Positions 1 through 64,000 of a stretch of 64,000 bases of DNA are shown here, piece by piece. This DNA comes from Odontocerum albicorne (lineage: Eukaryota; Arthropoda; Insecta; Trichoptera; Odontoceridae): the NCBI GenBank assembly GCA_949825065.1, contig OX463856.1, positions 20,084,632 to 20,148,631 of the forward strand, read 5' to 3'. The notes beneath the pieces are model-generated. The model was not told where the DNA came from and searched no databases. It worked only from the letters and a program-made list of their open reading frames with translations. A program made the position numbers and the translations under genes. Positions within the stretch are counted from its first letter, which is position 1. Every line of letters starts with the position of its first letter.

Positions 1-165
1 AACTATTTCGAATGTCAGTTAATAAAAAAACTTAAATGGTTAAAACGAATTCGTTTAACTTTGAAAACCCCTACGTTGGTAAACAGTTGAAATTTGTTTT
101 TCTCTCATTAAAACGTGCAGTTTGCATTGGTAATTTTTATAAATGAGGCCCACGGTTGTCTAGAA
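1..165. other. AT-rich flank, no gene seen
   Basis: Plain AT-rich sequence up to the left target duplication of the hAT element. I see no coding or structural signal. Confidence 0.5.
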
Positions 166-1070
166 CAGTGACTCCCAACCTTTATGGCATCGTGACCCCC
201 GTTGATAAATAAATAAAAAAATTATGAAGAGTTTGATTTTTTTGACTCTGGATTCAGTTATCAGCTTATATAATACTTGCACCATCGTTTAAGTACTTTA
301 ATAAGCAAATTAAGAAAATATTTTAACATCCTTTCTGTGCGATAGTTTTTTTTCTGATTTCATCATCCTGCTTTCATATCTCTATTTCCATCTTCTGGCC
401 ATTAAAAACCTAATAAAAATTGAATTTTTTTGTTTTTATTATTTAGATTTTTATCCATAACAAAAAAACAAATCCTCGACCTTTAACTAAAAACTTTGAA
501 AAATAATTGTTGTTGGTGGAAAGTTGTTGTTACTTATCAATAAACCGGCGATATGAAATACTGTACAGTGAAGTTTTAAATCAATAAATATCTAGTCAAT
601 TATGAAACATGATGCCATTTTTTAAGAAAAACATTTGTTTCAAAATACACTGAGGAACAAAATGGAATATCGTATTTCAGCATGCATCACTTAACGACAC
701 TACGCAACCCACAATTTGTGTCAATTGCGCACTCTCCGGTACAGGTAACATACATATTTGGACATTATCACAGCCTGCGGGCGGTGGGCTGGCGGCTCAT
801 ACTTGTAGCTATACAGCCATGCAATGAACGCTAAGAATTCATACACTCCCTAACCTCCAATAGATTACGAACCTTAATAATGAGGAACGACAAGAATGAT
901 GATGATAGTATTTTTTAATATTATAAACAAAATAAAATATTGATATTATTATGCAACTTGATGTTTTACTTATATACTTTTTGTAACAATCGTAGTCCGA
1001 TCCGGTGCGTCCTCCATCATATCTCTAATGACCTACCCGGTAGTTGCGTCTCCTCGGTTGAGAGACACTG
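166..1070. mobile_element. Non-autonomous hAT-type DNA transposon
   Basis: The left end reads CAGTGACTCCCAACC and the right end, reverse-complemented, reads CAGTGTCTCTCAACC, which is the usual CAGTG..CCAACC start of hAT (Charlie-like) terminal inverted repeats. The 8 bases outside the left end (158-165, gtctagaa) match those outside the right end (1071-1078, gtctagat) at 7 of 8 positions, as expected for an 8-bp hAT target duplication. The 905-bp interior holds no transposase reading frame, so this is a MITE-like passenger needing a transposase from elsewhere. Confidence 0.8.
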
Positions 1071-1570
1071 GTCTAGATACGTCTCGATTACTTTAAAGTG
1101 ACCCTCGTAGAGGTCTTGTTGTAGTTCAAAGGAACAAAAATAAAACCTCTTTTGGAATTGATTACCCCTTGTGGCCCTGATTGATTATTTAGCCATGTTT
1201 CGTGTCCGATACAGAAAATGAACTCTAGCTATTTGAAACAATGTAAAGATAAATTGTCTCATTTTATTGCTTTGTAGTTTTACAAATAATTATTTCACCA
1301 AAGACAGAATGGAAGGGGATAATTGGAAAAATGTTGTCTGAGAAAAAAGGTAAGGAGCATGAGAAACGGGAAAGTATGCATGACGAGGTGTATGGTTGTG
1401 GATTAGTTGAGATATAAAAACATGGATAGAAACGTGTGGAGATATTTCCTACAGAGATATGATGCGATATCATGTATATACCGATAATATTTAAAGTTTT
1501 TTGCCTGAAGAATTAAGAGTTATTATGGACAGATGCCACGTTGCCCACGCCAATTGTATGGTCAGGCAAT
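1071..1570. other. No clear gene; possible LINE 3' tail scrap
   Basis: Mostly unassigned. Around 1425-1455 (ggatagaaacgtgtggagat) the plus strand resembles the 3' tail of the LINE relic near 60.33 kb (ggatagaaacgtttgaagat), so a very decayed LINE end may lie here. The evidence is weak. Confidence 0.25.
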
Positions 1571-1571
1571 G

Positions 1572-1962
1572 TTACAATTAAAATTTGATTCCTTCACCCT
1601 CAGTTATATATCAACTAGATCGGATAGAAACCGCGTTGTGTTTCATCATATTCAGAAATGTTAAAAATTGTATATCGCGCAGTTATCAAGTTTCTTTTAA
1701 AAAAATTTGATTCTTTCACCCTCAGTTATATATCAACTAGATCGGATAAAAACCGCGTTGTGTTTCATCATATTCAGAAATGTTAAAATTTGTACATCAC
1801 GCAGTTATCAAGTTTCTTTTTAAAAAAAATTGATTCCTTCACCCTCAGTTATATATCAACTAGATCGGATAGAAACCGCGTTGTGTTTCATCATATTCAG
1901 AAATGTTATGTTAAATTAAAATTTGTATATCACGCAGTTATCAAGTTTCTTTTTAAAAAAAA
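1572..1962. repeat. Three tandem copies of a ~123-bp unit
   Basis: The unit begins near gattccttcaccctcag and recurs at 1587, 1709 and 1832 (spacing 122 and 123 bp). It runs through a shared gatcggata..aaaccgcgttgtg block to a T/A-rich end. Copies differ by a few substitutions and small indels, so the expansion is fairly recent. A 68-codon frame here is a by-product of the repeat. Confidence 0.85.
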
Positions 1963-1989
1963 TACGTTTAGTTGCTGTCTACATATACA

Positions 1990-2050
1990 GCGATGACACG
2001 AGTTAACCGATGTATGTTAAGCGATGACACGAGTTAACCAGAGTATGAAT
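1990..2050. repeat. Two tandem copies of a 31-bp unit
   Basis: gcgatgacacgagttaacc starts at 1990 and again at 2021. It lies directly downstream of the 123-bp array. Confidence 0.8.
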
Positions 2051-2314
2051 ATAAACAAAAATAAATAAAAAAAAAACATAAATTACAAAATAATCATGTA
2101 ATAACTGCCGTTTTGTTAGTATTTTATAAAAAAATATGAGTAATTTATATAATAAATCTATAAAATTTTAATGAAAATCGACGTTTAATAGCTTTGAAAA
2201 TGAAATGCCTTCAATTTAATGTTTTTTTTAATAATATTTATATATCAACGACTATAATTATTTTTATCTGACTAATCTGGAATAAATAACAAATGCCATA
2301 CATATCAAAATGTT

Positions 2315-3120
2315 TCATACTGGGATAATGTATGTATGCAGATGACTTGGTAGTGTTAACGGAGAATGAAGGTGAATTGCAGAGTTTAATATGTAAATTG
2401 TATGAGAAATGTTAATGGAAAGATCTGAGAATGAATGTTGCAAAATCCAAAATAGTGATGATAGAAACGTGTGAAAGGAAAAGCAAATGCAACGTATTAG
2501 TGAAAATTGATAGATTACAGTAAGTTGAGGGGTTGTGCTTTTTGGGTAGTAGATTCTAACATGATGAATCACAGGGGGAGTTAAGAGGGATATCTAACGC
2601 CTACTAAATTAGGAAACAAAGTCATTGGGGTACTAAAACATATATACTCGAACCGAGCAGTATCGAAATCTGTTAAGATGATATTCCACAATATAATTTT
2701 GGTACCAACTTTGATGTATATGAGTAAAACATGGACGTGGATAAAGACTGAAAGATACGTGCATTGATACGAATACATGGAATTACAATGTATGACAGAA
2801 TACGGAATGAAGTGATAATGGTTGAATGTGAGGCTGATGTGTTAAGTAAGAATAATAAAAGTGCTTAAAATGGTTAGGGCACGTAGAACGAATGAACGAG
2901 GAAAGATAAACAAAACAATAAACAGTGCAGATGTAAGTAGAAGGCGTATGAGATGAAGACCAAGGAAATTGTGGCTGGATAAAGTGAATACTATACTGAA
3001 ACAAGGAAAGTAGAAAGTCAGAGATAGTGGAAGGGGCTAAGAATATGTGTCAAGTTAGGTAAGTATGGAGTTGTGTCTTCTCTGCTTACACTGACAAGAA
3101 AATGACGAGATGGTATGTTT
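2315..3120 (+). pseudogene. Decayed LINE reverse transcriptase C-terminal part and 3' tail
   Basis: Plus-strand translation gives the polymerase motif Y-A-D-D (codons 2335-2346) followed by LVVLTENEGELQ. Further along come a YLG-like box (CFLGSRF), a GITMYDRIRNEV-like segment and a stretch matching the WFGHVERMNEER and PRKLWLD blocks of endonuclease-type LINEs, spread over several frames. At least four in-frame stops and frameshifts interrupt it, and nothing upstream of the YADD box is preserved, so it is a 5'-truncated dead copy. Relatives of the tail recur near 17.4-17.8, 27.2-27.7, 60.1-60.4 and 61.8-62.2 kb. The minus-strand frames over this region are shadows. Confidence 0.75.
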
Positions 3121-3276
3121 ATACGTATGCAATATATTTCATCGAATTTTACGTTGAATAGATTTTACAGTTGTGTTAATTAGTTTTAAAAATCGTGATA
3201 TTATTTTTTTTCATAGAAAACAAAATTAATGAATTTAAACAAAATTGTTAAAGAATTATTGCATTTCTATTTTTTT

Positions 3277-3486
3277 ATGAAACCCTTTTGAGATCTGTCA
3301 TCTACGCAGGGAATAATGACTAGAAGATGAAACCCTTTTGAGATCTGTCATCTAGGCAGGGAATAATGACTAGAATATGAAACCCTTTTGAGATCTGTCA
3401 TCAATTCATAAAAAAATATTGCATTTCTATTTTTTTATGAAACCCTTTTGAGATCTGTCATCTAGGCAGGGAATAATGACTAGAAT
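3277..3486. repeat. Tandem 50-bp repeats, four copies
   Basis: atgaaacccttttgagatct starts at 3277, 3327, 3377 and 3437. The first three copies are spaced exactly 50 bp apart. The fourth is preceded by a second copy of the gcatttctatttttttatg leader, so the last step duplicated a longer segment. Copies are almost identical. Confidence 0.9.
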
Positions 3487-3946
3487 ATAAAAATACCAAC
3501 ACCCAAAGTTTCATTAAAATATCTTGTTGACTAAAATATAATAAAAACATCCATGAGAAATTATTCTCACTTATTGTTTATAGTTAAGGCATTAACGTTG
3601 ATAAAACAAATTACAAGTTCTTCTTACTTGTTATTCTCTTTACTAAGCATAAGTGATCATTGGACTTGATCGTGTGAGTAAATTGCCTGCACTGCAGTAA
3701 GATTGCGAAGCCTTCACTTCTCACTGTTCAATAACATTTCTGGAGTAAGATGTTGGTAGTTCCTTACCAGATCTATCCACCGCGTTATTGTTCATCTCCT
3801 TAACATCGAGATCCATATTTTTTCCTTGGACCAACATTCCATATGTTTCGCGATTTGGAAGTTGTTGCTATAGCTATATACTCTCTGTGTACCCTTGAAA
3901 GAAAAACGGCGTGATTAATTATCTTACATGAATGTAACTGTAGCTT
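3487..3946. other. No gene recognised
   Basis: AT-rich unique sequence without a credible reading frame or repeat. Confidence 0.5.
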
Positions 3947-4576
3947 TTAACCCTTCCCTTACGGTGATAAAAATAAGACGCGTGCTCCGCTGTTGGGTAG
4001 TGAGTACGCAATAAAAAAATTTGCGATTTTAAATCGAAAAAATAAGAACATTCATAGATAATCCCCTTAATTAATTATAATTGAAGTTAAAAATTATAAT
4101 AATTGAGATTAATTTGCTGATAACATTAAAAAACCATCTGGCACCGCTCACGGAACGGGCGTACGTCTAACCTATTTGCAAGCTTAGAAGCTACTAGCGG
4201 CGCGGAATGTCAGTCGCATACCCCGGCGCTTACGCTTATGCTTGCGGCGTTGAGACAATTAATTTCCTCGCAATTCAGTCTAGTATGCAAGAGTGAGATG
4301 CAAATATAGTGTCGCGCTTCCCGTATACTATTCACCTATCATCAAGACGAGGCACTCGCAGCGTTTAAATGCGAATTTGTTTTCAATCTTTACAAAACAC
4401 CTCGATGTAGTCGATAAATTCTGATTATTATTAATATTATTTTTTAAATCAATGCGTAAATTTAATATGGAGGAATACTTAAAATCTTAACCTTGTATTT
4501 ATTATATTTATAGAGATATTGATGGTTATTAGAAGCAACGTGTAGAAGATACCCAACACAGGGAAGGAAAGGTTAA
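3947..4576. mobile_element. Probable non-autonomous piggyBac-type element
   Basis: TTAA at 3947-3950 is followed by CCCTTCCCTTACGGTG. TTAA at 4573-4576 is preceded by a sequence whose complement reads CCTTTCCTTCCCTGTG. A TTAA target duplication and short C/T-rich inverted ends are the piggyBac pattern. The interior is locally GC-rich (about 4140-4390) and non-coding. Similar interior and end sequence occurs inverted at about 58.0-58.38 kb. The terminal repeats match only imperfectly, so the family call is an inference. Confidence 0.45.
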
Positions 4577-4711
4577 GAAGTTTGTAGTCGAAAAATTAAT
4601 AATTGAATGAATTCATAAATAATTTATAAAATGTATTCTCAATTTTTTAGTATTATATATTACTTTCATCAACACTTTATACAAAATGCTGGTCCATTTT
4701 AATGTGGTATA

Positions 4712-5998
4712 TTAGGTCCTTACATATGAAATTGGCGTTTTGCCGTACTGGCAACTTTGATCTCAAATATCTTCTCTTTGGTTAGGAATTCCAAATTCAA
4801 ATTTATACAGCTATTTACTCAAGTATTTGTGTTTCGAAAATTATAATTCATTTGTTTTTTCCTCAATTGTTTTTTTTCTTTGCGTCACTCAGTTTACAAA
4901 ATGGAAAACTTGAAATATCGCGTTATTTACGAGTACGAGTTCCACCGTGGCACCAGTGCTGCAGAAACGGCTCGAAGGATTAATGATGTGTATGGCGACG
5001 GTGCCGCAAAAGAAAACACAGTGCGTTTTTGGTTCCAACGTTTTCGTTCTGGAAATTTCGACCTGCAGAACAAGTCCCGTGGACGGCTGGAGACCAAAGT
5101 TGATAATGAAGAATTGAAGGCTATTGTGGAAGCGGATCCATCGCAAACCACGTCCGAGTTAGCTGCAGGCTGCGGTGTTAGTGATAAAACTGTTTTAATC
5201 CACTTGAAGCAAATTGGGAAGGTAAAAAAGCTTGAAACGTGGGTACCTCACGAATTGAGTGAAGCAAATCAACAAACGCGCGTTGACTGCTGCGTTGCAT
5301 TACTCAACCGGCACAATAATGAAGGGATTTTGAATCGAATCATTACCTGTGATGAAAAGTGGATCCTGTATGATAATCGGAAGCGCTCATCGCAATGGCT
5401 GAACCCTGCCGAACCAGCCAAACCATGCCCCAAGCGAAAATTGACTCCAAAAAAGTTACTTGTGAGCGTTTGGTGGACTAGTGCTGGTGTCGTTCACTAC
5501 AGCTTTCTTAAATCTGGCCAGACGATTACGGCAGATGTCTATTGTCAGCAACTGCAAACCATGATGGAAAAGCTAGCTGCTAAACAACCGAGGCTGGTTA
5601 ATCGCTCTAGGCCACTGCTGCTTCATGATAACGCTAGACCACACACTGCACAACAGACGGCTACCAAATTAGAAGAGCTTCAATTGGAATGTCTAAGACA
5701 TCCACCGTACTCTCCGGACCTTGCCCCGACAGATTACTATTTTTTTCGAAATTTGGATAACTTCTTGCAAGGGAAAAAATTCAACTCCGATGGGGCAGTC
5801 CAAACCGACTTCAAAGATTTTATTGATTCCCGTCCGAATGGTTTTTTTAGTAAAGGGATCGATGAACTACCTATGAGATGGCAAAAGTGCATAGATAGCA
5901 ATGGTACATACTTTGATTAAATAAATATATTATATTAAAAAAAAATCAACTTTATGTTCCTCCCAAACAAAACGCCAATTTCATATGTAAGGACCTAA
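4712..5998 (+). mobile_element. Complete mariner element (cecropia-type)
   Basis: The 1287-bp element has 31-bp terminal inverted repeats that match exactly (TTAGGTCCTTACATATGAAA and the next 11 bases) and is flanked by TA target duplications at 4710-4711 and 5999-6000. It contains one uninterrupted transposase gene. A second, broken copy lies inverted at 42315-43600. Perfect ends plus an open gene suggest a young, possibly mobile copy. Confidence 0.95.
4901..5920 (+). CDS. Mariner transposase, full length
   Basis: A 339-residue transposase for cut-and-paste transposition at TA sites. An N-terminal pair of helix-turn-helix domains (about residues 1-110) should bind the terminal repeats, and the C-terminal domain is the RNase H-like catalytic core. 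Visible family signatures are WVPHEL at 114-119, TCDEKW with catalytic Asp151, LLHDNARPH with Asp243 and YSPDLAPTDY with Asp278. There are 34 residues between the last two Asp, the D,D34D spacing of mariner. The start is the ATG at 4901, giving MENLKY as in relatives; the frame opens slightly earlier without an ATG. No stop or frameshift is present. The sequence resembles the cecropia subfamily to which the transposase part of human SETMAR belongs. Whether it is active cannot be judged from sequence alone. Confidence 0.95.
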   Translation: MENLKYRVIYEYEFHRGTSAAETARRINDVYGDGAAKENTVRFWFQRFRSGNFDLQNKSRGRLETKVDNEELKAIVEADPSQTTSELAAGCGVSDKTVLIHLKQIGKVKKLETWVPHELSEANQQTRVDCCVALLNRHNNEGILNRIITCDEKWILYDNRKRSSQWLNPAEPAKPCPKRKLTPKKLLVSVWWTSAGVVHYSFLKSGQTITADVYCQQLQTMMEKLAAKQPRLVNRSRPLLLHDNARPHTAQQTATKLEELQLECLRHPPYSPDLAPTDYYFFRNLDNFLQGKKFNSDGAVQTDFKDFIDSRPNGFFSKGIDELPMRWQKCIDSNGTYFD

Positions 5999-6000
5999 TA

Positions 6001-6640
6001 TTAATCTGATATATAATATTTATAATGATAATGTTGATAAAATCTGCTGATTAATTTCCAAAGCTTTTAAACGTTGTTATATAATTCTATAAAATAAGGA
6101 GTTTTATCAAAAAAGGTTGAAATATCTTCAAAATGTAATAGCGCACTTAAAAAAATTCGACCTTTCCAACATAAACTAACAGATTACGTTTTTCACTTTA
6201 TAAAATATATAAGTTATGCTCTGAAAAAAGGTTTAAAGGTTTTTTACTATGAATCAAGTCATTTTGTAATTTTGTAGCGATATGAAATCACTACAGAAAG
6301 TTCTTTGAAATAAAGGACTGACTTGAGCATTAAAAGTGGTTTAAACATTTCGTACATTTTTCAGGAATTACCATGAAAACAATAGTAAAGGCTTTTACTT
6401 TTCTGGTTTTCCAGGATTTCTTTGTAGAAGAAAAGTATTATTTTTTTAATAAATTTTATCAAACGTCATTTTTTTAAGACCGCAACCTAGAAAGTTTATT
6501 ATATTATGTTTTCGTTGTATACAATACACATTGGCTGGAAGATATAATCACATGATTATACAACCGCTAGTTGATGTTTTATACAATAAAAGTGTTACAC
6601 AATATGTTAGATAAAGACCAGAACTCCATTTGAAAAATAA
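6001..6640. other. No gene recognised
   Basis: AT-rich unique sequence between the mariner and the first solo LTR. I see no coding or repeat signal. Confidence 0.5.
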
Positions 6641-6644
6641 TGAA

Positions 6645-7947
6645 TGTCACACCTCTTTCCTATTTTAAAAAAACAATATTAGGATTTTCAGATTTCAATA
6701 CATAAATCAGTTATAACACATTACCATCATATGAGGTATGACACGCCCGTTCAGCTCCGCCGGCTTCTTAAAGAGGCAAGAACTCTTTAGATCTCTGGGG
6801 TTTGTTGGGTTCCCTTAACTCTGAATAACTCTCTCTCAACTCTCAGCGGGACAGGCGACACAATTAAACAAAGTATAATTTTTAATGAAACAGTTTATTA
6901 TATTATGGAAAAAAAAAGAAAAAAAGAAAAAAATATAGAAAAAAAAAACTTGACGAATGTCAAGAAAAAAAATTTAAATTTGGCTAGAAAGACTGTGTTG
7001 TAATTAGCAAGGGAGATTTCAATAACAATTTGAAATTAATTTGATCGGTGGGTTTAACGTGGGGACGAAATCCAACATTAAGATAAAAGGAATAATATTC
7101 ACCGATAAGTGTAATTGGAGTCCTGGACTTCTGCGATATACGAGGAAAACTAGTTTGGCTGTCTTCCGTACAAACACTGTTTCTGGAGAGACGTCCTAAC
7201 CGTGTCGTGTCTGGTGGCACAAGAGGCCTCCTCGTGAAATTTCTGGCCTTTTATAGCCACCTCGCGAGAAAGAGAAGCTACATGTATTCATTCTCACTTA
7301 AAATAATAGTTTCACATAGTAACCGTCATAGACATGATACTTTATTTTTAAAAGACAATTGAGATCGGTATTCTTTAGAATTCAGCAAAAGGGTATGTCG
7401 TCTAGACAGTATTTATTGCTTCCTTGAGCAATGGATTTTTATGACCTTGCTTTTGTCTTCTCACAAGAAGGACTGTGTCTGGTTTCTTAGCCGTTTACCG
7501 CTGGCCTTACAATTCCATACTTTACAATAGAAAATAACTACAAAGAAGAATTTATTATAGACCCTTTTTTCTAAACAAACAATGACCATGGAATTCATTA
7601 CAATCCGGGATGTAGTTTTACAACCCCGAGGCGACCACCTAAGTTGGCAGTGCAATATTCCATTTGTATAACCAAAACAAAGTTGAATTTATTATAGACC
7701 CTTTTTCCTAAACAAACAATGACCATGGAATTCTTTACAATTCGGGATATAGTCTTGTACTCCAAGGCGGTGACCACTTAAGAGAACCTTTTCTTTTATT
7801 GACTTAATCTTAGCGACAGTATTAAAAATATACTAAATTATTTTGTTTCCAGTTACTAGCCGAGACACATGTTTCAGGAAGCATGAAATGTCGGGAATTT
7901 AATATCGGGGATGTGAACTATGCAATTTATCAAATACAGTCCTGACA
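6645..7947 (-). mobile_element. Solo LTR, family L1, copy 1
   Basis: A 1303-bp block with TG..CA ends, flanked by the 4-bp target duplication tgaa (6641-6644 and 7948-7951). Related blocks with their own 4-bp duplications lie at 11697-12916 (opposite strand) and 53447-54690. Transcription direction is inferred as minus: the complement of 7237-7250 contains ctataaaaggcc, a TATA-like box, with an A-rich and T-rich tract downstream. No gag or pol is attached, so it is read as a solo LTR of a Ty3/Gypsy-type element. The small minus frames (6984-7220 and 7461-7655) are not genes. It also holds an internal duplicated 45-bp segment (attatagaccctttttc at about 7553 and 7690). Confidence 0.8.
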
Positions 7948-7951
7948 TGAA

Positions 7952-9597
7952 TAATAACGAAATTTGAGCCCTCAAACCTCCGGTCTAAAAAGTCATGCCA
8001 AGAAGATTACAAATATCGTTAGCGGCATATCACAGAGAGTTTTATTGTATTAATTGTGAAAATATCTTATGATCAACCAAGAAATAAAATTTTCCCTTTT
8101 TATCTATTTTTTTAAGAATTGTTACAACCCTATTCGTATTTATCTAAAGTTGGAGAGTGTAACCTCCTTGTAACAATAAAGCAATAGTTTATCAATTTTA
8201 ATAATGGTTTTCTCACAATAAAACGAACTTACCCGGATCTCAGCGGCAAAGGAAGAAAAGAAGAACAAGCACTCTTTTGTCTCAGATCGCGTTGGGCTCT
8301 AATAAAGTGATAGGCTAGGTTTCCTCAATATCACGCCATAGGCAAGGTGAATAACAAAAAAAAGACATATATTGGTGATAATACTTATTTTAATTCAATA
8401 AGGTATTTAAAAAACTCGGAATCAACGCCGAGAAAAAAAACATAGAATAATGCACCAGAGTAGGTAGACTAATAATTGGGCTTGCATAAAAGATTGATTC
8501 CCGTTCGATATTCTTTACAAACATATAAGATATAAGGTGAAGCGAGGCTAACAAAAACAGGTTACAATTACAAAAGAATTCACTCACCCAATACCATGAA
8601 TATCAAATAAGAACGGGCGCCGAAGTGTCTATTCTCCCGGAATGGTGTTGAGGAAAGCCTGATGATGCCAGACGAAACGAAGCCGGAACGGCTACTCAGA
8701 TGATGGCGATGTAGCAATTCACCATCGGAGCTCCCCGCTTAGTAGATAAGAATTCTTACTTGCTTCTGGCGCGGGATAATGAATAACTGCCACGCAGTTA
8801 GTTAGAGAAAACCCTGGTCTTCACTTCTCGAAACTTCCAGTCGCGTCCCACCCGATGGCGGCGATAATGATCAAAGATTATTATTCCTGGAGATATTACC
8901 GAGCTGGTAAATCCTTTCAAAAAACTCGAAACTGAAGTTAATTGAAGATAAACTTTAACGAAAAAACTAATTATTGATTCGTATTCTCCCAGAAGGAGCT
9001 TATAAACTCGGAACTGAAGTTAATTGCCGATAAACTTTAACGAAAAAATTAATTAATAATTCGTACTCTCCCAGAACGGAGCTGCTTGCAACAGAGCGTC
9101 TATAGCTCGTGCCGGCCGGCAAAGGAATGGGGTCGACTCGAGCCGCCGGACCGTAGATCAACAACAAACGGATTTATCACGCGTCCCTAAGCGATCACCG
9201 GATTGGCTCGGCCCTCGCTCGGGCAGGGTCTCGACCAATGAGACCATTGCATCTGACTTTAAAAGTGATGCAATCTCCCCCGTTGCTGTCGTATAAAGAC
9301 TTTGATTGGCTCATCCTCGAACCGAGAACTTTCCAGAACAGAAGAAATAATTGCATCATGCTTTGTCCTGATTTCAATTGCGCCATGCATTGTTTTGAAC
9401 TCAATTGCGTCACCCTTATTACGCGACAACAAGTAATGTGCGTTTCAATCCTATTTGTGAAGACAATTATTTCGCGCGCCTACGTTTCTTATCCGTTTGG
9501 AAATTTTTTACACTTTATTTCCCGTTTTCATGAGAGAATTAAATATAATCCTAACAGAATTTTGATATTTTATAGCAAATTGAAATAATTTGGTACA
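7952..9597. other. Unassigned, with a GC-richer segment at about 8.6-9.4 kb
   Basis: No coding gene is recognised. From about 8600 to 9450 the base composition is clearly richer in G+C than its neighbours. It contains a ~72-bp tandem duplication (aactgaagttaattg at 8936 and 9008) and a TATA-like cgtataaagac near 9289. The left edge at 8158 begins TGTAACCTCC and the general build resembles the solo LTRs, so this may be another LTR. I could not find matching target duplications. Confidence 0.35.
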
Positions 9598-10563
9598 TTT
9601 ATTTATTTAGCACTTTTATTGCAAATACAATCTGGCGGGGTTATTGCCAGGTGGCAATCTCTTCTTACCAACCAGACAAAAGTAAATGAAGCAAGTTACG
9701 TGGTCGCATAAATAATTCAAATGACTATCCATCCCCAAGAAATTCATAAACATTTACGTGAGCACATGCCCACGAACCCCACAAAGACGGACACTCACCC
9801 GAACATTATATTTCATATAAAGTGAGATATCATCAATCAATGGGAAAGGAAGGGATGACGGAGAAAAAAGGAAAAGAAAAATCTAGAATGAAATACGTTA
9901 TTTTACTGACTAGAAATTAAGAGTTTTTTCAGTCGCTTCTTAAAGCATGCCAAGGACGGAGCGAGTCTTATATTGGTTTCTGACTGATTCCAGAGTCTCA
10001 CTGCATGAACAGTAAAGGACGACGTAAAGAAAGAGGAGCGGGAACTGGAAAGGCCAATAAACAATCTCTGTTTGAGCGTAGCGCTAATCCATGATTGGAA
10101 AGACGCTGAAAATTTTCGGCGATATAAGAGGGGGCGGCGTGACAGTTAAGGATATTTTATACAGACGATACAGTATGTGAATTTGGCGTCTATCTCTAAC
10201 ATTCGACCAGTTCAATGCCTTCTGGTATGAAGTTTTATGATCGTACTTACGTAGGTTGAAAATGAACCTTAGACACACATTTTGAAGACGCTGTAATTTG
10301 TCCAGCGGTTCCTCTGCAACATCAAAGTAAAATACGTCCACGTAGTCCAGAATCGGAAAGAGCAGAGATTGTACGAGTAAAATTTCGGTTTAAGTTGGTA
10401 GGAATCTTTGCAACACTTTAAGGGAATGAAGGCTGAAGAAGATCCTTTGGCATACCTCATTTATTTGATCTCGCCATGAGAGAGTGTTATCTATCAGCAC
10501 TCGTAGGTTTTTAACAGTTTTATGTAATGATATGATAGAGCCAGCATACCTGTTTGATAGATT
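9598..10563 (-). pseudogene. CR1/Jockey-like LINE, 3' part of ORF2 and 3' UTR
   Basis: Reading the minus strand from about 10560, one meets pieces matching the end of a LINE reverse transcriptase: a VKNLRVLIDNTLSWRDQINE block, then FFSLHSLKVLQRF, then DYVDVFYFDVAEEPLDKLQR and NVCLRFIFNLRKYDH, and finally a FTVHAVRLWN-like block and a FKKRLKKL-like end. Frames change several times, so it is dead. The element is truncated at its 5' side near 10563. At the 3' side it ends in a non-coding tail (about 9630-9690) and a TAAATAAATAAA run at 9600-9611, the usual LINE terminus. The SINE at 18.43 kb carries a very similar tail. Confidence 0.75.
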
Positions 10564-11696
10564 TGAATCAATGAATCAATTTTTTTTTACATTTTTGAGT
10601 GTCAAAAAATTATATAATAAATAAAAATGTTAAAGGGTGTAAGTAAGAAAAAAAACAGGATTTGATTATTTTTCGATGAAATCATTCTGAATCCATCGTT
10701 ACACCTCACTGAAAAATATTTACTTGGATATCAACCCCACTTTTGTCACATTCAAGTTTTTTTACAAAGTTTATTCTTGATTAAAGTTTGTATAACGATA
10801 AATTTCCTTTTTTAAATATAAAATGAGAAAAAAAACAAGGCAGATAAAATCAATATTGTTTTAATTGGACACTTAAATTGTATAAATCCGGGTTTGTTGC
10901 TTATGTCGTGACACTTAAGGCTTACGTGTTGAGAAGACTATTTAAATAAAAGCATGCATAATAAAATACTTAATCAAAACAAGGAAGACAGACAAAAAAT
11001 TTAAAAAAAGAATACGTAGGGCTTATTAAAATTAGTAACCACGTCCTTTCTATCACTTCACCTAACTAATATATTTATTTTGTAATATTTTTAATCTGTG
11101 AATAAAAGTGGGTTCCGAGACTCAAGCTAGAGCGCCCTTGATGAGGGTTTGCTTTCTTAATGATGCTGCGTACATTTTTATTTTTTTATTATTAAATAAG
11201 TAATAAACAATAAAACAAAACGGCGCTAAATAGGGGCGTGGCTTATTTTTATTTGATATGAAATGATCATCAGTAAAGAAATGTCTACGTTCTGTCAACC
11301 CTATTTGTTAAGATGAATAATTCAAATTGTTCTCAGTATTTGCGTTAAAAATTAAGTTTTCATCCTTTGCAGTTCAATCGGCTTGACTTTAAAATGTCTA
11401 GCTCAATCAGGTGTGCCATTCACACTAACGATTACAATATTTTAGAAAATATAACTCATTTCAAAATAATCCTTAACTTCTTCACAACTGTCATAGTAAT
11501 TCTTATTTTACTAGAGTTTTGTTGTTTTTAGTAAAGTAATGTATTGTTCTACTATTTTGTATACCAAGCGCATTACACATCATTTTACAAACCATATTTA
11601 GTTCAACTTTGGAATGAGCTGTCTCAATTGGCTTTGGCTAAATTGATGTGCAGCGATATTCAAATATAAAAATTAAGAAGATTTTCTTTCAAGTTT
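10564..11696. other. No gene recognised
   Basis: AT-rich sequence with homopolymer runs. I see no credible reading frame or repeat. Confidence 0.5.
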
Positions 11697-12916
11697 TGTG
11701 AGGACTATATTTGATAAATTGCATAGTTCACGTCCTCGATATTGTAAATTCTCGATATGTCATGTTTTATAAACCGCGTGGCCAGACAGATGACTCACAT
11801 GTTGTTTTTCTGAAATAAGGGAGATAAAATATTCTTAGAATACTATCGGTAAGATTAGGTCAATAAAAATCTCCTAGGTGGTCACCCTCGGGCTCCGAAC
11901 CCTGTCCCAAATTCTTTGTAATACGAAGTTATTGTTTTGAAAATATAAAAGCAAAATATCTTAAAATCCAAACGGTTCAGGGTTGAGTAATAAAATATCC
12001 TCGTCCCATTGTCCCGAATTGTAAAGAATACCATTGTCATTGTTTTTTTTTTAAATAGATGGATGCGATATTTCAAACTACTAAAAGGGTTCGATAATAA
12101 AATCTACTTTGTCTCGAAACACCGCTTGCTGTCTGAGACAGCCAGGTACATTTCCTGGAAACATCTTTCAATGACGACATGGTAAAGTACATTTTTTTTT
12201 CACGTTCAGTCATAATTGGCGCCACTCGTATTTTTAAGGGAGATGGAAATATTTCTCCTCTCTCTCTCGCGATTTTCTTTAAAAGGGGGAGCATGAGCTC
12301 CCCAGCCCTCTTCTGATTCGGGACGCTGTGGTGTACGGATCTGCTTCACGCTGCTCACACGGAATACTACCTACGCTGTAAATCAGGCTGATAGCTGCCA
12401 GACTTATTCGCTGATTTTCTCTGCCGTATCACAGACGCTTCAAGACGACATCTTCAATTTTGGGTGAATATTATTTCCTTGTATTTAATGCTGGATTTCG
12501 TGACAGGACCTTATGCCCTGGCTTTCCTTAAATTCAAATTTGCTATTGTAAACCCCCTTGTTAGAATTCACAACACAATCTACGAGCCATTGATTCGGGA
12601 ACCGAACTTAAAACTTTTTTTTCTTGACATACGTTCAAGTTTTTTTTTTTAATTAATCCATTTATATAATAAACTTTTTTGTTTTTAAAATTATATCTCT
12701 TTTAATTGTGCCCCTTGTCCCGGTAAAAGAATTGAGAGAGAGTTACTCAGAGTACCAATAACCCAACGAACTTCTGAGATCAAAAGAGTACTTGCCTCTA
12801 TAGAAGCCGCTGACCTGAGGCGCGTCACACCTGGTAAGATTGTAATGTATTATAATTGATTTACGTATTTAAATGTGTACATTATATTATTCTAAAAAAT
12901 AAGAAAAGGTGTGACA
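11697..12916 (+). mobile_element. Solo LTR, family L1, copy 2
   Basis: This 1220-bp block runs from TGTGAGGACTATATTTG to AAGAAAAGGTGTGACA and is flanked by a perfect 4-bp duplication gttt (11693-11696 and 12917-12920). It is the reverse complement, with substantial divergence, of the block at 6645-7947: both share the end beside ttgataaattgcatagttca and the other end beside cgcgtcacacc/ggtgtgaca. A TATA-like tttaaaaggggg lies near 12280. The reading frames inside are LTR shadows. Confidence 0.8.
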
Positions 12917-12920
12917 GTTT

Positions 12921-13140
12921 TCTCACTTGTTAACTCAAGAAATGTTTTACTCGTACTTCACAAAGTACTGATACTAATTTTGATACGAAAGGTGGTTGAT
13001 TAGAACAAATGCTTTAAAGCAATAAATCTTCCAGATGACTCCAATTCAAGCGCATCTGATTTTTATTTAAATGTTATTTATTATTTTGAATGATTTTTTT
13101 TGGTTATGTGAAAGCAGATTGTGGTAGACGATTTCTTTTT
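12921..13140. other. No gene recognised
   Basis: AT-rich unique sequence with nothing recognisable. Confidence 0.4.
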
Positions 13141-13200
13141 GATCCTACAAAACACACAGCATGACCTTTTGATCCTACAAAACACACAGCATGACCTTTT
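13141..13200. repeat. Two tandem copies of a 30-bp unit
   Basis: gatcctacaaaacacacagc occurs at about 13141 and again 30 bp later, with no differences. Confidence 0.85.
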
Positions 13201-16200
13201 TTGGATGAAACCAGCCTTCGGGAGGATTAAACGTAGCTCACGTTGTTTTCCCCACAATTTCTTTCACTTAAAATGTTTGTTGACGATCCATTTTTTATCC
13301 CCTGTCCCCATTTAGTTTGAAAACTATTCGTTTTCGTTGCGTTTTTGTAACTATTGCTTACGGAAACTCGATCCATTCAGCCTTGTTTATCTTAAATCGT
13401 GTAGTATCCTAACATCGCAGTAATTCACGTAAACAAGCTCCTCTTAAATAGTTATGGTCGATGGCATTCAATATTTTCAGTACCTCAACAATCTTTTCTG
13501 TTATAAAATGCTGGTTGTTCTCGATAAATGCCTTGATTTGGTCGTCATCAGTGCTCTTCCAGCCTTTCAGAGTGGACGTGATTTTTGAGCGTTGTATCAC
13601 CGTTACGGATTTTTCAATTACATTTCGCACACATGATTGCTTACTACATTATTGTCATACACTGTTTGTACATTTTTTGATTTGTGTCACCGTTTTTTTG
13701 CAGCACTAAAAAAAGCATCACGTACTAAAAAAAACCACTTGTGTTGTTTCATCTTTAAAAACATACCAAAAAAACTGCTTAAGTAATTTGGGTAAACTGA
13801 TGAAAAATAGGCTAAACTATTTCTTTTCATAACAATATGCATCCAGCTCGTTTGAAATAAAGTTCGCAACGACAATTTTGTTTTTAAAACAGCTATCCGA
13901 CTAAAACAATCATATATTTATACGAAACTATTATAATACAATAAATAATATTATAAAACATGAAATAACCGATTCTCGAATATTCTCGTGTGCATTTTCT
14001 CGAGAATGAACAGAAAAATCGTAGTTTTCAAGTTTCAGCGTTACAAGTTATTTCTAACGAAGGAAAAAATATTTAAAGGAGTTAGAGATTCAGTGGAACA
14101 GCTACATGCAAAATTTTACTACGACTGAACATCTCACTAACTTGTTTTGCAGAGTGCAAATTTGTCATAAAAACTTCGTAAAAACCAATTTCAAAAATGT
14201 AAACTAGGAAAAATAAAAGTTTTAAACCACACCCAGTCTGTTGAAAGCTTTAAACTTGGTTTATAACCTTTTTGCAAGTATTTGCGCGTTCAATTTTCAT
14301 ATTTGTATTCTTCTCTGTAGCATCTTCATGTCCCATATAGTTGAAGTGTGTTTATTTTTTTATGGTGCTTTGAGTTATGAATAAAAATATCGTAATTTTT
14401 CATAGCTGGCATAATGGCTGGAAAGTAAGAGCTAAGCCGAGTATGACATACGAGGAGTCTTTGTCTTATTTAGGGTTTTTTTTCTTGGTCCCAAGATTCT
14501 TTTTAAGTTTTCACGTAGGTGTGTTTGAAATGGTTTAGATAAATGTTTCATTCTTTTTTTACATTTAACACGTTTAAACCCAGTCAAATTAAAGACAACT
14601 TTTCCCATGCGCACTTAGCTTGTTTTTTTATTAAATTTAGATTTTTGTGAAGAGTTTACTAAAATTGCCATATCTTAGCAATTCTTTTACCCAGCAATAG
14701 AAACAAAATTGATCATCAGTTTTTGGTTGATTGGAATAAAATACTATTCGGTGTTAAAAACAAATTTAATAAAAAAATTATTTTCTTCAGCATTCTTCTT
14801 CTTCTTCAGTGTACATTTTTTTAGTTGTTTTTTAATCCCTTTAGAAGAGTATGCTTTCTCAACGACACTGTATAAATCTATATTTTATTATTTTTACTAT
14901 GTTGAAGTTTTTTTGTGTTTATCGATATGCAGGGGAAAAATGTTAACTATTCCTCAACAATTGTTATGAATCTGGTGAAATCTTGTCTGGTTAATGACCA
15001 GGTTATTGATATGAGTCGTCATTAGTATAATGTCTATTAGAAAGAATCACAGTAAAAAATACCTTTGGAATAGATAACGATAACTTGATATCTTGGAGTC
15101 TGGCAAAACAACATTTTTATCAAAGAGTTTTTTTTTTCAAAGATGCAATCAATTTCTAACGTTTAAGGCCAAGTTCACCTTGTCTAGCGTGAAACAAATT
15201 CTCTCTTTTTGTTAAGCAAAAAACAGAAGGCTAAATTTCAATTTGTTTTTTTTTTGTTAAAAAAAACACGAAGACAAACATGAAGGATCAGTTGAACAAA
15301 TAGAAAACAAATAAAAACCCTTTTTCTCACATTTTTTTTAGTCTCGCCGTTTTTCGTGAAAATACAAATAAAAACTGAAAAAAAATGATGGATGATTTGT
15401 GTTGCTGCGTAATAATACATTTCGTATATTTCGAAAACATTGAATTATGATTTTGGGTTTTTTGATAAACATATATTTTGTTTTGCAATTTCTTGATGGT
15501 AATATTATATTAACAGTTTCAAACAAAAACTAAAAAGAAGAAATATATTTTTTTCCTATTTATTGAAATATGATTTGATGATAACGATATAACATATAAT
15601 ATGTTATAAAACAAAAACTGACAAGCAATTTTGTCGCCTCTTATCGCGCCCAAAATTTTCAGCTTCTTTCCGAAAATTATATATGAGAATGAAAAGTGGA
15701 CCGGGAAAAATGCTGAAAATAATCTTAAATTATATGCTAATACTGTCTTATTGTTTATTTTATTTATTTGGCATTTCATTGCACAAAATTACAATCGGTG
15801 ATTTTGTTGCGATACGGCAATATCTTCCAATTAGACAGCAGTTTTATTTGTTGTGTAAAAAAGCGGTTGAGAGATTTCAAAGTTTTAAACTAACAGAAAA
15901 TCACGAGAATGAATGTGAAACAGTGAAGATAAATGGAATCATTTTGAAGAAGCTTTTTGAAGCATGCCAATGAGATGAATTATTACCCTTAGAAAATAAC
16001 CGAAAATGTATGATTTAAATGTAAAATTGTATTACACCACGGTTGTATTTATAACAACCTGGCGGATTTACTGTAAAGTGGCCATTTTTAACGAAAGACT
16101 ATCTTTCAATCCAACGGTTATAACTTAAAAATAAAAGGACACTGTACAAACATACCTTTTAGGGCACCATTGAGAATAAAACCTGAAACACATGAAAAAC

Positions 16201-17399
16201 AAGCGTTTCACTCATTTATCGATAAAAGAAAAATGATATATAAATGGATATGACAGAATCTAACGTTTGAGTGAAAGAGGAGAACTTAGACACAGGTGAT
16301 ATATGAGACGTCACTTACTTTATTTTCTCATATTTTCACGTTCTTGTATGGCGTAGTAAAGCGGAATAAATTCTATAAAAGACGATTTTAGAATTAACAG
16401 TCATATTGAGTTACAAAACACTTCCATTGTATACATGTAAGGGATATATTAAGTGAAAGCCGGATTGAAATCTGTTTTAAAAAACGGGAGTTAAACCCGC
16501 ACTCCCCTGGTTGGAAGATTGATTTCTTATTAGGATACAGTATTAGGTAACAGAGGTCGTCTTGAATTAACAAGAACCAAATTGAAAGTTATACTTGTAA
16601 TGTAACCGGTCAAAAATGACGACAGTAAATTATTTTATTTTCAGCACGACGCTCTTTTTTATATGCTGCTTCATGTTGTAGTCTTGTTACTAATTCTCTC
16701 AAGTTCTACTTGTTCGATATGACTGACGCGATCGTCTTTTCTTTCAGGTATTTGCAGCTCTTTTCGCAGTCATATTATTATTTTGATCCGTATTTATAAG
16801 TATGTAATACGAAAAAAAAAATTCTTACAAAAACCATAAAAAACGGATATTTTCAGGTTATTTTTTAATAAAATGATTCCCAGTTTCATTCGAAATTTTT
16901 AGTTTCATTCCGTTTCTAGATTAAAATGTTGATTGATGTAGAATTTGAATGACACGAAACTCAGAATAGAGGATATATATTTATGTATAACGGAAAATTT
17001 CATATAAATTATTAACGACATTTATTTTATTAATATAATGATAGTGGAAGTGATTCGTGAATCTAATAATTTACTTTTATTACTATGAATCCTAACGGAA
17101 TCAAGCACCCTCATTCATAATAAGCAGCTTTCTCGTTTTTATATTTATATTTTTTTGTTCAAAAGTAAAGTCATATCTTCCTTATTTATTAATTATTTAT
17201 CATTTTTATTTTATATCGCTTAATCATATCAAGAAGGGGTTGTGAAATAATAAAATAATATTCGAAAAATAATAATGCTCTATGACATTAACTAAGTACT
17301 CACTTTTATTAATTAATTAACAAATTATTAATGTTACACACAGATGTAATACTAACTAATTTTATATTGTTTGGTTTATATCAAGCACACATTTTCAGA
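13201..17399. other. Long AT-rich stretch, no gene recognised
   Basis: No feature could be supported here. Two open frames stand out slightly from the background: 73 codons on the minus strand (13630-13409, polar, lysine- and isoleucine-rich) and 96 codons on the plus strand (15683-15973, with a hydrophobic segment at residues 13-30). Neither matches a family I know. Both lack supporting context and may be chance frames in AT-rich DNA. Confidence 0.4.
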
Positions 17400-17830
17400 A
17401 CTCGATTAAAAATATCTCTCTATTTCTCTCGGTAAATTCTTGATCTGGTCGGTACAACGCCAAGCAGCTTGGTCTTTTGGTTTTCTTCCAAATGATAGTC
17501 TTTTTGTGTCCAGCATGATAGTCTTTTCGAGACTTGTATCATCGTGACTCGCTATGTGTACGAAAAAAAAACGCATTACCCTTTGTTGAAAGATTGTCGA
17601 GAGATGATCGTTTTTATGAAGTTTCCGTTATATGAACTCCTTTGTTCTTCTTTACGCCCAAGATATTCGCAGCATTCATCTCAAACACCACAACTCGAAC
17701 ACATCAGTCTTTCTTGTATCAAAATACTTTACTATCCACGTTATTGCACCGTATATAAATTTGGTGAACTCCAATGCTACGGCAAGTGTCATTGTTATCT
17801 TTCTGGAATTCCATGGTTGTTAAAATATTT
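17400..17830 (-). pseudogene. Decayed LINE reverse transcriptase tail
   Basis: The minus strand reads a block like YGAITWIVKYFDTRKTDVFELWC followed by an MLRISWA-like motif. In related LINE proteins this is the YGSETWTL..FELWCYRRMLRISW region near the end of ORF2. A degraded segment then follows that resembles the GRKPKDQ..W..DQI block. Frameshifts and stops break it up. It appears to be the same broad LINE type as the relic at 2.3-3.1 kb. The 125-codon plus-strand frame over it (17544-17921) is a shadow. Confidence 0.55.
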
Positions 17831-18426
17831 AAACAAATATACATTTATCATCATCTTCAATAATTGGAGCATATGTGAGTATAAAAAAACAACTATAAAG
17901 TTTTGTTTTCATATAACATAATACTTTGAGATTTATTCTTCAACGGTGAACACTTTATTCCACCAAAATGTTAGTGTAATCAAATGGTATTAGATTTTAT
18001 AATATCAGCATTAAGTTTTCCTCACTGAATAAACTCACTTGCCTCGCAAATCCATATTTTACGTTCACAGCTTGCAAAATTTCAAAGGGAATTCCCATAT
18101 CTATGGAAATAGATGTTACATAAGAGCTCCGATGTTCGTCTATCGAATAATTCCCTCCAAAATGGAGTTGCATAAGGTTTATTCGTAAATGAAATAAACG
18201 TTCTCGTGTGTTCAAGTCTAAGTGCTGCACATGTGAAAATGAATTTAGTTTTAATTATAATGTATAAATTTATTCGTATGACACTCTTCAATAAATTCAA
18301 ATATATCACATAGTTTAATTGTGAACTTGGGCTGATTCACAAGGGAAAAAAATATTTTGATCGAGTTGAGAAGATTGGTTAGCACTTGACCATTTTCTAA
18401 AATAAATATACAACTACAAAAGACGA
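17831..18426. other. No gene recognised
   Basis: AT-rich. The short minus-strand frames (18230-17997, 18309-18082) match nothing known to me. Confidence 0.4.
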
Positions 18427-18645
18427 CCTCCATGGTCTAGTTAATAAGACGCTTGTCTCCCAGTCCTGATGTTGTGAGTTCAAATCCCACAGTCAAAACT
18501 AGAACAAAGATTTTGTTAAAAAAGGGTTACAGCTTTGTTTTCACTTAAGGCCTCTTTAACATTTTTCTGGTTGGTTGGAAGAGATTGCCACATGCGAATA
18601 AGCCCACCAGGATATACTGTATACAACTAAAGTTTTGATTGAACT
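18427..18645 (+). mobile_element. tRNA-derived SINE (family SA)
   Basis: The head (18427-18495) is tRNA-like, with an A-box-like tggtctagttaataag and a B-box-like agttcaaatcc, followed by a non-tRNA body. The tail at about 18560-18620 (ctggttggttggaagagattgccac) closely matches the 3' tail of the LINE on the minus strand at 9630-9690 (ctggttggtaagaagagattgccac). A shared tail is how SINEs borrow a partner LINE's retrotransposition machinery. A second head is at 20289 and a second tail at 21229. It is not a working tRNA gene: the cloverleaf arms do not pair. Confidence 0.65.
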
Positions 18646-19220
18646 CCCTTACGTGAATGTTTATTAAAATTTGTATGCTTGTCTTTCATGGTGGAAAATA
18701 TAAGAAAAATTAACCAAACAGAAATAATTTGGGATAAAATGCATTCGTTGGATTTCTAAGATACCGAGTCATTGGTACAATGTTGGAAATATCAAAGTTG
18801 GAGTGTTGCTCGTTGCTAATTGCTATAAGTTTCTAATCACTATCAATCCGGATGTTGACGTTAATCCCGTTTATAGATCGGGGCGACTGACATCGGGGAA
18901 CGGGATTAACTTCTGCAGACCACCTTCAATTTTTATCCTAATATTGATGTATTCGTTTATATTAATACTCTCATCTTTAAATACATCTGTTGTATTTATT
19001 ACTTCAAAAGAATAATCTTCGTATCTTAAACACAATAAATTGACAACATACTCGTATTTGACTAAAAGTAACACAAGTTAAAACAAAAAATATATCTCCA
19101 AGAAAAGAAAGTTAAGGATGGAAATTGTACAGCAGTGGATGTAAGGAATATTTTAAGATGTATAATATTTCTATGAACACAATGGAGGTTCAAATACACT
19201 GTAATTTGTTTGGCCAAACA
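18646..19220. other. No gene; 12-bp perfect inverted repeat at 18860/18899
   Basis: Unique AT-rich sequence. gttaatcccgtt (18860-18871) and its exact complement (18899-18910) flank 27 bases of GC-richer DNA. I cannot assign a role. Confidence 0.4.
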
Positions 19221-19224
19221 CTGT

Positions 19225-19390
19225 TAATTCCACTTTATACTCGTATAATGTATAACGGTACACAAACAAGCAGAATAAACACAGACAAGTCATCTGTTGT
19301 CATTTTTGTGCTCCCCTGATGAAGAGGTGAACACCGTGAAATCGGTAGGGTTAAGCCGTTGTATAAAGTGGAATAATTATTTCTAAGCAA
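19225..19390 (+). repeat. Repeat with degraded hammerhead-like core (Penelope-like end?)
   Basis: CTGATGA at 19316-19322 is followed by agaggtgaacacc, which could fold as a short stem, then GAAA at 19338-19341. That is the order of the conserved hammerhead ribozyme core. Flanking arms ccactttatac (about 19230) and gtataaagtgg (about 19363) are complementary and would enclose it. Penelope-like retroelements carry such motifs in their terminal repeats. The stem II 3' strand is mutated here, so cleavage is doubtful. A related downstream piece recurs at about 22468-22530. Confidence 0.35.
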
Positions 19391-19394
19391 ATTA

Positions 19395-19879
19395 AGCCCT
19401 CGATCGTTCGGACGTCGATTTCACGGACTTCGGATTTAACGGACAAAAATTCTGATCTGTATGTAATATATGAAAATTAATATTCTGTTCATTTAACCGC
19501 TCCTAAACAATTATCGGCGCATGTTATTTTTAAAAACATTGTCAATTTATTTTTTTAAACATAATTATAGAGTATTTTCGAAAAAAAATGTGTGTTCATC
19601 AATTTCGATTCAGGTCGCACAGTTGTTAATTACAGTCTCTACATATAAAAACAATTTTTTTTTACACATTGAAAACTTTTCTGTGAATGAAAGTTTTATT
19701 TCATACATACTTAATTTTAATCACACAAACGTATCTACGTAAGTAAAAACAACTAAACTAACTAATATGTAAAAAAAATTAACATACGTATTCGGAAAAC
19801 CTACTTATAATATAACGGACCTTTGGCTTTAACGGACACCTCGTCTCCCGGATTAGTCCGTTATATGTAAGTTTTACTG
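19395..19879. mobile_element. Probable pogo/Tigger-like MITE
   Basis: The right end, complemented, reads CAGTAAAACTTACATATAACGG with TA outside it (19880-19881). The left end begins near agccctcgatcgttcgg with TA at 19393-19394. The repeated aacggac..cggacttcgga blocks inside are typical of TA-targeting pogo/Tigger-type elements. The left terminus has decayed, so the terminal repeats are only partly matched. The small frame at 19521-19742 is not a gene. Confidence 0.45.
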
Positions 19880-19881
19880 TA

Positions 19882-20288
19882 TATCACAAACTTTCTTAAA
19901 ACCTGGTCTAAAAATGTCATTGTATGGAATATCGGTTCTGAGTACTGCACTAACATCCTCAAAACCAAGAAAAAAAAAGAAATATTGCGTTTGAAATATT
20001 GATTCTGAGTATATAAAACTTACATACTCAGACTTCAGAAAATCAACAAAGCGATAACACATTTTTTTGAAGTGTACTTATTTAATAACATCATACTTTA
20101 CTTTCAATAAATAATAACGTAATCCTATGTATCGATTATTTTATATCACATGTATGATATAAAAAAAACGCAATTACTCGTATGTTGCCATTTCAGATGC
20201 GAAAACTTATGGGCAGTGAACTATCAACATACCATTTACATTCCTTTTAAAATTATTCAAAGCTAGACTAATCACTTAGTTGATAAAA
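19882..20288. other. No gene recognised
   Basis: AT-rich unique DNA with nothing supported. Confidence 0.4.
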
Positions 20289-20348
20289 CCCTCCGTCACC
20301 TAGTTGATAAGACGTTTATCTTCCAGTCCGGACGTAATGGGTTCGAAG
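20289..20348 (+). mobile_element. SINE SA head, truncated
   Basis: cctccgtcacctagttgata..agtccgg..gggttcgaa repeats the tRNA-like head of the SINE at 18427 (A-box and B-box present), then stops abruptly where the next SINE head begins. Confidence 0.6.
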
Positions 20349-20435
20349 TGCATGGTCGCGTGGTAACGCACTGGACTTTTTTCCATACGGAAGGTCGCCG
20401 GTTTGAGCCCCGCGTTTTACCTCCCCCCTCGAAAT
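20349..20435 (+). mobile_element. SINE SB head (second tRNA-derived family)
   Basis: gcatggtcgcgtggtaacgc gives an A-box and ggtttgagccc a B-box. The same unit recurs in the plus strand at 22674-22735 and in the minus strand at 22976-23046. It directly abuts the SA head, so this is either a nested insertion or a two-headed SINE. Confidence 0.55.
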
Positions 20436-20526
20436 AACACATAAATTTTTTTCCGTCAATCTTTCGGGGGTCTAAGGATACCTATGAATCATATCTATGT
20501 TCTTTCAAAAAAAGAAAATACATGCA

Positions 20527-20705
20527 GGTGTGGTCTGACTGTCTCACAATCGGATCCAGTATAGAGGTATGGCTGGTGAGTTTGAAGGTGTGCGACGGCT
20601 CACTCTCTTGAAAAGAAAAGGAAATAAGGAAAAATGGTGTGCCATCGGATCCAGTATAAAGTTGGTGAGTTTTTTGTTGTACGACGGTTCACTCTCATGA
20701 AAATT
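20527..20705. repeat. Two ~95-bp diverged tandem copies
   Basis: atcggatccagtata recurs at about 20549 and 20644. Each copy runs through ggtgagttt to a cgacgg(c/t)tcactctc(t/a)tgaaaa block and an A/G-rich tail. The 67-codon frame here is incidental. Confidence 0.65.
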
Positions 20706-21228
20706 AAAAAAAAGAAGGAAAAAAGAAAAGTTTACGACTCAGCTTCGCTAACCACCCGAATTGACGTTGGAATGGCCATGGAATTCTCGACTATATTTTT
20801 CAACCATATTTTCTCTCCCATCGATCGAGGAATGTAACAATTTGATAGTACTCGTAACATGTTTCGTTTGGTGGATATTTTTCATGAAATTGTCGAGTTT
20901 AGGAAGGATTTCTCTGACATTCTTGAATTGCATATCTTGACTGATAGACTGGCAATTACATTGATATTACATCTTAATAGGTTTTTTTTTAATTAAACTA
21001 ATTTACATGCTTTTCTTGATAGTATTTGATTGATTTTTTTTTCATTTCCGTGTTGCACTATTTAAAACTTCATGCACCGTATGTGTTCTGAATAGTTCTG
21101 AACTTTTGAAGATGTTAGTATTAAATATTTTGTTAAGTAAATATTGCTACGATTGATAAAGAAAAACTGTCTAAGATATTTTTAATAAACAAACTTAATA
21201 AATATAAGCAGTTCAAATCTGTTTTTTC
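20706..21228. other. No gene recognised
   Basis: AT-rich unique DNA without supported features. Confidence 0.4.
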
Positions 21229-21295
21229 CTCAAAACCTCTTTAACATCCTTCTGGTTGATTGTAAGAAAATGCTATGATGCAATAAACTCACGGT
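21229..21295 (+). mobile_element. SINE SA tail fragment
   Basis: cctctttaacatccttctgg followed by ttgattgtaagaaaatgc matches the body-tail junction of the SINE at about 18550-18600. Confidence 0.5.
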
Positions 21296-22467
21296 TAGTA
21301 TTTTTTTAATTATTTGGAGAAATATTTAAAAAACTCACGTTCATTTCTTTCTCACCCGATTTTTCTTTTGTCGTTTTTTATAGTTGTGAGAACAAAATAC
21401 CCTTATTCGCATAAATAAAAAGTATAAAATTGTTATAATTTTATTAATATTGTTTAGGTTTTGGTCAAGTGGTTTAGTTCAAAGTCAAGATTGTAATTCG
21501 CGACAACCACTGGAGTATCGTTGCGGCACCCTGAGGGTACTCACCCTGGTTGAAAACAGCATCTTTAGCATAACACTTGCATCTTATTGAATACAACCTG
21601 GCAAGTTTATTGTTTTATGGCAATCTAATCCAACCAGTAAGAAAAGTGTACGTGGAGGTCTTAAATGAAAAACAGTTTGGTAAACCTATTTACAAAAAAA
21701 ATGACAATCAACAGGAACCTAACCTTCAATCTAGGCAACGGTTGTCGTTTTTTTATGATTTATGCACTCGTCAAAATAAAAACGTTGAATATTGTGGGCT
21801 AATTTTTATGCTAATGAAACAATACAAAATGAGTGAAACACGGTCTGAAATAAAACTGGTTTGAAAATATGAGAAACTTGGAGAGCTAAACAAGCCAACA
21901 TGAGGTTACAGCGCCTGGTAAAATTGTCAAAAAAACTATGAGTCAGTTTTAGCAGCCGCTGTCTTCAGTTTGCGGCAAATACTCTTAGAAATACTTACGT
22001 ATGTACACACTTCTTAAACCACTCCACCCTTTTCTTAAGCCTTCACTGTTGGAACATTTTTTTTGCTTGACATGTAAGCACTCAAATAACCTTTTAGAAT
22101 ATTCAAAAGAAGATATAAAAAATCTGTTCGCTTGTCGTGTAACAATTTATTCGTTTCCAAGAAAAAAATAAATCCAATAAATAGAATATAAAGTAACATA
22201 TATTTTTCATGTCAAAATGTACGCTTAAGTGTCAGGAAAAATTTTACACGACAAATTTCAATATTTTTTTCGGTAATTCAGCCTACTAAGAGTACTTTTT
22301 TTAAAAAAAGTTAATTAAGTAGAAAAGGGTTTTCATTCACATTGTCCATTGCATGTGATCTAGTAACCTGAAAAGATTAATATGAAATTTTTGACGGAGT
22401 AGAAGAATTTTAAGCGCTACACGTCGATTCGTGAATAAAATATGACATATTATTTTTAGTTAAGGCA
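21296..22467. other. No recognised gene; one 95-codon frame of unknown nature
   Basis: The plus frame 21577-21864 encodes a polar peptide with an N-terminal hydrophobic patch and many K, N and Q residues. I recognise no family and see no splice or promoter evidence. Its amino-acid composition is not typical of random AT-rich frames, so an old transposon origin is possible. The rest is featureless. Confidence 0.3.
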
Positions 22468-22530
22468 TTAATACGCCAAGGTTATACCGTTATAAAAAGT
22501 GGAATAAATAGTGTTTGATAAAAATAAATT
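22468..22530 (+). repeat. Second copy of the putative Penelope-like terminal repeat piece
   Basis: aggttataccgttataaaaa and the following gtggaataaat align with the stretch at about 19350-19385. Only the part downstream of the hammerhead-like core is preserved. Confidence 0.35.
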
Positions 22531-22673
22531 ACAAAAATAAAATATAAAAGTTTCAAATTTCTCATGGTGTCATTTGTAAAAACAAAAATAATTGTAAAAA
22601 ACAATTTTTATTTTTGAGAAAGAAGTTTTCATATGGGCTTAATTTTATTGCAATTTTTAATGCTATATTTACT

Positions 22674-22735
22674 ATGAGGTGCATTACCGCGCAGTAACGC
22701 ACTGCACTTACTTGCAGAAGGTTATCTTCTTCTCT
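22674..22735 (+). mobile_element. SINE SB head fragment
   Basis: gtgcattaccgcgcagtaac and the next bases gcactgcactt..gcagaaggt match the SB head at 20349. The copy is truncated where the 37-bp tandem repeat starts. Confidence 0.45.
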
Positions 22736-22738
22736 TTT

Positions 22739-22924
22739 TTTCAAAGAATAGATATAATCAAAGTCATTGGTATGGTTTCAAAGAATAGATAAAATCAAAG
22801 TCATTGGTATGGTTTCAAAGAATAGATATAATTAAAGTCATTGGTATGGTTTCAAAGAATAGATATAATCAAAGTCATTGGTATGGTTTCAAAGAATATA
22901 TACAATATAATCAAAGTCATAACT
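22739..22924. repeat. 37-bp tandem repeat, five copies
   Basis: tttcaaagaatagatataat starts at 22739 and recurs every 37 bp (22776, 22813, 22850, 22887). Copies differ by single bases and the last carries a small insertion. The array lies between two SB SINE heads in opposite orientation. Confidence 0.9.
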
Positions 22925-22975
22925 TCGTACACTAAGCGTTAAAAAAATGTCTGTGCAATTTCAAGGGGAGTGGTA

Positions 22976-23046
22976 TTAAGCATGGAGTCCGAACCACTGA
23001 CCTTCCGCACGGAAGTTTAGTGCGTTACCTACCACACGGCTATGCA
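22976..23046 (-). mobile_element. SINE SB head, inverted copy
   Basis: The complement reads gcatagccgtgtggtaggta..acttccgtgcggaaggtcagtggttcggactcc, with A-box- and B-box-like elements matching the SB head at 20349. Confidence 0.6.
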
Positions 23047-24513
23047 CCTCAAACTGACTGAATGTTGTCTTGCTAACACGTGTAACAATGAAACTTCCCT
23101 TAGTGGTTTTGTAAGTTCTGTGCCTACTTTTGTAGTTCTCAAGCCCAAATATTATATTAATGTGGCCACAGCAAAACGCGTTTTTGATCCACGATCTTCA
23201 TTTAATGCAATGCCAGTTCAGATATTTAAAGGGCGTCATTCTAATGACTTAATGAATTGATCCTTTCACAATTCATCATTGGTTTATCTCCTTTATTTTT
23301 GAGTTTCATTTTAGTCACGCCAGTACAAAATTACACCAATTGCTGGTCAAATCTTCCGCTTCCGTCCAGTAAATTCAAACTTTTAAGAACATGGATTTCT
23401 TGGTTACCCTTAAGAAGTTATATTTAATCTAATCGCAATATATTATTATCTTTGATTTTTGTTTATTTTCAAACTGTCAGAGATATATTGCTAAAACTTG
23501 GAAGAAATTTTCCTATCCCTGGGAAATTTCTTATATTTTATTTTATTAAATCAATTAAAAACGGTTTTTCTTACCGAAACAATAATCTTGTTTATTATGA
23601 ATGCCAGAAACTTGGGCCACCTCTTGATAAGTCAAAGTACTTGTCCAATTTTCGTGGATTCCGCAAATTAAGTAAAATTGTAAGGGCATTTAATAAATTA
23701 CCAGTAAAAAATGAGCTATTTTTTAAACTGTTTCTCATCGAAACATCATCTTTTTAACATCTTGACTAGCCCCCAACATATTCCTTTATCAACACTTATA
23801 AAAAAAAATGTGTTAAGATATGATAATTCATTATTCAACTGAAGAAAAATACGATTTTCTTTAAAAAAGCAAAGTGGTAAAATATTGGTTTCCACCAATA
23901 TTTTTTTTCTTTCACGTTGGAATCAGAAGTTTGTTACACGAATTTTTGGATATTTGGAGAACAAGTCTTTGTATACACACATAGTTTAAACAAGTTTTTT
24001 GGATAGGGTAATATAGATCAAATATTTTTTTCAAATTTACCAATACCCTGCAAATACAAAGTACCCGTAAAATAGTGACCCACTTAAATGACTTAATTAC
24101 GTTAAATTTAAATTGTGTTGAAAATTATTGGAATAACATATACTTATTTTATTTGGGATGGAGAGAACGAACTAAATCGAATATTGAAGGTGAAAAACGG
24201 AGTGTTCTGCTTCTTAAATCACTCGTTTTCTGAAAAAAATAATTCACCATTGTTACAAAAAAATGTGCAACCATATAAACTTGCTTAAGCTCTTATGCTC
24301 ACAAGCTCCTAGCCTAGAGGTTCAGTTGTCAACTTATCAGCATTGATGGTTGCCATCATCCGTGGAAACACAATCATTCAATTTATTTTTGCATTATATC
24401 ATACCTTGACTCCCTGTAGGTAATTGGGTAGTCCAATAGCTTTCAAAGCTATATGACTACCCATTTTTTTTTGGATATGAGAGCTTAAATTATGATTTTT
24501 TGCTTAAGTCTTG
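23047..24513. other. No recognised gene; 101-codon frame unassigned
   Basis: The plus frames 23042-23260 (72 codons) and 23452-23757 (101 codons) are the only sizeable ones. The second is rich in K, F and N with a hydrophobic start. I recognise neither. They could be tail ends of old retroelements. The remainder is AT-rich with no structure. Confidence 0.35.
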
Positions 24514-24517
24514 GTTC

Positions 24518-24979
24518 TTTAGCGGTGTTGGTTCTAGTAGGACGAGATGATGATAGTAGTTGTTGGTAAATCAATAAAATACGTCAATTAGCAATGCGGA
24601 AAGAGAGAGTGAATGAATCAATGAATAATAATTAATAATTTATGATGCTTTATTTATCGGTAAGTGGGTATTTATACATTTCAGAATGGGCGCGGGAGTG
24701 CGCCCGCAATATATTTTTATCTCGCTTCTGTGCGTGCAGAAGTGGTCGATTGAAATATTGCAGACATCGCAAATAGTATTGTGGGTAGACAATTTGTTTG
24801 CGAAAACGGCGAGACAGCGTGATGCGTTCTCTTTCTACTGTGGAATGTATCGTAAATAGTATTTGTGGGTAAACAATTTCAATGTTTTGGTATGCGACCT
24901 TTGGACATATCCAAAGGTCGTTTCGTCGGTCGTTGACCGTGTGTGTTGACAATATTCAGCGAGGATCGTGGTTCCTACA
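24518..24979 (-). repeat. 3' LTR of the H2B-carrying element
   Basis: 462 bp. On the minus strand it starts TGTAGGAACCACGATC and ends ..ACCGCTAAA. It shares most of its length with 25825-26192 but has about 100 bp absent there. The frame at 24952-24650 is an LTR shadow. Confidence 0.85.
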
Positions 24980-25024
24980 TGGCTCCCTTCCTAGTGAAGC
25001 GTAAGGTGCGTACCTTCGCGAACG

Positions 25025-25513
25025 CTAGGTTCCGGTGCATCTGGCGCCTGGACTGGTTTTCCGTTTCCCCTTTGTCGAAATAGGTACGTGGATAACAGCA
25101 GCGAGCGGCGTTTTTTCCCGAATCTGCAGTGTCGTACAGATGGGTGATGCGGAAGCGGGGGGTAGGTTTGGTCGTGTCTCGCTAACTTCGGTTTGTCTGC
25201 GGTGCGTTGGTCGTCGATGCTTGGTTGTGTAGATCAAGTTGCAGATGGCGTCCAACGTGGAGGGTTGTTCTGCAGGTGCTTGATGATGGTGGAGTCTGCG
25301 ATGCTCGTGGCTGTAGCGTGGTTGTAACGTGGTTGTAGCGATGTTCATGGTTGTAGCGACGTTTGTGGTTGTATCGATGTTCGTGGTTGTAGCGATGCTT
25401 GTCTGCTCCAGCATCTTGTCGGTCAGTAGTTCGTCGAGGGAGGCAATCCGGGAAATCGTGTGGCTGATCGCCAGGACTGACCTCACATGAGCTGGCGTCA
25501 GGCTCGTCCACAT
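25025..25513 (-). pseudogene. Gag C-terminal remnant (CsRn1-like)
   Basis: The minus frame starts WTSLTPAHVRSVLAIS followed by ISRIASLDELLTDKMLEQ. This matches the end of the capsid region of CsRn1-type Gag, where a LW..LP..VQ..L motif precedes a LA.MADKI.E helix. A region rich in T/N/H repeats (RYNHEH-like in the alternative frame) follows. A third frame then shows a segment, FGKKRRSLLLSTYLFRQ, reminiscent of the Gag CCHC/Arg-rich end. The frames are offset from each other, so this is decayed or always non-coding. It sits directly after the H2B fragment in transcription order. Confidence 0.6.
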
Positions 25514-25755
25514 CAGATGTAGTGTTGTATCTGGGTGACGGCCCTGGTGTCCTTGCTGACGGCGTGCTTGGCTAACTCGCCGAGGAGTAGGATCCTGACG
25601 GTGGTCTGGATCTCTCTGCTGGTGATGATGCTCATCTTGTCGTAGTGGGCGAGGTGGGTGCCCTTGGCGGCGGTGCGCTCGAAGATGTCATTGACGAAGC
25701 TGTTCATGATGCTCATCGCGTTGCTGCTGATGCCGGTGTCGGGTTGCACATGTAC
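25513..25755 (-). pseudogene. Captured histone H2B fragment
   Basis: About 72 codons read as the core and C-terminal end of histone H2[20 protein letters not shown], then [39 protein letters not shown] and [11 protein letters not shown]. This corresponds to about residues 48-120 of a metazoan H2B, i.e. helices alpha-2, alpha-3 and alpha-C without the N-terminal tail and alpha-1. The frame has no stop or shift over the H2B part but carries roughly 17 replacements, some at normally invariant sites, such as Pro to Leu in the LLLPGELAK motif. Its G+C is much higher than its surroundings. It lacks its own ATG. The element's Gag N-terminal region is missing where the H2B piece sits. The H2B frame and the downstream Gag frame are not in register now. 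Confidence 0.85.
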
Positions 25756-25808
25756 GGTGTTTATCGAGTTGGCAATATTCGTTATAGTTGAAATCCGTGT
25801 TCACTTTT

Positions 25809-25823
25809 CGTTCAGGGTCACCA
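25809..25823 (-). promoter_or_regulatory. Primer-binding site, tRNA-Trp type
   Basis: The minus strand reads TGGTGACCCTGAACG one base after the 5' LTR end. The complement fits the acceptor end of a metazoan tRNA-Trp. The element at 44392 has TGGTGACCCCGAACG in the same place. Confidence 0.7.
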
Positions 25824-25824
25824 C

Positions 25825-26192
25825 TTTAGCGGTGTTGGTTCTAGTAGGACGAGATGATGATAGTAGTTAGTAGATAGGTGCGGGAGTGCGCCCGCAATAG
25901 TAGATATGTGCGGGAGTGCGCCCGCAATATATTTTTATCTCGCTTCTGTGCGTGCAGAAATGGTCGATTGAAATATTGCAGATATCGCAAATAGTATTGT
26001 GGGTAGACAATTTGTTTGCGAAAACGGCGAGACAGCGTGATGCGTTCTCTTTCTACTGTGGAATGTAAATAGTATTTGTGGGTTAACAATTTCAATGTTT
26101 TGGTATGCGACCTTTGGACATATCCAAAGGGCGTTTCGTCAGTCGTTGACCGTGTGTGTTGACAATATTCAGCGACGATCGTGGTTCCTACA
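25825..26192 (-). repeat. 5' LTR of the H2B-carrying element
   Basis: 368 bp, sharing its ends and most internal sequence with 24518-24979. It has a local duplication of the gtgcgggagtgcgcccgcaa block (about 25876-25928) and lacks the adjacent AT-rich part. The LTRs have therefore diverged since insertion. Confidence 0.85.
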
Positions 26193-26351
26193 GTTCCTTT
26201 GCTTTATTGTATTTTTTCGGCCATTCAGATTAATCTACATATCAATATTGTGATGTACTGTGATTTTCACTCAGTCTTAGATCGGTTCCCTTCAGTGGAG
26301 TCAAAATTAAGTTTAACTAAATTCGAAGTTTTTTTGTGATAGTACGCCAGT

Positions 26352-26399
26352 AAGTTCCCACAGTCTTATAAAAGCCATTTTATAAGACTGTGGGAACTT
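26352..26399. repeat. Perfect 22-bp hairpin with 4-base loop
   Basis: aagttcccacagtcttataaaa (26352-26373) is followed by gcca and then its exact complement (26378-26399). It lies 160 bp outside the H2B-carrying element. No run of T follows, so terminator function is not suggested. Confidence 0.9.
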
Positions 26400-26446
26400 C
26401 ACGCTTTAAACCGATTTAACATATACGTACATTTACTTTGTTGCAG

Positions 26447-26830
26447 CTATTTTTCTTTACCAGTAACGTCGGTCTTCAAAGTCGTTATCACTAATATTCT
26501 TATCATACACATAACATATATTACACTCAGACCATCCCTGAAGGACTCCCTTTGAGCAGTTCTTTTTTCGTCACTACACAACGTTACGCTCATAATACGT
26601 GTAAATATAGAAAATTTCGGTCTTACGTGAAGATCGCGGTTATCGTGGGCGATGGTGGGATCAAACTGAACTATTGATAAGTTAATGAGAGCCCTTCTGC
26701 GACATTGTCTTGAGGCGGAAATACACGTGACGTTTCCAGCAATTTTATAACTTGCCTTAGATTCCAACAACCTTTCTACAATACCTATAGATCGAGGAAT
26801 AATGGTTAGCTGAGAGTTCGACGAGCTCAT
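26447..26830 (-). CDS. Unrecognised 127-codon open frame
   Basis: From the ATG at 26830 the minus strand is open for 127 codons, longer than most chance frames nearby, and lies in DNA that is less AT-rich. The peptide is basic, with serine- and arginine-rich stretches and a hydrophobic segment near its C-terminus (SVIYVMCMIRILVITTL). I recognise no domain. It could be an exon, a transposon relic or a chance frame. There is no clear promoter or splice evidence. The hairpin at 26352-26399 lies just past its 3' end. Confidence 0.2.
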   Translation of the reverse strand: MSSSNSQLTIIPRSIGIVERLLESKASYKIAGNVTCISASRQCRRRALINLSIVQFDPTIAHDNRDLHVRPKFSIFTRIMSVTLCSDEKRTAQRESFRDGLSVIYVMCMIRILVITTLKTDVTGKEK

Positions 26831-27059
26831 CCTGTGTGACACGGCAATAGTGAAAATTCACAAGGTCTTTATATATCGACTTTGATATGATATATCCATT
26901 AGTGATCATTACGTACTTCTCCAAGGAATTGAACTGCCATGTAGAATATGGTGTACTCCAAATAATCTTAGGTGTGACACGCTTTGCATATGTGTAATTG
27001 ATTCTCCATAATCCTCATGTGAAGTGGAAATTTATTTTGCTACATCTTAATCTGTATTA

Positions 27060-27670
27060 TGGATAATAAATCTGAAAATCTAACAGTGAGACAGAAACCA
27101 TACTCGTGCAATAGAACAAGTTGGCCGAAGAGCAAATAAGTGGAGATCTGCGATAGACGACTACAACCTTAACTTGTACTAAGAAGGGAAGGAAAATGAA
27201 GTTGGTACATATGTATTGTATGACTATTGATATTGGGGTACAGAGTGATGGTAATTTTTCACGCCATTCTACCAAAGTATATAGCTACCGCATCGTCCGC
27301 ATTCATACATCTATCGTACATACTATTCTGTTTCATATATTTCTTATCTTTCCGTTGAAAGTTTCTCCAACTATCGTGTTCTACTCTTAGTTCTGTCCAC
27401 GTCTTCCTCGCTCATCTCTCATTTCAGATGTGTAAATTCGTTTCGTTATTCTCATACTCATTCTTTTTATGTGGACAAACCATTTCATGATTCGGTTCTT
27501 AATTATAATTTTAATATCCATATCTATCAAACAGTTATCCTTTATTCGATCAATTCTTACTCTATCAAATATTGTTATACCAGATATTCTACATAAAACA
27601 CATATTTCTACCTCATTTATTCAGTTATTTTAATTTTAATGCCCAAGCTTTACTTACATACATGTAGGAT
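27060..27670 (-). pseudogene. Decayed LINE reverse transcriptase tail and 3' UTR
   Basis: Reading the minus strand from 27670, fragments match the end of an endonuclease-type LINE ORF2: a GITIFDRVRIDRIK block, then IIIKNRIMKWFVHIKRM (family form: LRWFGHVERM), then TKRIYTSEMRDERGRRG. Stops and shifts are frequent. The layout is like the relics at 2.3-3.1 and 61.8-62.2 kb. The sequence towards 27060 is probably the 3' untranslated part. The plus-strand frames over it are shadows. Confidence 0.6.
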
Positions 27671-28339
27671 GGCAAAAGCAAACTTCATTGTCAATATTTT
27701 TTTAAGGATTTCCAATTGTGTAGTTGGCAATAAACACTACAACGTTCGCTATTTGTACCTTCTAACCTGTATCAACACGTACTTCAAAAACGTTCTTTTT
27801 TTACCATATTTCGAAAACATACTCCTCAAAAAGCTAAATTGTTTTAACTTATATTTATCCTTCGATATTCACCCATGTGTTGCAATTAATCACAGAAGTT
27901 GATGATGATAAAATTTTCTTTTTTTATTTTTTCTTTATAAAAAATATTTTTTTCTTTGTAAATTAAAGAAATAATTCAAAAAAGCACAGACGCATGAATG
28001 AATCGATGACAAATTGAATTGATTCTTCATAAAAGACGAAAATTGAATTTGAAGTTATTTTCATATCGGAATCAAATTTGTCTTCGTCTCTTCGATAACT
28101 TATTTTTCACGTAGAAAATATTAAAGAGAACATTTCTCAGTCAGCTTTTTATTGTTTATATTTCCTCGATTATACCTTGACGGTGAAGTCGGATGTCATT
28201 TTAGTACTGGAAGTTGAGTTTTCGTATGTTGAAATGGGATGAAATGTTTGGGAAGAAAGTTGATATCTGAGACAAATCTTATATTAAAACTGTTTCTTGA
28301 AAAGTGCAAATAAACTATTTGTATTAACATGAGTATTTT
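27671..28339. other. No gene recognised
   Basis: AT-rich unique sequence before the satellite domain. Confidence 0.4.
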
Positions 28340-30830
28340 TTAATAAAATCAAATTTGATCTATTTCAAACTACGGAAAGTGTATGTTTAAAACGTGTTTA
28401 CGTCGCATTTACACATTAAATAAACGTTTTAAACCATAAATGGATGATTTGTTACAATGCTTCTTAGTGTTTATTTTTTTTTTTTTAATAAATACACTGT
28501 TAATAAATTATTATTATCTTAAATGTAGCATTATCGCCACAAAATGAAGTATGCCTGAACAAAATCGTTAAAATAATATTTTTATGAACGTTTATGCGTT
28601 GAAAAATAAAAATTTTGACCAAAAATCAAAACATGTTGCAAATTCTATGTAAGTTCTTTGTTTGAAACTTACATTCCTTGCACTTACTTTTAATTTAATT
28701 TATTTGTACAAAAAAGATCGATTTTGCAAAAATTACAAGATTTGTATCAATTGTATTGACACAATTTTGTTATTTTTCCTAAAAATTATCCATTTTCGAT
28801 AAAAAATTCTAACAATTCGTAAAATAAAATAAAACTGAGTTTATAATAATGTTTATGTCAAATTTGCTATAAAGTTACATTTTCAACTATAAGTGGATAA
28901 TTTGTAAGAATATTTAATTGTTTTTGAAAGGAATTTAGTATTTCTGACAAACTGAGCGTTATCACCACATAATTATGTAAGTTTTGACAAAGTTATGAAA
29001 AATAGTCGCTTTAATAACGTTAACACATTATAAACTATAAAATGTGACTGAAACATATCATGTTGCCGGTAACGAGTACTTTTTATAAAATTCAACATGT
29101 TTATTATAAAAAAATGCTATTTTTTACATAAAAACATATATTTTCGTTCACAATCATAGAATTTCTTGACAAAACTACGCAAAGTAATACTGAATAACAC
29201 GTTGAATGTTGTTCCCTAAACTTAACTTTTTACCCATAAATAGGTGATTCACAACAATATTTCATTGTAAATTACTGAATTTTATAATTTAGCATAGTCG
29301 CCACTGCATTAAACAGAGTCTGGACAAATTCATAAAATATAGATATTTAAGTTAATGTATATAAGTTGAAACTTATATAATTGGACAAATAACATATAAA
29401 ATTGCTAGAAATTAGTTATTTGTAACAATTCAGCATATTTATTACATAAATTTTCCAATTTTTACCAAAAAATGTTTTATTTACGTTCACAATGCGTTTT
29501 GTGATAAATCATGCTAGGAGTAATAATATCATATATAACGCATTCTCGTTAAAATTATTATAAACTAACGTTCAAACTACCATATATGTCGACCATTTGC
29601 ATCAACGTGTTGATGTTACGATCACAAAAATTTGCAGGAAAGGCTACCAAATGAATCATTATGGCTACAAAAAGTGTTGATGTTACGATCACAAGCATTT
29701 GCAGGAAAGGCTACCAAATGAATCATTATGGCTACAAAAAGTGTTGATGTTACGATCACAAGAATTTGCAGGAAAGGCTACCAAATGAATCATTATGGCT
29801 ACAAAAAGTGTTGATGTTACGATCACAAGCATTTGCAGGAAAGGCTACCAAATGAATCATTATGGCTACAAAAAGTGTTGATGTTACGATCACAAGAATT
29901 TGCAGGAAAGGCTACCAAATGAATCATTATGGCTACAAAAAGTGTTGATGTTACGATCACAAGCATTTGCAGGAAAGGCTACCAAATGAATCATTATGGC
30001 TACAAAAAGTGTTGATGTTACGATCACAAGAATTTGCAGGAAAGGCTACCAAATGAATCATTATGGCTACAAAAAGTGTTGATGTTACGATCACAAGCAT
30101 TTGCAGGAAAGGCTACCAAATTAACTATTATTGGCTACAAAAAAAGACTATTCGATTGAAGAGAATGGGGTCATTGAGTTTTTGAGTTGATTTCGCAAAA
30201 ACGTGCCGGATTGCAAAAAAAATGTTATTTGTGACAATTTGATGAGGTTTGTTACAAAAGTTTACTTTTTTAACCCTAACAAATACATTATTTTTTATAA
30301 TTATAGACAATCTACTGAATCACATAAGAAGTGTAAATTAATTTTAAAAAAAATTCTGTATTATGTTAAATAATAACGTTTTATAAGCCAGAATGTGATT
30401 TTTTATTACGTTTTCAACAAAATAGCAAGCATAGTGAAATAACGTTGGTTATGATTATACTGATCGAATTAAGATATTTGACACTTACAAACTTATACTA
30501 TCGATAGAACCTGGACGATTTCCTGAACAATATCATGAACAAATGGACCTTTGATATAGTAGTTATTTCACTTACTAGTATTTATTTCACTAACTAACTA
30601 GCAAAAAGACCTTTAAAATAGTACTTTTAGTATTTATTTCAACAAAAACAAATGAAGATGAAATGTCTCACATCTGACATTTTTGGCGCTTTTTCAAATA
30701 AATTTTCTTTTTTCAGACCATCAAACTATCAATTTCAATAATATTTAAAAAAATCATGTCCAAGGCGTAATTTTATTCCGTTCTATCGTTACTTCTATAT
30801 AGACATACAATACTATTAAATAATAATTGT
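28340..30830 (+). repeat. Old satellite S2, block 1, with array-end block
   Basis: A degenerate repeat with a period of about 325-440 bp. Landmarks are a (g)cattatcgccac box followed by a acaaaatcatgaaaaatag-like box and an aacgttta..cgttgaaaactat-like box, seen near 28.53, 28.97 and 29.30 kb. From 30140 to 30830 comes a non-repeating end block (ttgagttgatttcg.., then gctttttcaaataaattttc..tttcagac). Parts of this end block recur at 34.13-34.40 kb and at 57.08-57.30 kb. Copies are much more diverged than S1. No genes. Confidence 0.7.
29607..30142 (+). repeat. 67-bp minisatellite, eight copies, dimeric
   Basis: gtgttgatgttacgatcaca recurs exactly every 67 bp (29607, 29674, 29741 ... 30076). 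After the first copy, units alternate between caagcattt and caagaattt, so the true repeat is a 134-bp dimer. It lies inside S2. The equivalent position in S2 block 2 (about 34041-34107) has a single diverged unit. Confidence 0.95.
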
Positions 30831-31349
30831 TCCATCGCAAAATTAGGTAAGGTTACGTAGGGTACTGTATAATACTGCATAACATACGAGTAAATAGTTT
30901 AGGTGACCAGTGTGAGGAGTATATTATTTTGAATAAGTCAAAATGGATAAAAAAAATCCCAAAAGAACTACAGGACGCCATTCTGATCAAGAAGGGTGTG
31001 CTTTGCAAAAAATAGAATCTTAAAATGTCGTTGATTTCTGTGCATTCGCATAGAGCGTGTCAAAATCGATACGAATCATGATATTCTGTAATGTTCTAGA
31101 ATTAATTTCACGTGATCGAAATATTATTTATTTTTTTGAGCCGAACTTTTCCCAGACACCGGAATCCGCAGGTGTGCTCCTCTGTCACCAATACCCCCAC
31201 CACTCCGGGAGACTATATTCTGAGCCTCGCAGAGCTGAGCGGGTTTCTCTCGCAGGGCGAAGGGCTGCTCGGTTCACGTCACCCTGTGCTATATCGTAAT
31301 TATTTTAATTAATAAGAATGGCTCGAGGCTAATTCTAACTTCTAATACA
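30831..31349. other. No established gene; GC-richer patch at 31.14-31.29 kb
   Basis: A 26-codon frame (30943-31023) and two overlapping 66- and 80-codon frames near 31.06-31.31 kb are visible, none of a known family. The GC-richer patch and the 70-bp repeats after it may belong to an unidentified insertion separating the two S2 blocks. Confidence 0.35.
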
Positions 31350-31562
31350 TTTAGTCTAATTCTACGCCGAGATTTCTCTTCGATCGACACGCTGCATGCT
31401 GTGGCGTCATATTCTCAGACCATTTCTAATTCAACGCCGAGATTTCTCTTCGATCGACACGCTGCATGCTGTGGCGTCATATTCCGAGACCATTTCTAAT
31501 TCTATGCCAAGATTTCTCTTCTATTGATACGCTGCATGCTGTGGCGTCATATTCCGAGACCA
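31350..31562. repeat. 70-bp tandem repeat, three copies
   Basis: cgccgagatttctcttcgat recurs at 31365, 31435 and, diverged, 31505. Each copy includes cacgctgcatgctgtggcgt. Confidence 0.9.
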
Positions 31563-32150
31563 CTTCACGTTCCTCAATTCCATCAACGATATCTCCGCCA
31601 TTCTCCAAGCGGGTACTAGGACAGGTTGTCTTCACGGCCGTCACGGATCGATCCGCAGCTCCAGCTTCTATACTTCGCGTTCAAGTGGTGTCCAGCAGAC
31701 ACGAAGGATTCCTGGTGCGCCAAGACTACTACTATTACGTCATTATATAATGTTGAAGGTATTGTGATCCCATCTTATTTGTAATTCTTTAGTGATTTCA
31801 AATTTTACCCTACCTTGCTTCTTTTGGTCACGACGCTTCCAGAGCGATCGTTAGAAGTAATCTTTAAAGTTAAACTCTTAAATGGATTTTATTAGAGTCA
31901 GATTTTTATTCAATTTCTAACTAGTCTTACCGGTATCATTGATCCGGTAGTGATAATAAATAATCTAATTTAAACTATTACTGCGTTTCATTTTTATTAC
32001 CCTTTCCTCTGACGAATGCTGTGAGAAGTTCTAGTGTTGTTGCCCGTCGAATTCCGAGACTAAAGAGATCTGTGTTCACTTTCTTTTACCGATGAGCTAG
32101 CCTCGAGTTATGATTCATTCCGATATTTTTGAAATTAAATTATTTAAAAT
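31563..32150. other. No gene recognised; probable insertion within S2
   Basis: Unique, slightly GC-richer sequence that interrupts the S2 satellite. A 94-codon frame at 31466-31750 overlaps the repeat edge and matches nothing known. I could not define its ends. Confidence 0.35.
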
Positions 32151-34450
32151 TACATTAACCTTAAGTATGTAAAATCGGAAAACAGTCTAACACCATCTTC
32201 GTACAGATTTCTAGCACTTCGTAATAAAATCACGCTAAAGGGAAAGTTTTCAACACATTGACGCTGAATTTGCAATTAAACTAATGTTTTACTATAGGTG
32301 GGTGATTAGTATTTTTTATTTTCATTGCTTATGAAAGAAATTTAGTAGTTCAGACCAAAATTTAGCATTATCGCCACACGGTCAAGTAAGTTTGGACGAA
32401 ATCATGAAAAATATTTATTTTATTAACGTTTATATGTTGAAAACTATAAATATGGTCAAAAATGTATCTTTTTGCTAACAATTACTGGCTCAATTAACAC
32501 AAAAATACATTTTTGTTGTCAATTATAGAATATGTTTTTGAAATTTAATATTTGCACAAAAACGTCCATATTTGTTAGAACTATAAAATTTATTAATAAA
32601 ATAATGCGAAAGTCTGAGTTTTTAATGGTTTTAACGTTGAATTAGCAATGAACTTACAAAAAAAAAAGTTACATTTTTTGTGAGAGTAATTTAGATTTTT
32701 TGAATATAGGCGTTATTATGAAAGTTCAAAGTCAAAATCATTAAAAAATAGTCGCATTAGCAACGTTTACACGTTGAAGATTATGAATTGTTACATATCA
32801 CATATCATATTACTGAGAACAAAAACGTGACAATTCAAAATGCCTTCCGGAAAACGTGACAATTCAACATGCCTACCGGAAAAATTAGCAAAATTTTCCT
32901 CAAAATCATCTATTTTCGTCCACGATTATAGAATTTCTTGATAAAATCTCGCAAAAGTCTGAGTTTTTAATGAAGTTTACCCTGAATTTGCCATGACCGT
33001 ACATTTTTAACAATAAAAAATTGATTTGTAAGAATATTTTCATTCTTTATGAGTGCAATTTAGTACATCTGACCTAGTGTTACTGCCACAAATTTACGCC
33101 AGTCTGCAGACAAAATCATGAAAAATAATCACATCAACAACGTTTATACGTTAAAAACTAAGAATTGTAACAGAAAATATACTACATTGCTGAAAACGAG
33201 TGCAATTGCTGAAAATATTTATCAGACAAATTTGCAATTTTTCACATTAAACATCCATTTTCATCCACAATTATAGAATTTCTGGTTACAATTACGCCAA
33301 ATTCTGAATTTTTTAATGGTGGTTATTAATTTTAAAAAAATCATCATAAATGTGTGATTTGTAAGAATGTTCCTTTGTTTAGGAAAGAGATTTAGTATTT
33401 TTGACAAGCCTAGTATAGCCACAAAGTTACGTAAATTCGGAAATAACGTTATGAAAAATAGTTACATTAACAACGTTTTAACGTTGAAAACTATTTTTAG
33501 TAATAGAATACCATATTGCTGAAAACGAGGGATTCGTGACAATTCACCATGTTAACCAGCACAATTTGCAAATCTTCACTCACAAATATCCGTTTTGCCC
33601 ACTATTATATTATTTCTTGACAAAACCACGCAAAAGTGTTACTTGACATCGAATAATTCACCTAAACGTCAAAACCTCGCCCTTCTTACTTTCTTACCGA
33701 TAAAAAGGTAATTCGCAACAATATTTTATAGTTAATGATTGAAGTTTAGAATCTAGCATAGTCGCCACTACATAAAACATAGTCTGGACAAAATCATAAA
33801 ATACAGTTTAGAGTAACTTATGAAAAATTTAAAAAAACATATTATATTGCTAGAATGAGTATTTTTTGACAATTCAAAATATTTTTCACATAAATTTTCC
33901 AATTTTTACCCAAAACATTTTCTTAACGTTCAAAATGCTTTTCGTTTCAAATTATACAAAAACTCATATACGAGTATAACACATTCTCGATAAATAAGTT
34001 AGAAATTTACGTTCACTCCATATATCGATCATTTAAATCAACGTGTTGTTTGTCATGTTTATCAAAAGAATTTGAAGGAAAAACCATTAAATTGACCATT
34101 ATAAAATAAAAAATCTTGGTGCTCCCAGAGAAAATGGTTTTTTTATTAGCCGTTTTTGAGTTGATTTCGAAAACAATACCAGATTGCTAAAAAAAATATT
34201 GTTTGTAACACTATATTGCGGTTTTTTTATTATTATTACACACAAATGCTTTTCGTACATTCGACAAATAAATTATCGTTCATAATTGTTGCCAGGGTAC
34301 TTCATCATATAATAAAGGTAAATTAATAAAAAATATTTTCTGTATTATGTAAAATATTAACGTTTTGTAAGTAAGGCTGGAATTTTTTATTTGAGTATGA
34401 ACATTCGAACATACCACTTTTTCGTACAAACATGCTGAAATTGTAATGAA
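32151..34450 (+). repeat. Old satellite S2, block 2
   Basis: S2 monomers with the tatcgccac-type box near 32.37, 32.71, 33.08, 33.42 and 33.76 kb (period about 333-373 bp). Then the ttgagttgatttcgaaaac..ttttgtaagtaaggctgg block at 34.13-34.40 kb also seen in block 1. A local duplication, aaaacgtgacaattcaacat, occurs near 32.85 kb. Confidence 0.7.
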
Positions 34451-35169
34451 TCAAGACAAAAGTGTAGTTGAAACGCATTGACTTCAATTGTTATATCAAA
34501 CTACCAACCCTCCTTAACATGTATGAACATTTGTTAGTAATATACCGAAATTCCACACTTTTCACTCGAAAAACTGCCATTGACGACCAAGTTTACGAAT
34601 ATATGTACAAAATTACCAAAGAAATTTTATTTGTACGACTTGTTCTCGTGTTTTTCGTACCAAACGTCTTATTTAATAAAATTTCCATATTTAGCATCAA
34701 TATTTTCAAATAAAAAACCAATTTTATTATTTTTGACTTACAAAATACCAATTTCTCGAAGAAACATGCTAGAATCATTATGAATCAAGACAAAAGTGTA
34801 GTGGAAACGCATTGACTTCCATTGTGTTATAAAACATCTAAACCACCTAAACATGTATGAGTATTTGTTAGGAAAATACGGAAATTTCACACTTTTCACT
34901 CGAAAAACTGGCATTGACGACCAAGCTTACGAACATATGTACAAAATCACTACAGAAATTGTATCTGTCCCACGTGTTTTTCGTCCCAAACGTCTTATTC
35001 TGCTAAATTTCAATATTTTGCATGAATATTTTCAAATAAAAAAAATATTTTATTATTTTTGACTTACAAAACACCAATTTTTTGAAGAAATATGCTAGAA
35101 TTATAATGAATCAAGACAAAAGTGTTATAGAAACGAATTGACTTCCATTGTGATATAAAACATCTAAAC
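34451..35169 (+). repeat. Satellite S1, plus orientation, segment 1
   Basis: A ~333-bp tandem repeat. The landmark cattgacgaccaag is at 34579 and 34912. Each monomer runs: aagaaacatgctagaattat, aatgaatcaagacaaaagtg, attgacttcaattgtgatac, acatgtacgagtatttgtta, cacttttcactcgaaaaact, the landmark, aaaatcaccacagaa, cgtcttatttggctaaattt. Recurring 60-85-codon frames inside it are by-products. Confidence 0.95.
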
Positions 35170-38026
35170 CAGTGTTCCCCAACCGGTGGTCCGCGGCCCG
35201 GTGCCGGGCCGCGGAGACTTTCCGCCGGGCCGCAAACAGTATTCAAGTCAAGTTTCAAGAAATTCGCCATGCAACAATATTAAATATAGGATTTTTTCGC
35301 TTGCACGTTGACTTGTATTTTTAGTAATTGTTAAATAAATATAATTGGTATGATAATGCGACACGATGGTCGCTGGTTTTCTCAGAATGGACAGTCATAA
35401 ATCTTCTCAGATACACTTAGGGAGAACGGAAATATTTGCTCTTGGATAGTTAACTCGGATGCAAAACCCTATTTAAATATATTTCCAAGAATTTCATAAT
35501 AAATAATTGTTTTCATTTTGGATAAATAAATACATATTTGGATAAATAAATACATTTTTAATAAAAAACATATTCATTTTATTGTTTTACAGAGGTTTGC
35601 AAAGGATATAATCCGTATCATATTTACCGCCTATTCATATATTTTTTTCGTTTCATCTGAAATTAATTTTTTGCGTCCGTTTCTAGTGGTTAGAAACATA
35701 TTTACTTTAAAATTATTTCAGTTGCATTTTTGAATTGAAAGGTAACACGCGCTTAATTATTCGTTCTTTCCGAAATGATTTTCTCAATTACAAGTTAAAA
35801 AAAATCTTCAATTTTTTAAATTCACTGCACCGATCGTTTGTTAATATTATTTTGTGTATTTCGGGAAACTACGTATTGTGCCATTTGAAACCCTGCAAAA
35901 TGGAAAAAAAGAAAGACAAACAGCCAAATATTTTTAACTTTTTTAAAAACAAGAACAGTAACCAGGAGAAGTGTAGTGAAGACACCGAAAATAATCCAAG
36001 TTCGAGTACATCAAGTATACAAGAAACAAGGAAAAATAAAAATAAATGTGTTGAGACTTCGGAATGTGCGACAGAAGCTAAAAAAAGGAAAGGGGACTAT
36101 GTTAGGCATTATGATAAAGGGTATTTAAAGTTTGGTTTTACTATAGCCCTTGAAAGTGAACTATGTCCACGGCCCCTGTGTGTAGTGTGTCACGCAATTC
36201 TATCAAATACGAAACCTTCCAAACTTGTTCGTCATTTGCATTTGAAGCATAGTGATCTCAAAGATAAGCCATTGGATTTTTTTAAAAGATTACACGACCA
36301 GTTGAAAAATTAAACAAGTGAAATGAAGAAGATAATAACAAGGGACAAAAAACTGCTTCAAGCGTCTTATTTAGTTGCTCTTCAAATATCTAAAACGAAA
36401 AAATCGTTCACTATCGGCGAGGAGTTAGTAAAGCCTTGCATCATAGATTGCGCTCGTGAGGTTTTGGGTCCTCAAGCCGCAAAAAAACTCGAGGCTATAC
36501 CACTTTCGGGAAACACTATCCAGAGAAGAATTCTAGACATGGCGATCGATATTGAAGAGCAGGTTGTCGAGGGAATAAAGAAATCACGATGTTTTGCAAT
36601 TCAACTCTACGAATCAACTGACGTGAGCAGCCATGCTATTCTACTTTGTTTCGTGAGGTATAGTAAAGCTGAAGATTTTAGGGAGGAACTTCTTCGCTGT
36701 CTTGACTTACCTGGATGGAATACAAGTTCGGAGATATTTGGTGTTCTTGACGAGTATTTCCAAGCGCACAGCTAAGAGTGGGGCAAATGCGTCGGAGTGT
36801 GTACAGACGGCGCTGCAAGCATGATTGGACATCTCTCAGGTGTAGTTGCAAGAATCAAGACTGTTGCCCATCCAGATATGTTGTCCACTCACTGTATAAT
36901 TCACCGAGAGCATCTAGCTGCAAAGAAGCTCTCTCCAGAGCTAAAACTGTTCAAGTTACTGTGCGAGAGTATGGACTCGCAACATCAACATCTACTCGTA
37001 CTTCTCCATGCAGAAGTGAGGTGGCTATCGAGAGGAAAGGTTCTTTCACGTCTCTTTGAATTAAGGGAAGAAGCAAAACATTTTATGAGATAGAGAAACT
37101 CCGCCCTACTAGAACATTTTTTGGACGAGGAATGGTTGAGTAAACTCGCATATATGGCGGACATATTTAGTCTACTTAATGACCTTTATCTTTCTCTGCA
37201 GGGGTTTTGTACAAATATTTTTAAATTGAGAAATAAGGTCGATGCATTTAAAAAAAAGCTGGTTTTTTGGGATTGTCGTGTACAAGTGGAGGATTTAGAA
37301 ATGTTTCCACTTTTGCAAGAATTTTTAATTGCTGCTGACGTCAACAGGAAAGGTGTTTTAAATGTAATAAGTCAACACTTGAAGGCGTTGGTACTAAAAT
37401 TTAATCATTATTATCCCGAAAATGAGGATCATCGTAAAGGAAATCTTTGGATTAATAATCCCTTCATGGAGGACATAATTTCATGTACTCTTACGAGTAG
37501 AGAAAAAGAAAAATTAATAGAGTTGACTTCGGATGTCATTCTGATATCCAGACACAAAACATTAACATTGCCTCAGTTTTGGATATCAGTGGAAGATGAA
37601 TATCCATCTTTAAGCTATAAATTTATTAATGTCATTTTCAACAACCTTTTCATGCGAAAAAGCATTTTCATCCATGTCCTCAATAAAATCGAAACAAAGG
37701 AATAGACTGGACGAGAATGCAGCACTTTGTCTATCAGAGACAGCACTGCAGCCAAGAATATCCAATATATTAGCAAAGATGCAACAGCAAGTTTCGCATT
37801 AGTTTGTTGTTGTTTAAAATTTTAATTGTATCAATGTTACAATTAAAATTGTTTAACTGTTATATGTATATTTGTTAATTATAGTTACATATGTCCATCT
37901 GCCACAATATAATAAGATTAAAAAAATATTAAATAAAAAAACCATTTTTATTTCAGTATTAGTAGTCCGCGAAAAAAAATTCCTTTTTTTACCGGTCCAC
38001 AGGTCTAAAAAGGTTGGGGAACACTG
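35170..38026 (+). mobile_element. Complete-ended hAT element with degraded transposase
   Basis: A 2857-bp element inserted in S1. The 15-bp terminal inverted repeats are perfect (CAGTGTTCCCCAACC at each end) and the 8-bp target duplication atctaaac (35162-35169 and 38027-38034) is perfect. The left end has a GC-rich subterminal block (ggtccgcggcccggtgccgg). It carries a BED-finger hAT transposase gene related to the ZBED5/FAM200-type host proteins. Confidence 0.95.
35900..37802 (+). pseudogene. hAT transposase, BED finger type, nonsense-interrupted
   Basis: From the ATG at 35900 the frame shows a lysine-rich N-terminus and a BED zinc finger (CVVC at residues 94-97, HLHLKH at 112-117). Then follow a transposase core with ESTDVSSHAILLC (first Asp region), CTDGAASMIGH (second Asp region), an HCIIHREHLA Cys/His motif and EVRWLSRGK, and a C-terminal dimerisation segment (FSSMSSIKSKQRNR). 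Three in-frame stops interrupt it (TAA 36311, TAA 36773, TAG 37091), all in one reading frame, plus a frameshift near 37640 before the last domain. Apart from these the frame is preserved, so inactivation looks recent. The shorter frames in between are its pieces. Confidence 0.9.
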
Positions 38027-41000
38027 ATCTAAACCACCTCTAAACACGTATGAACATTTGTTAGTAATACACGGAAATTTCACTCGAAAAACTGGCATTG
38101 ACGACCAAGTTTACGAATATATGTACAAAATCACCACAGAAATTTGATTTGTTCCACGTGTTTTCGTATTTTTAGTCCCAAACGTCTTATTTGGCTATAT
38201 TTCAATATTTTGGATCAATAAATTCAAGTTAAAAATTAATTTTATTATTTTTGACTTACAAAATACCAATTTTTTTAAGAAACATGCTAGAATTATAATA
38301 AATCAAGACAAAAGTGTAGTAGGAACACATTGACTTCAATTGTGATACAAAACTTATAAACCTTCTAAACATGTACGAGTATTTGATAGTAAACTACAAA
38401 AATTTCACACTTTTCACTCAAAAAACTGGCATTGACGACCAAGTTTTCGAATATATAAGCACAAAATCACCACAGAAAACCTATTTGTTTCACGTGTTTT
38501 CGTATTTTTCAACCCAAACGTCTTATTTGGCTAAATTTCAATATTTTGCATCAATAATTTCAAGTAAAAAAATAATATAATTATTTTTGACTTACAAAAT
38601 ACAAATTTTTCGAAGAAACATGCTAGAATTATATAATGAAACAAGACATAAGTGTAGTAGAAATGCATTGACTTCCATTGCGACATAAAAAATATAAACC
38701 TCCTAAACATGGATAAACATTTGTTAGTAATACACGGCAATTTCACACTTTTCACTCGAAAAACTGCCATTGACGACCACATTAACGAATATATGTAGAA
38801 AATCACCACAGAAGTTTTATTTGTTCCAAGTGTTTTCATATTTTTCGTACCAAGCGTCTTATTTGGCTAAATTTCAATATTTTGCATCAATAAATTCAAG
38901 TAAAAAATGAATTTTTTTATTTTGACTTGAAGAAACGTGCTAGAATTATAATGAATCAAGACAAAAGTGTTGTAGAAACGCATTGATTTCAATTGTGATA
39001 CAAAACCTATAAACCTCCTAAACATGTACGAGTATTTGTTAGTAAAATACAAAAACTTCACACTTTTCACTGGAAAAACTGCCATTGACGACCAAGTTTA
39101 CGGATATATGTAGAAAATTACCACGAAAATTTTATTTGTTCCATGTGTTTTCGTATTTTTCCAATTAACCGTCTTATCAAGCAAAATTTCAATATTTTGC
39201 ATCAAGAAATTCAAGTTAAAAATGAATTTTATTATGTTGGCTTACAAAATACCAATTTTTTGAAGAAACATGCTGGAATTATAATGAATCAAGACAAAAG
39301 TGTAGTAGAAACGTATTGATTTCAATTGTGATACAAAACTTATAAACCACCTAAACATGTACGAGTATTTGTTAGTAAAATACAAAAACTTCACACTTTT
39401 CACTCGAAAAACTGCCATTGACGACCAAGTTTACGAATATATGTGGAAAATCACCACGAAAATTTTATTTGTTCCACGTGTTTTCGTATTTTTCCAATTA
39501 ACCGTCTTATCAAGCAAAATTTCAATATTTTGCATCAAGAAATTCAAGTAAAAAATGAATTGTATTATTTTGACTTACAAAATACCAATTTTTTGAAGAA
39601 ACGCTGGAATTATAATGAATCAAGACAAAAGTGTAGTAGAAACGCATTGACTTCAATTGTGATACAAAACTTATAAACCTCCTAAACATGTTCGAGTATT
39701 TGTTAGTAAAATACAAAAACTTCACACTTTTCACTGGAAAAACTGCCATTGACGACCTAGCTATCGAATATATGTACAAAATCAACACGGAAAACTTATT
39801 TGTTTCACGTGTTTTCGTATTTTTCAACCCAAACGTCTTATTTAGCCAAATTTCAATATTTTGCATCAATAATTTCAAGTGAAAACTTATTATAATTATT
39901 TTTGACTTACAAAAAACAAATTTTTCGAAGAAACATGCTAGAATTATATAATGAAACAAGACATAAGTGTAGTAGAAACGCATTGACTTCCATTGTGACA
40001 TAAAACATATAAACCTCCTAAACATGGATGAACATTTGGTAGTAATACACGGCCATTTCACTTAATAAATCAAGACAAAATTGTAGTAGAAACGCATTGA
40101 CTTCAATTGTGATACAAAACTTATAAACCTCCTAAACATGTATGAGTATTTGTTAGTAAAATACAAAAACTTCACACTTTTCACTCGTAACACTGTCATT
40201 GACGACCAAGCTATCGAATATAAGTACAAAATCACCACAGAAAACTTATTTGTTCCACGTGTTTTCGTATTTTTCATCCCAAGCGTGTAATTTGGATAAA
40301 TTTCAATATTTAGCATCAATATTTTCAAATAAAAAAATAATTTTATTATTTTCACCAATTTTTCGAAAAAACATGCTAGAATTATTATGATTATGATATC
40401 AAGACATAGGTGTAGAAGAAACGCATTGATTTCAATTGTGATACAAAACTAATAAACCTCCTAAACATATTACGAGTATGTGTATTTCTTAGTAAAATAC
40501 AAAAACTTCACACTTTTCACTCTACAAACTTCCATTGACGACCAATCTATCGAATATATGTACAAAATTACCACAGTAAACTTATTTGTTCCAAGTGTTT
40601 TCATATTTTTCAACCCAAACGTCTTATTTGGCTAAATTCCATTATTATGCATCAATAAATTTAATTCAATAATGAATTTTATTATTTTTGACTTACATAC
40701 AAAATACCATTTTTTTTAAGAATTGTGCTAGAATTATAATGAATCAAGACAAAAGTGTAGTAGAAACGCATTGACTTCAATTGTGATATTCATATCACAA
40801 TTGAAGTCAATGCGTTTATAAACCACCCTTACATGTATGAGTATTTATTAGTAAAATACAAAAACTTCACACTTTTTACTCGTAAAACTGTCATTGACGA
40901 CCAAGCTATCGAATATAAGTACAAAATCACAACAGAAAACTTATTTGTTCCACATGTTTTCGTATTTTTCATCCCAAGCGTGTAATTTGGCTAAATTTCA

Positions 41001-42314
41001 ATATTTAGCATCAATATTTTCAAATAAAAAAATTATTTTATTATTTTTACCAATATTTGAAGAAACATGCTAGAATTATAATGAATCAAGACATAGGTGT
41101 AGAAGAAACGCATTGATTTCAATTGTGATACAAAACTAATAAACCTCCTAAACATATTACGAGTATGTGTATTTCTTAGTAAAATACAAAAACTTCACAC
41201 TTTTCACTCTACAAACTTCCATTGACGACCAATCTATCGAATATATGTACAAAATTACCACAGTAAACTTATTTGTGCCAAGTGTTTTCATATTTTTCAA
41301 CCCAAACGTCTTATTTGGCTAAATTTCAATATTTTGGATCAATAATTTCAATAAAAAAAATTATACAATTATTTTTGACTTACGCAATACAAATTTTTCG
41401 AAGAAATATGCTAGAATTATACAATCAAACAAGACACAGGTGAAGTAGAAACGGTTTGACTTCCATTGCGACATAAAACATATAAACCTCCTAAACATGG
41501 ATGAACATTTGTAAGTAATACACGGCAATTTCACAGTTTTTACTCGAAAAACTGCCATTGACGACCAAGTTTATGAATATATGTAGAAAATCACCACAGA
41601 AGTTTTATTTGTTCCATGTATTTTCGTATTTTTCGTCCCAAGCGTCTTATTTGGCTAAATTCTTTTATTATGCATCAATAAATTCAAGTAAAAAATGAAT
41701 TTTATTATTTTTGACTTACAAAATACCAATTTTTTTAAGAATTGTGCTAGAATTATAATGAATCAAGACAAAAGTGTAGTAGATACGCATTGACTTCAAT
41801 TGTGATACAAAGCTTATAAACCACCCTAACATGTACGAGTATTTGTTAGTAAAATACAAAAACTTCACACTTTTCACTCGAAAAACTGCCATTGACGACC
41901 AAGCTATCGAATATAAGTACAAAATCACCACAGAAATTTCATTTGTTCCACATGTTTTCGTATTTTTCATCCTAAGCGTCTTATTTGGCTGAATTTATAT
42001 ATTTAGCTCAATATTTTCAAATAATTTTAATAATTTTACCAATTTTTCGAAGAACCATGCTAGAATTAAAATAAATCAAGACATAGGTGTAGAAGAAACG
42101 CATTGACTTCAATTGTCATACAAAACTTATAAACCTCCTAAACATGTACGAGTATTTGTTAGTAAAATACAAAAACTTCACACTTTTCACTCGAATAACT
42201 GCCATTGACGACCAAGCTATCGAATATATGTACAAAATCACCACAGAAATTTTATTTGTTCCACGTGTTCTAGTATTTTTCAACCCAAACGTCTTATTTG
42301 GCAAAATGTTAATA
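38027..42314 (+). repeat. Satellite S1, plus orientation, segment 2 (includes left arm of palindrome A)
   Basis: Landmark cattgacgacc at 38096, 38430, 38768, 39083, 39416 and 39747, then a 450-bp step to 40197 marking a rearranged junction at 40061. Three monomer subtypes are visible. A has gtacgagtatttgttag. B has acttccattg(c/t)gacataaaa..atggatgaacattt. C has catcaatattttcaaataaa. B recurs about every four monomers (38.64, 39.96, 41.42 kb). Confidence 0.95.
40764..40817. repeat. 26-bp perfect fold-back inside S1
   Basis: The arms 40764-40789 and 40792-40817 are exact complements around a 2-base centre. The corresponding place in the opposite palindrome arm (about 47.57 kb) lacks the inverted piece. 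Confidence 0.95.
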
Positions 42315-43600
42315 TTAGGTCCTTACATATGAAATTAGCGTTTTGTTTGGGAGGAACATAAAGTTGATTTTTTTTTAATATAATATATTTATTTAATCAA
42401 AGTATGTACCATTGCTATCTATGCACTTTTGCCATCTCATAGGTAGTTCATCGATCCCTTTACTAAAAAAACCATTCGGACGGGAATCAATAAAATCTTT
42501 GAAGTCGGTTTGGACTGCCCCATCGGAGTTGAATTTTTTCCCTTGCAAGAAGTTATCCAAATTTCGAAAAAAATAGTAATCTGTCGGGGCAAGGTCCGGA
42601 GAGTACGGTGGATGTCTTAGACATTCCAATTGAAGCTCTTCTAATTTGGTAGCCGTCTGTTGTGCAGTGTGTGGTCTAGCGTTATCATGAAGCAGCAGTG
42701 GCCTAGAGCGATTAACCAGCCTCGGTTGTTTAGCAGCTAGCTTTTCCATCATAGTTTGCAGTCGCTGACAATAGACATCTGCCGTAATCGTCTGGCCAGA
42801 TTTAAGAAAGCTGTAGTGAACGACACCAGCACTAGTCCACCAAACGCTCACAAGTAACTTTTTTGGAGTCAATTTTCGCTTGGGGCATGGTTCTGCTGGT
42901 TCGGCAGGGTTCAGCTATTGCGATGAGCGCTTCCGATTATCATACAGGATCCACTTTTCATCACAGGTAATGATTCGATTCAAAATCCCTTCATTATTGT
43001 GCCGGTTGAGTAATGCAACGCAGCAGTCAACGCGCGTTTGTTGATTTGCTTCACTCAATTCGTGAGGTACCCACCTTTCAAGCTTTTTCACCTTCCCAAT
43101 TTGCTTCGAGTGGATTAAAACAGTTTTATCACTAACACCGCAGCCTGCAGCTAACTCGGACGTGGTTTGCGATGGATCCGCTTCCACAATAGCCTTCAAT
43201 TCTTCATTATCAACTTTGGTCTCCGGCCGTCCACGGGGCTTCTTCTGCAGGTCGAAATTTCCAGAACGAAAACGTTGAAACCAAAAACGCACTGTGTTTT
43301 CTTTTGCGGCACCGTCGCCATACACATCATTAATCCTTCGAGCCGTTTCTGCAGCACTGGTGCCACGGTGGAACTCGTACTCGTAAATAACGCGATATTT
43401 CAATTTTCCATTTTGTAAACTGAGTGACGCAAAGAAAAAAAACAATTGAGGAAAAAACAAATGAATTATAATTTTCGAAACACAAATACTTGAGTAAATA
43501 GCTGTATAAATTTGAATTTGATATTCCTAACCAAAGAGAAGATATTTGAGATCAAAGTTGCCAGTACGGCAAAACGCCAATTTCATATGTAAGGACCTAA
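42315..43600 (-). mobile_element. Mariner, second copy, inserted in S1
   Basis: 1286 bp with 31-bp terminal repeats (one mismatch on the left) and TA duplications at 42313-42314 and 43601-43602. It is very similar to the copy at 4712-5998. It lies in the left arm of palindrome A; the right arm has the uninterrupted target at about 46.06 kb. Confidence 0.95.
42393..43410 (-). pseudogene. Mariner transposase, inactivated
   Basis: Reads on the minus strand as the same protein as at 4901-5920, including WVPHEL, TCDEKW, LLHDNARPH and YSPDLAPTDY. One base is missing in the third codon region, so the natural ATG runs into a stop at once. A tryptophan codon after RSSQ has become TAG near 42912. All three catalytic Asp codons survive. 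The remaining differences from copy 1 are few, so the two copies are young relatives. Confidence 0.9.
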
Positions 43601-44391
43601 TATTTTGCATCAATAAATTCAATTAAAAATGAATTTTATTATTTTTGACTTACAAAATACCAATTTTTTTAAGAAACGTGCTAGAATTATAATGTATCAA
43701 GACAAAAGTGTAGTAGAAACGCATTGACTTTAATTGTGATACAAAACTTATGAACCTCCTAAACATATACGAGCATTTGTTATTAAAATTTTGTATATTT
43801 TTGAACTTCACACTTTTCACTCGAAAAACTGCCATTGACGACCAAGCTTTCGAATATATGTACAAAATCACCACAGAAATTTTATTTGTTCCACATGTTT
43901 ACGTATTTTTTAACCCAAACGTCTTATTTGGCTACATTTCAATATTTTGCATCAATATTTTCAAATAAAAAATAATTTTATTATTTTTACCAATTTTCGA
44001 AGAAACATGCTAGAATTATAATGAATCAAGACATAAGTGTAGTAGAAACGCATTGACTTCAATTGTGATACAAAACTTATAAACCTCCTAAACCTACGAG
44101 TATTTGTTAGTACAATACAAAAACTTCACACTTTTCACTCGAAAAACTGCCATTGACGACCAAGCTATCGAATATAAGTACAAAATCACCACAGAAAACT
44201 TATTTTTTTCACGTGTTTTCGTATTTTTCATCCTAAGCGTCTTATTTGGCTAAATTTCAATATTTAGCATAATGCATACATTAGCATGGTGATTTTGTAC
44301 CGAAGAAACATGCTAGAATTATAATGAATCAAGACATTGGTGTAGTAGAAACGCATTGACTTCAATTGTCATACAAAACTTATAAACCTCC
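43601..44391 (+). repeat. Satellite S1, plus orientation, segment 3
   Basis: Continues the array after the mariner. The stretch up to about 44105 pairs with 45.57-46.05 kb in the inverted arm. The last monomer (44105-44391) has no partner there. It ends at the target duplication ctcc (44388-44391) of the Gypsy LTR. Confidence 0.9.
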
Positions 44392-44786
44392 TGTGGCGGT
44401 CGCCCACTCGGCGTTCATACATACGGTCAATGACCGATGAAATGACCTTCGGATTCCTCGATAAATCTAAATAAACAAGTCCCAACCTCACACGCCGGCC
44501 ATTCAAGTCCGAAGTTCACCCGCCGGCCATTCAACCTATAGCCGACCGTATTCCATACTAGAGAGAGAACGCACAACGCTTGTCTCGCTAGTTCCGTATT
44601 TAAATGATACCTACGTACAACAATTAATCGTTTTGCATTCACAGAAACGAGACGTAGGCAAAAAGATATAAATACCTACGTTACTAATAAAATTCCACTC
44701 TCTTTCCGCATTGCGATCTAACGTGTTTTATTATTTATCAACAAATCATCATCACCATCTCTTCCAATAAGAACCATTCTGCTAAA
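44392..44786 (+). repeat. 5' LTR of a CsRn1-like Gypsy element
   Basis: Begins TGTGGCGGTCGCCCACTCGG and ends ..ACCATTCTGCTAAA, directly followed by a tRNA-Trp-type primer site (TGGTGACCCCGAACG at 44788-44802). It contains two direct copies of cgccggccattcaa. The unusual AAA end is the same as in the H2B-carrying element. Confidence 0.85.
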
Positions 44787-44852
44787 GTGGTGACCCCGAA
44801 CGCAAATTGAACGCAGATTTCGACTATAGCGAATATAGCCAACTCGAAAACG

Positions 44853-45262
44853 ATGTCAATACAAAACCAAGAACCCGCATCTGGAAACGCATCACCTCCA
44901 CGGCATCTCGCTGGTATCGCACTAGCGATGCAAATCACGGCATTCTGGCGCGACAAACCACGCCTATGGTTCATCACCTTCGAAGCCGCCACCCAGGACC
45001 TCCACCGCAGCCAAGCCCAGCTGGCTCAGATGGTCCTTGCCCAGCTTGACAAACAAGACATCGAGCAGATCGCCGATCTTCTGCACAACCCGAGCGCAAA
45101 CCAATACGAAGAAGTTAAAAAAAGACTCATCTCCGTCTACGAAGAAAGCGATGCGAGACAGCTCCAAAGACTGCTGTCAGAGATGGAGCTCGGCGACCAG
45201 CGCCCATCACAGCTGTTACGACGCATGCGGAACCACGCCCGCGAAATGACTCGATTCGAGGG
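44853..45262 (+). pseudogene. Gypsy Gag N-terminal part, truncated
   Basis: The ATG at 44853 opens a frame with the CsRn1-type Gag signature: FWRDKPRLWFITFEAAT, then a long helical stretch and YEEVKKRLISVYEESDA, RQLQRLLSEMELGDQRPSQL and LRRMRNHA. In the family this protein is the capsid precursor that packages the element's RNA. The homology stops at about residue 135, where the sequence switches into an inverted RT fragment (junction near 45255-45262). The open frame runs on to 45305 by chance. The leader before it matches the leader of the H2B-carrying element. Confidence 0.85.
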
Positions 45263-45568
45263 AATTCAAACATGCCGAAAGGTGTTATTATGGCAGTCTT
45301 CTTGATGTGTTTATCAAGAACTGGTAGCTGTTGGTAAGCTCGGTTGAGGTCGAGTGTGCTGAAGATTTTTTTTCCTGCGAGCTGGTATGTGAAATCTTTC
45401 ATGCGTGGTACGAGGTACCTGTCGGGCTTCGTGACGGAATTTAGTCGTCTGTAGTCGCCGCAGACTCGTAGTTTACCGTTCTTTTTGGGTACGACAACAA
45501 GTGGGCTTGCCCAAGGGCTCTTGCTGGGGCGGCATATACCTTGAAGCATCATCTCTATAAGCATCAAC
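45262..45568 (-). pseudogene. Gypsy reverse transcriptase, N-terminal fragment, inverted
   Basis: Minus-strand translation reads GICRPSKSPWASPLVVVPKK, then NGKLRVCGDYRRLNSVT, DRYLVPRMKDF, KKIFSTLDLNRAYQQLPV and TAIITPFGMFEF. These are the first RT blocks up to just before the catalytic YxDD region, which is missing here and found instead at 49.5 kb in plus orientation. It abuts Gag on one side and S1 satellite on the other, so both ends are rearrangement junctions. Confidence 0.9.
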
Positions 45569-48500
45569 AAATACTCGTACATGTTTAGGAGGTTTATAAG
45601 TTTTGTATCACAATTGAAGTCAATGCGTTTCTACTACACTTATGTATTGATTCATTATAATTCTAGTATGTTTCTTCGAAAATTGGTAAAAATAGTAAAA
45701 TTATTTTTTATTTGAAAATATTGATGCAAAATATTGAAATGTAGCCAAATAAGACGTTTGGGTTAAAAAATACGTAAACATGTGGAACAAATAAAATTTC
45801 TGTGGTGATTTTGTACATATATTCGATAGCTTGGTCGTCAATGGCAGTTTTTCGAGTGAAAAGTGTGAAGTTTTTGTATTTTACTAACAAATACTCGTAC
45901 ATGTTGGGGTGGTTTATAAGCTTTGTATCACAATTGAAGTCAATGCGTATCTACTACACTTTTGTCTTGATTCATTATAATTCTAGCACAATTCTTAAAA
46001 AAATTGGTATTTTGTAAGTCAAAAATAATAAAATTCATTTTTAATTGAATTTATTGATGCAAAATATTAACATTTTGCCAAATAAGACGTTTGGGTTGAA
46101 AAATACTAGAACACGTGGAACAAATAAAATTTCTGTGGTGATTTTGTACATATATTCGATAGCTTGGTCGTCAATGGCAGTTATTCGAGTGAAAAGTGTG
46201 AAGTTTTTGTATTTTACTAACAAATACTCGTACATGTTTAGGAGGTTTATAAGTTTTGTATGACAATTGAAGTCAATGCGTTTCTTCTACACCTATGACT
46301 TGATTTATTATAATTCTAGCATGGTTCTTCGAAAAATTGGTAAAATTATTAAAATTATTTTTTTATTTGAAAATATTGAAGCTAAATATATAAATTCAGC
46401 CAAATAAGACGTTTAGGATGAAAAATACGAAAACATGTGGAACAAATGAAATTTCTGTGGTGATTTTGTACTTATATTCTATAGCTTGGTCGTCAATGGC
46501 AGTTTTTCGAGTGAAAAGTGTGAAGTTTTTGTATTTTACTAACAAATACTCGTACATGTTGGGGTGGTTTATAAGCTTTGTATCACAATTGAAGTCAATG
46601 CGTATCTACTACACTTTTGTCTTGATTCATTATAATTCTAGCACAATTCTTAAAAAAATTGGTATTTTGTAAGTCAAAAATAATAAAATTCATTTTTTAC
46701 TTGAATTTATTGATGCATAATAATAGAATTTAGCCAAATAAGACGCTTGGGACGAAAAATACGAAAATACATGGAACAAATAAAACTTCTGTGGTGATTT
46801 TCTACATATATTCATAAACTTGGTCGTCAATGGTAGTTTTTCGAGTAAAAAGTGTGAAATTGCCGTGTATTACTTACAAATGTTCATCCATGTTTAGGAG
46901 GTTTATATGTTTTATGTCGCAATGGAAGTCAAACCGTTTCTACTTCACCTGTGTCTTGTTTGATTGTATAATTCTAGCATATTTCTTCGAAAAATTTGTA
47001 TTGCGTAAGTCAAAAATAATTGTAAAATTTTTTTAATTGAAATTATTGATGCAAAATATTGAAATTTCGCCAAATAAGACGTTTGGGTTGAAAAATATGA
47101 AAACACGTGGAAGAAATAAGTTTACTGTGGTAATTTTGTACATATATTCGATAGATTGGTCGTCAATGGAAGTTTGTAGAGTGAAAAGTGTGAAGTTTTT
47201 GTATTTTACTAAGAAATACACATACTCGTAATATGTTTAGGAGGTTTATTAGTTTTGTATCACAATTGAAATCAATGCGTTTCTTCTACACCTATGTCTT
47301 GATTCATTATAATTCTAGCATGTTTCTTCGAAAAATTGGTAAAAATAATAAAATAAATTTTTTATTTGAAAATATTGATGCTAAATATTGAAATTTAGCC
47401 AAATTACACGCTTGGGATGAAAAATACGAAAACATGTGGAACAAATAAGTTTTCTGTGGTGATTTTGTACATATATTCGATAGCTTGGTCGTCAATGACA
47501 GTTTTACGAGTAAAAAGTGTGAAGTTTTTGTATTTTACTAATAAATACTCATACATGTTAGGGTGGTTTATAAGCTTTGTATCACAATTGAAGTCAATGC
47601 GTTTCTACTACACTTTTGTCTTGATTCATTATAATTCTAGCACAATTCTTAAAAAAAATGGTATTTTGTAAGTCAAAAATAATAAAATTCATTTTTTACT
47701 TAAATTTATTGATGCATAATAATGGAATTTAGCCAAATAAGACATTTGGGTTGAAAAATATGAAAACACTTGGCACAAATAAGTTTACTGTGGTAATTTT
47801 GTACATATATTCGATAGATTGGTCGTCAATGGAAGTTTTTAGAGTGAAAAGTGTGAAGTTTTTGTATTTTACTAAGAAATACACATACTCGTAATATGTT
47901 TAGGAGGTTTATAAGTTTTGTATCACAATTGAAATCAATGCGTTTCTTCTACACCTATGTCTTGATTCATTATAATTTTAGCATGTTTCTTCGAAAAATT
48001 GGTAAAAATAAAAAAATTAATTTTTTATTTGAAAATATTGATGATAAATATTGAAATTTATCCAAATTACACGCTTGGGATGAAAAATACGAAAACACGT
48101 GGAACAAATAAGTTTTCTGTGGTGATTTTGTACTAATATTCGATAGCTTGGTCGTCAATGACAGAAAACTTGTAAAACTTGTAAAAACAAGTGAAAAGTG
48201 TGAAGTTTTTGTATTTTACTAACAAATACTCATACATGTTTAGGAGGTTTATAAGTTTTGTATCACAATTGAAGTCAATGCGTTTCAACTACACTTTTGT
48301 CTTGATTTATTAAGTGAAATGGCCGTGTATTACTACCAAATGTTTATCCATGTTTAGGAGGTTTATATGTTTTATGTCGCAATGGAAGTCAATGCGTTTC
48401 TACTACACCTATGTCTTGTTTGATTGTATAATTCTAGTATGTTTCTTCGAAAAATTTGTATTGCGGAAGTCAAAAATAATTATATTATTTTTTTACTTGA

Positions 48501-49030
48501 AATTATTGGTTCAAAATATTGAAATTTAGCCAAATAAGACGTTTGGGTTGAAAAATACGAAATTACGTGCAACAAATATGTTTTCTGTGGTGATTTTGTA
48601 CATATATTCGAAAACTTGGTCGTCAATGGCAGTTTTTCGAGTAAAAAGTGTCAAGTTTTTCTATTTTACTAACAAATACTCATACATGTTTAGGAGGTTT
48701 ATAAGTTTTGTAACACAAATGAACTCAATGCGTTTCTACTACTTTTTTGTCTTGATTCATTATAATTCTAGCATGTTTCTTCAAAAAATAGGTATTTTGT
48801 AAGTCAAAAATTATTAAATTCATTTTTTACTTGAATTTCTTGATGCAAAATATTGAAATTTTGCTAAATAAGACGTGTTAGTTGAAAAATACGAAAACAC
48901 GCGGAACAAATAAAATTTCTGTGGTGATTTTCTACATATATTCGTAAACTTAGTCGTCAATGGCAGTTTTTCGAGTGAAAAGTGTGAAGTTTTTGTATTT
49001 TACTAACAAATACTCGTACATGTTTAGGAG
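45569..49030 (-). repeat. Satellite S1, inverted orientation (right arm of palindrome A, left arm of palindrome B)
   Basis: All monomers here are reverse-complement to those before 44.4 kb. 45.57-48.35 kb pairs monomer by monomer with 44.1-40.04 kb, including shared private variants such as acatgtttacgtatttttta, a Gctcaatatt-type variant, and the ttaataaatcaagac junction (40061 and 48312). 48.31-49.03 kb pairs with 50.82-51.57 kb. Confidence 0.95.
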
Positions 49031-49457
49031 TTTAGCAGAATGGTTCTTATTGGAAAAGATGATGATGATGATTTGTTGATAAATAATAAAACACGTTAGA
49101 TCGCAATGCGGAAAGAGAGTGGAATTTTATTAGTAACGTAGGTATTTATATCTTTTTAGAATGTGTGCGAGAATGCGCTCGCGATATGCCTGTGTCTCGT
49201 TTCTGTGAATGCAAAACGATTAATTGTTGTATGTAGGTATCATTCAAATACGGAACTAGCGAGACAAGCGTGGTGCGTTCTCTCTCTCTCTAGTATGGAA
49301 TCGCATATTTTCTGTTGATACCTCGCAGTATATTTTTTTATTGGAGGTGGGTAGTGCGATTTTTTCGAACTTTAAATTTGGCCGATTTAGTAATGTTGGT
49401 ATGTCTGTGTCTGTTTGGTGAGCATCGGCAAGACTTTTGTAGTCCAATGTAGCGGCT
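49031..49457 (-). repeat. Inverted copy of Gypsy 3' pol end plus LTR (left arm of palindrome B)
   Basis: 49031-49300 is the LTR 3' part in reverse. 49301-49457 reads on the minus strand as the spacer after RNase H (DYKSLADAHQTDTDIPTLL). It is nearly identical to 50394-50820 and carries the same deletion junction (pol joined to mid-LTR), so it was copied after that deletion arose. Confidence 0.85.
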
Positions 49458-49479
49458 CATTCAATACCCTCGATTGAAA

Positions 49480-50550
49480 AACAATACCCTCGATTAAAAA
49501 ACGCAGGCCAGACTTTAAAACGGTTTATACACCAAGTACTAACCGGCCTGGACTTCGCGTTTCCATTTATTGATGACGTCATCATTGCATCAGGAAACGA
49601 AGTCCAGCATGAAGAGCACATCCAAAAGATCCTACAGCGCTTCAGCGAATATAGAATTACAATCAATCCCGCCAAATGTGCGCTTGGAAAGAGCAACGTG
49701 ATCTTTCTCGGATACAACGTTGACAAAGACGGAATTAAACCACCAGCCACGAAGATTAAAGCCATCGACGAATTCCCTAGGCAAACGAATGTCGAGTCAT
49801 TGCGCAGATTCATTATGGTTAACTATTACCGTGAATGCATTCCACAAGCCGTATACATTCAAGCGACGCTACATGCATATTTGCATAAAGCAAAAAAAAG
49901 AGATAAAACCGATATAAAGTGGACCGAGGAATCAACAACGGCATTCGAAAAATGCAAGCAATCGATACGCGACGCAGTTCTACTGAACCACCCTCAGAAC
50001 GACGCCGCACTATCCTTTCTAACCGACGCATCGGACACAAGGATGGGGGCCGTCCTACAACAAAGAGTGAACAATATTTGGCGACCACTCGGATATTTCT
50101 CAAAGAAATTCAGCGCAGCTCAAAATAACTACAGCACATACGACAGAGAGCTAACGGCTATATACATGGCAGTGAAGTATTTCCGGAACTTTCACGAGGG
50201 AATACAAATGATAATCTACACCGATCACAAACCACTCGTTTACGCATTCGCAAAAAAAAACATCCGACAGCGAATCAGCCCGAAGAACTCGCTACATAAC
50301 ATTCATAAGCGAATTCACTACTGATATTCGGCACATCGACGAAGCAGAGAATATTCCCGCAGATACTCTGTCTCGAATCGAGACGCTCGTAGGAGCCGCT
50401 ACATTGGACTACGAAAGTCTCGCCGATGCTCACCAAACAGACACAGACATACCAACATTACTAAATCGGCCAAATTTAAAGTTCGAAAAAATCGCACTAC
50501 CCACCTCCAATAAAAAAATATACTGCGAGGTATCAACAGAAAATATGCGA
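49480..50550 (+). pseudogene. Gypsy RT C-terminal part and RNase H
   Basis: The plus strand reads KNAGQTLKRFIHQVLTGLDF followed by the catalytic FIDD box (form of YxDD), a CALGKSNVIFLGYNV block, then RNase H with LTDASDTRMGAVLQQ (Asp), NNYSTYDRELTAIYMAVKYF (Glu) and MIIYTDHKPLVYAF (Asp). A frameshift near 50300 moves the remainder (FTTDIRHIDEAENIPADTLS, DYESLADAHQ) to another frame. Integrase is missing: after KKIYCEVSTENMRF the sequence jumps into the LTR (about 50551). It is the complement in content to the RT N-terminal piece at 45262-45568. Confidence 0.9.
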
Positions 50551-50820
50551 TTCCATACTAGAGAGAGAGAGAACGCACCACGCTTGTCTCGCTAGTTCCG
50601 TATTTGAATGATACCTACATACAACAATTAATCGTTTTGCATTCACAGAAACGAGACACAGGCATATCGCGAGCGTATTCTCGCACACATTCTAAAAAGA
50701 TATAAATACCTACGTTACTAATAAAATTCCACTCTCTTTCCGCATTGCGATCTAACGTGTTTTATTATTTATCAACAAATCATCATCATCATCTTTTCCA
50801 ATACGAACCATTCTGCTAAA
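50551..50820 (+). repeat. 3' LTR of the Gypsy element, 5'-truncated
   Basis: Matches the last ~270 bp of the LTR at 44392-44786 and ends ..TTCTGCTAAA. The next four bases, ctcc (50821-50824), equal the four bases before the 5' LTR (44388-44391). Confidence 0.85.
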
Positions 50821-52117
50821 CTCCTAAACATGTACGAGTATTTGTTAGTAAAATACAAAAACTTCACACTTTTCACTCGAAAAACTGCCATTGACGACTA
50901 AGTTTACGAATATATGTAGAAAATCACCACAGAAATTTTATTTGTTCCGCATGTTTTCGTATTTTTCAACTTACACGTCTTATTTAGCAAAATTTCAATA
51001 TTTTACATCAAGAAATTCAAGTAAAAAATGAATTTAATAATTTTTGACTTACAAAATACCTATTTTTTGAAGAAACATGCTAGAATTATAATGAATCAAG
51101 ACAAAAAAGTAGTAGAAACGCATTGAGTTCATTTGTGTTACAAAACTTATAAACCTCCTAAACATGTATGAGTATTTGTTAGTAAAATAGAAAAACTTGA
51201 CACTTTTTACTCGAAAAACTGCCATTGACGACCAAGTTTTCGAATATATGTACAAAATCACCACAGAAAACATATTTGTTGCACGTAATTTCGTATTTTT
51301 CAACCCAAACGTCTTATTTGGCTAAATTTCAATATTTTGAACCAATAATTTCAAGTAAAAAAATAATATAATTATTTTTGACTTCCGCAATACAAATTTT
51401 TCGAAGAAACATACTAGAATTATACAATCAAACAAGACATAGGTGTAGTAGAAACGCATTGACTTCTTCCATTGCGACATAAAACATATAAACCTCCTAA
51501 ACATGGATGAACATGGATGAATATGGTTAGTAATACACGGCCATTTCACACTTTTCACTAAAAAAACTGCCATTGACGACCAAGTTTACGAATATGTGTA
51601 GAAAATCCCCACAGTAGTTTTATTAGTTCCACGTGTTTTGGTATTTTTCGTCCCAAGCGTCTTATTTCGCTAAATTTTAATATTTTGCATCAATAAACTC
51701 AGGTAAAAAATAAATTTTATTTTTTTTGACTTACAAAATACCAATTTTTTTAAGAAACGTGAAATATAATGAATCAAGACAAAAGTTTACTAGAAACGCA
51801 TTGACTTCAATTGTGATACAAAACTTATAAACCTCCCTGAACATGTACGATTATTTGTTAGTAAAATACAAAAACTTCACCCTTTTCCCTCGAAAAACTG
51901 CCATTGACGACCAATCTATCGAATATAAGTACACAATCACCACAGAAAACTTATTTGTTCCACGTGTTTTCGTATTTTTCATCCTAAGCGTCTTTTTTGG
52001 CTTAATTTCAATATTTAGCATAAATATTGTCAAATAAAAAATAAGTTTTATTATTTTTACCAATTTTTCGAAGAAACATGCTAGAATTATAATGAATCAA
52101 GACATTGGTGTAGTAGA
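50821..52117 (+). repeat. Satellite S1, plus orientation, segment 4 (right arm of palindrome B)
   Basis: 50821-51573 mirrors 48313-49030; beyond that it is ordinary S1. A small atggatgaac duplication occurs at about 51505. It ends in two direct copies of aaacgtaattatatta (52118 and 52142) where the array flips. Confidence 0.9.
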
Positions 52118-52149
52118 AACGTAATTATATTAATTATAACGAAACGTAA

Positions 52150-53100
52150 TTATATTAGAAATAAGACGTTTAGGTTGAAAAATACGAAAATACGTGGAAC
52201 AAATAAGTTTTCTGTGGTGATTTTATACATATATTCGATAGCTTGGTCGTCAATGGCAGTTTTAAGAGTGAAAAGTGTGAAGTTTTTGTATTTTACTAAC
52301 AGATGCTCGTACATGTTTAGGAGGTTTTTAAGTTTTGTATCACAATTGAAGTCAATGCGTTTCTACTAAACTTTGGTCTTGATACATTTATAATTCTAGC
52401 ACGTTTCTTAAAAACATGGTATTTTGTAAGTCAAAAATAATAAAATAAATTTTTTATTGAAAATTATTGGTGGAAAATATTGAAATTGAGCAAAATAAGA
52501 CGTTTTGGACGAAACACACGGAAACACGTGGAACAAACCAAATTTCTATGGTGATTTTGTACATATATTCGATAGCTTGGTCGTCAATGGCAGTTTTTCG
52601 AGTGAAAAGTGTGAAGTTTTTGTATTTTACTAACAAATACTCGTACATGTTTCAGAGGTTTATAAGCTTTGTATCACAATTGAAGTCAATGCGTTTCTAC
52701 TACACTTATGTCTTGATTCATTTTAATTCTAGCATGTTTCTTCGAAAATTGGTAAAAATATTAAATTATTTTTTATTTGAAAATATTGATGCAAAATATT
52801 GAAATGTAGCCAAAGAAGACGCTTGGGATGAAAAATACGAGAACACGTGGAACAAATAAGTTTTCTGTGGTGATTTTCTACTTATATTCGATAGCTTGGT
52901 CGACAATGGCAGTTTTACGAGTGAAAAGGGTGAAGTTTTTGTATTTTACTAACAAATACTCGTACATGTTCAGGAGGTTTATAAGTTTTGTATCACAATT
53001 GAAGTCAATGCGTTTCTACTACACTTTTGTCTTGATTCATTATAATTCAAGTTTTTAAAAAAAATTGGTATTTTGTAAGTCAAAAAAAATAAATTTTATT
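52150..53100 (-). repeat. Satellite S1, inverted segment
   Basis: About three monomers in reverse orientation between flips at about 52.13 and 53.10 kb. Confidence 0.9.
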
Positions 53101-53446
53101 TATCACCACAGAAAACTTATTTGTTGCACGTGTTTTTGTATTTTTCAACCCAAACGTCTTATTTGGCTAAATTTCAATATTTTGAATCAATAATTTCAAG
53201 TAAAAAAATAATATAATTATTTTTGACTTACAAAATACGAAGTTTTATTTGTTCTACGTGTTTTCGTCCCAAGCGTCTTTTTTGGCTAAATTTCAATATT
53301 TTGCATCAATAAATCCAAGTAAAAAATGAATTTTATTATTTTTGACTTACAAAATACCAATTTTTTTAAGAAACGTGCTAGAATTATAATGTACCAAGAC
53401 AAAAGTGTAGTAGAAATGCATTGACTTCAATTGTGATACAAAACTT
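53101..53446 (+). repeat. Satellite S1, plus orientation, segment 5
   Basis: Roughly one B/A monomer pair with internal deletion, ending at the target duplication actt of the solo LTR. Confidence 0.9.
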
Positions 53447-54690
53447 TGTCACACCTCTTTCCTATTTAAAAACAATATTAGGTTGTTCACATTTCAATAC
53501 ATAAATTAGTTATAACACATTACCATCAAATGAGGTGTGACACTCCCGTTCAGGTCAGCCGGTTTCTTAAAGAGGCAGGAACTCTTTAGATCTCAGGGGT
53601 TTGTTGGGTTCCTTTGACTCTGAATAACTCTCTCTCAACTCTCGCAGGGACAGGCGACACAATTAAACAAGTATAATTTTAAATAAAACAGTTTATTATA
53701 TTATAAAAAAAAAAGAAAAAAAGAAAAAAAATTTATAAAAAAAACTTGACGAATGTCAAGAAAAAAAGTTTAAAATTGGCAAGAAAGACTGTGTTGCATT
53801 TAGCAAGGGAGATTTCAATAACAATTTGAAATTACTTTACTCGGTGGGTTTTAAGCGTGGCGACGAAATCCAGCATTGAAATTAAAAGGAATAATATTCA
53901 CCCGTAATTAAAGATGGCGTCCTGGGCTTCTGCGATACACGAAGAAAAACTAGTCAGGCTGTCCTCGGTACAAACACTATTTCTGGACAGACGTCCTAAC
54001 CGTGTCTTATCTGAAGGCACAAGAAGGCTCCTCGTGGAAGTTCGGGCCTTTTATAGTCACTTGCGAGAAAGAGAGGCTACACGTACTCATTCTCACTTAA
54101 AATAATAGTTTCGATAGTAACGTCATAGATATGATACTTTACTTTTAAAAGACAATTGAGATCGGTGTCTCTTACAATTCATCAAAAGGGTATATCGTCT
54201 AGACAGAATTTATTGCTTCCTTGAGCACTGGATTTTTATGACCCTGCTTTTGTCTTCTCAGTCGTTTACCGATGGCCTTACAATTTCCATCTTTACAAAA
54301 CAGAATTGAATTTATTATAGACCCTTTTCCTAAACAAACAATGACCATGGAATTCTTTACAATCCGAATGTAGTTTTACAACCCGAGCCGACCACCTAAG
54401 TTGGCGGTGCACTATTTCATTTGTATAACCAAAACAAAATTGAATTTATTATAGGCCCTTTTCCTAAACAAACAATAACCATGGGATTCTTTACAATCCA
54501 GGATATAATCTTGTACTCCAAAGCGGTGAGCACTTAAGATAACCTTTTTTTCTATTGACTTAATCTTAGCGACAGTATTAAAAATATACTAAATTATTTT
54601 GTTTCGAGAAACATGTTTCAGGAGCATGAAATGTTGCGAATTTAGTATTGGGGATGTGAACTATGTAATTTATCAAATACAGTCCTGACA
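53447..54690 (-). mobile_element. Solo LTR, family L1, copy 3
   Basis: 1244 bp, TG..CA ends, 4-bp duplication actt (53443-53446 and 54691-54694), inserted inside an S1 monomer (..gatacaaaactt / acttataaccctcc). It is highly similar to 6645-7947, including the TATA-like box (complement of about 54044-54060) and the duplicated attatagaccc segment. Confidence 0.9.
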
Positions 54691-54694
54691 ACTT

Positions 54695-57050
54695 ATAACC
54701 CTCCTAAACATGTACGAGTATTTGTTAGTAAAATACAAAAACTTCACACTTTTCACTCGAAAAACTGCCATTGACGACCCAGCTAACGAATATATGTACA
54801 AAATTGCCACAGAAGTTTTATTTGTTCCACGTGTTTTCGTATTTTTCAACTTAAACGTCTTAATTGGCCAAATGTGAATGTTTTGCATCAATAAATTCGA
54901 GTAAAAAATGAATTTCATTATTTTTGACTTACAGAATACCAAATTATTGAAGAAACTTGCTAGAATTATAATGAATCAAGACAAAAGTGTTGTAGAAACG
55001 CATTGACTTCAATTGTGATACAAAACTTATGAACCTCCTAAACATGTACGAGTATTTGTTAGTAAAATACAGAAACTTCACACTTTTCACTCGAAAAACT
55101 GCCATTGACGACCAAGCTATCGAATATAAGTACAAAATCACCACAAAAATTTTATTTGTTTCATGTGTTTTAGTATTTTTTTAACCCAAACGTCTTATTT
55201 GGTAAAATTTCAATATTTTGCATCAATTAATTAAAGTAAAAAATGAATTTTAATATTTTTGACTTACAAAATACCATTTTTTTGAAGAAACATGCTGGAA
55301 TTATAATGAATCAACGATTATAATGAAGACACAAGTGTTGTAGAAACGCATCTACTTCCACTGTGATACAAAACTTATAAACCTCCTTAACACGTATGAG
55401 TATTTGTTCGTAAAATACAAAAGCTTCACACTTTTCACTCGAAAAACTGCCATTGACGACCAAACTATCGAATATATGCAGAAAATCACCACAAAATTTT
55501 TATTTATTGTACGTTTTTTTGTATTTTTCAACCTAAACGTTTTAGTTGCCCTTAATTTCAATATTTTGCCACAATAATTTCAAGTAAAAAAATAATATAA
55601 TTATTTTTGACTTACAAAATACAAATTTTTCGAAGAAACATGCTAGAATTATATAATGAAACAAGACATAAGTGTAGGAGAAACGCATTGACTTCCATTG
55701 CGACATCAAAAATATAAACCTACTGTTTAGTAGGTTACTTCAATTGTGATATATGGATGAACATTTGTTAGTAATACACGGCAATTTCACACTTTTCACT
55801 CGAAAAACTGCCATTAACGACCAAGTTTACGAATGTATGTAGAAAATCACCACCGAAGTTTTATTTGTTCTATGTGTTTTCGTCCCAAGCGTCTTTTTTG
55901 GCTAAATTTCAATATTTTGCATCAATAAATTCAAGTAAAAAATGAATTTTATTATTTTTGACTTACAAAATACCATTTTTTTGAAGAAACATTCTGGAAT
56001 TATAATGAGTCAAGACACAAGTGTTGTAGAAACGCATTGACTTCAATTGTGATACAAAACTTATAACCCTCTTAAACATGCACGAGTATTTGTTAGTCAA
56101 ATACAAAAACTTCACACTTTTCACTCGAAAAACTGCCATTGACGACCAAGCTATCGAATATAAATACAAAATCACCACAGAAAACTTATTTGTTCCACGT
56201 GTTTTCGTATTTTTTTATCCCAAGCGTGTAATTTGGCTAAATTTCAATATTTAGCATATTGATGCTTGATGCAAAATATTGATTTTCAAATGAAAAATTA
56301 ATTTTATTATTTTTACCAATTTTTCGAAGAAACATGCTAGAGTTATAATGAATCAAGACATAGGTGTAGAAGAAACGCATTGACTTCAATTGTTATACCA
56401 AACTTATAAACCTCCTGAACATGTACGATTATTTGTTAGTAAAATACAAAAACTTCACACTTTTCACTCGAAAAACTGCCATTGACGACCAAGCTATCGA
56501 ATATATGTACAAAATCACCACAGAAATATTATTTGTTCCACGTGTTTTAGTATTTTTCAACCCAAACGTCTTATTTGGCAAAATGTAAATATTTTGCATA
56601 AATAAATTCAATTAAAAAATTAATTTTATTATTTATACTTACAAAATACCAATTTTTTTAAGAAACGTGCTTGAATTATAATTTATCAAGACAAAAGTGT
56701 AGTGGAAACGCATTGACTTCAATTGTGATAGAAAACTTATAAACCTCCTAAACATGTATGAGTAAAATACAAAAACTTCACACTTTTCACTCGAAAAACT
56801 GCCATTGACGACCAAGTTTACGATTATATGTAGAAAATCACAACAGAATAATTGTTTTGTTTAATGGTTTTTCGTGTTTTTCTTTTCAAACCTCTTTTGG
56901 CGATATTTCAATGTTTTGGATCAATATTTTTCAGTTTGAATGAATTTTTCTATTTTCATCCAACAATTCTGCCAATTTCTGTCACAAATGTTAGGATTAT
57001 CAACTTTCTTGACACATGTGTGATAGAAACGCATTTCCGTTAAAAATAAT
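54695..57050 (+). repeat. Satellite S1, plus orientation, segment 6
   Basis: About seven monomers of A, B and C subtypes. Two scrambled spots occur: aacctactgtttagtaggtt at 55717-55737 and tagcatattgatgcttgatg near 56254. The last monomer fades into diverged sequence after 56.85 kb. Confidence 0.9.
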
Positions 57051-57308
57051 TTAAAACGTTTCAACCTTCCTAATATACTGCATATTTTGATATTTTTTTA
57101 AATATATACGAGTATTTCAGCTTAAACAAATGATAGTGAAATACTTCATATGTGACTTTTTGTCGCTTTTTCATATTCATTTTCTCTATTTCAGACTTTC
57201 AAACTATTTACGTGTATTTCCATAAAAGTAACTTTTTTAAAAAATCATGATCACGGCGTTATTTTCTTTTGTTTTATTGTTATTTCTATGTAGAAATACA
57301 ATACACCT
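57051..57308 (+). repeat. Array-end block shared with 30.64-30.83 kb
   Basis: gtgactttttgtcgcttttt..tttcagactttcaaacta..tctatgtagaaatacaata matches the block that ends S2 block 1 (gacatttttggcgctttttc..tttcagaccatcaaacta..tctatatagacatacaata). Confidence 0.65.
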
Positions 57309-57850
57309 GGGTCTTGTATAACACGGTCATATGGTTCCACAAAAACGTCGTGTAATACAAATCCGTGTTATACGAGATTTGAAGTTCATACAAAAATAGT
57401 CTTTGCGTTCCAAAAAATATCGAAGTTTGTTAATATCCTTTATTTTTTTAGTAAACAATCGACAAAATATACATTTGCATATGTATTGAAAAAACTTGAA
57501 TAACATACGTATAATAGGTCATTCATTCATCATCGCTATCACTAACAGTTGTACTTGTTCGATTCTTTTTCGAGATTGGTTGTGAGTTTTGATCATTGGA
57601 GGATTCAGTTGTATTTTCGAATTTTTAGCCTTTAAACATTCTGTAATAAGCGATTGTCTCCCTTTAGCGTAAAAATCTTTACGTATTTCGTGATAAGGGG
57701 CCAAAATATTTTGTTTCAAACTTCTTTCCATTATGGGAGATTTGAGACCAACGATCTTATAAAATATTATTGACACAATCCTGACAATTTTTTGAACAAA
57801 ATAATTATTAAATAATGTGGTTCAAAATGTGTAATTTGCTTATAAAACTG
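57309..57850 (-). pseudogene. Possible DNA-transposon transposase C-terminus
   Basis: The minus frame 57776-57519 reads MERSLKQNILAPYHEIRKDF followed by a lysine-rich stretch. In an alternative frame the end is STTVSDSDDE and a stop, an acidic tail. The left edge (cctgggtcttgtataacacgg, 57307-57327) and a nearby ccgtgttatac look like terminal/subterminal repeats of a TA-targeting transposon such as a Tigger-like element. No catalytic part is visible. The identification rests on style of sequence rather than a firm motif. Confidence 0.25.
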
Positions 57851-58383
57851 AACCTCCAACTTCAACTCCATTTTAAAGCTTATTTTGAAAAACTCAAAAT
57901 AAATGCATATTATTCTTCCGTTTTCGCGTTGTTTTTACGTAATATGTATGGTTAAGTGAGGTGTGTTTTTACGTATTTTACGATTCAAACGTGTGCCAGT
58001 GTGTGACGTAGGTATATTCATTCTAAAAAACCGCTATGGGTAAGGAAGCGACGCTATTCATGTCTCACTCTCACTATACTTCGGTATATGGGAACGCAAG
58101 AAATATAATCTCAGTTCGCTCGCTTCTCTCGCTTCAGTAGCTCGCGGGCTTTCGTTTGAGGTTGTCGCTTCGCCCGTTTTGTGGACGTCGGCAGATGTTT
58201 TTTTCATGTTTTCAACATTTAAATTTCAATTCTTATCACTTTTGACTTTAAATTTAATTTAAGCGATTGGCTATGAATATTCTTACAATATTTTTCCGAT
58301 TATAAATTGCTCATTTTTACATGTGTATTGAATACACAGCACCGGAATGAGTGGATTTTTTAGCACAGGAAGGGAAAGGTTAA
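57851..58383. mobile_element. Possible second piggyBac-type fragment
   Basis: The right end at TTAA 58380-58383 is preceded by a sequence whose complement reads CCTTTCCCTTCCTGTGC. Interior pieces resemble, inverted, the GC-richer part of 3947-4576 (tctcactctcac..tatgggaacgc against gagtgag..cgcgcttcccg). The left end is not identifiable. It splits the S2 fragment that follows. Confidence 0.35.
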
Positions 58384-58600
58384 ACATCCACAATGTTGTT
58401 TTTGTTTATGAAAGAAATTTAGTACTCCAGACAAAATGTTGCATTATTTATATTTTTTGACAAGAACCTTTCCGTAATCGCCATAAAATGAAATGAAAAA
58501 TATCTTATAAAATAATAATTTCAATAGTTTAAAAATTGAACCTTTTAAAATTTGACCAAAACATATTAATTAATGCAAAACCGAGCGCGAGCTACAATAT
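58384..58600 (+). repeat. Satellite S2 fragment
   Basis: tttgtttatgaaagaaattt..taatcgccataaaatgaaatgaaaaatat matches S2 monomers at 28-34 kb. This puts old satellite on the right side of the S1 array too. Confidence 0.6.
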
Positions 58601-58614
58601 GCATATAACATAAT

Positions 58615-59285
58615 ATGTGACGTCTGACACAGAAAATACCTCCTCCAAACGATAGAACTTTTCCAAAAGACCGTTATACAAATAGAACGTTTTCATGCGT
58701 CTCAAGCTACAATATTATCGTTGAAAAGGCCAATCTTGAAAAGGAGTTGAAAAGGCCAATCTTGCATATCTGTTGCAAGAGAGCGTCATTATGTTACACG
58801 TACATCATAAATGTTATGTATACTCAGTTTTGATCAATTTATTCCGTATTTAATAGTTTGGAGGAGTTTCTTTCCGTGTCAGACAAACGTATAACACACA
58901 TAATAGAATCAGGGCCACGCTCGATTTCGATCATCTTAATCCGCATTCAATCATTTGGAGGAAGTCTTTTTTATGTCAGAGAGACGTCACAAGAATACAC
59001 GTAAAAGAATCGCGGTCGCGTTCGGTTTTGATTAATTTATTCCGCATTCAAACGCCTCGAGGCGGGTTTTTTCCTGTTTTAGATAGACGTCACAAGAATA
59101 GAATAGAATCGTAACACAGAATAGAATCGCGGTAGCGGTAGATTTTAATGATATTATTCAGCATTCAATCATTTGGAGGAAGTGTTTTAATGTTAGACAG
59201 ACGTCACAGGTATATATGGAATAAAAGCGCAATTGCATGAGCGCTCGGTTTTGATCAATTGATTCCGTACTAAAATTAAAATAAA
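58615..59285. repeat. Degenerate ~100-115-bp tandem repeat with an inverted first unit
   Basis: (a/t)ttc(c/a)g(t/c)a(t/c)t(c)aat..tttggagga recurs near 58842, 58939, 59039 and 59155, with a partial unit near 59262. Each unit continues through a tgtcagac..acgtcac block and a gaatcgcg..cgntcg(g/a)tttt block. The unit at about 58618-58665 (gacgtctgacacagaaaatacctcctccaaac) is in the opposite orientation. Confidence 0.7.
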
Positions 59286-60119
59286 TCAAACGATTCTGTG
59301 AGCGTATGTAACGCGTATGGGGAAACTAGGGAAACCGTGGGGAATATATAGAAACATAATTTTTATCTAAAGATGCATTCATCCGAGTATTGAAGCTTTT
59401 GAGATCAAGTTAATAAGCTTTTGTAACGTCATATTCGCCTATTGGAGCTTACCCCTAACTCATTCTCATAATACAGCTAGACACAGACTCGGAGTCAAAA
59501 TTGGAAGTGCGTATATATCAAAACTTTAGCTTTTGAGCACAGAAAGGCAGCCACTATGTCTGAAATGTTATCAAAATAAGTTTCCAAACTTGGAAAGCTT
59601 TCAAATTTGGTTGTATTCAGAAGGCGAAACTTCTTGATCGAAAGATAATACACGCTGGAAAGTAAAATTGGAGTTTTTTTTCGAAGAATGTAGACGTATT
59701 GCAGGCTCCAACTTCTGATAGTGATGATTTAAGATTGGTTTTGTTGAGAAAACTGATAAGGTAAGTTTTGAGACGCATCTCTTAAAATTTTGTTTCAAAG
59801 TTATATTAAGAAGTTATCGTCATGCAAAGCGTCAAATATACCATCTTAGTTTTGTGGTTAAAAATTTAAAATTTTTTTCCGAAATAAACGTATGGAAGTT
59901 TATAAAAATAACGGCTAATAATCATTTCGTTTAGAAACGTTATAGCTGAACGCATCTTGGACTTATTGAATCGTTAGGTCTGTATTCAACGAGTGTAAAT
60001 CAGATAGTTCAGAAACTAGTGAGACAAATAATATAACATTGACTGTCTTGTATGGGGTATATGTAACATAAACAGTTTAATAAATAAATACAATTAAGAA
60101 TATGTAAAGTTTGACAAAT
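59286..60119. other. No gene recognised
   Basis: Unique AT-rich sequence. A 65-codon minus frame (59798-59601) has no recognisable features. Confidence 0.4.
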
Positions 60120-60420
60120 TTTTATAACTAGGCACTTATCTCATAAAATGGAGGTTGTAAAGCAGAATAAGAAGATGAATTAGTGAAGCAAGGTGTATGT
60201 GGAAGAAAAAGACCAAAGAAAACGTCGATGCACCAAACGGATCAGATTTTGAAAAAGGTAAAGTGAGAAGTATGAATATTAGAAGATTGTGCAAGATGAT
60301 TCATAGGGAGGAGATGAAAGTTGCGTGCTCGGATAGAAACGTTTGAAGATCTGTTATCTCTGCTTACCCTGCAAGGAACACGGCGTGTTGATATGTTTGT
60401 ATTTGGATTAACAAAATCTG
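60120..60420 (+). pseudogene. LINE 3' tail relic
   Basis: The plus strand shows, over shifting frames, QILKKGKVRSM-like and RRLCKMIHREEMKVACSDRN blocks and a final RSVISAYPARNTA. This is the C-terminal end of an endonuclease-type LINE ORF2, followed by tgatatgtttgtat as in the tails at 3.11 and 62.21 kb. Confidence 0.55.
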
Positions 60421-61186
60421 CAATGGAAAAACTTAGAAAGATGTTGAAAAATCAGTCTTCAATTCCCAACACCAAATTTATTCTTTAAGAACTTTGGTTT
60501 TCTCCAAAGTACTTAATGAAGTAGGATATATGGAGACTGAGGTAAAAGATAAGATATATGCTGGACCTTTCACCCTTAGTAAATTCTCTAGGATCTACAT
60601 GTCAAAGCCAATAACTTGCAGGAGGTAAATACTAACATATTGTTTATTGACACAAAAACAGTTTGGAGAAGTTGTTAGTAATTGTAAATTGTTGAGGAGT
60701 GGTTAGCCAGTGTATGGTTTCCAGAAAGAAGGATAGACAAAATCAAAGATATGACTAGTTCCTTGCTGTGTGCTGTGTGCTGCGTTCATCGTGGTTCAAG
60801 ACTTGGCGGAGGAGGGGGGTGGAGGCGAATAATTATCCGGTCAGTTCCAGACCACCAGAGAAACATTTCTCAGTTTCTGAACAATACGGCAAAAATGAGC
60901 ATAAAAACCAAACTTGCAAATCACATTATATTTTCCAACGCATGATTGGGCTTGGGACCGCCAATGGCGGAGTTGGCGGCAATGTTTGATAAATAACAGC
61001 AACCGTTCTCTGCGGAAATAGATCAAATAAAATGGGTTGAATATATTTTTGTAAACAGGCTCTGATATATCAAAATACTCGTATATCCCATTACAGATTA
61101 TAAATAACTTTTTTTTATCCACTTTGCGAGGATTTCTCCTGTTACACAAAAAGGGTGTGCTTGCTTGTGCTATGCTTCTAGTAAGC
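60421..61186. other. No gene recognised
   Basis: Unique. A short GC-richer spot with ctgtgtgctgtgtgctgcgt occurs at 60762. The overlapping 60-100-codon frames at 60.75-61.15 kb match nothing known. Confidence 0.4.
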
Positions 61187-61555
61187 TTATTCGTTAGGAA
61201 GAATATCAGCCAGGGTTCTACTCATACTGCTAGGCGTTGCCGATAATATATACACAGTGTCATTTAGTTGCTTCAATATCTCTATACCACGCATGACAGA
61301 GCGTTTAATCATGATATTCGTTTGGTGAGTTTGTATGTAGAACATATGGTAATTCCTTGCACGGCTATATTTATTAGGTACATATAAACTTAGTTCTTCT
61401 AGAATCGCGGTACAGTTAAAGTAGCCTTGAAACACCTTTAGTAGGACTATGGCACTGGATTCTTGCCTTCTTGTTTCGAAGCTGCCATAGTTACATACCG
61501 TGAGAAGTTCGACACAGTGAGCTATTTTGGGTAATCGTCTTTTGTTCTGTACCAT
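61187..61555 (-). pseudogene. CR1/Jockey-like LINE ORF2 C-terminal fragment
   Basis: An uninterrupted 122-codon minus-strand frame. NKRRLPKIAHCVELLTVCNY, then a VFQGYFNCTAILEELSLYVP segment and RARNYHMFYIQTHQTN, follow the typical end of a LINE reverse transcriptase: L..R....L..LYK...G..DC..LL..I....P.R..R....F......T....P. The frame ends with a natural-looking stop after ADILPNE. Nothing upstream (above 61555) continues the homology, so it is a 5'-truncated fragment. It has no stop codons, so insertion may be fairly young. Confidence 0.55.
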
Positions 61556-61799
61556 GGATATCTTTGTGTTTGTTCTATATATATAAATGGAAATAAAAAC
61601 ATCTTAACAATACTATGAATTATGATTTAAAAAACTAAATGGGAGTTTAAAATATATACAATCAAACAAGTCAATATAAAAAGTTGCTTATATAATTTTT
61701 ATTAAATTTAATGATAGCTTCACTATAGTATTCTCGTAATAATTATTATGTATTTCAACGTGGAAAATAAGTGAAATAATTTTAATAATTGCCGTAAAA

Positions 61800-62220
61800 T
61801 GCATGCACTAAGAAGAAAACATGGGGCAACAATGTATGGCAGAATACGGAATACAGTGGTTAGGCATGAATGTGAACGGATGTATTGAGTGTGAGGTGGA
61901 TGTATTGAATGAGATAAACAAGAGCTCTATAAAATGGTTTGGGTATATGGAACAAATAGATGAAGAAAGAGAATTATTGTAAAATAAATTTACAGAGCAA
62001 AATTGAGTGTGGTAGAGAAATACCAAGGGAAGTATGTACCTATAACTGAATTTAAAAAATATTAAATCATGATTGCAGTTTTTTATACTGTTACTAATAT
62101 TTTAATACTGTAATATTTGAGAGGCGGAATTTTTGTGTTTAAATTAGAAAGTTTGGCAATCTGTCCTCTCTGCTAACCTCAGAAGGAAAATGGCGTAACA
62201 ATATGTTTGCATCTCTGTAA
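61800..62220 (+). pseudogene. LINE 3' relic
   Basis: atgtatggcagaatacggaa aligns with atgtatgacagaatacggaa at 2789 in the first LINE relic. It is followed by degraded NKSSIKWFGYMEQIDEERE (family WFGHVERM) and, at 62150-62215, a VLSANLRRKMA-like end with caatatgtttgcat. Many stops and shifts. Confidence 0.6.
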
Positions 62221-62880
62221 TTTAACTAATAATGCTACCCTCGGCAACAAACATACGTCTTAGAAGACATTCTGAAAATCCCCTGGTTTGATAGAATCCT
62301 AATGTACGAAAGCGCATGCTGACAGATATTGACGAGAAGCAATATTCTCTATCAATATCTATAACCGAGATGTCATAATAAGCCCTTCACCATTCACTGA
62401 ATAAATAACGACTGAACTGAATAGTGAACATGCGATAAAATAAAAAGGTGTTTACTATGATTTCCTTCCATTATTCTGTCTTATTTAGTTTCCACAAAAA
62501 TTAATAAAACCACACGGTTATTTATGATGAAAAATATGAGGTGAGTTGGTGATTTTCCTCCATGCCCTACCCCTGAGCATCCATCCCGGGGGATAATAAC
62601 ACAGCGGGGCTACTTGCGTTGTTTCTGTAAACCAACACTATGAAATGATACATATAAATTGTCGTACTAGCCCTATTGTACCACCTGGAAAAAATCAGGC
62701 TTAACCAGACAAAAAGAGTTGGAATTTTAACAATTTTCTTTGTCGTTTTTATCGTCGTCATAAGTCAATTACAATCAGATTATGACCATGGTATGAGAAT
62801 TAAGGTCAAAATCTGGGTCACCGTCACTGTTGCCGTCACCGTTACCGTTATTTTAACCATCATCGTCATCGTTATTTTAA
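62221..62880. other. No gene recognised
   Basis: Unique AT-rich sequence leading into the 12-bp minisatellite. Confidence 0.4.
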
Positions 62881-62889
62881 CAACCATTG

Positions 62890-63770
62890 TCACGTCTTCA
62901 TCACCTTCCCCATCACCGTCCCCATCACCGTCCCCATCACCGTCCCCATCACCGTCCCCGTCCCCATCACCGTCCCCGTCCCCATCACCGTCCCCATCAC
63001 CGTCCCCATCTCCGTCGCCATCACCGTCGTCATCTCCGTCCCCATCACCGTCCCCATCACCATCCCCATCACCGTCCCCATCACCGTCCCCATCACCGTC
63101 CCCATCACCGTCCCCATCACCGTCCTCATCATCGTGCTCATCACCGTCCCCATCACCGTCCTCATCACCGTCACCATCACCGTCCCCATCACCGTCCCCA
63201 TCACCGTCCTCATCATCGTCCTCATCACCGTCCCCATCACCGTCCCCATCACCTTCCCCATCACCGTCCTCATCACCGTCCCCATCACCATCCCCATCAC
63301 CGTCCCCATCACCGTCCCCGTCCCCATCACCGTCCCCGTCCCCATCACCGTCCCCATCACCGTCCCCATCTCCGTCGCCATCACCGTCGCCATCACCGTC
63401 GTCATCTCCGTCCCCATCACCGTCCCCATCACCATCCCCATCACCGTCCCCATCACCGTCCCCATCACCGTCCCCATCACCGTCCCCATCACCGTCCCCA
63501 TCACCGTCCCCATCACCGTCCTCATCACCGTCCCCATCACCGTCCTCATCATCGTGCTCATCACCGTCCCCATCACCGTCCTCATCACCGTCACCATCAC
63601 CGTCCCCATCACCGTCCCCATCACCGTCCTCATCATCGTCCTCATCACCGTCCCCATCACCGTCCCCATCACCGTCCCCATCACCTTCCCCATCACCGTC
63701 CTCATCACCGTCCCCATCACCATCCCCATCACCGTCACCATCACCATCACCGTCACCGTCACCACCGTCA
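62890..63770. repeat. 12-bp minisatellite (ccatcaccgtcc)n with ~420-bp higher-order copy
   Basis: A near-perfect run of 12-bp units with substitution variants and occasional 6-bp units. The 120 bases at 63121-63240 are identical to 63541-63660, exactly 420 bp apart. The block at 62941 matches 63301 (offset 360), so a large piece was duplicated. Since 12 is a multiple of 3, several frames stay open: plus 62676-63974 (Ser-Pro repeats), plus 63134-63961 and minus 63792-62890. I do not regard these as genes. Confidence 0.95.
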
Positions 63771-64000
63771 CAATCACCGTCTCCGTCACCACAATCGCAC
63801 CATCACCGTCACCTCAATCGCACCGCCACCGTCCCGTTACAGTCATCGTCACCGTACCGTTACTGTGTCGTCACTGTGCCCATCACTGTCACCGTTACCC
63901 GTCACTGCAATCGTATCATCACCATCACGGCTATCGTCACCGTACCATCCCGTCACGTTAAACAACCAAAGTGACATAACATATCATTGCTATACTCTTT
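63771..64000. repeat. Degenerate (caccgt)n fringe and window end
   Basis: The minisatellite decays into irregular caccgt/catcac motifs up to about 63950, then ordinary sequence to the window end. Confidence 0.7.

Follow-up and report, generated by a model that had tools for sequence, protein, structure and literature searches.

A dispersed family of short LTR retrotransposons in the caddisfly Odontocerum albicorne carries a fragment of histone H2B at the position of the Gag N-terminus. One copy lies in the 64,000-nucleotide stretch of DNA analysed here (contig OX463856.1, 20,084,632 to 20,148,631; the window), and more than 100 copies are spread over the genome. The family is very probably a pol-less derivative of a CsRn1-type Ty3/Gypsy element that captured H2B once, was replicated in trans and exchanged modules with its relatives while the captured piece drifted as a passenger. 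Capture of genes by LTR elements is mostly reported for genes in single copy; here a fragment of an extremely conserved protein has become multi-copy. The untouched host H2B genes serve as a reference, against which the copies record as a time series how a stolen gene decays within a replicating parasite, host-like in old insertions and drifted in young ones.

The window copy is a 1675-bp LTR element on the minus strand (24518-26192) with both ends exact. Its LTRs had been proposed to be flanked by a GTTC target duplication, and these four bases are indeed read at 24514-24517 and again at 26193-26196. The order on the minus strand is 5′ LTR, primer site with leader, H2B, Gag remnant, polypurine tract and 3′ LTR. 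The 3′ LTR (24518-24979, minus strand, 462 bp) bears TATAAATA and AATAAA stretches and is adjoined by the polypurine tract AGGAAGGGAGCCA (24980-24992, minus strand). The 5′ (right) LTR (25825-26192, minus strand, 368 bp) contains a 30-bp tandem duplication and an internal deletion of about 100 bases, and has lost the TATAAATA and AATAAA stretch, so the window copy is probably silent nowadays. An alignment of 333 bases between the two LTRs shows 6 substitutions. A length of 1675 bp leaves no space for pol, and none was seen by eye in the three sense frames of the element. A tRNA search across the whole window found none, and viral contigs searched with the LTR/primer-site string gave 0 matches.

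The H2B fragment (25534-25752, minus strand) is an open frame of 72-73 codons covering host residues 47 to 119 approximately, in agreement with the roughly 72 stop-free codons reported earlier. A 78-amino-acid frame (25516-25749, minus strand) has 72 residues that match H2B. It aligns with a tandem H2B construct at 2.4e-60 and with single H2B chains from 2.4e-30, far beyond chance, and with the Pfam Histone family at 8.4e-8. Compared with the host gene L039 the window copy has about 7 synonymous and 16 nonsynonymous changes in 72 codons. No protein above 77% identity occurs among the 120 listed of 5531 database matches to the H2B part, so these 120 include no copy of the element. Host H2B loci consist of one uninterrupted frame each, except L047. 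This locus (G000:C20:42914497-42914871) is a full-length but damaged host H2B with an internal stop and 22 differences in 216 bases, on a contig other than the remaining host H2B loci.

The boundaries of the fragment needed partial revision. Its start, put at about 25755 in the original prediction, lies near that position, at about 25749-25752. The junction with Gag had been placed at 25513, which is merely where the H2B frame reaches its stop codon, 20 bases into Gag. The Gag profile described below puts it at about 25534 (AVT|), with the Gag residues PDTTLHLMW from there on. H2B is taken to end here, one base out of frame with Gag, because the next six codons are not H2B and the neighbouring frame reads PDTTLHLMW. 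The overlap of sequence at this junction is about 2 bases (CC), and the left junction is too blurred to place.

The Gag C-terminal remnant (25028-25534, minus strand) has a degenerate zinc-knuckle part and is without pol. Its identity, suspected at the outset, is supported by a profile of 110 relatives of the Gag at 44.8 kb (from 206 candidates), which matches frame 0 at 3.2e-16 over profile positions 137-251 and spans about 25543-25172 of the window. A direct protein search with the remnant yielded no match at E up to 1 among its 85 candidates. Since the profile matches only from position 137 on, H2B, as judged from this alignment, replaces Gag residues 1 to about 138. What it replaced can be read from an H2B-free relative in the same window, the fragment at 44.8 kb (44751-45305, plus strand), in which a similar leader is followed by a DUF7041 Gag N-terminus. 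The proposed match between the two leaders is real, at 82% over 101 bases; the leader of the window copy (25750-25824, minus strand) is without three bases for the Gag start codon. Twenty-four of the Gag relatives come from named organisms, of which 22 are Lepidoptera and 2 are ticks. An 18-bp tandem repeat inside the remnant (25289-25400) seems to vary in length among copies.

The primer-binding site begins with TGGTGACCC (25823-25809, minus strand) and reads TGGTGACCCCGA in the 44.8-kb relative. Both agree with the predicted tRNA-Trp type. A tRNA-Trp primer site is a feature of the CsRn1 clade of Ty3/Gypsy (PMC2582038). The Gag zinc motif of that clade, CX2HX9CX3C, can be made out by eye in relatives of the Gag, for instance P0121 (CYYHRRFKEQARRCTSPC), and is degenerate in the window copy. 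The H2B element resembles this clade in its primer site, its 4-bp target duplication and the CHCC-type Gag of its relatives, and differs from it in the absence of pol and in having H2B in place of the Gag N-terminus (PMC2582038). The original assignment of H2B to the Gag position of a CsRn1-type element stands, with the tRNA-Trp primer site and the 4-bp duplication both present.

A multi-copy family had been suspected, and a genome-wide search for the same junction had been suggested as the check. When the genome (1.29 Gb) was searched with the DNA of the junction region, 413 candidates were obtained and the best 40 scored. All 40, including the window copy, match over at least 260 of 261 bases at 93-100% and carry the H2B/Gag junction. 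A search with the H2B protein gave 409 candidates, of which 150 were scored; these comprise 9 host H2B loci and 141 other places, the unfetched ones among the latter being taken as copies from match range and open-frame pattern alone. The analysed set consists of 126 copies in 124 loci, 40 from the DNA search (the best 40 of 413) and 86 from the protein search, with L059 omitted as a duplicate of L010. All copies were sought with H2B, so its presence in them is by construction and H2B-less copies lie outside the count; the accompanying leader, junction and Gag remnant are not by construction. Long flanks are available for 66 copies. A repeat pair was found in 50 of them (doubtful as LTRs in L005 and L026), and 24 of these 50 have an exact 4-bp duplication under a rule that tolerates small end shifts (doubtful in L060 and L031). 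About twenty copies have both an LTR pair and a 4-bp duplication of their own.

Some copies have unusual arrangements. L009 and L020 each consist of two element bodies in tandem, apparently with the middle LTR in common. L025 and L026 (G000:C31, about 7.4 kb apart) have identical H2B and leader readings and may be a local duplication. Some copies, such as these two and those on small contigs, may be segmental or haplotype duplicates.

The captured H2B drifts with time; neither this age gradient nor the start codon of some copies had been foreseen. Insertion age was taken as the divergence between the two LTRs of a copy and drift as the distance of its H2B from the nearest of three host genes. 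The two are negatively correlated (Spearman -0.61, n=42, p=2e-5, a p-value that is too small because the copies are related); without the outlier L048 the coefficient is -0.69 (n=41). Median LTR divergence falls from 2.7% at 0-15 H2B differences (12 copies) to 1.9% at 16-22 (9), 1.5% at 23-26 (16) and 0.45% at 27 or more (5). The test required at least 235 aligned bases (250 in an earlier round), excluded every unpaired copy as well as four pairs that were tandem or doubtful, and used the best aligned LTR piece alone for L069-L074. As host-like H2B sits in the older insertions, the changes point to substitution within the replicating lineage and not in dead copies, which places the capture long before most present insertions. 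Across 60 copies the nonsynonymous differences from the host gene range from 0 to about 18. The copy with 0 is L048 (G000:C12:16553107-16553343), which runs against the age trend; it is young (LTR divergence 0.8%) and its H2B encodes the host residues exactly, with synonymous differences only. It could stem from a second contact with H2B RNA or from a slow lineage.

Comparison of the H2B substitutions with the host, also suggested at the outset, gave a divided answer in which private and high-frequency changes are near neutral and those of intermediate frequency hint at weak constraint. Private changes number 23 synonymous, 71 nonsynonymous and 3 stops, with 2.2 stops expected; their fit to the neutral expectation is no independent test, because the expectation was built from them. 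Changes found in at least 5 copies (12 synonymous, 34 nonsynonymous) are at the neutral expectation. Those found in 2-4 copies (29 synonymous, 34 nonsynonymous) include fewer nonsynonymous changes than expected, with an omega of about 0.42 (p=0.001), for which recurrent third-position changes or weak constraint could be the cause. In the first 40 copies pN/pS is 0.53 for H2B versus 0.91 for Gag, but the H2B piece read in another frame gives 0.44 and the ratio is therefore unspecific to the true frame. The 0.53 versus 0.91 and the 2-4-copy class together hint at weak constraint. The age gradient and most substitution classes support passenger drift in the replicating lineage, and H2B appears to be mostly a passenger that changes near the neutral rate.

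A different reading has the H2B piece useful to the element, either as a short protein begun by the Gag start or through selection on the H2B frame for RNA stability, packaging or chromatin targeting. It would account for a frame that is open in 123 of 126 copies (3 have an internal stop) and for lengths of 216 bases in 115 copies, 210 in 8 and 213, 207 and 204 in one each, all length changes being multiples of three. It would also suit the in-frame Gag start of 37 copies, five of which have measured LTRs and are young, and the low omega of the 2-4-copy class. The synonymous and nonsynonymous counts in the 37 start-codon copies (22:32; 58:130 in the 89 others) lean the same way. Against this, the protein search that supplied 86 of the 126 copies favours open frames, and young copies had little time to acquire stops, as the private changes with their 3 stops against 2.2 expected illustrate. 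The changes shared by at least 5 copies look neutral, the positions that changed are for the most part almost invariant across 120 listed H2B proteins, and the frame terminates at a stop just past H2B. Usefulness of the piece to the element is on this evidence unlikely.

A former chimeric nucleic-acid-binding Gag had been envisaged as well, together with the present loss of frame between its two parts. The loss of frame is confirmed, since the frames of H2B and the Gag remnant are offset by one base in all of 40 copies, and for this reason a fused Gag is unsupported. In 123 of 126 copies the H2B frame runs into a stop no more than 8 codons past the end of H2B, and L048, the most host-like copy, is among them. 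In 37 of 126 copies the four codons ahead of H2B read M(S/P/A)KQ, which puts a Gag start in the H2B frame; the other 89 lack this start. The H2B segment presumably also lacks helix alpha-1 of the histone fold.

The start region of the M(S/P/A)KQ copies aligns with the Gag start of the 44.8-kb element (mostly ATGTCAAAACAA versus ATGTCAATACAA), and five other aligned copies are without three bases there. The start codon is taken as a gain through leader exchange because the more host-like copies lack it; exchange with relatives would thus have given one subfamily a Gag start codon that is in the H2B frame. In the five start-codon copies with measured LTRs divergence is 0-0.8%. Five copies without the codon (L032, L033, L034, L048 and L072) are also below 1%, and the codon therefore marks part of the young copies, not all. 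On an H2B tree of low resolution its state changes 8 times, which is compatible with repeated exchange as well as with insufficient resolution of the tree. The subfamily has an open frame of about 80 codons. That the Gag start drives a predicted protein of about 80 residues, a few from Gag followed by an H2B core without helix alpha-1, which helps the parasite by, for example, contacting chromatin or stabilising RNA, is quite doubtful. With this family one can test whether recombination, by adding a start codon, rescues a captured frame.

For the capture itself, the proposed switch of template to an H2B transcript is the most probable route. Once during reverse transcription, synthesis would have left the element RNA at about Gag codon 138, continued on a host H2B mRNA and returned to the element at its leader, leaving H2B codons 47 to 119 approximately in place of the Gag N-terminus. 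The chimeric RNA, still with LTRs, primer site, leader and polypurine tract, would then have been copied by Gag-Pol supplied from elsewhere. Mobilisation in trans is suggested by the absence of pol together with the presence of proper insertions. A LINE-type processed pseudogene was considered and rejected, as H2B directly adjoins both leader and Gag, in the window copy as in 40 aligned copies, and has neither a poly(A) tail nor a target duplication of its own.

The H2B piece might instead have been patched into one old copy at the DNA level, through repair of a break or through ectopic conversion with a histone gene, the patched copy then becoming the master. H2B genes are intronless and hence offer no splice evidence for an RNA step, and the short junction overlap suits both routes. 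Yet the piece is in sense orientation between the leader and Gag codon 138 or so, and template switching is the route described for LTR elements (PMC5408686, PMC9674220), which makes patching improbable. Untranscribed H2B flanking DNA was not seen in the copies inspected. The history after capture is the same for the DNA-level and RNA-level routes.

A single capture is likely, and the reason is the shared junction and not the tree. The right junction is identical in 40 of 40 copies and, by eye, in the 126 copies with the exception of four. The eight codons after H2B likewise read, by eye, as those of the window copy with at most a few changes in every copy except L083, L092, L098 and L103. Placing all copies in one clade is not rejected (p-AU 0.57), a free quick tree does not join all of them, and when a tree is rooted at L046, the smallest group with all copies also takes in three host genes.

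Recombination with relatives, swapping LTRs, leader and Gag pieces, is supported by several comparisons. Copies with 98-99% identical H2B have LTRs with identities down to 78-80%, and across 22 copies the LTRs diverge by 18%, the leaders by 11% and H2B by 4%. LTR exchange accounts for the 4% versus 18% only where such exchange is common. A further indication is L033 (G000:C10:14282963-14283223 and flanks), which has a far fuller Gag C-terminus after H2B (1.9e-39 to the Gag profile).

Antisense transcription of copies could, by analogy with a moth, produce small RNAs against H2B mRNA. In Plutella, W-linked gene fragments joined to gag pieces produce silencing RNAs for a sex gene (PMC9674220), and 91 of 126 copies of the H2B family share an exact run of at least 28 bases with a host H2B gene. 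The H2B part, however, drifts off the host instead of staying matched, and such a role is very unlikely. The family also allows a test of whether repeats that match H2B are a source of small RNAs against a histone. The prospect against which the original prediction had cautioned, a single-copy local accident in which an H2B pseudogene with its own ends was later inserted into one dead element, is compatible with the window copy taken alone and with the promoter-like stretch missing from its 5′ LTR, but has practically no probability left and is rejected, as all 40 scored DNA matches share the junction and most lie at other chromosomal places with different flanking duplications.

Chimeras formed by LTR-mediated retroposition and template switching were reportedly described by Tan et al. 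in 2016. The H2B element likewise has host coding sequence between retroelement parts, LTRs and a target duplication. Such chimeras have, as here, host mRNA sequence within LTR-element cDNA and retrotransposon pieces on both sides, and they show a short overlap at the switch point (PMC5408686, PMC9674220); the cases described there are gene retrocopies, whereas the H2B chimera is a replicating family of more than 100 copies. Pxyfem of Plutella xylostella is also a multi-copy host cDNA fragment beside gag fragments of LTR retrotransposons, but with 11 copies in two tandem clusters, while the H2B element is dispersed and often complete from LTR to LTR (PMC9674220). Maize Bs1 is an LTR element with host coding fragments; the H2B element differs in coming from an insect and in having, at the Gag position, a histone fragment whose frame is not that of the Gag part after it (PMC13317346). 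TRIM elements are defined as shorter than 1000 bp with terminal repeats of 100-250 bp (PMC6934838). They are short non-autonomous LTR elements for which host-gene transduction has been reported, as in the H2B case, but the H2B element is longer, has longer LTRs and keeps a recognisable Gag remnant (PMC6934838). With 1675 bp and LTRs of 368 and 462 bp, it is not a TRIM. No LTR family carrying H2B was found in the open-licence literature, judged by title and the start of the abstract.

The window contains further repeats. A large repeat field in both orientations (38030-57070) surrounds the 44.8-kb Gypsy fragment and another at 49.4 kb. Two mariner-like copies (4847-5920, plus strand; 42393-43526, minus strand) are 98.8% identical over 1.3 kb, the first with a frame of 357 amino acids and the second split by a stop. 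Frames at 35711-37705 resemble, by eye, a decayed DNA transposase with a zinc-finger start, and a long simple repeat (62658-63974) gives Ser-Pro and Asp-Gly frames on opposite strands.
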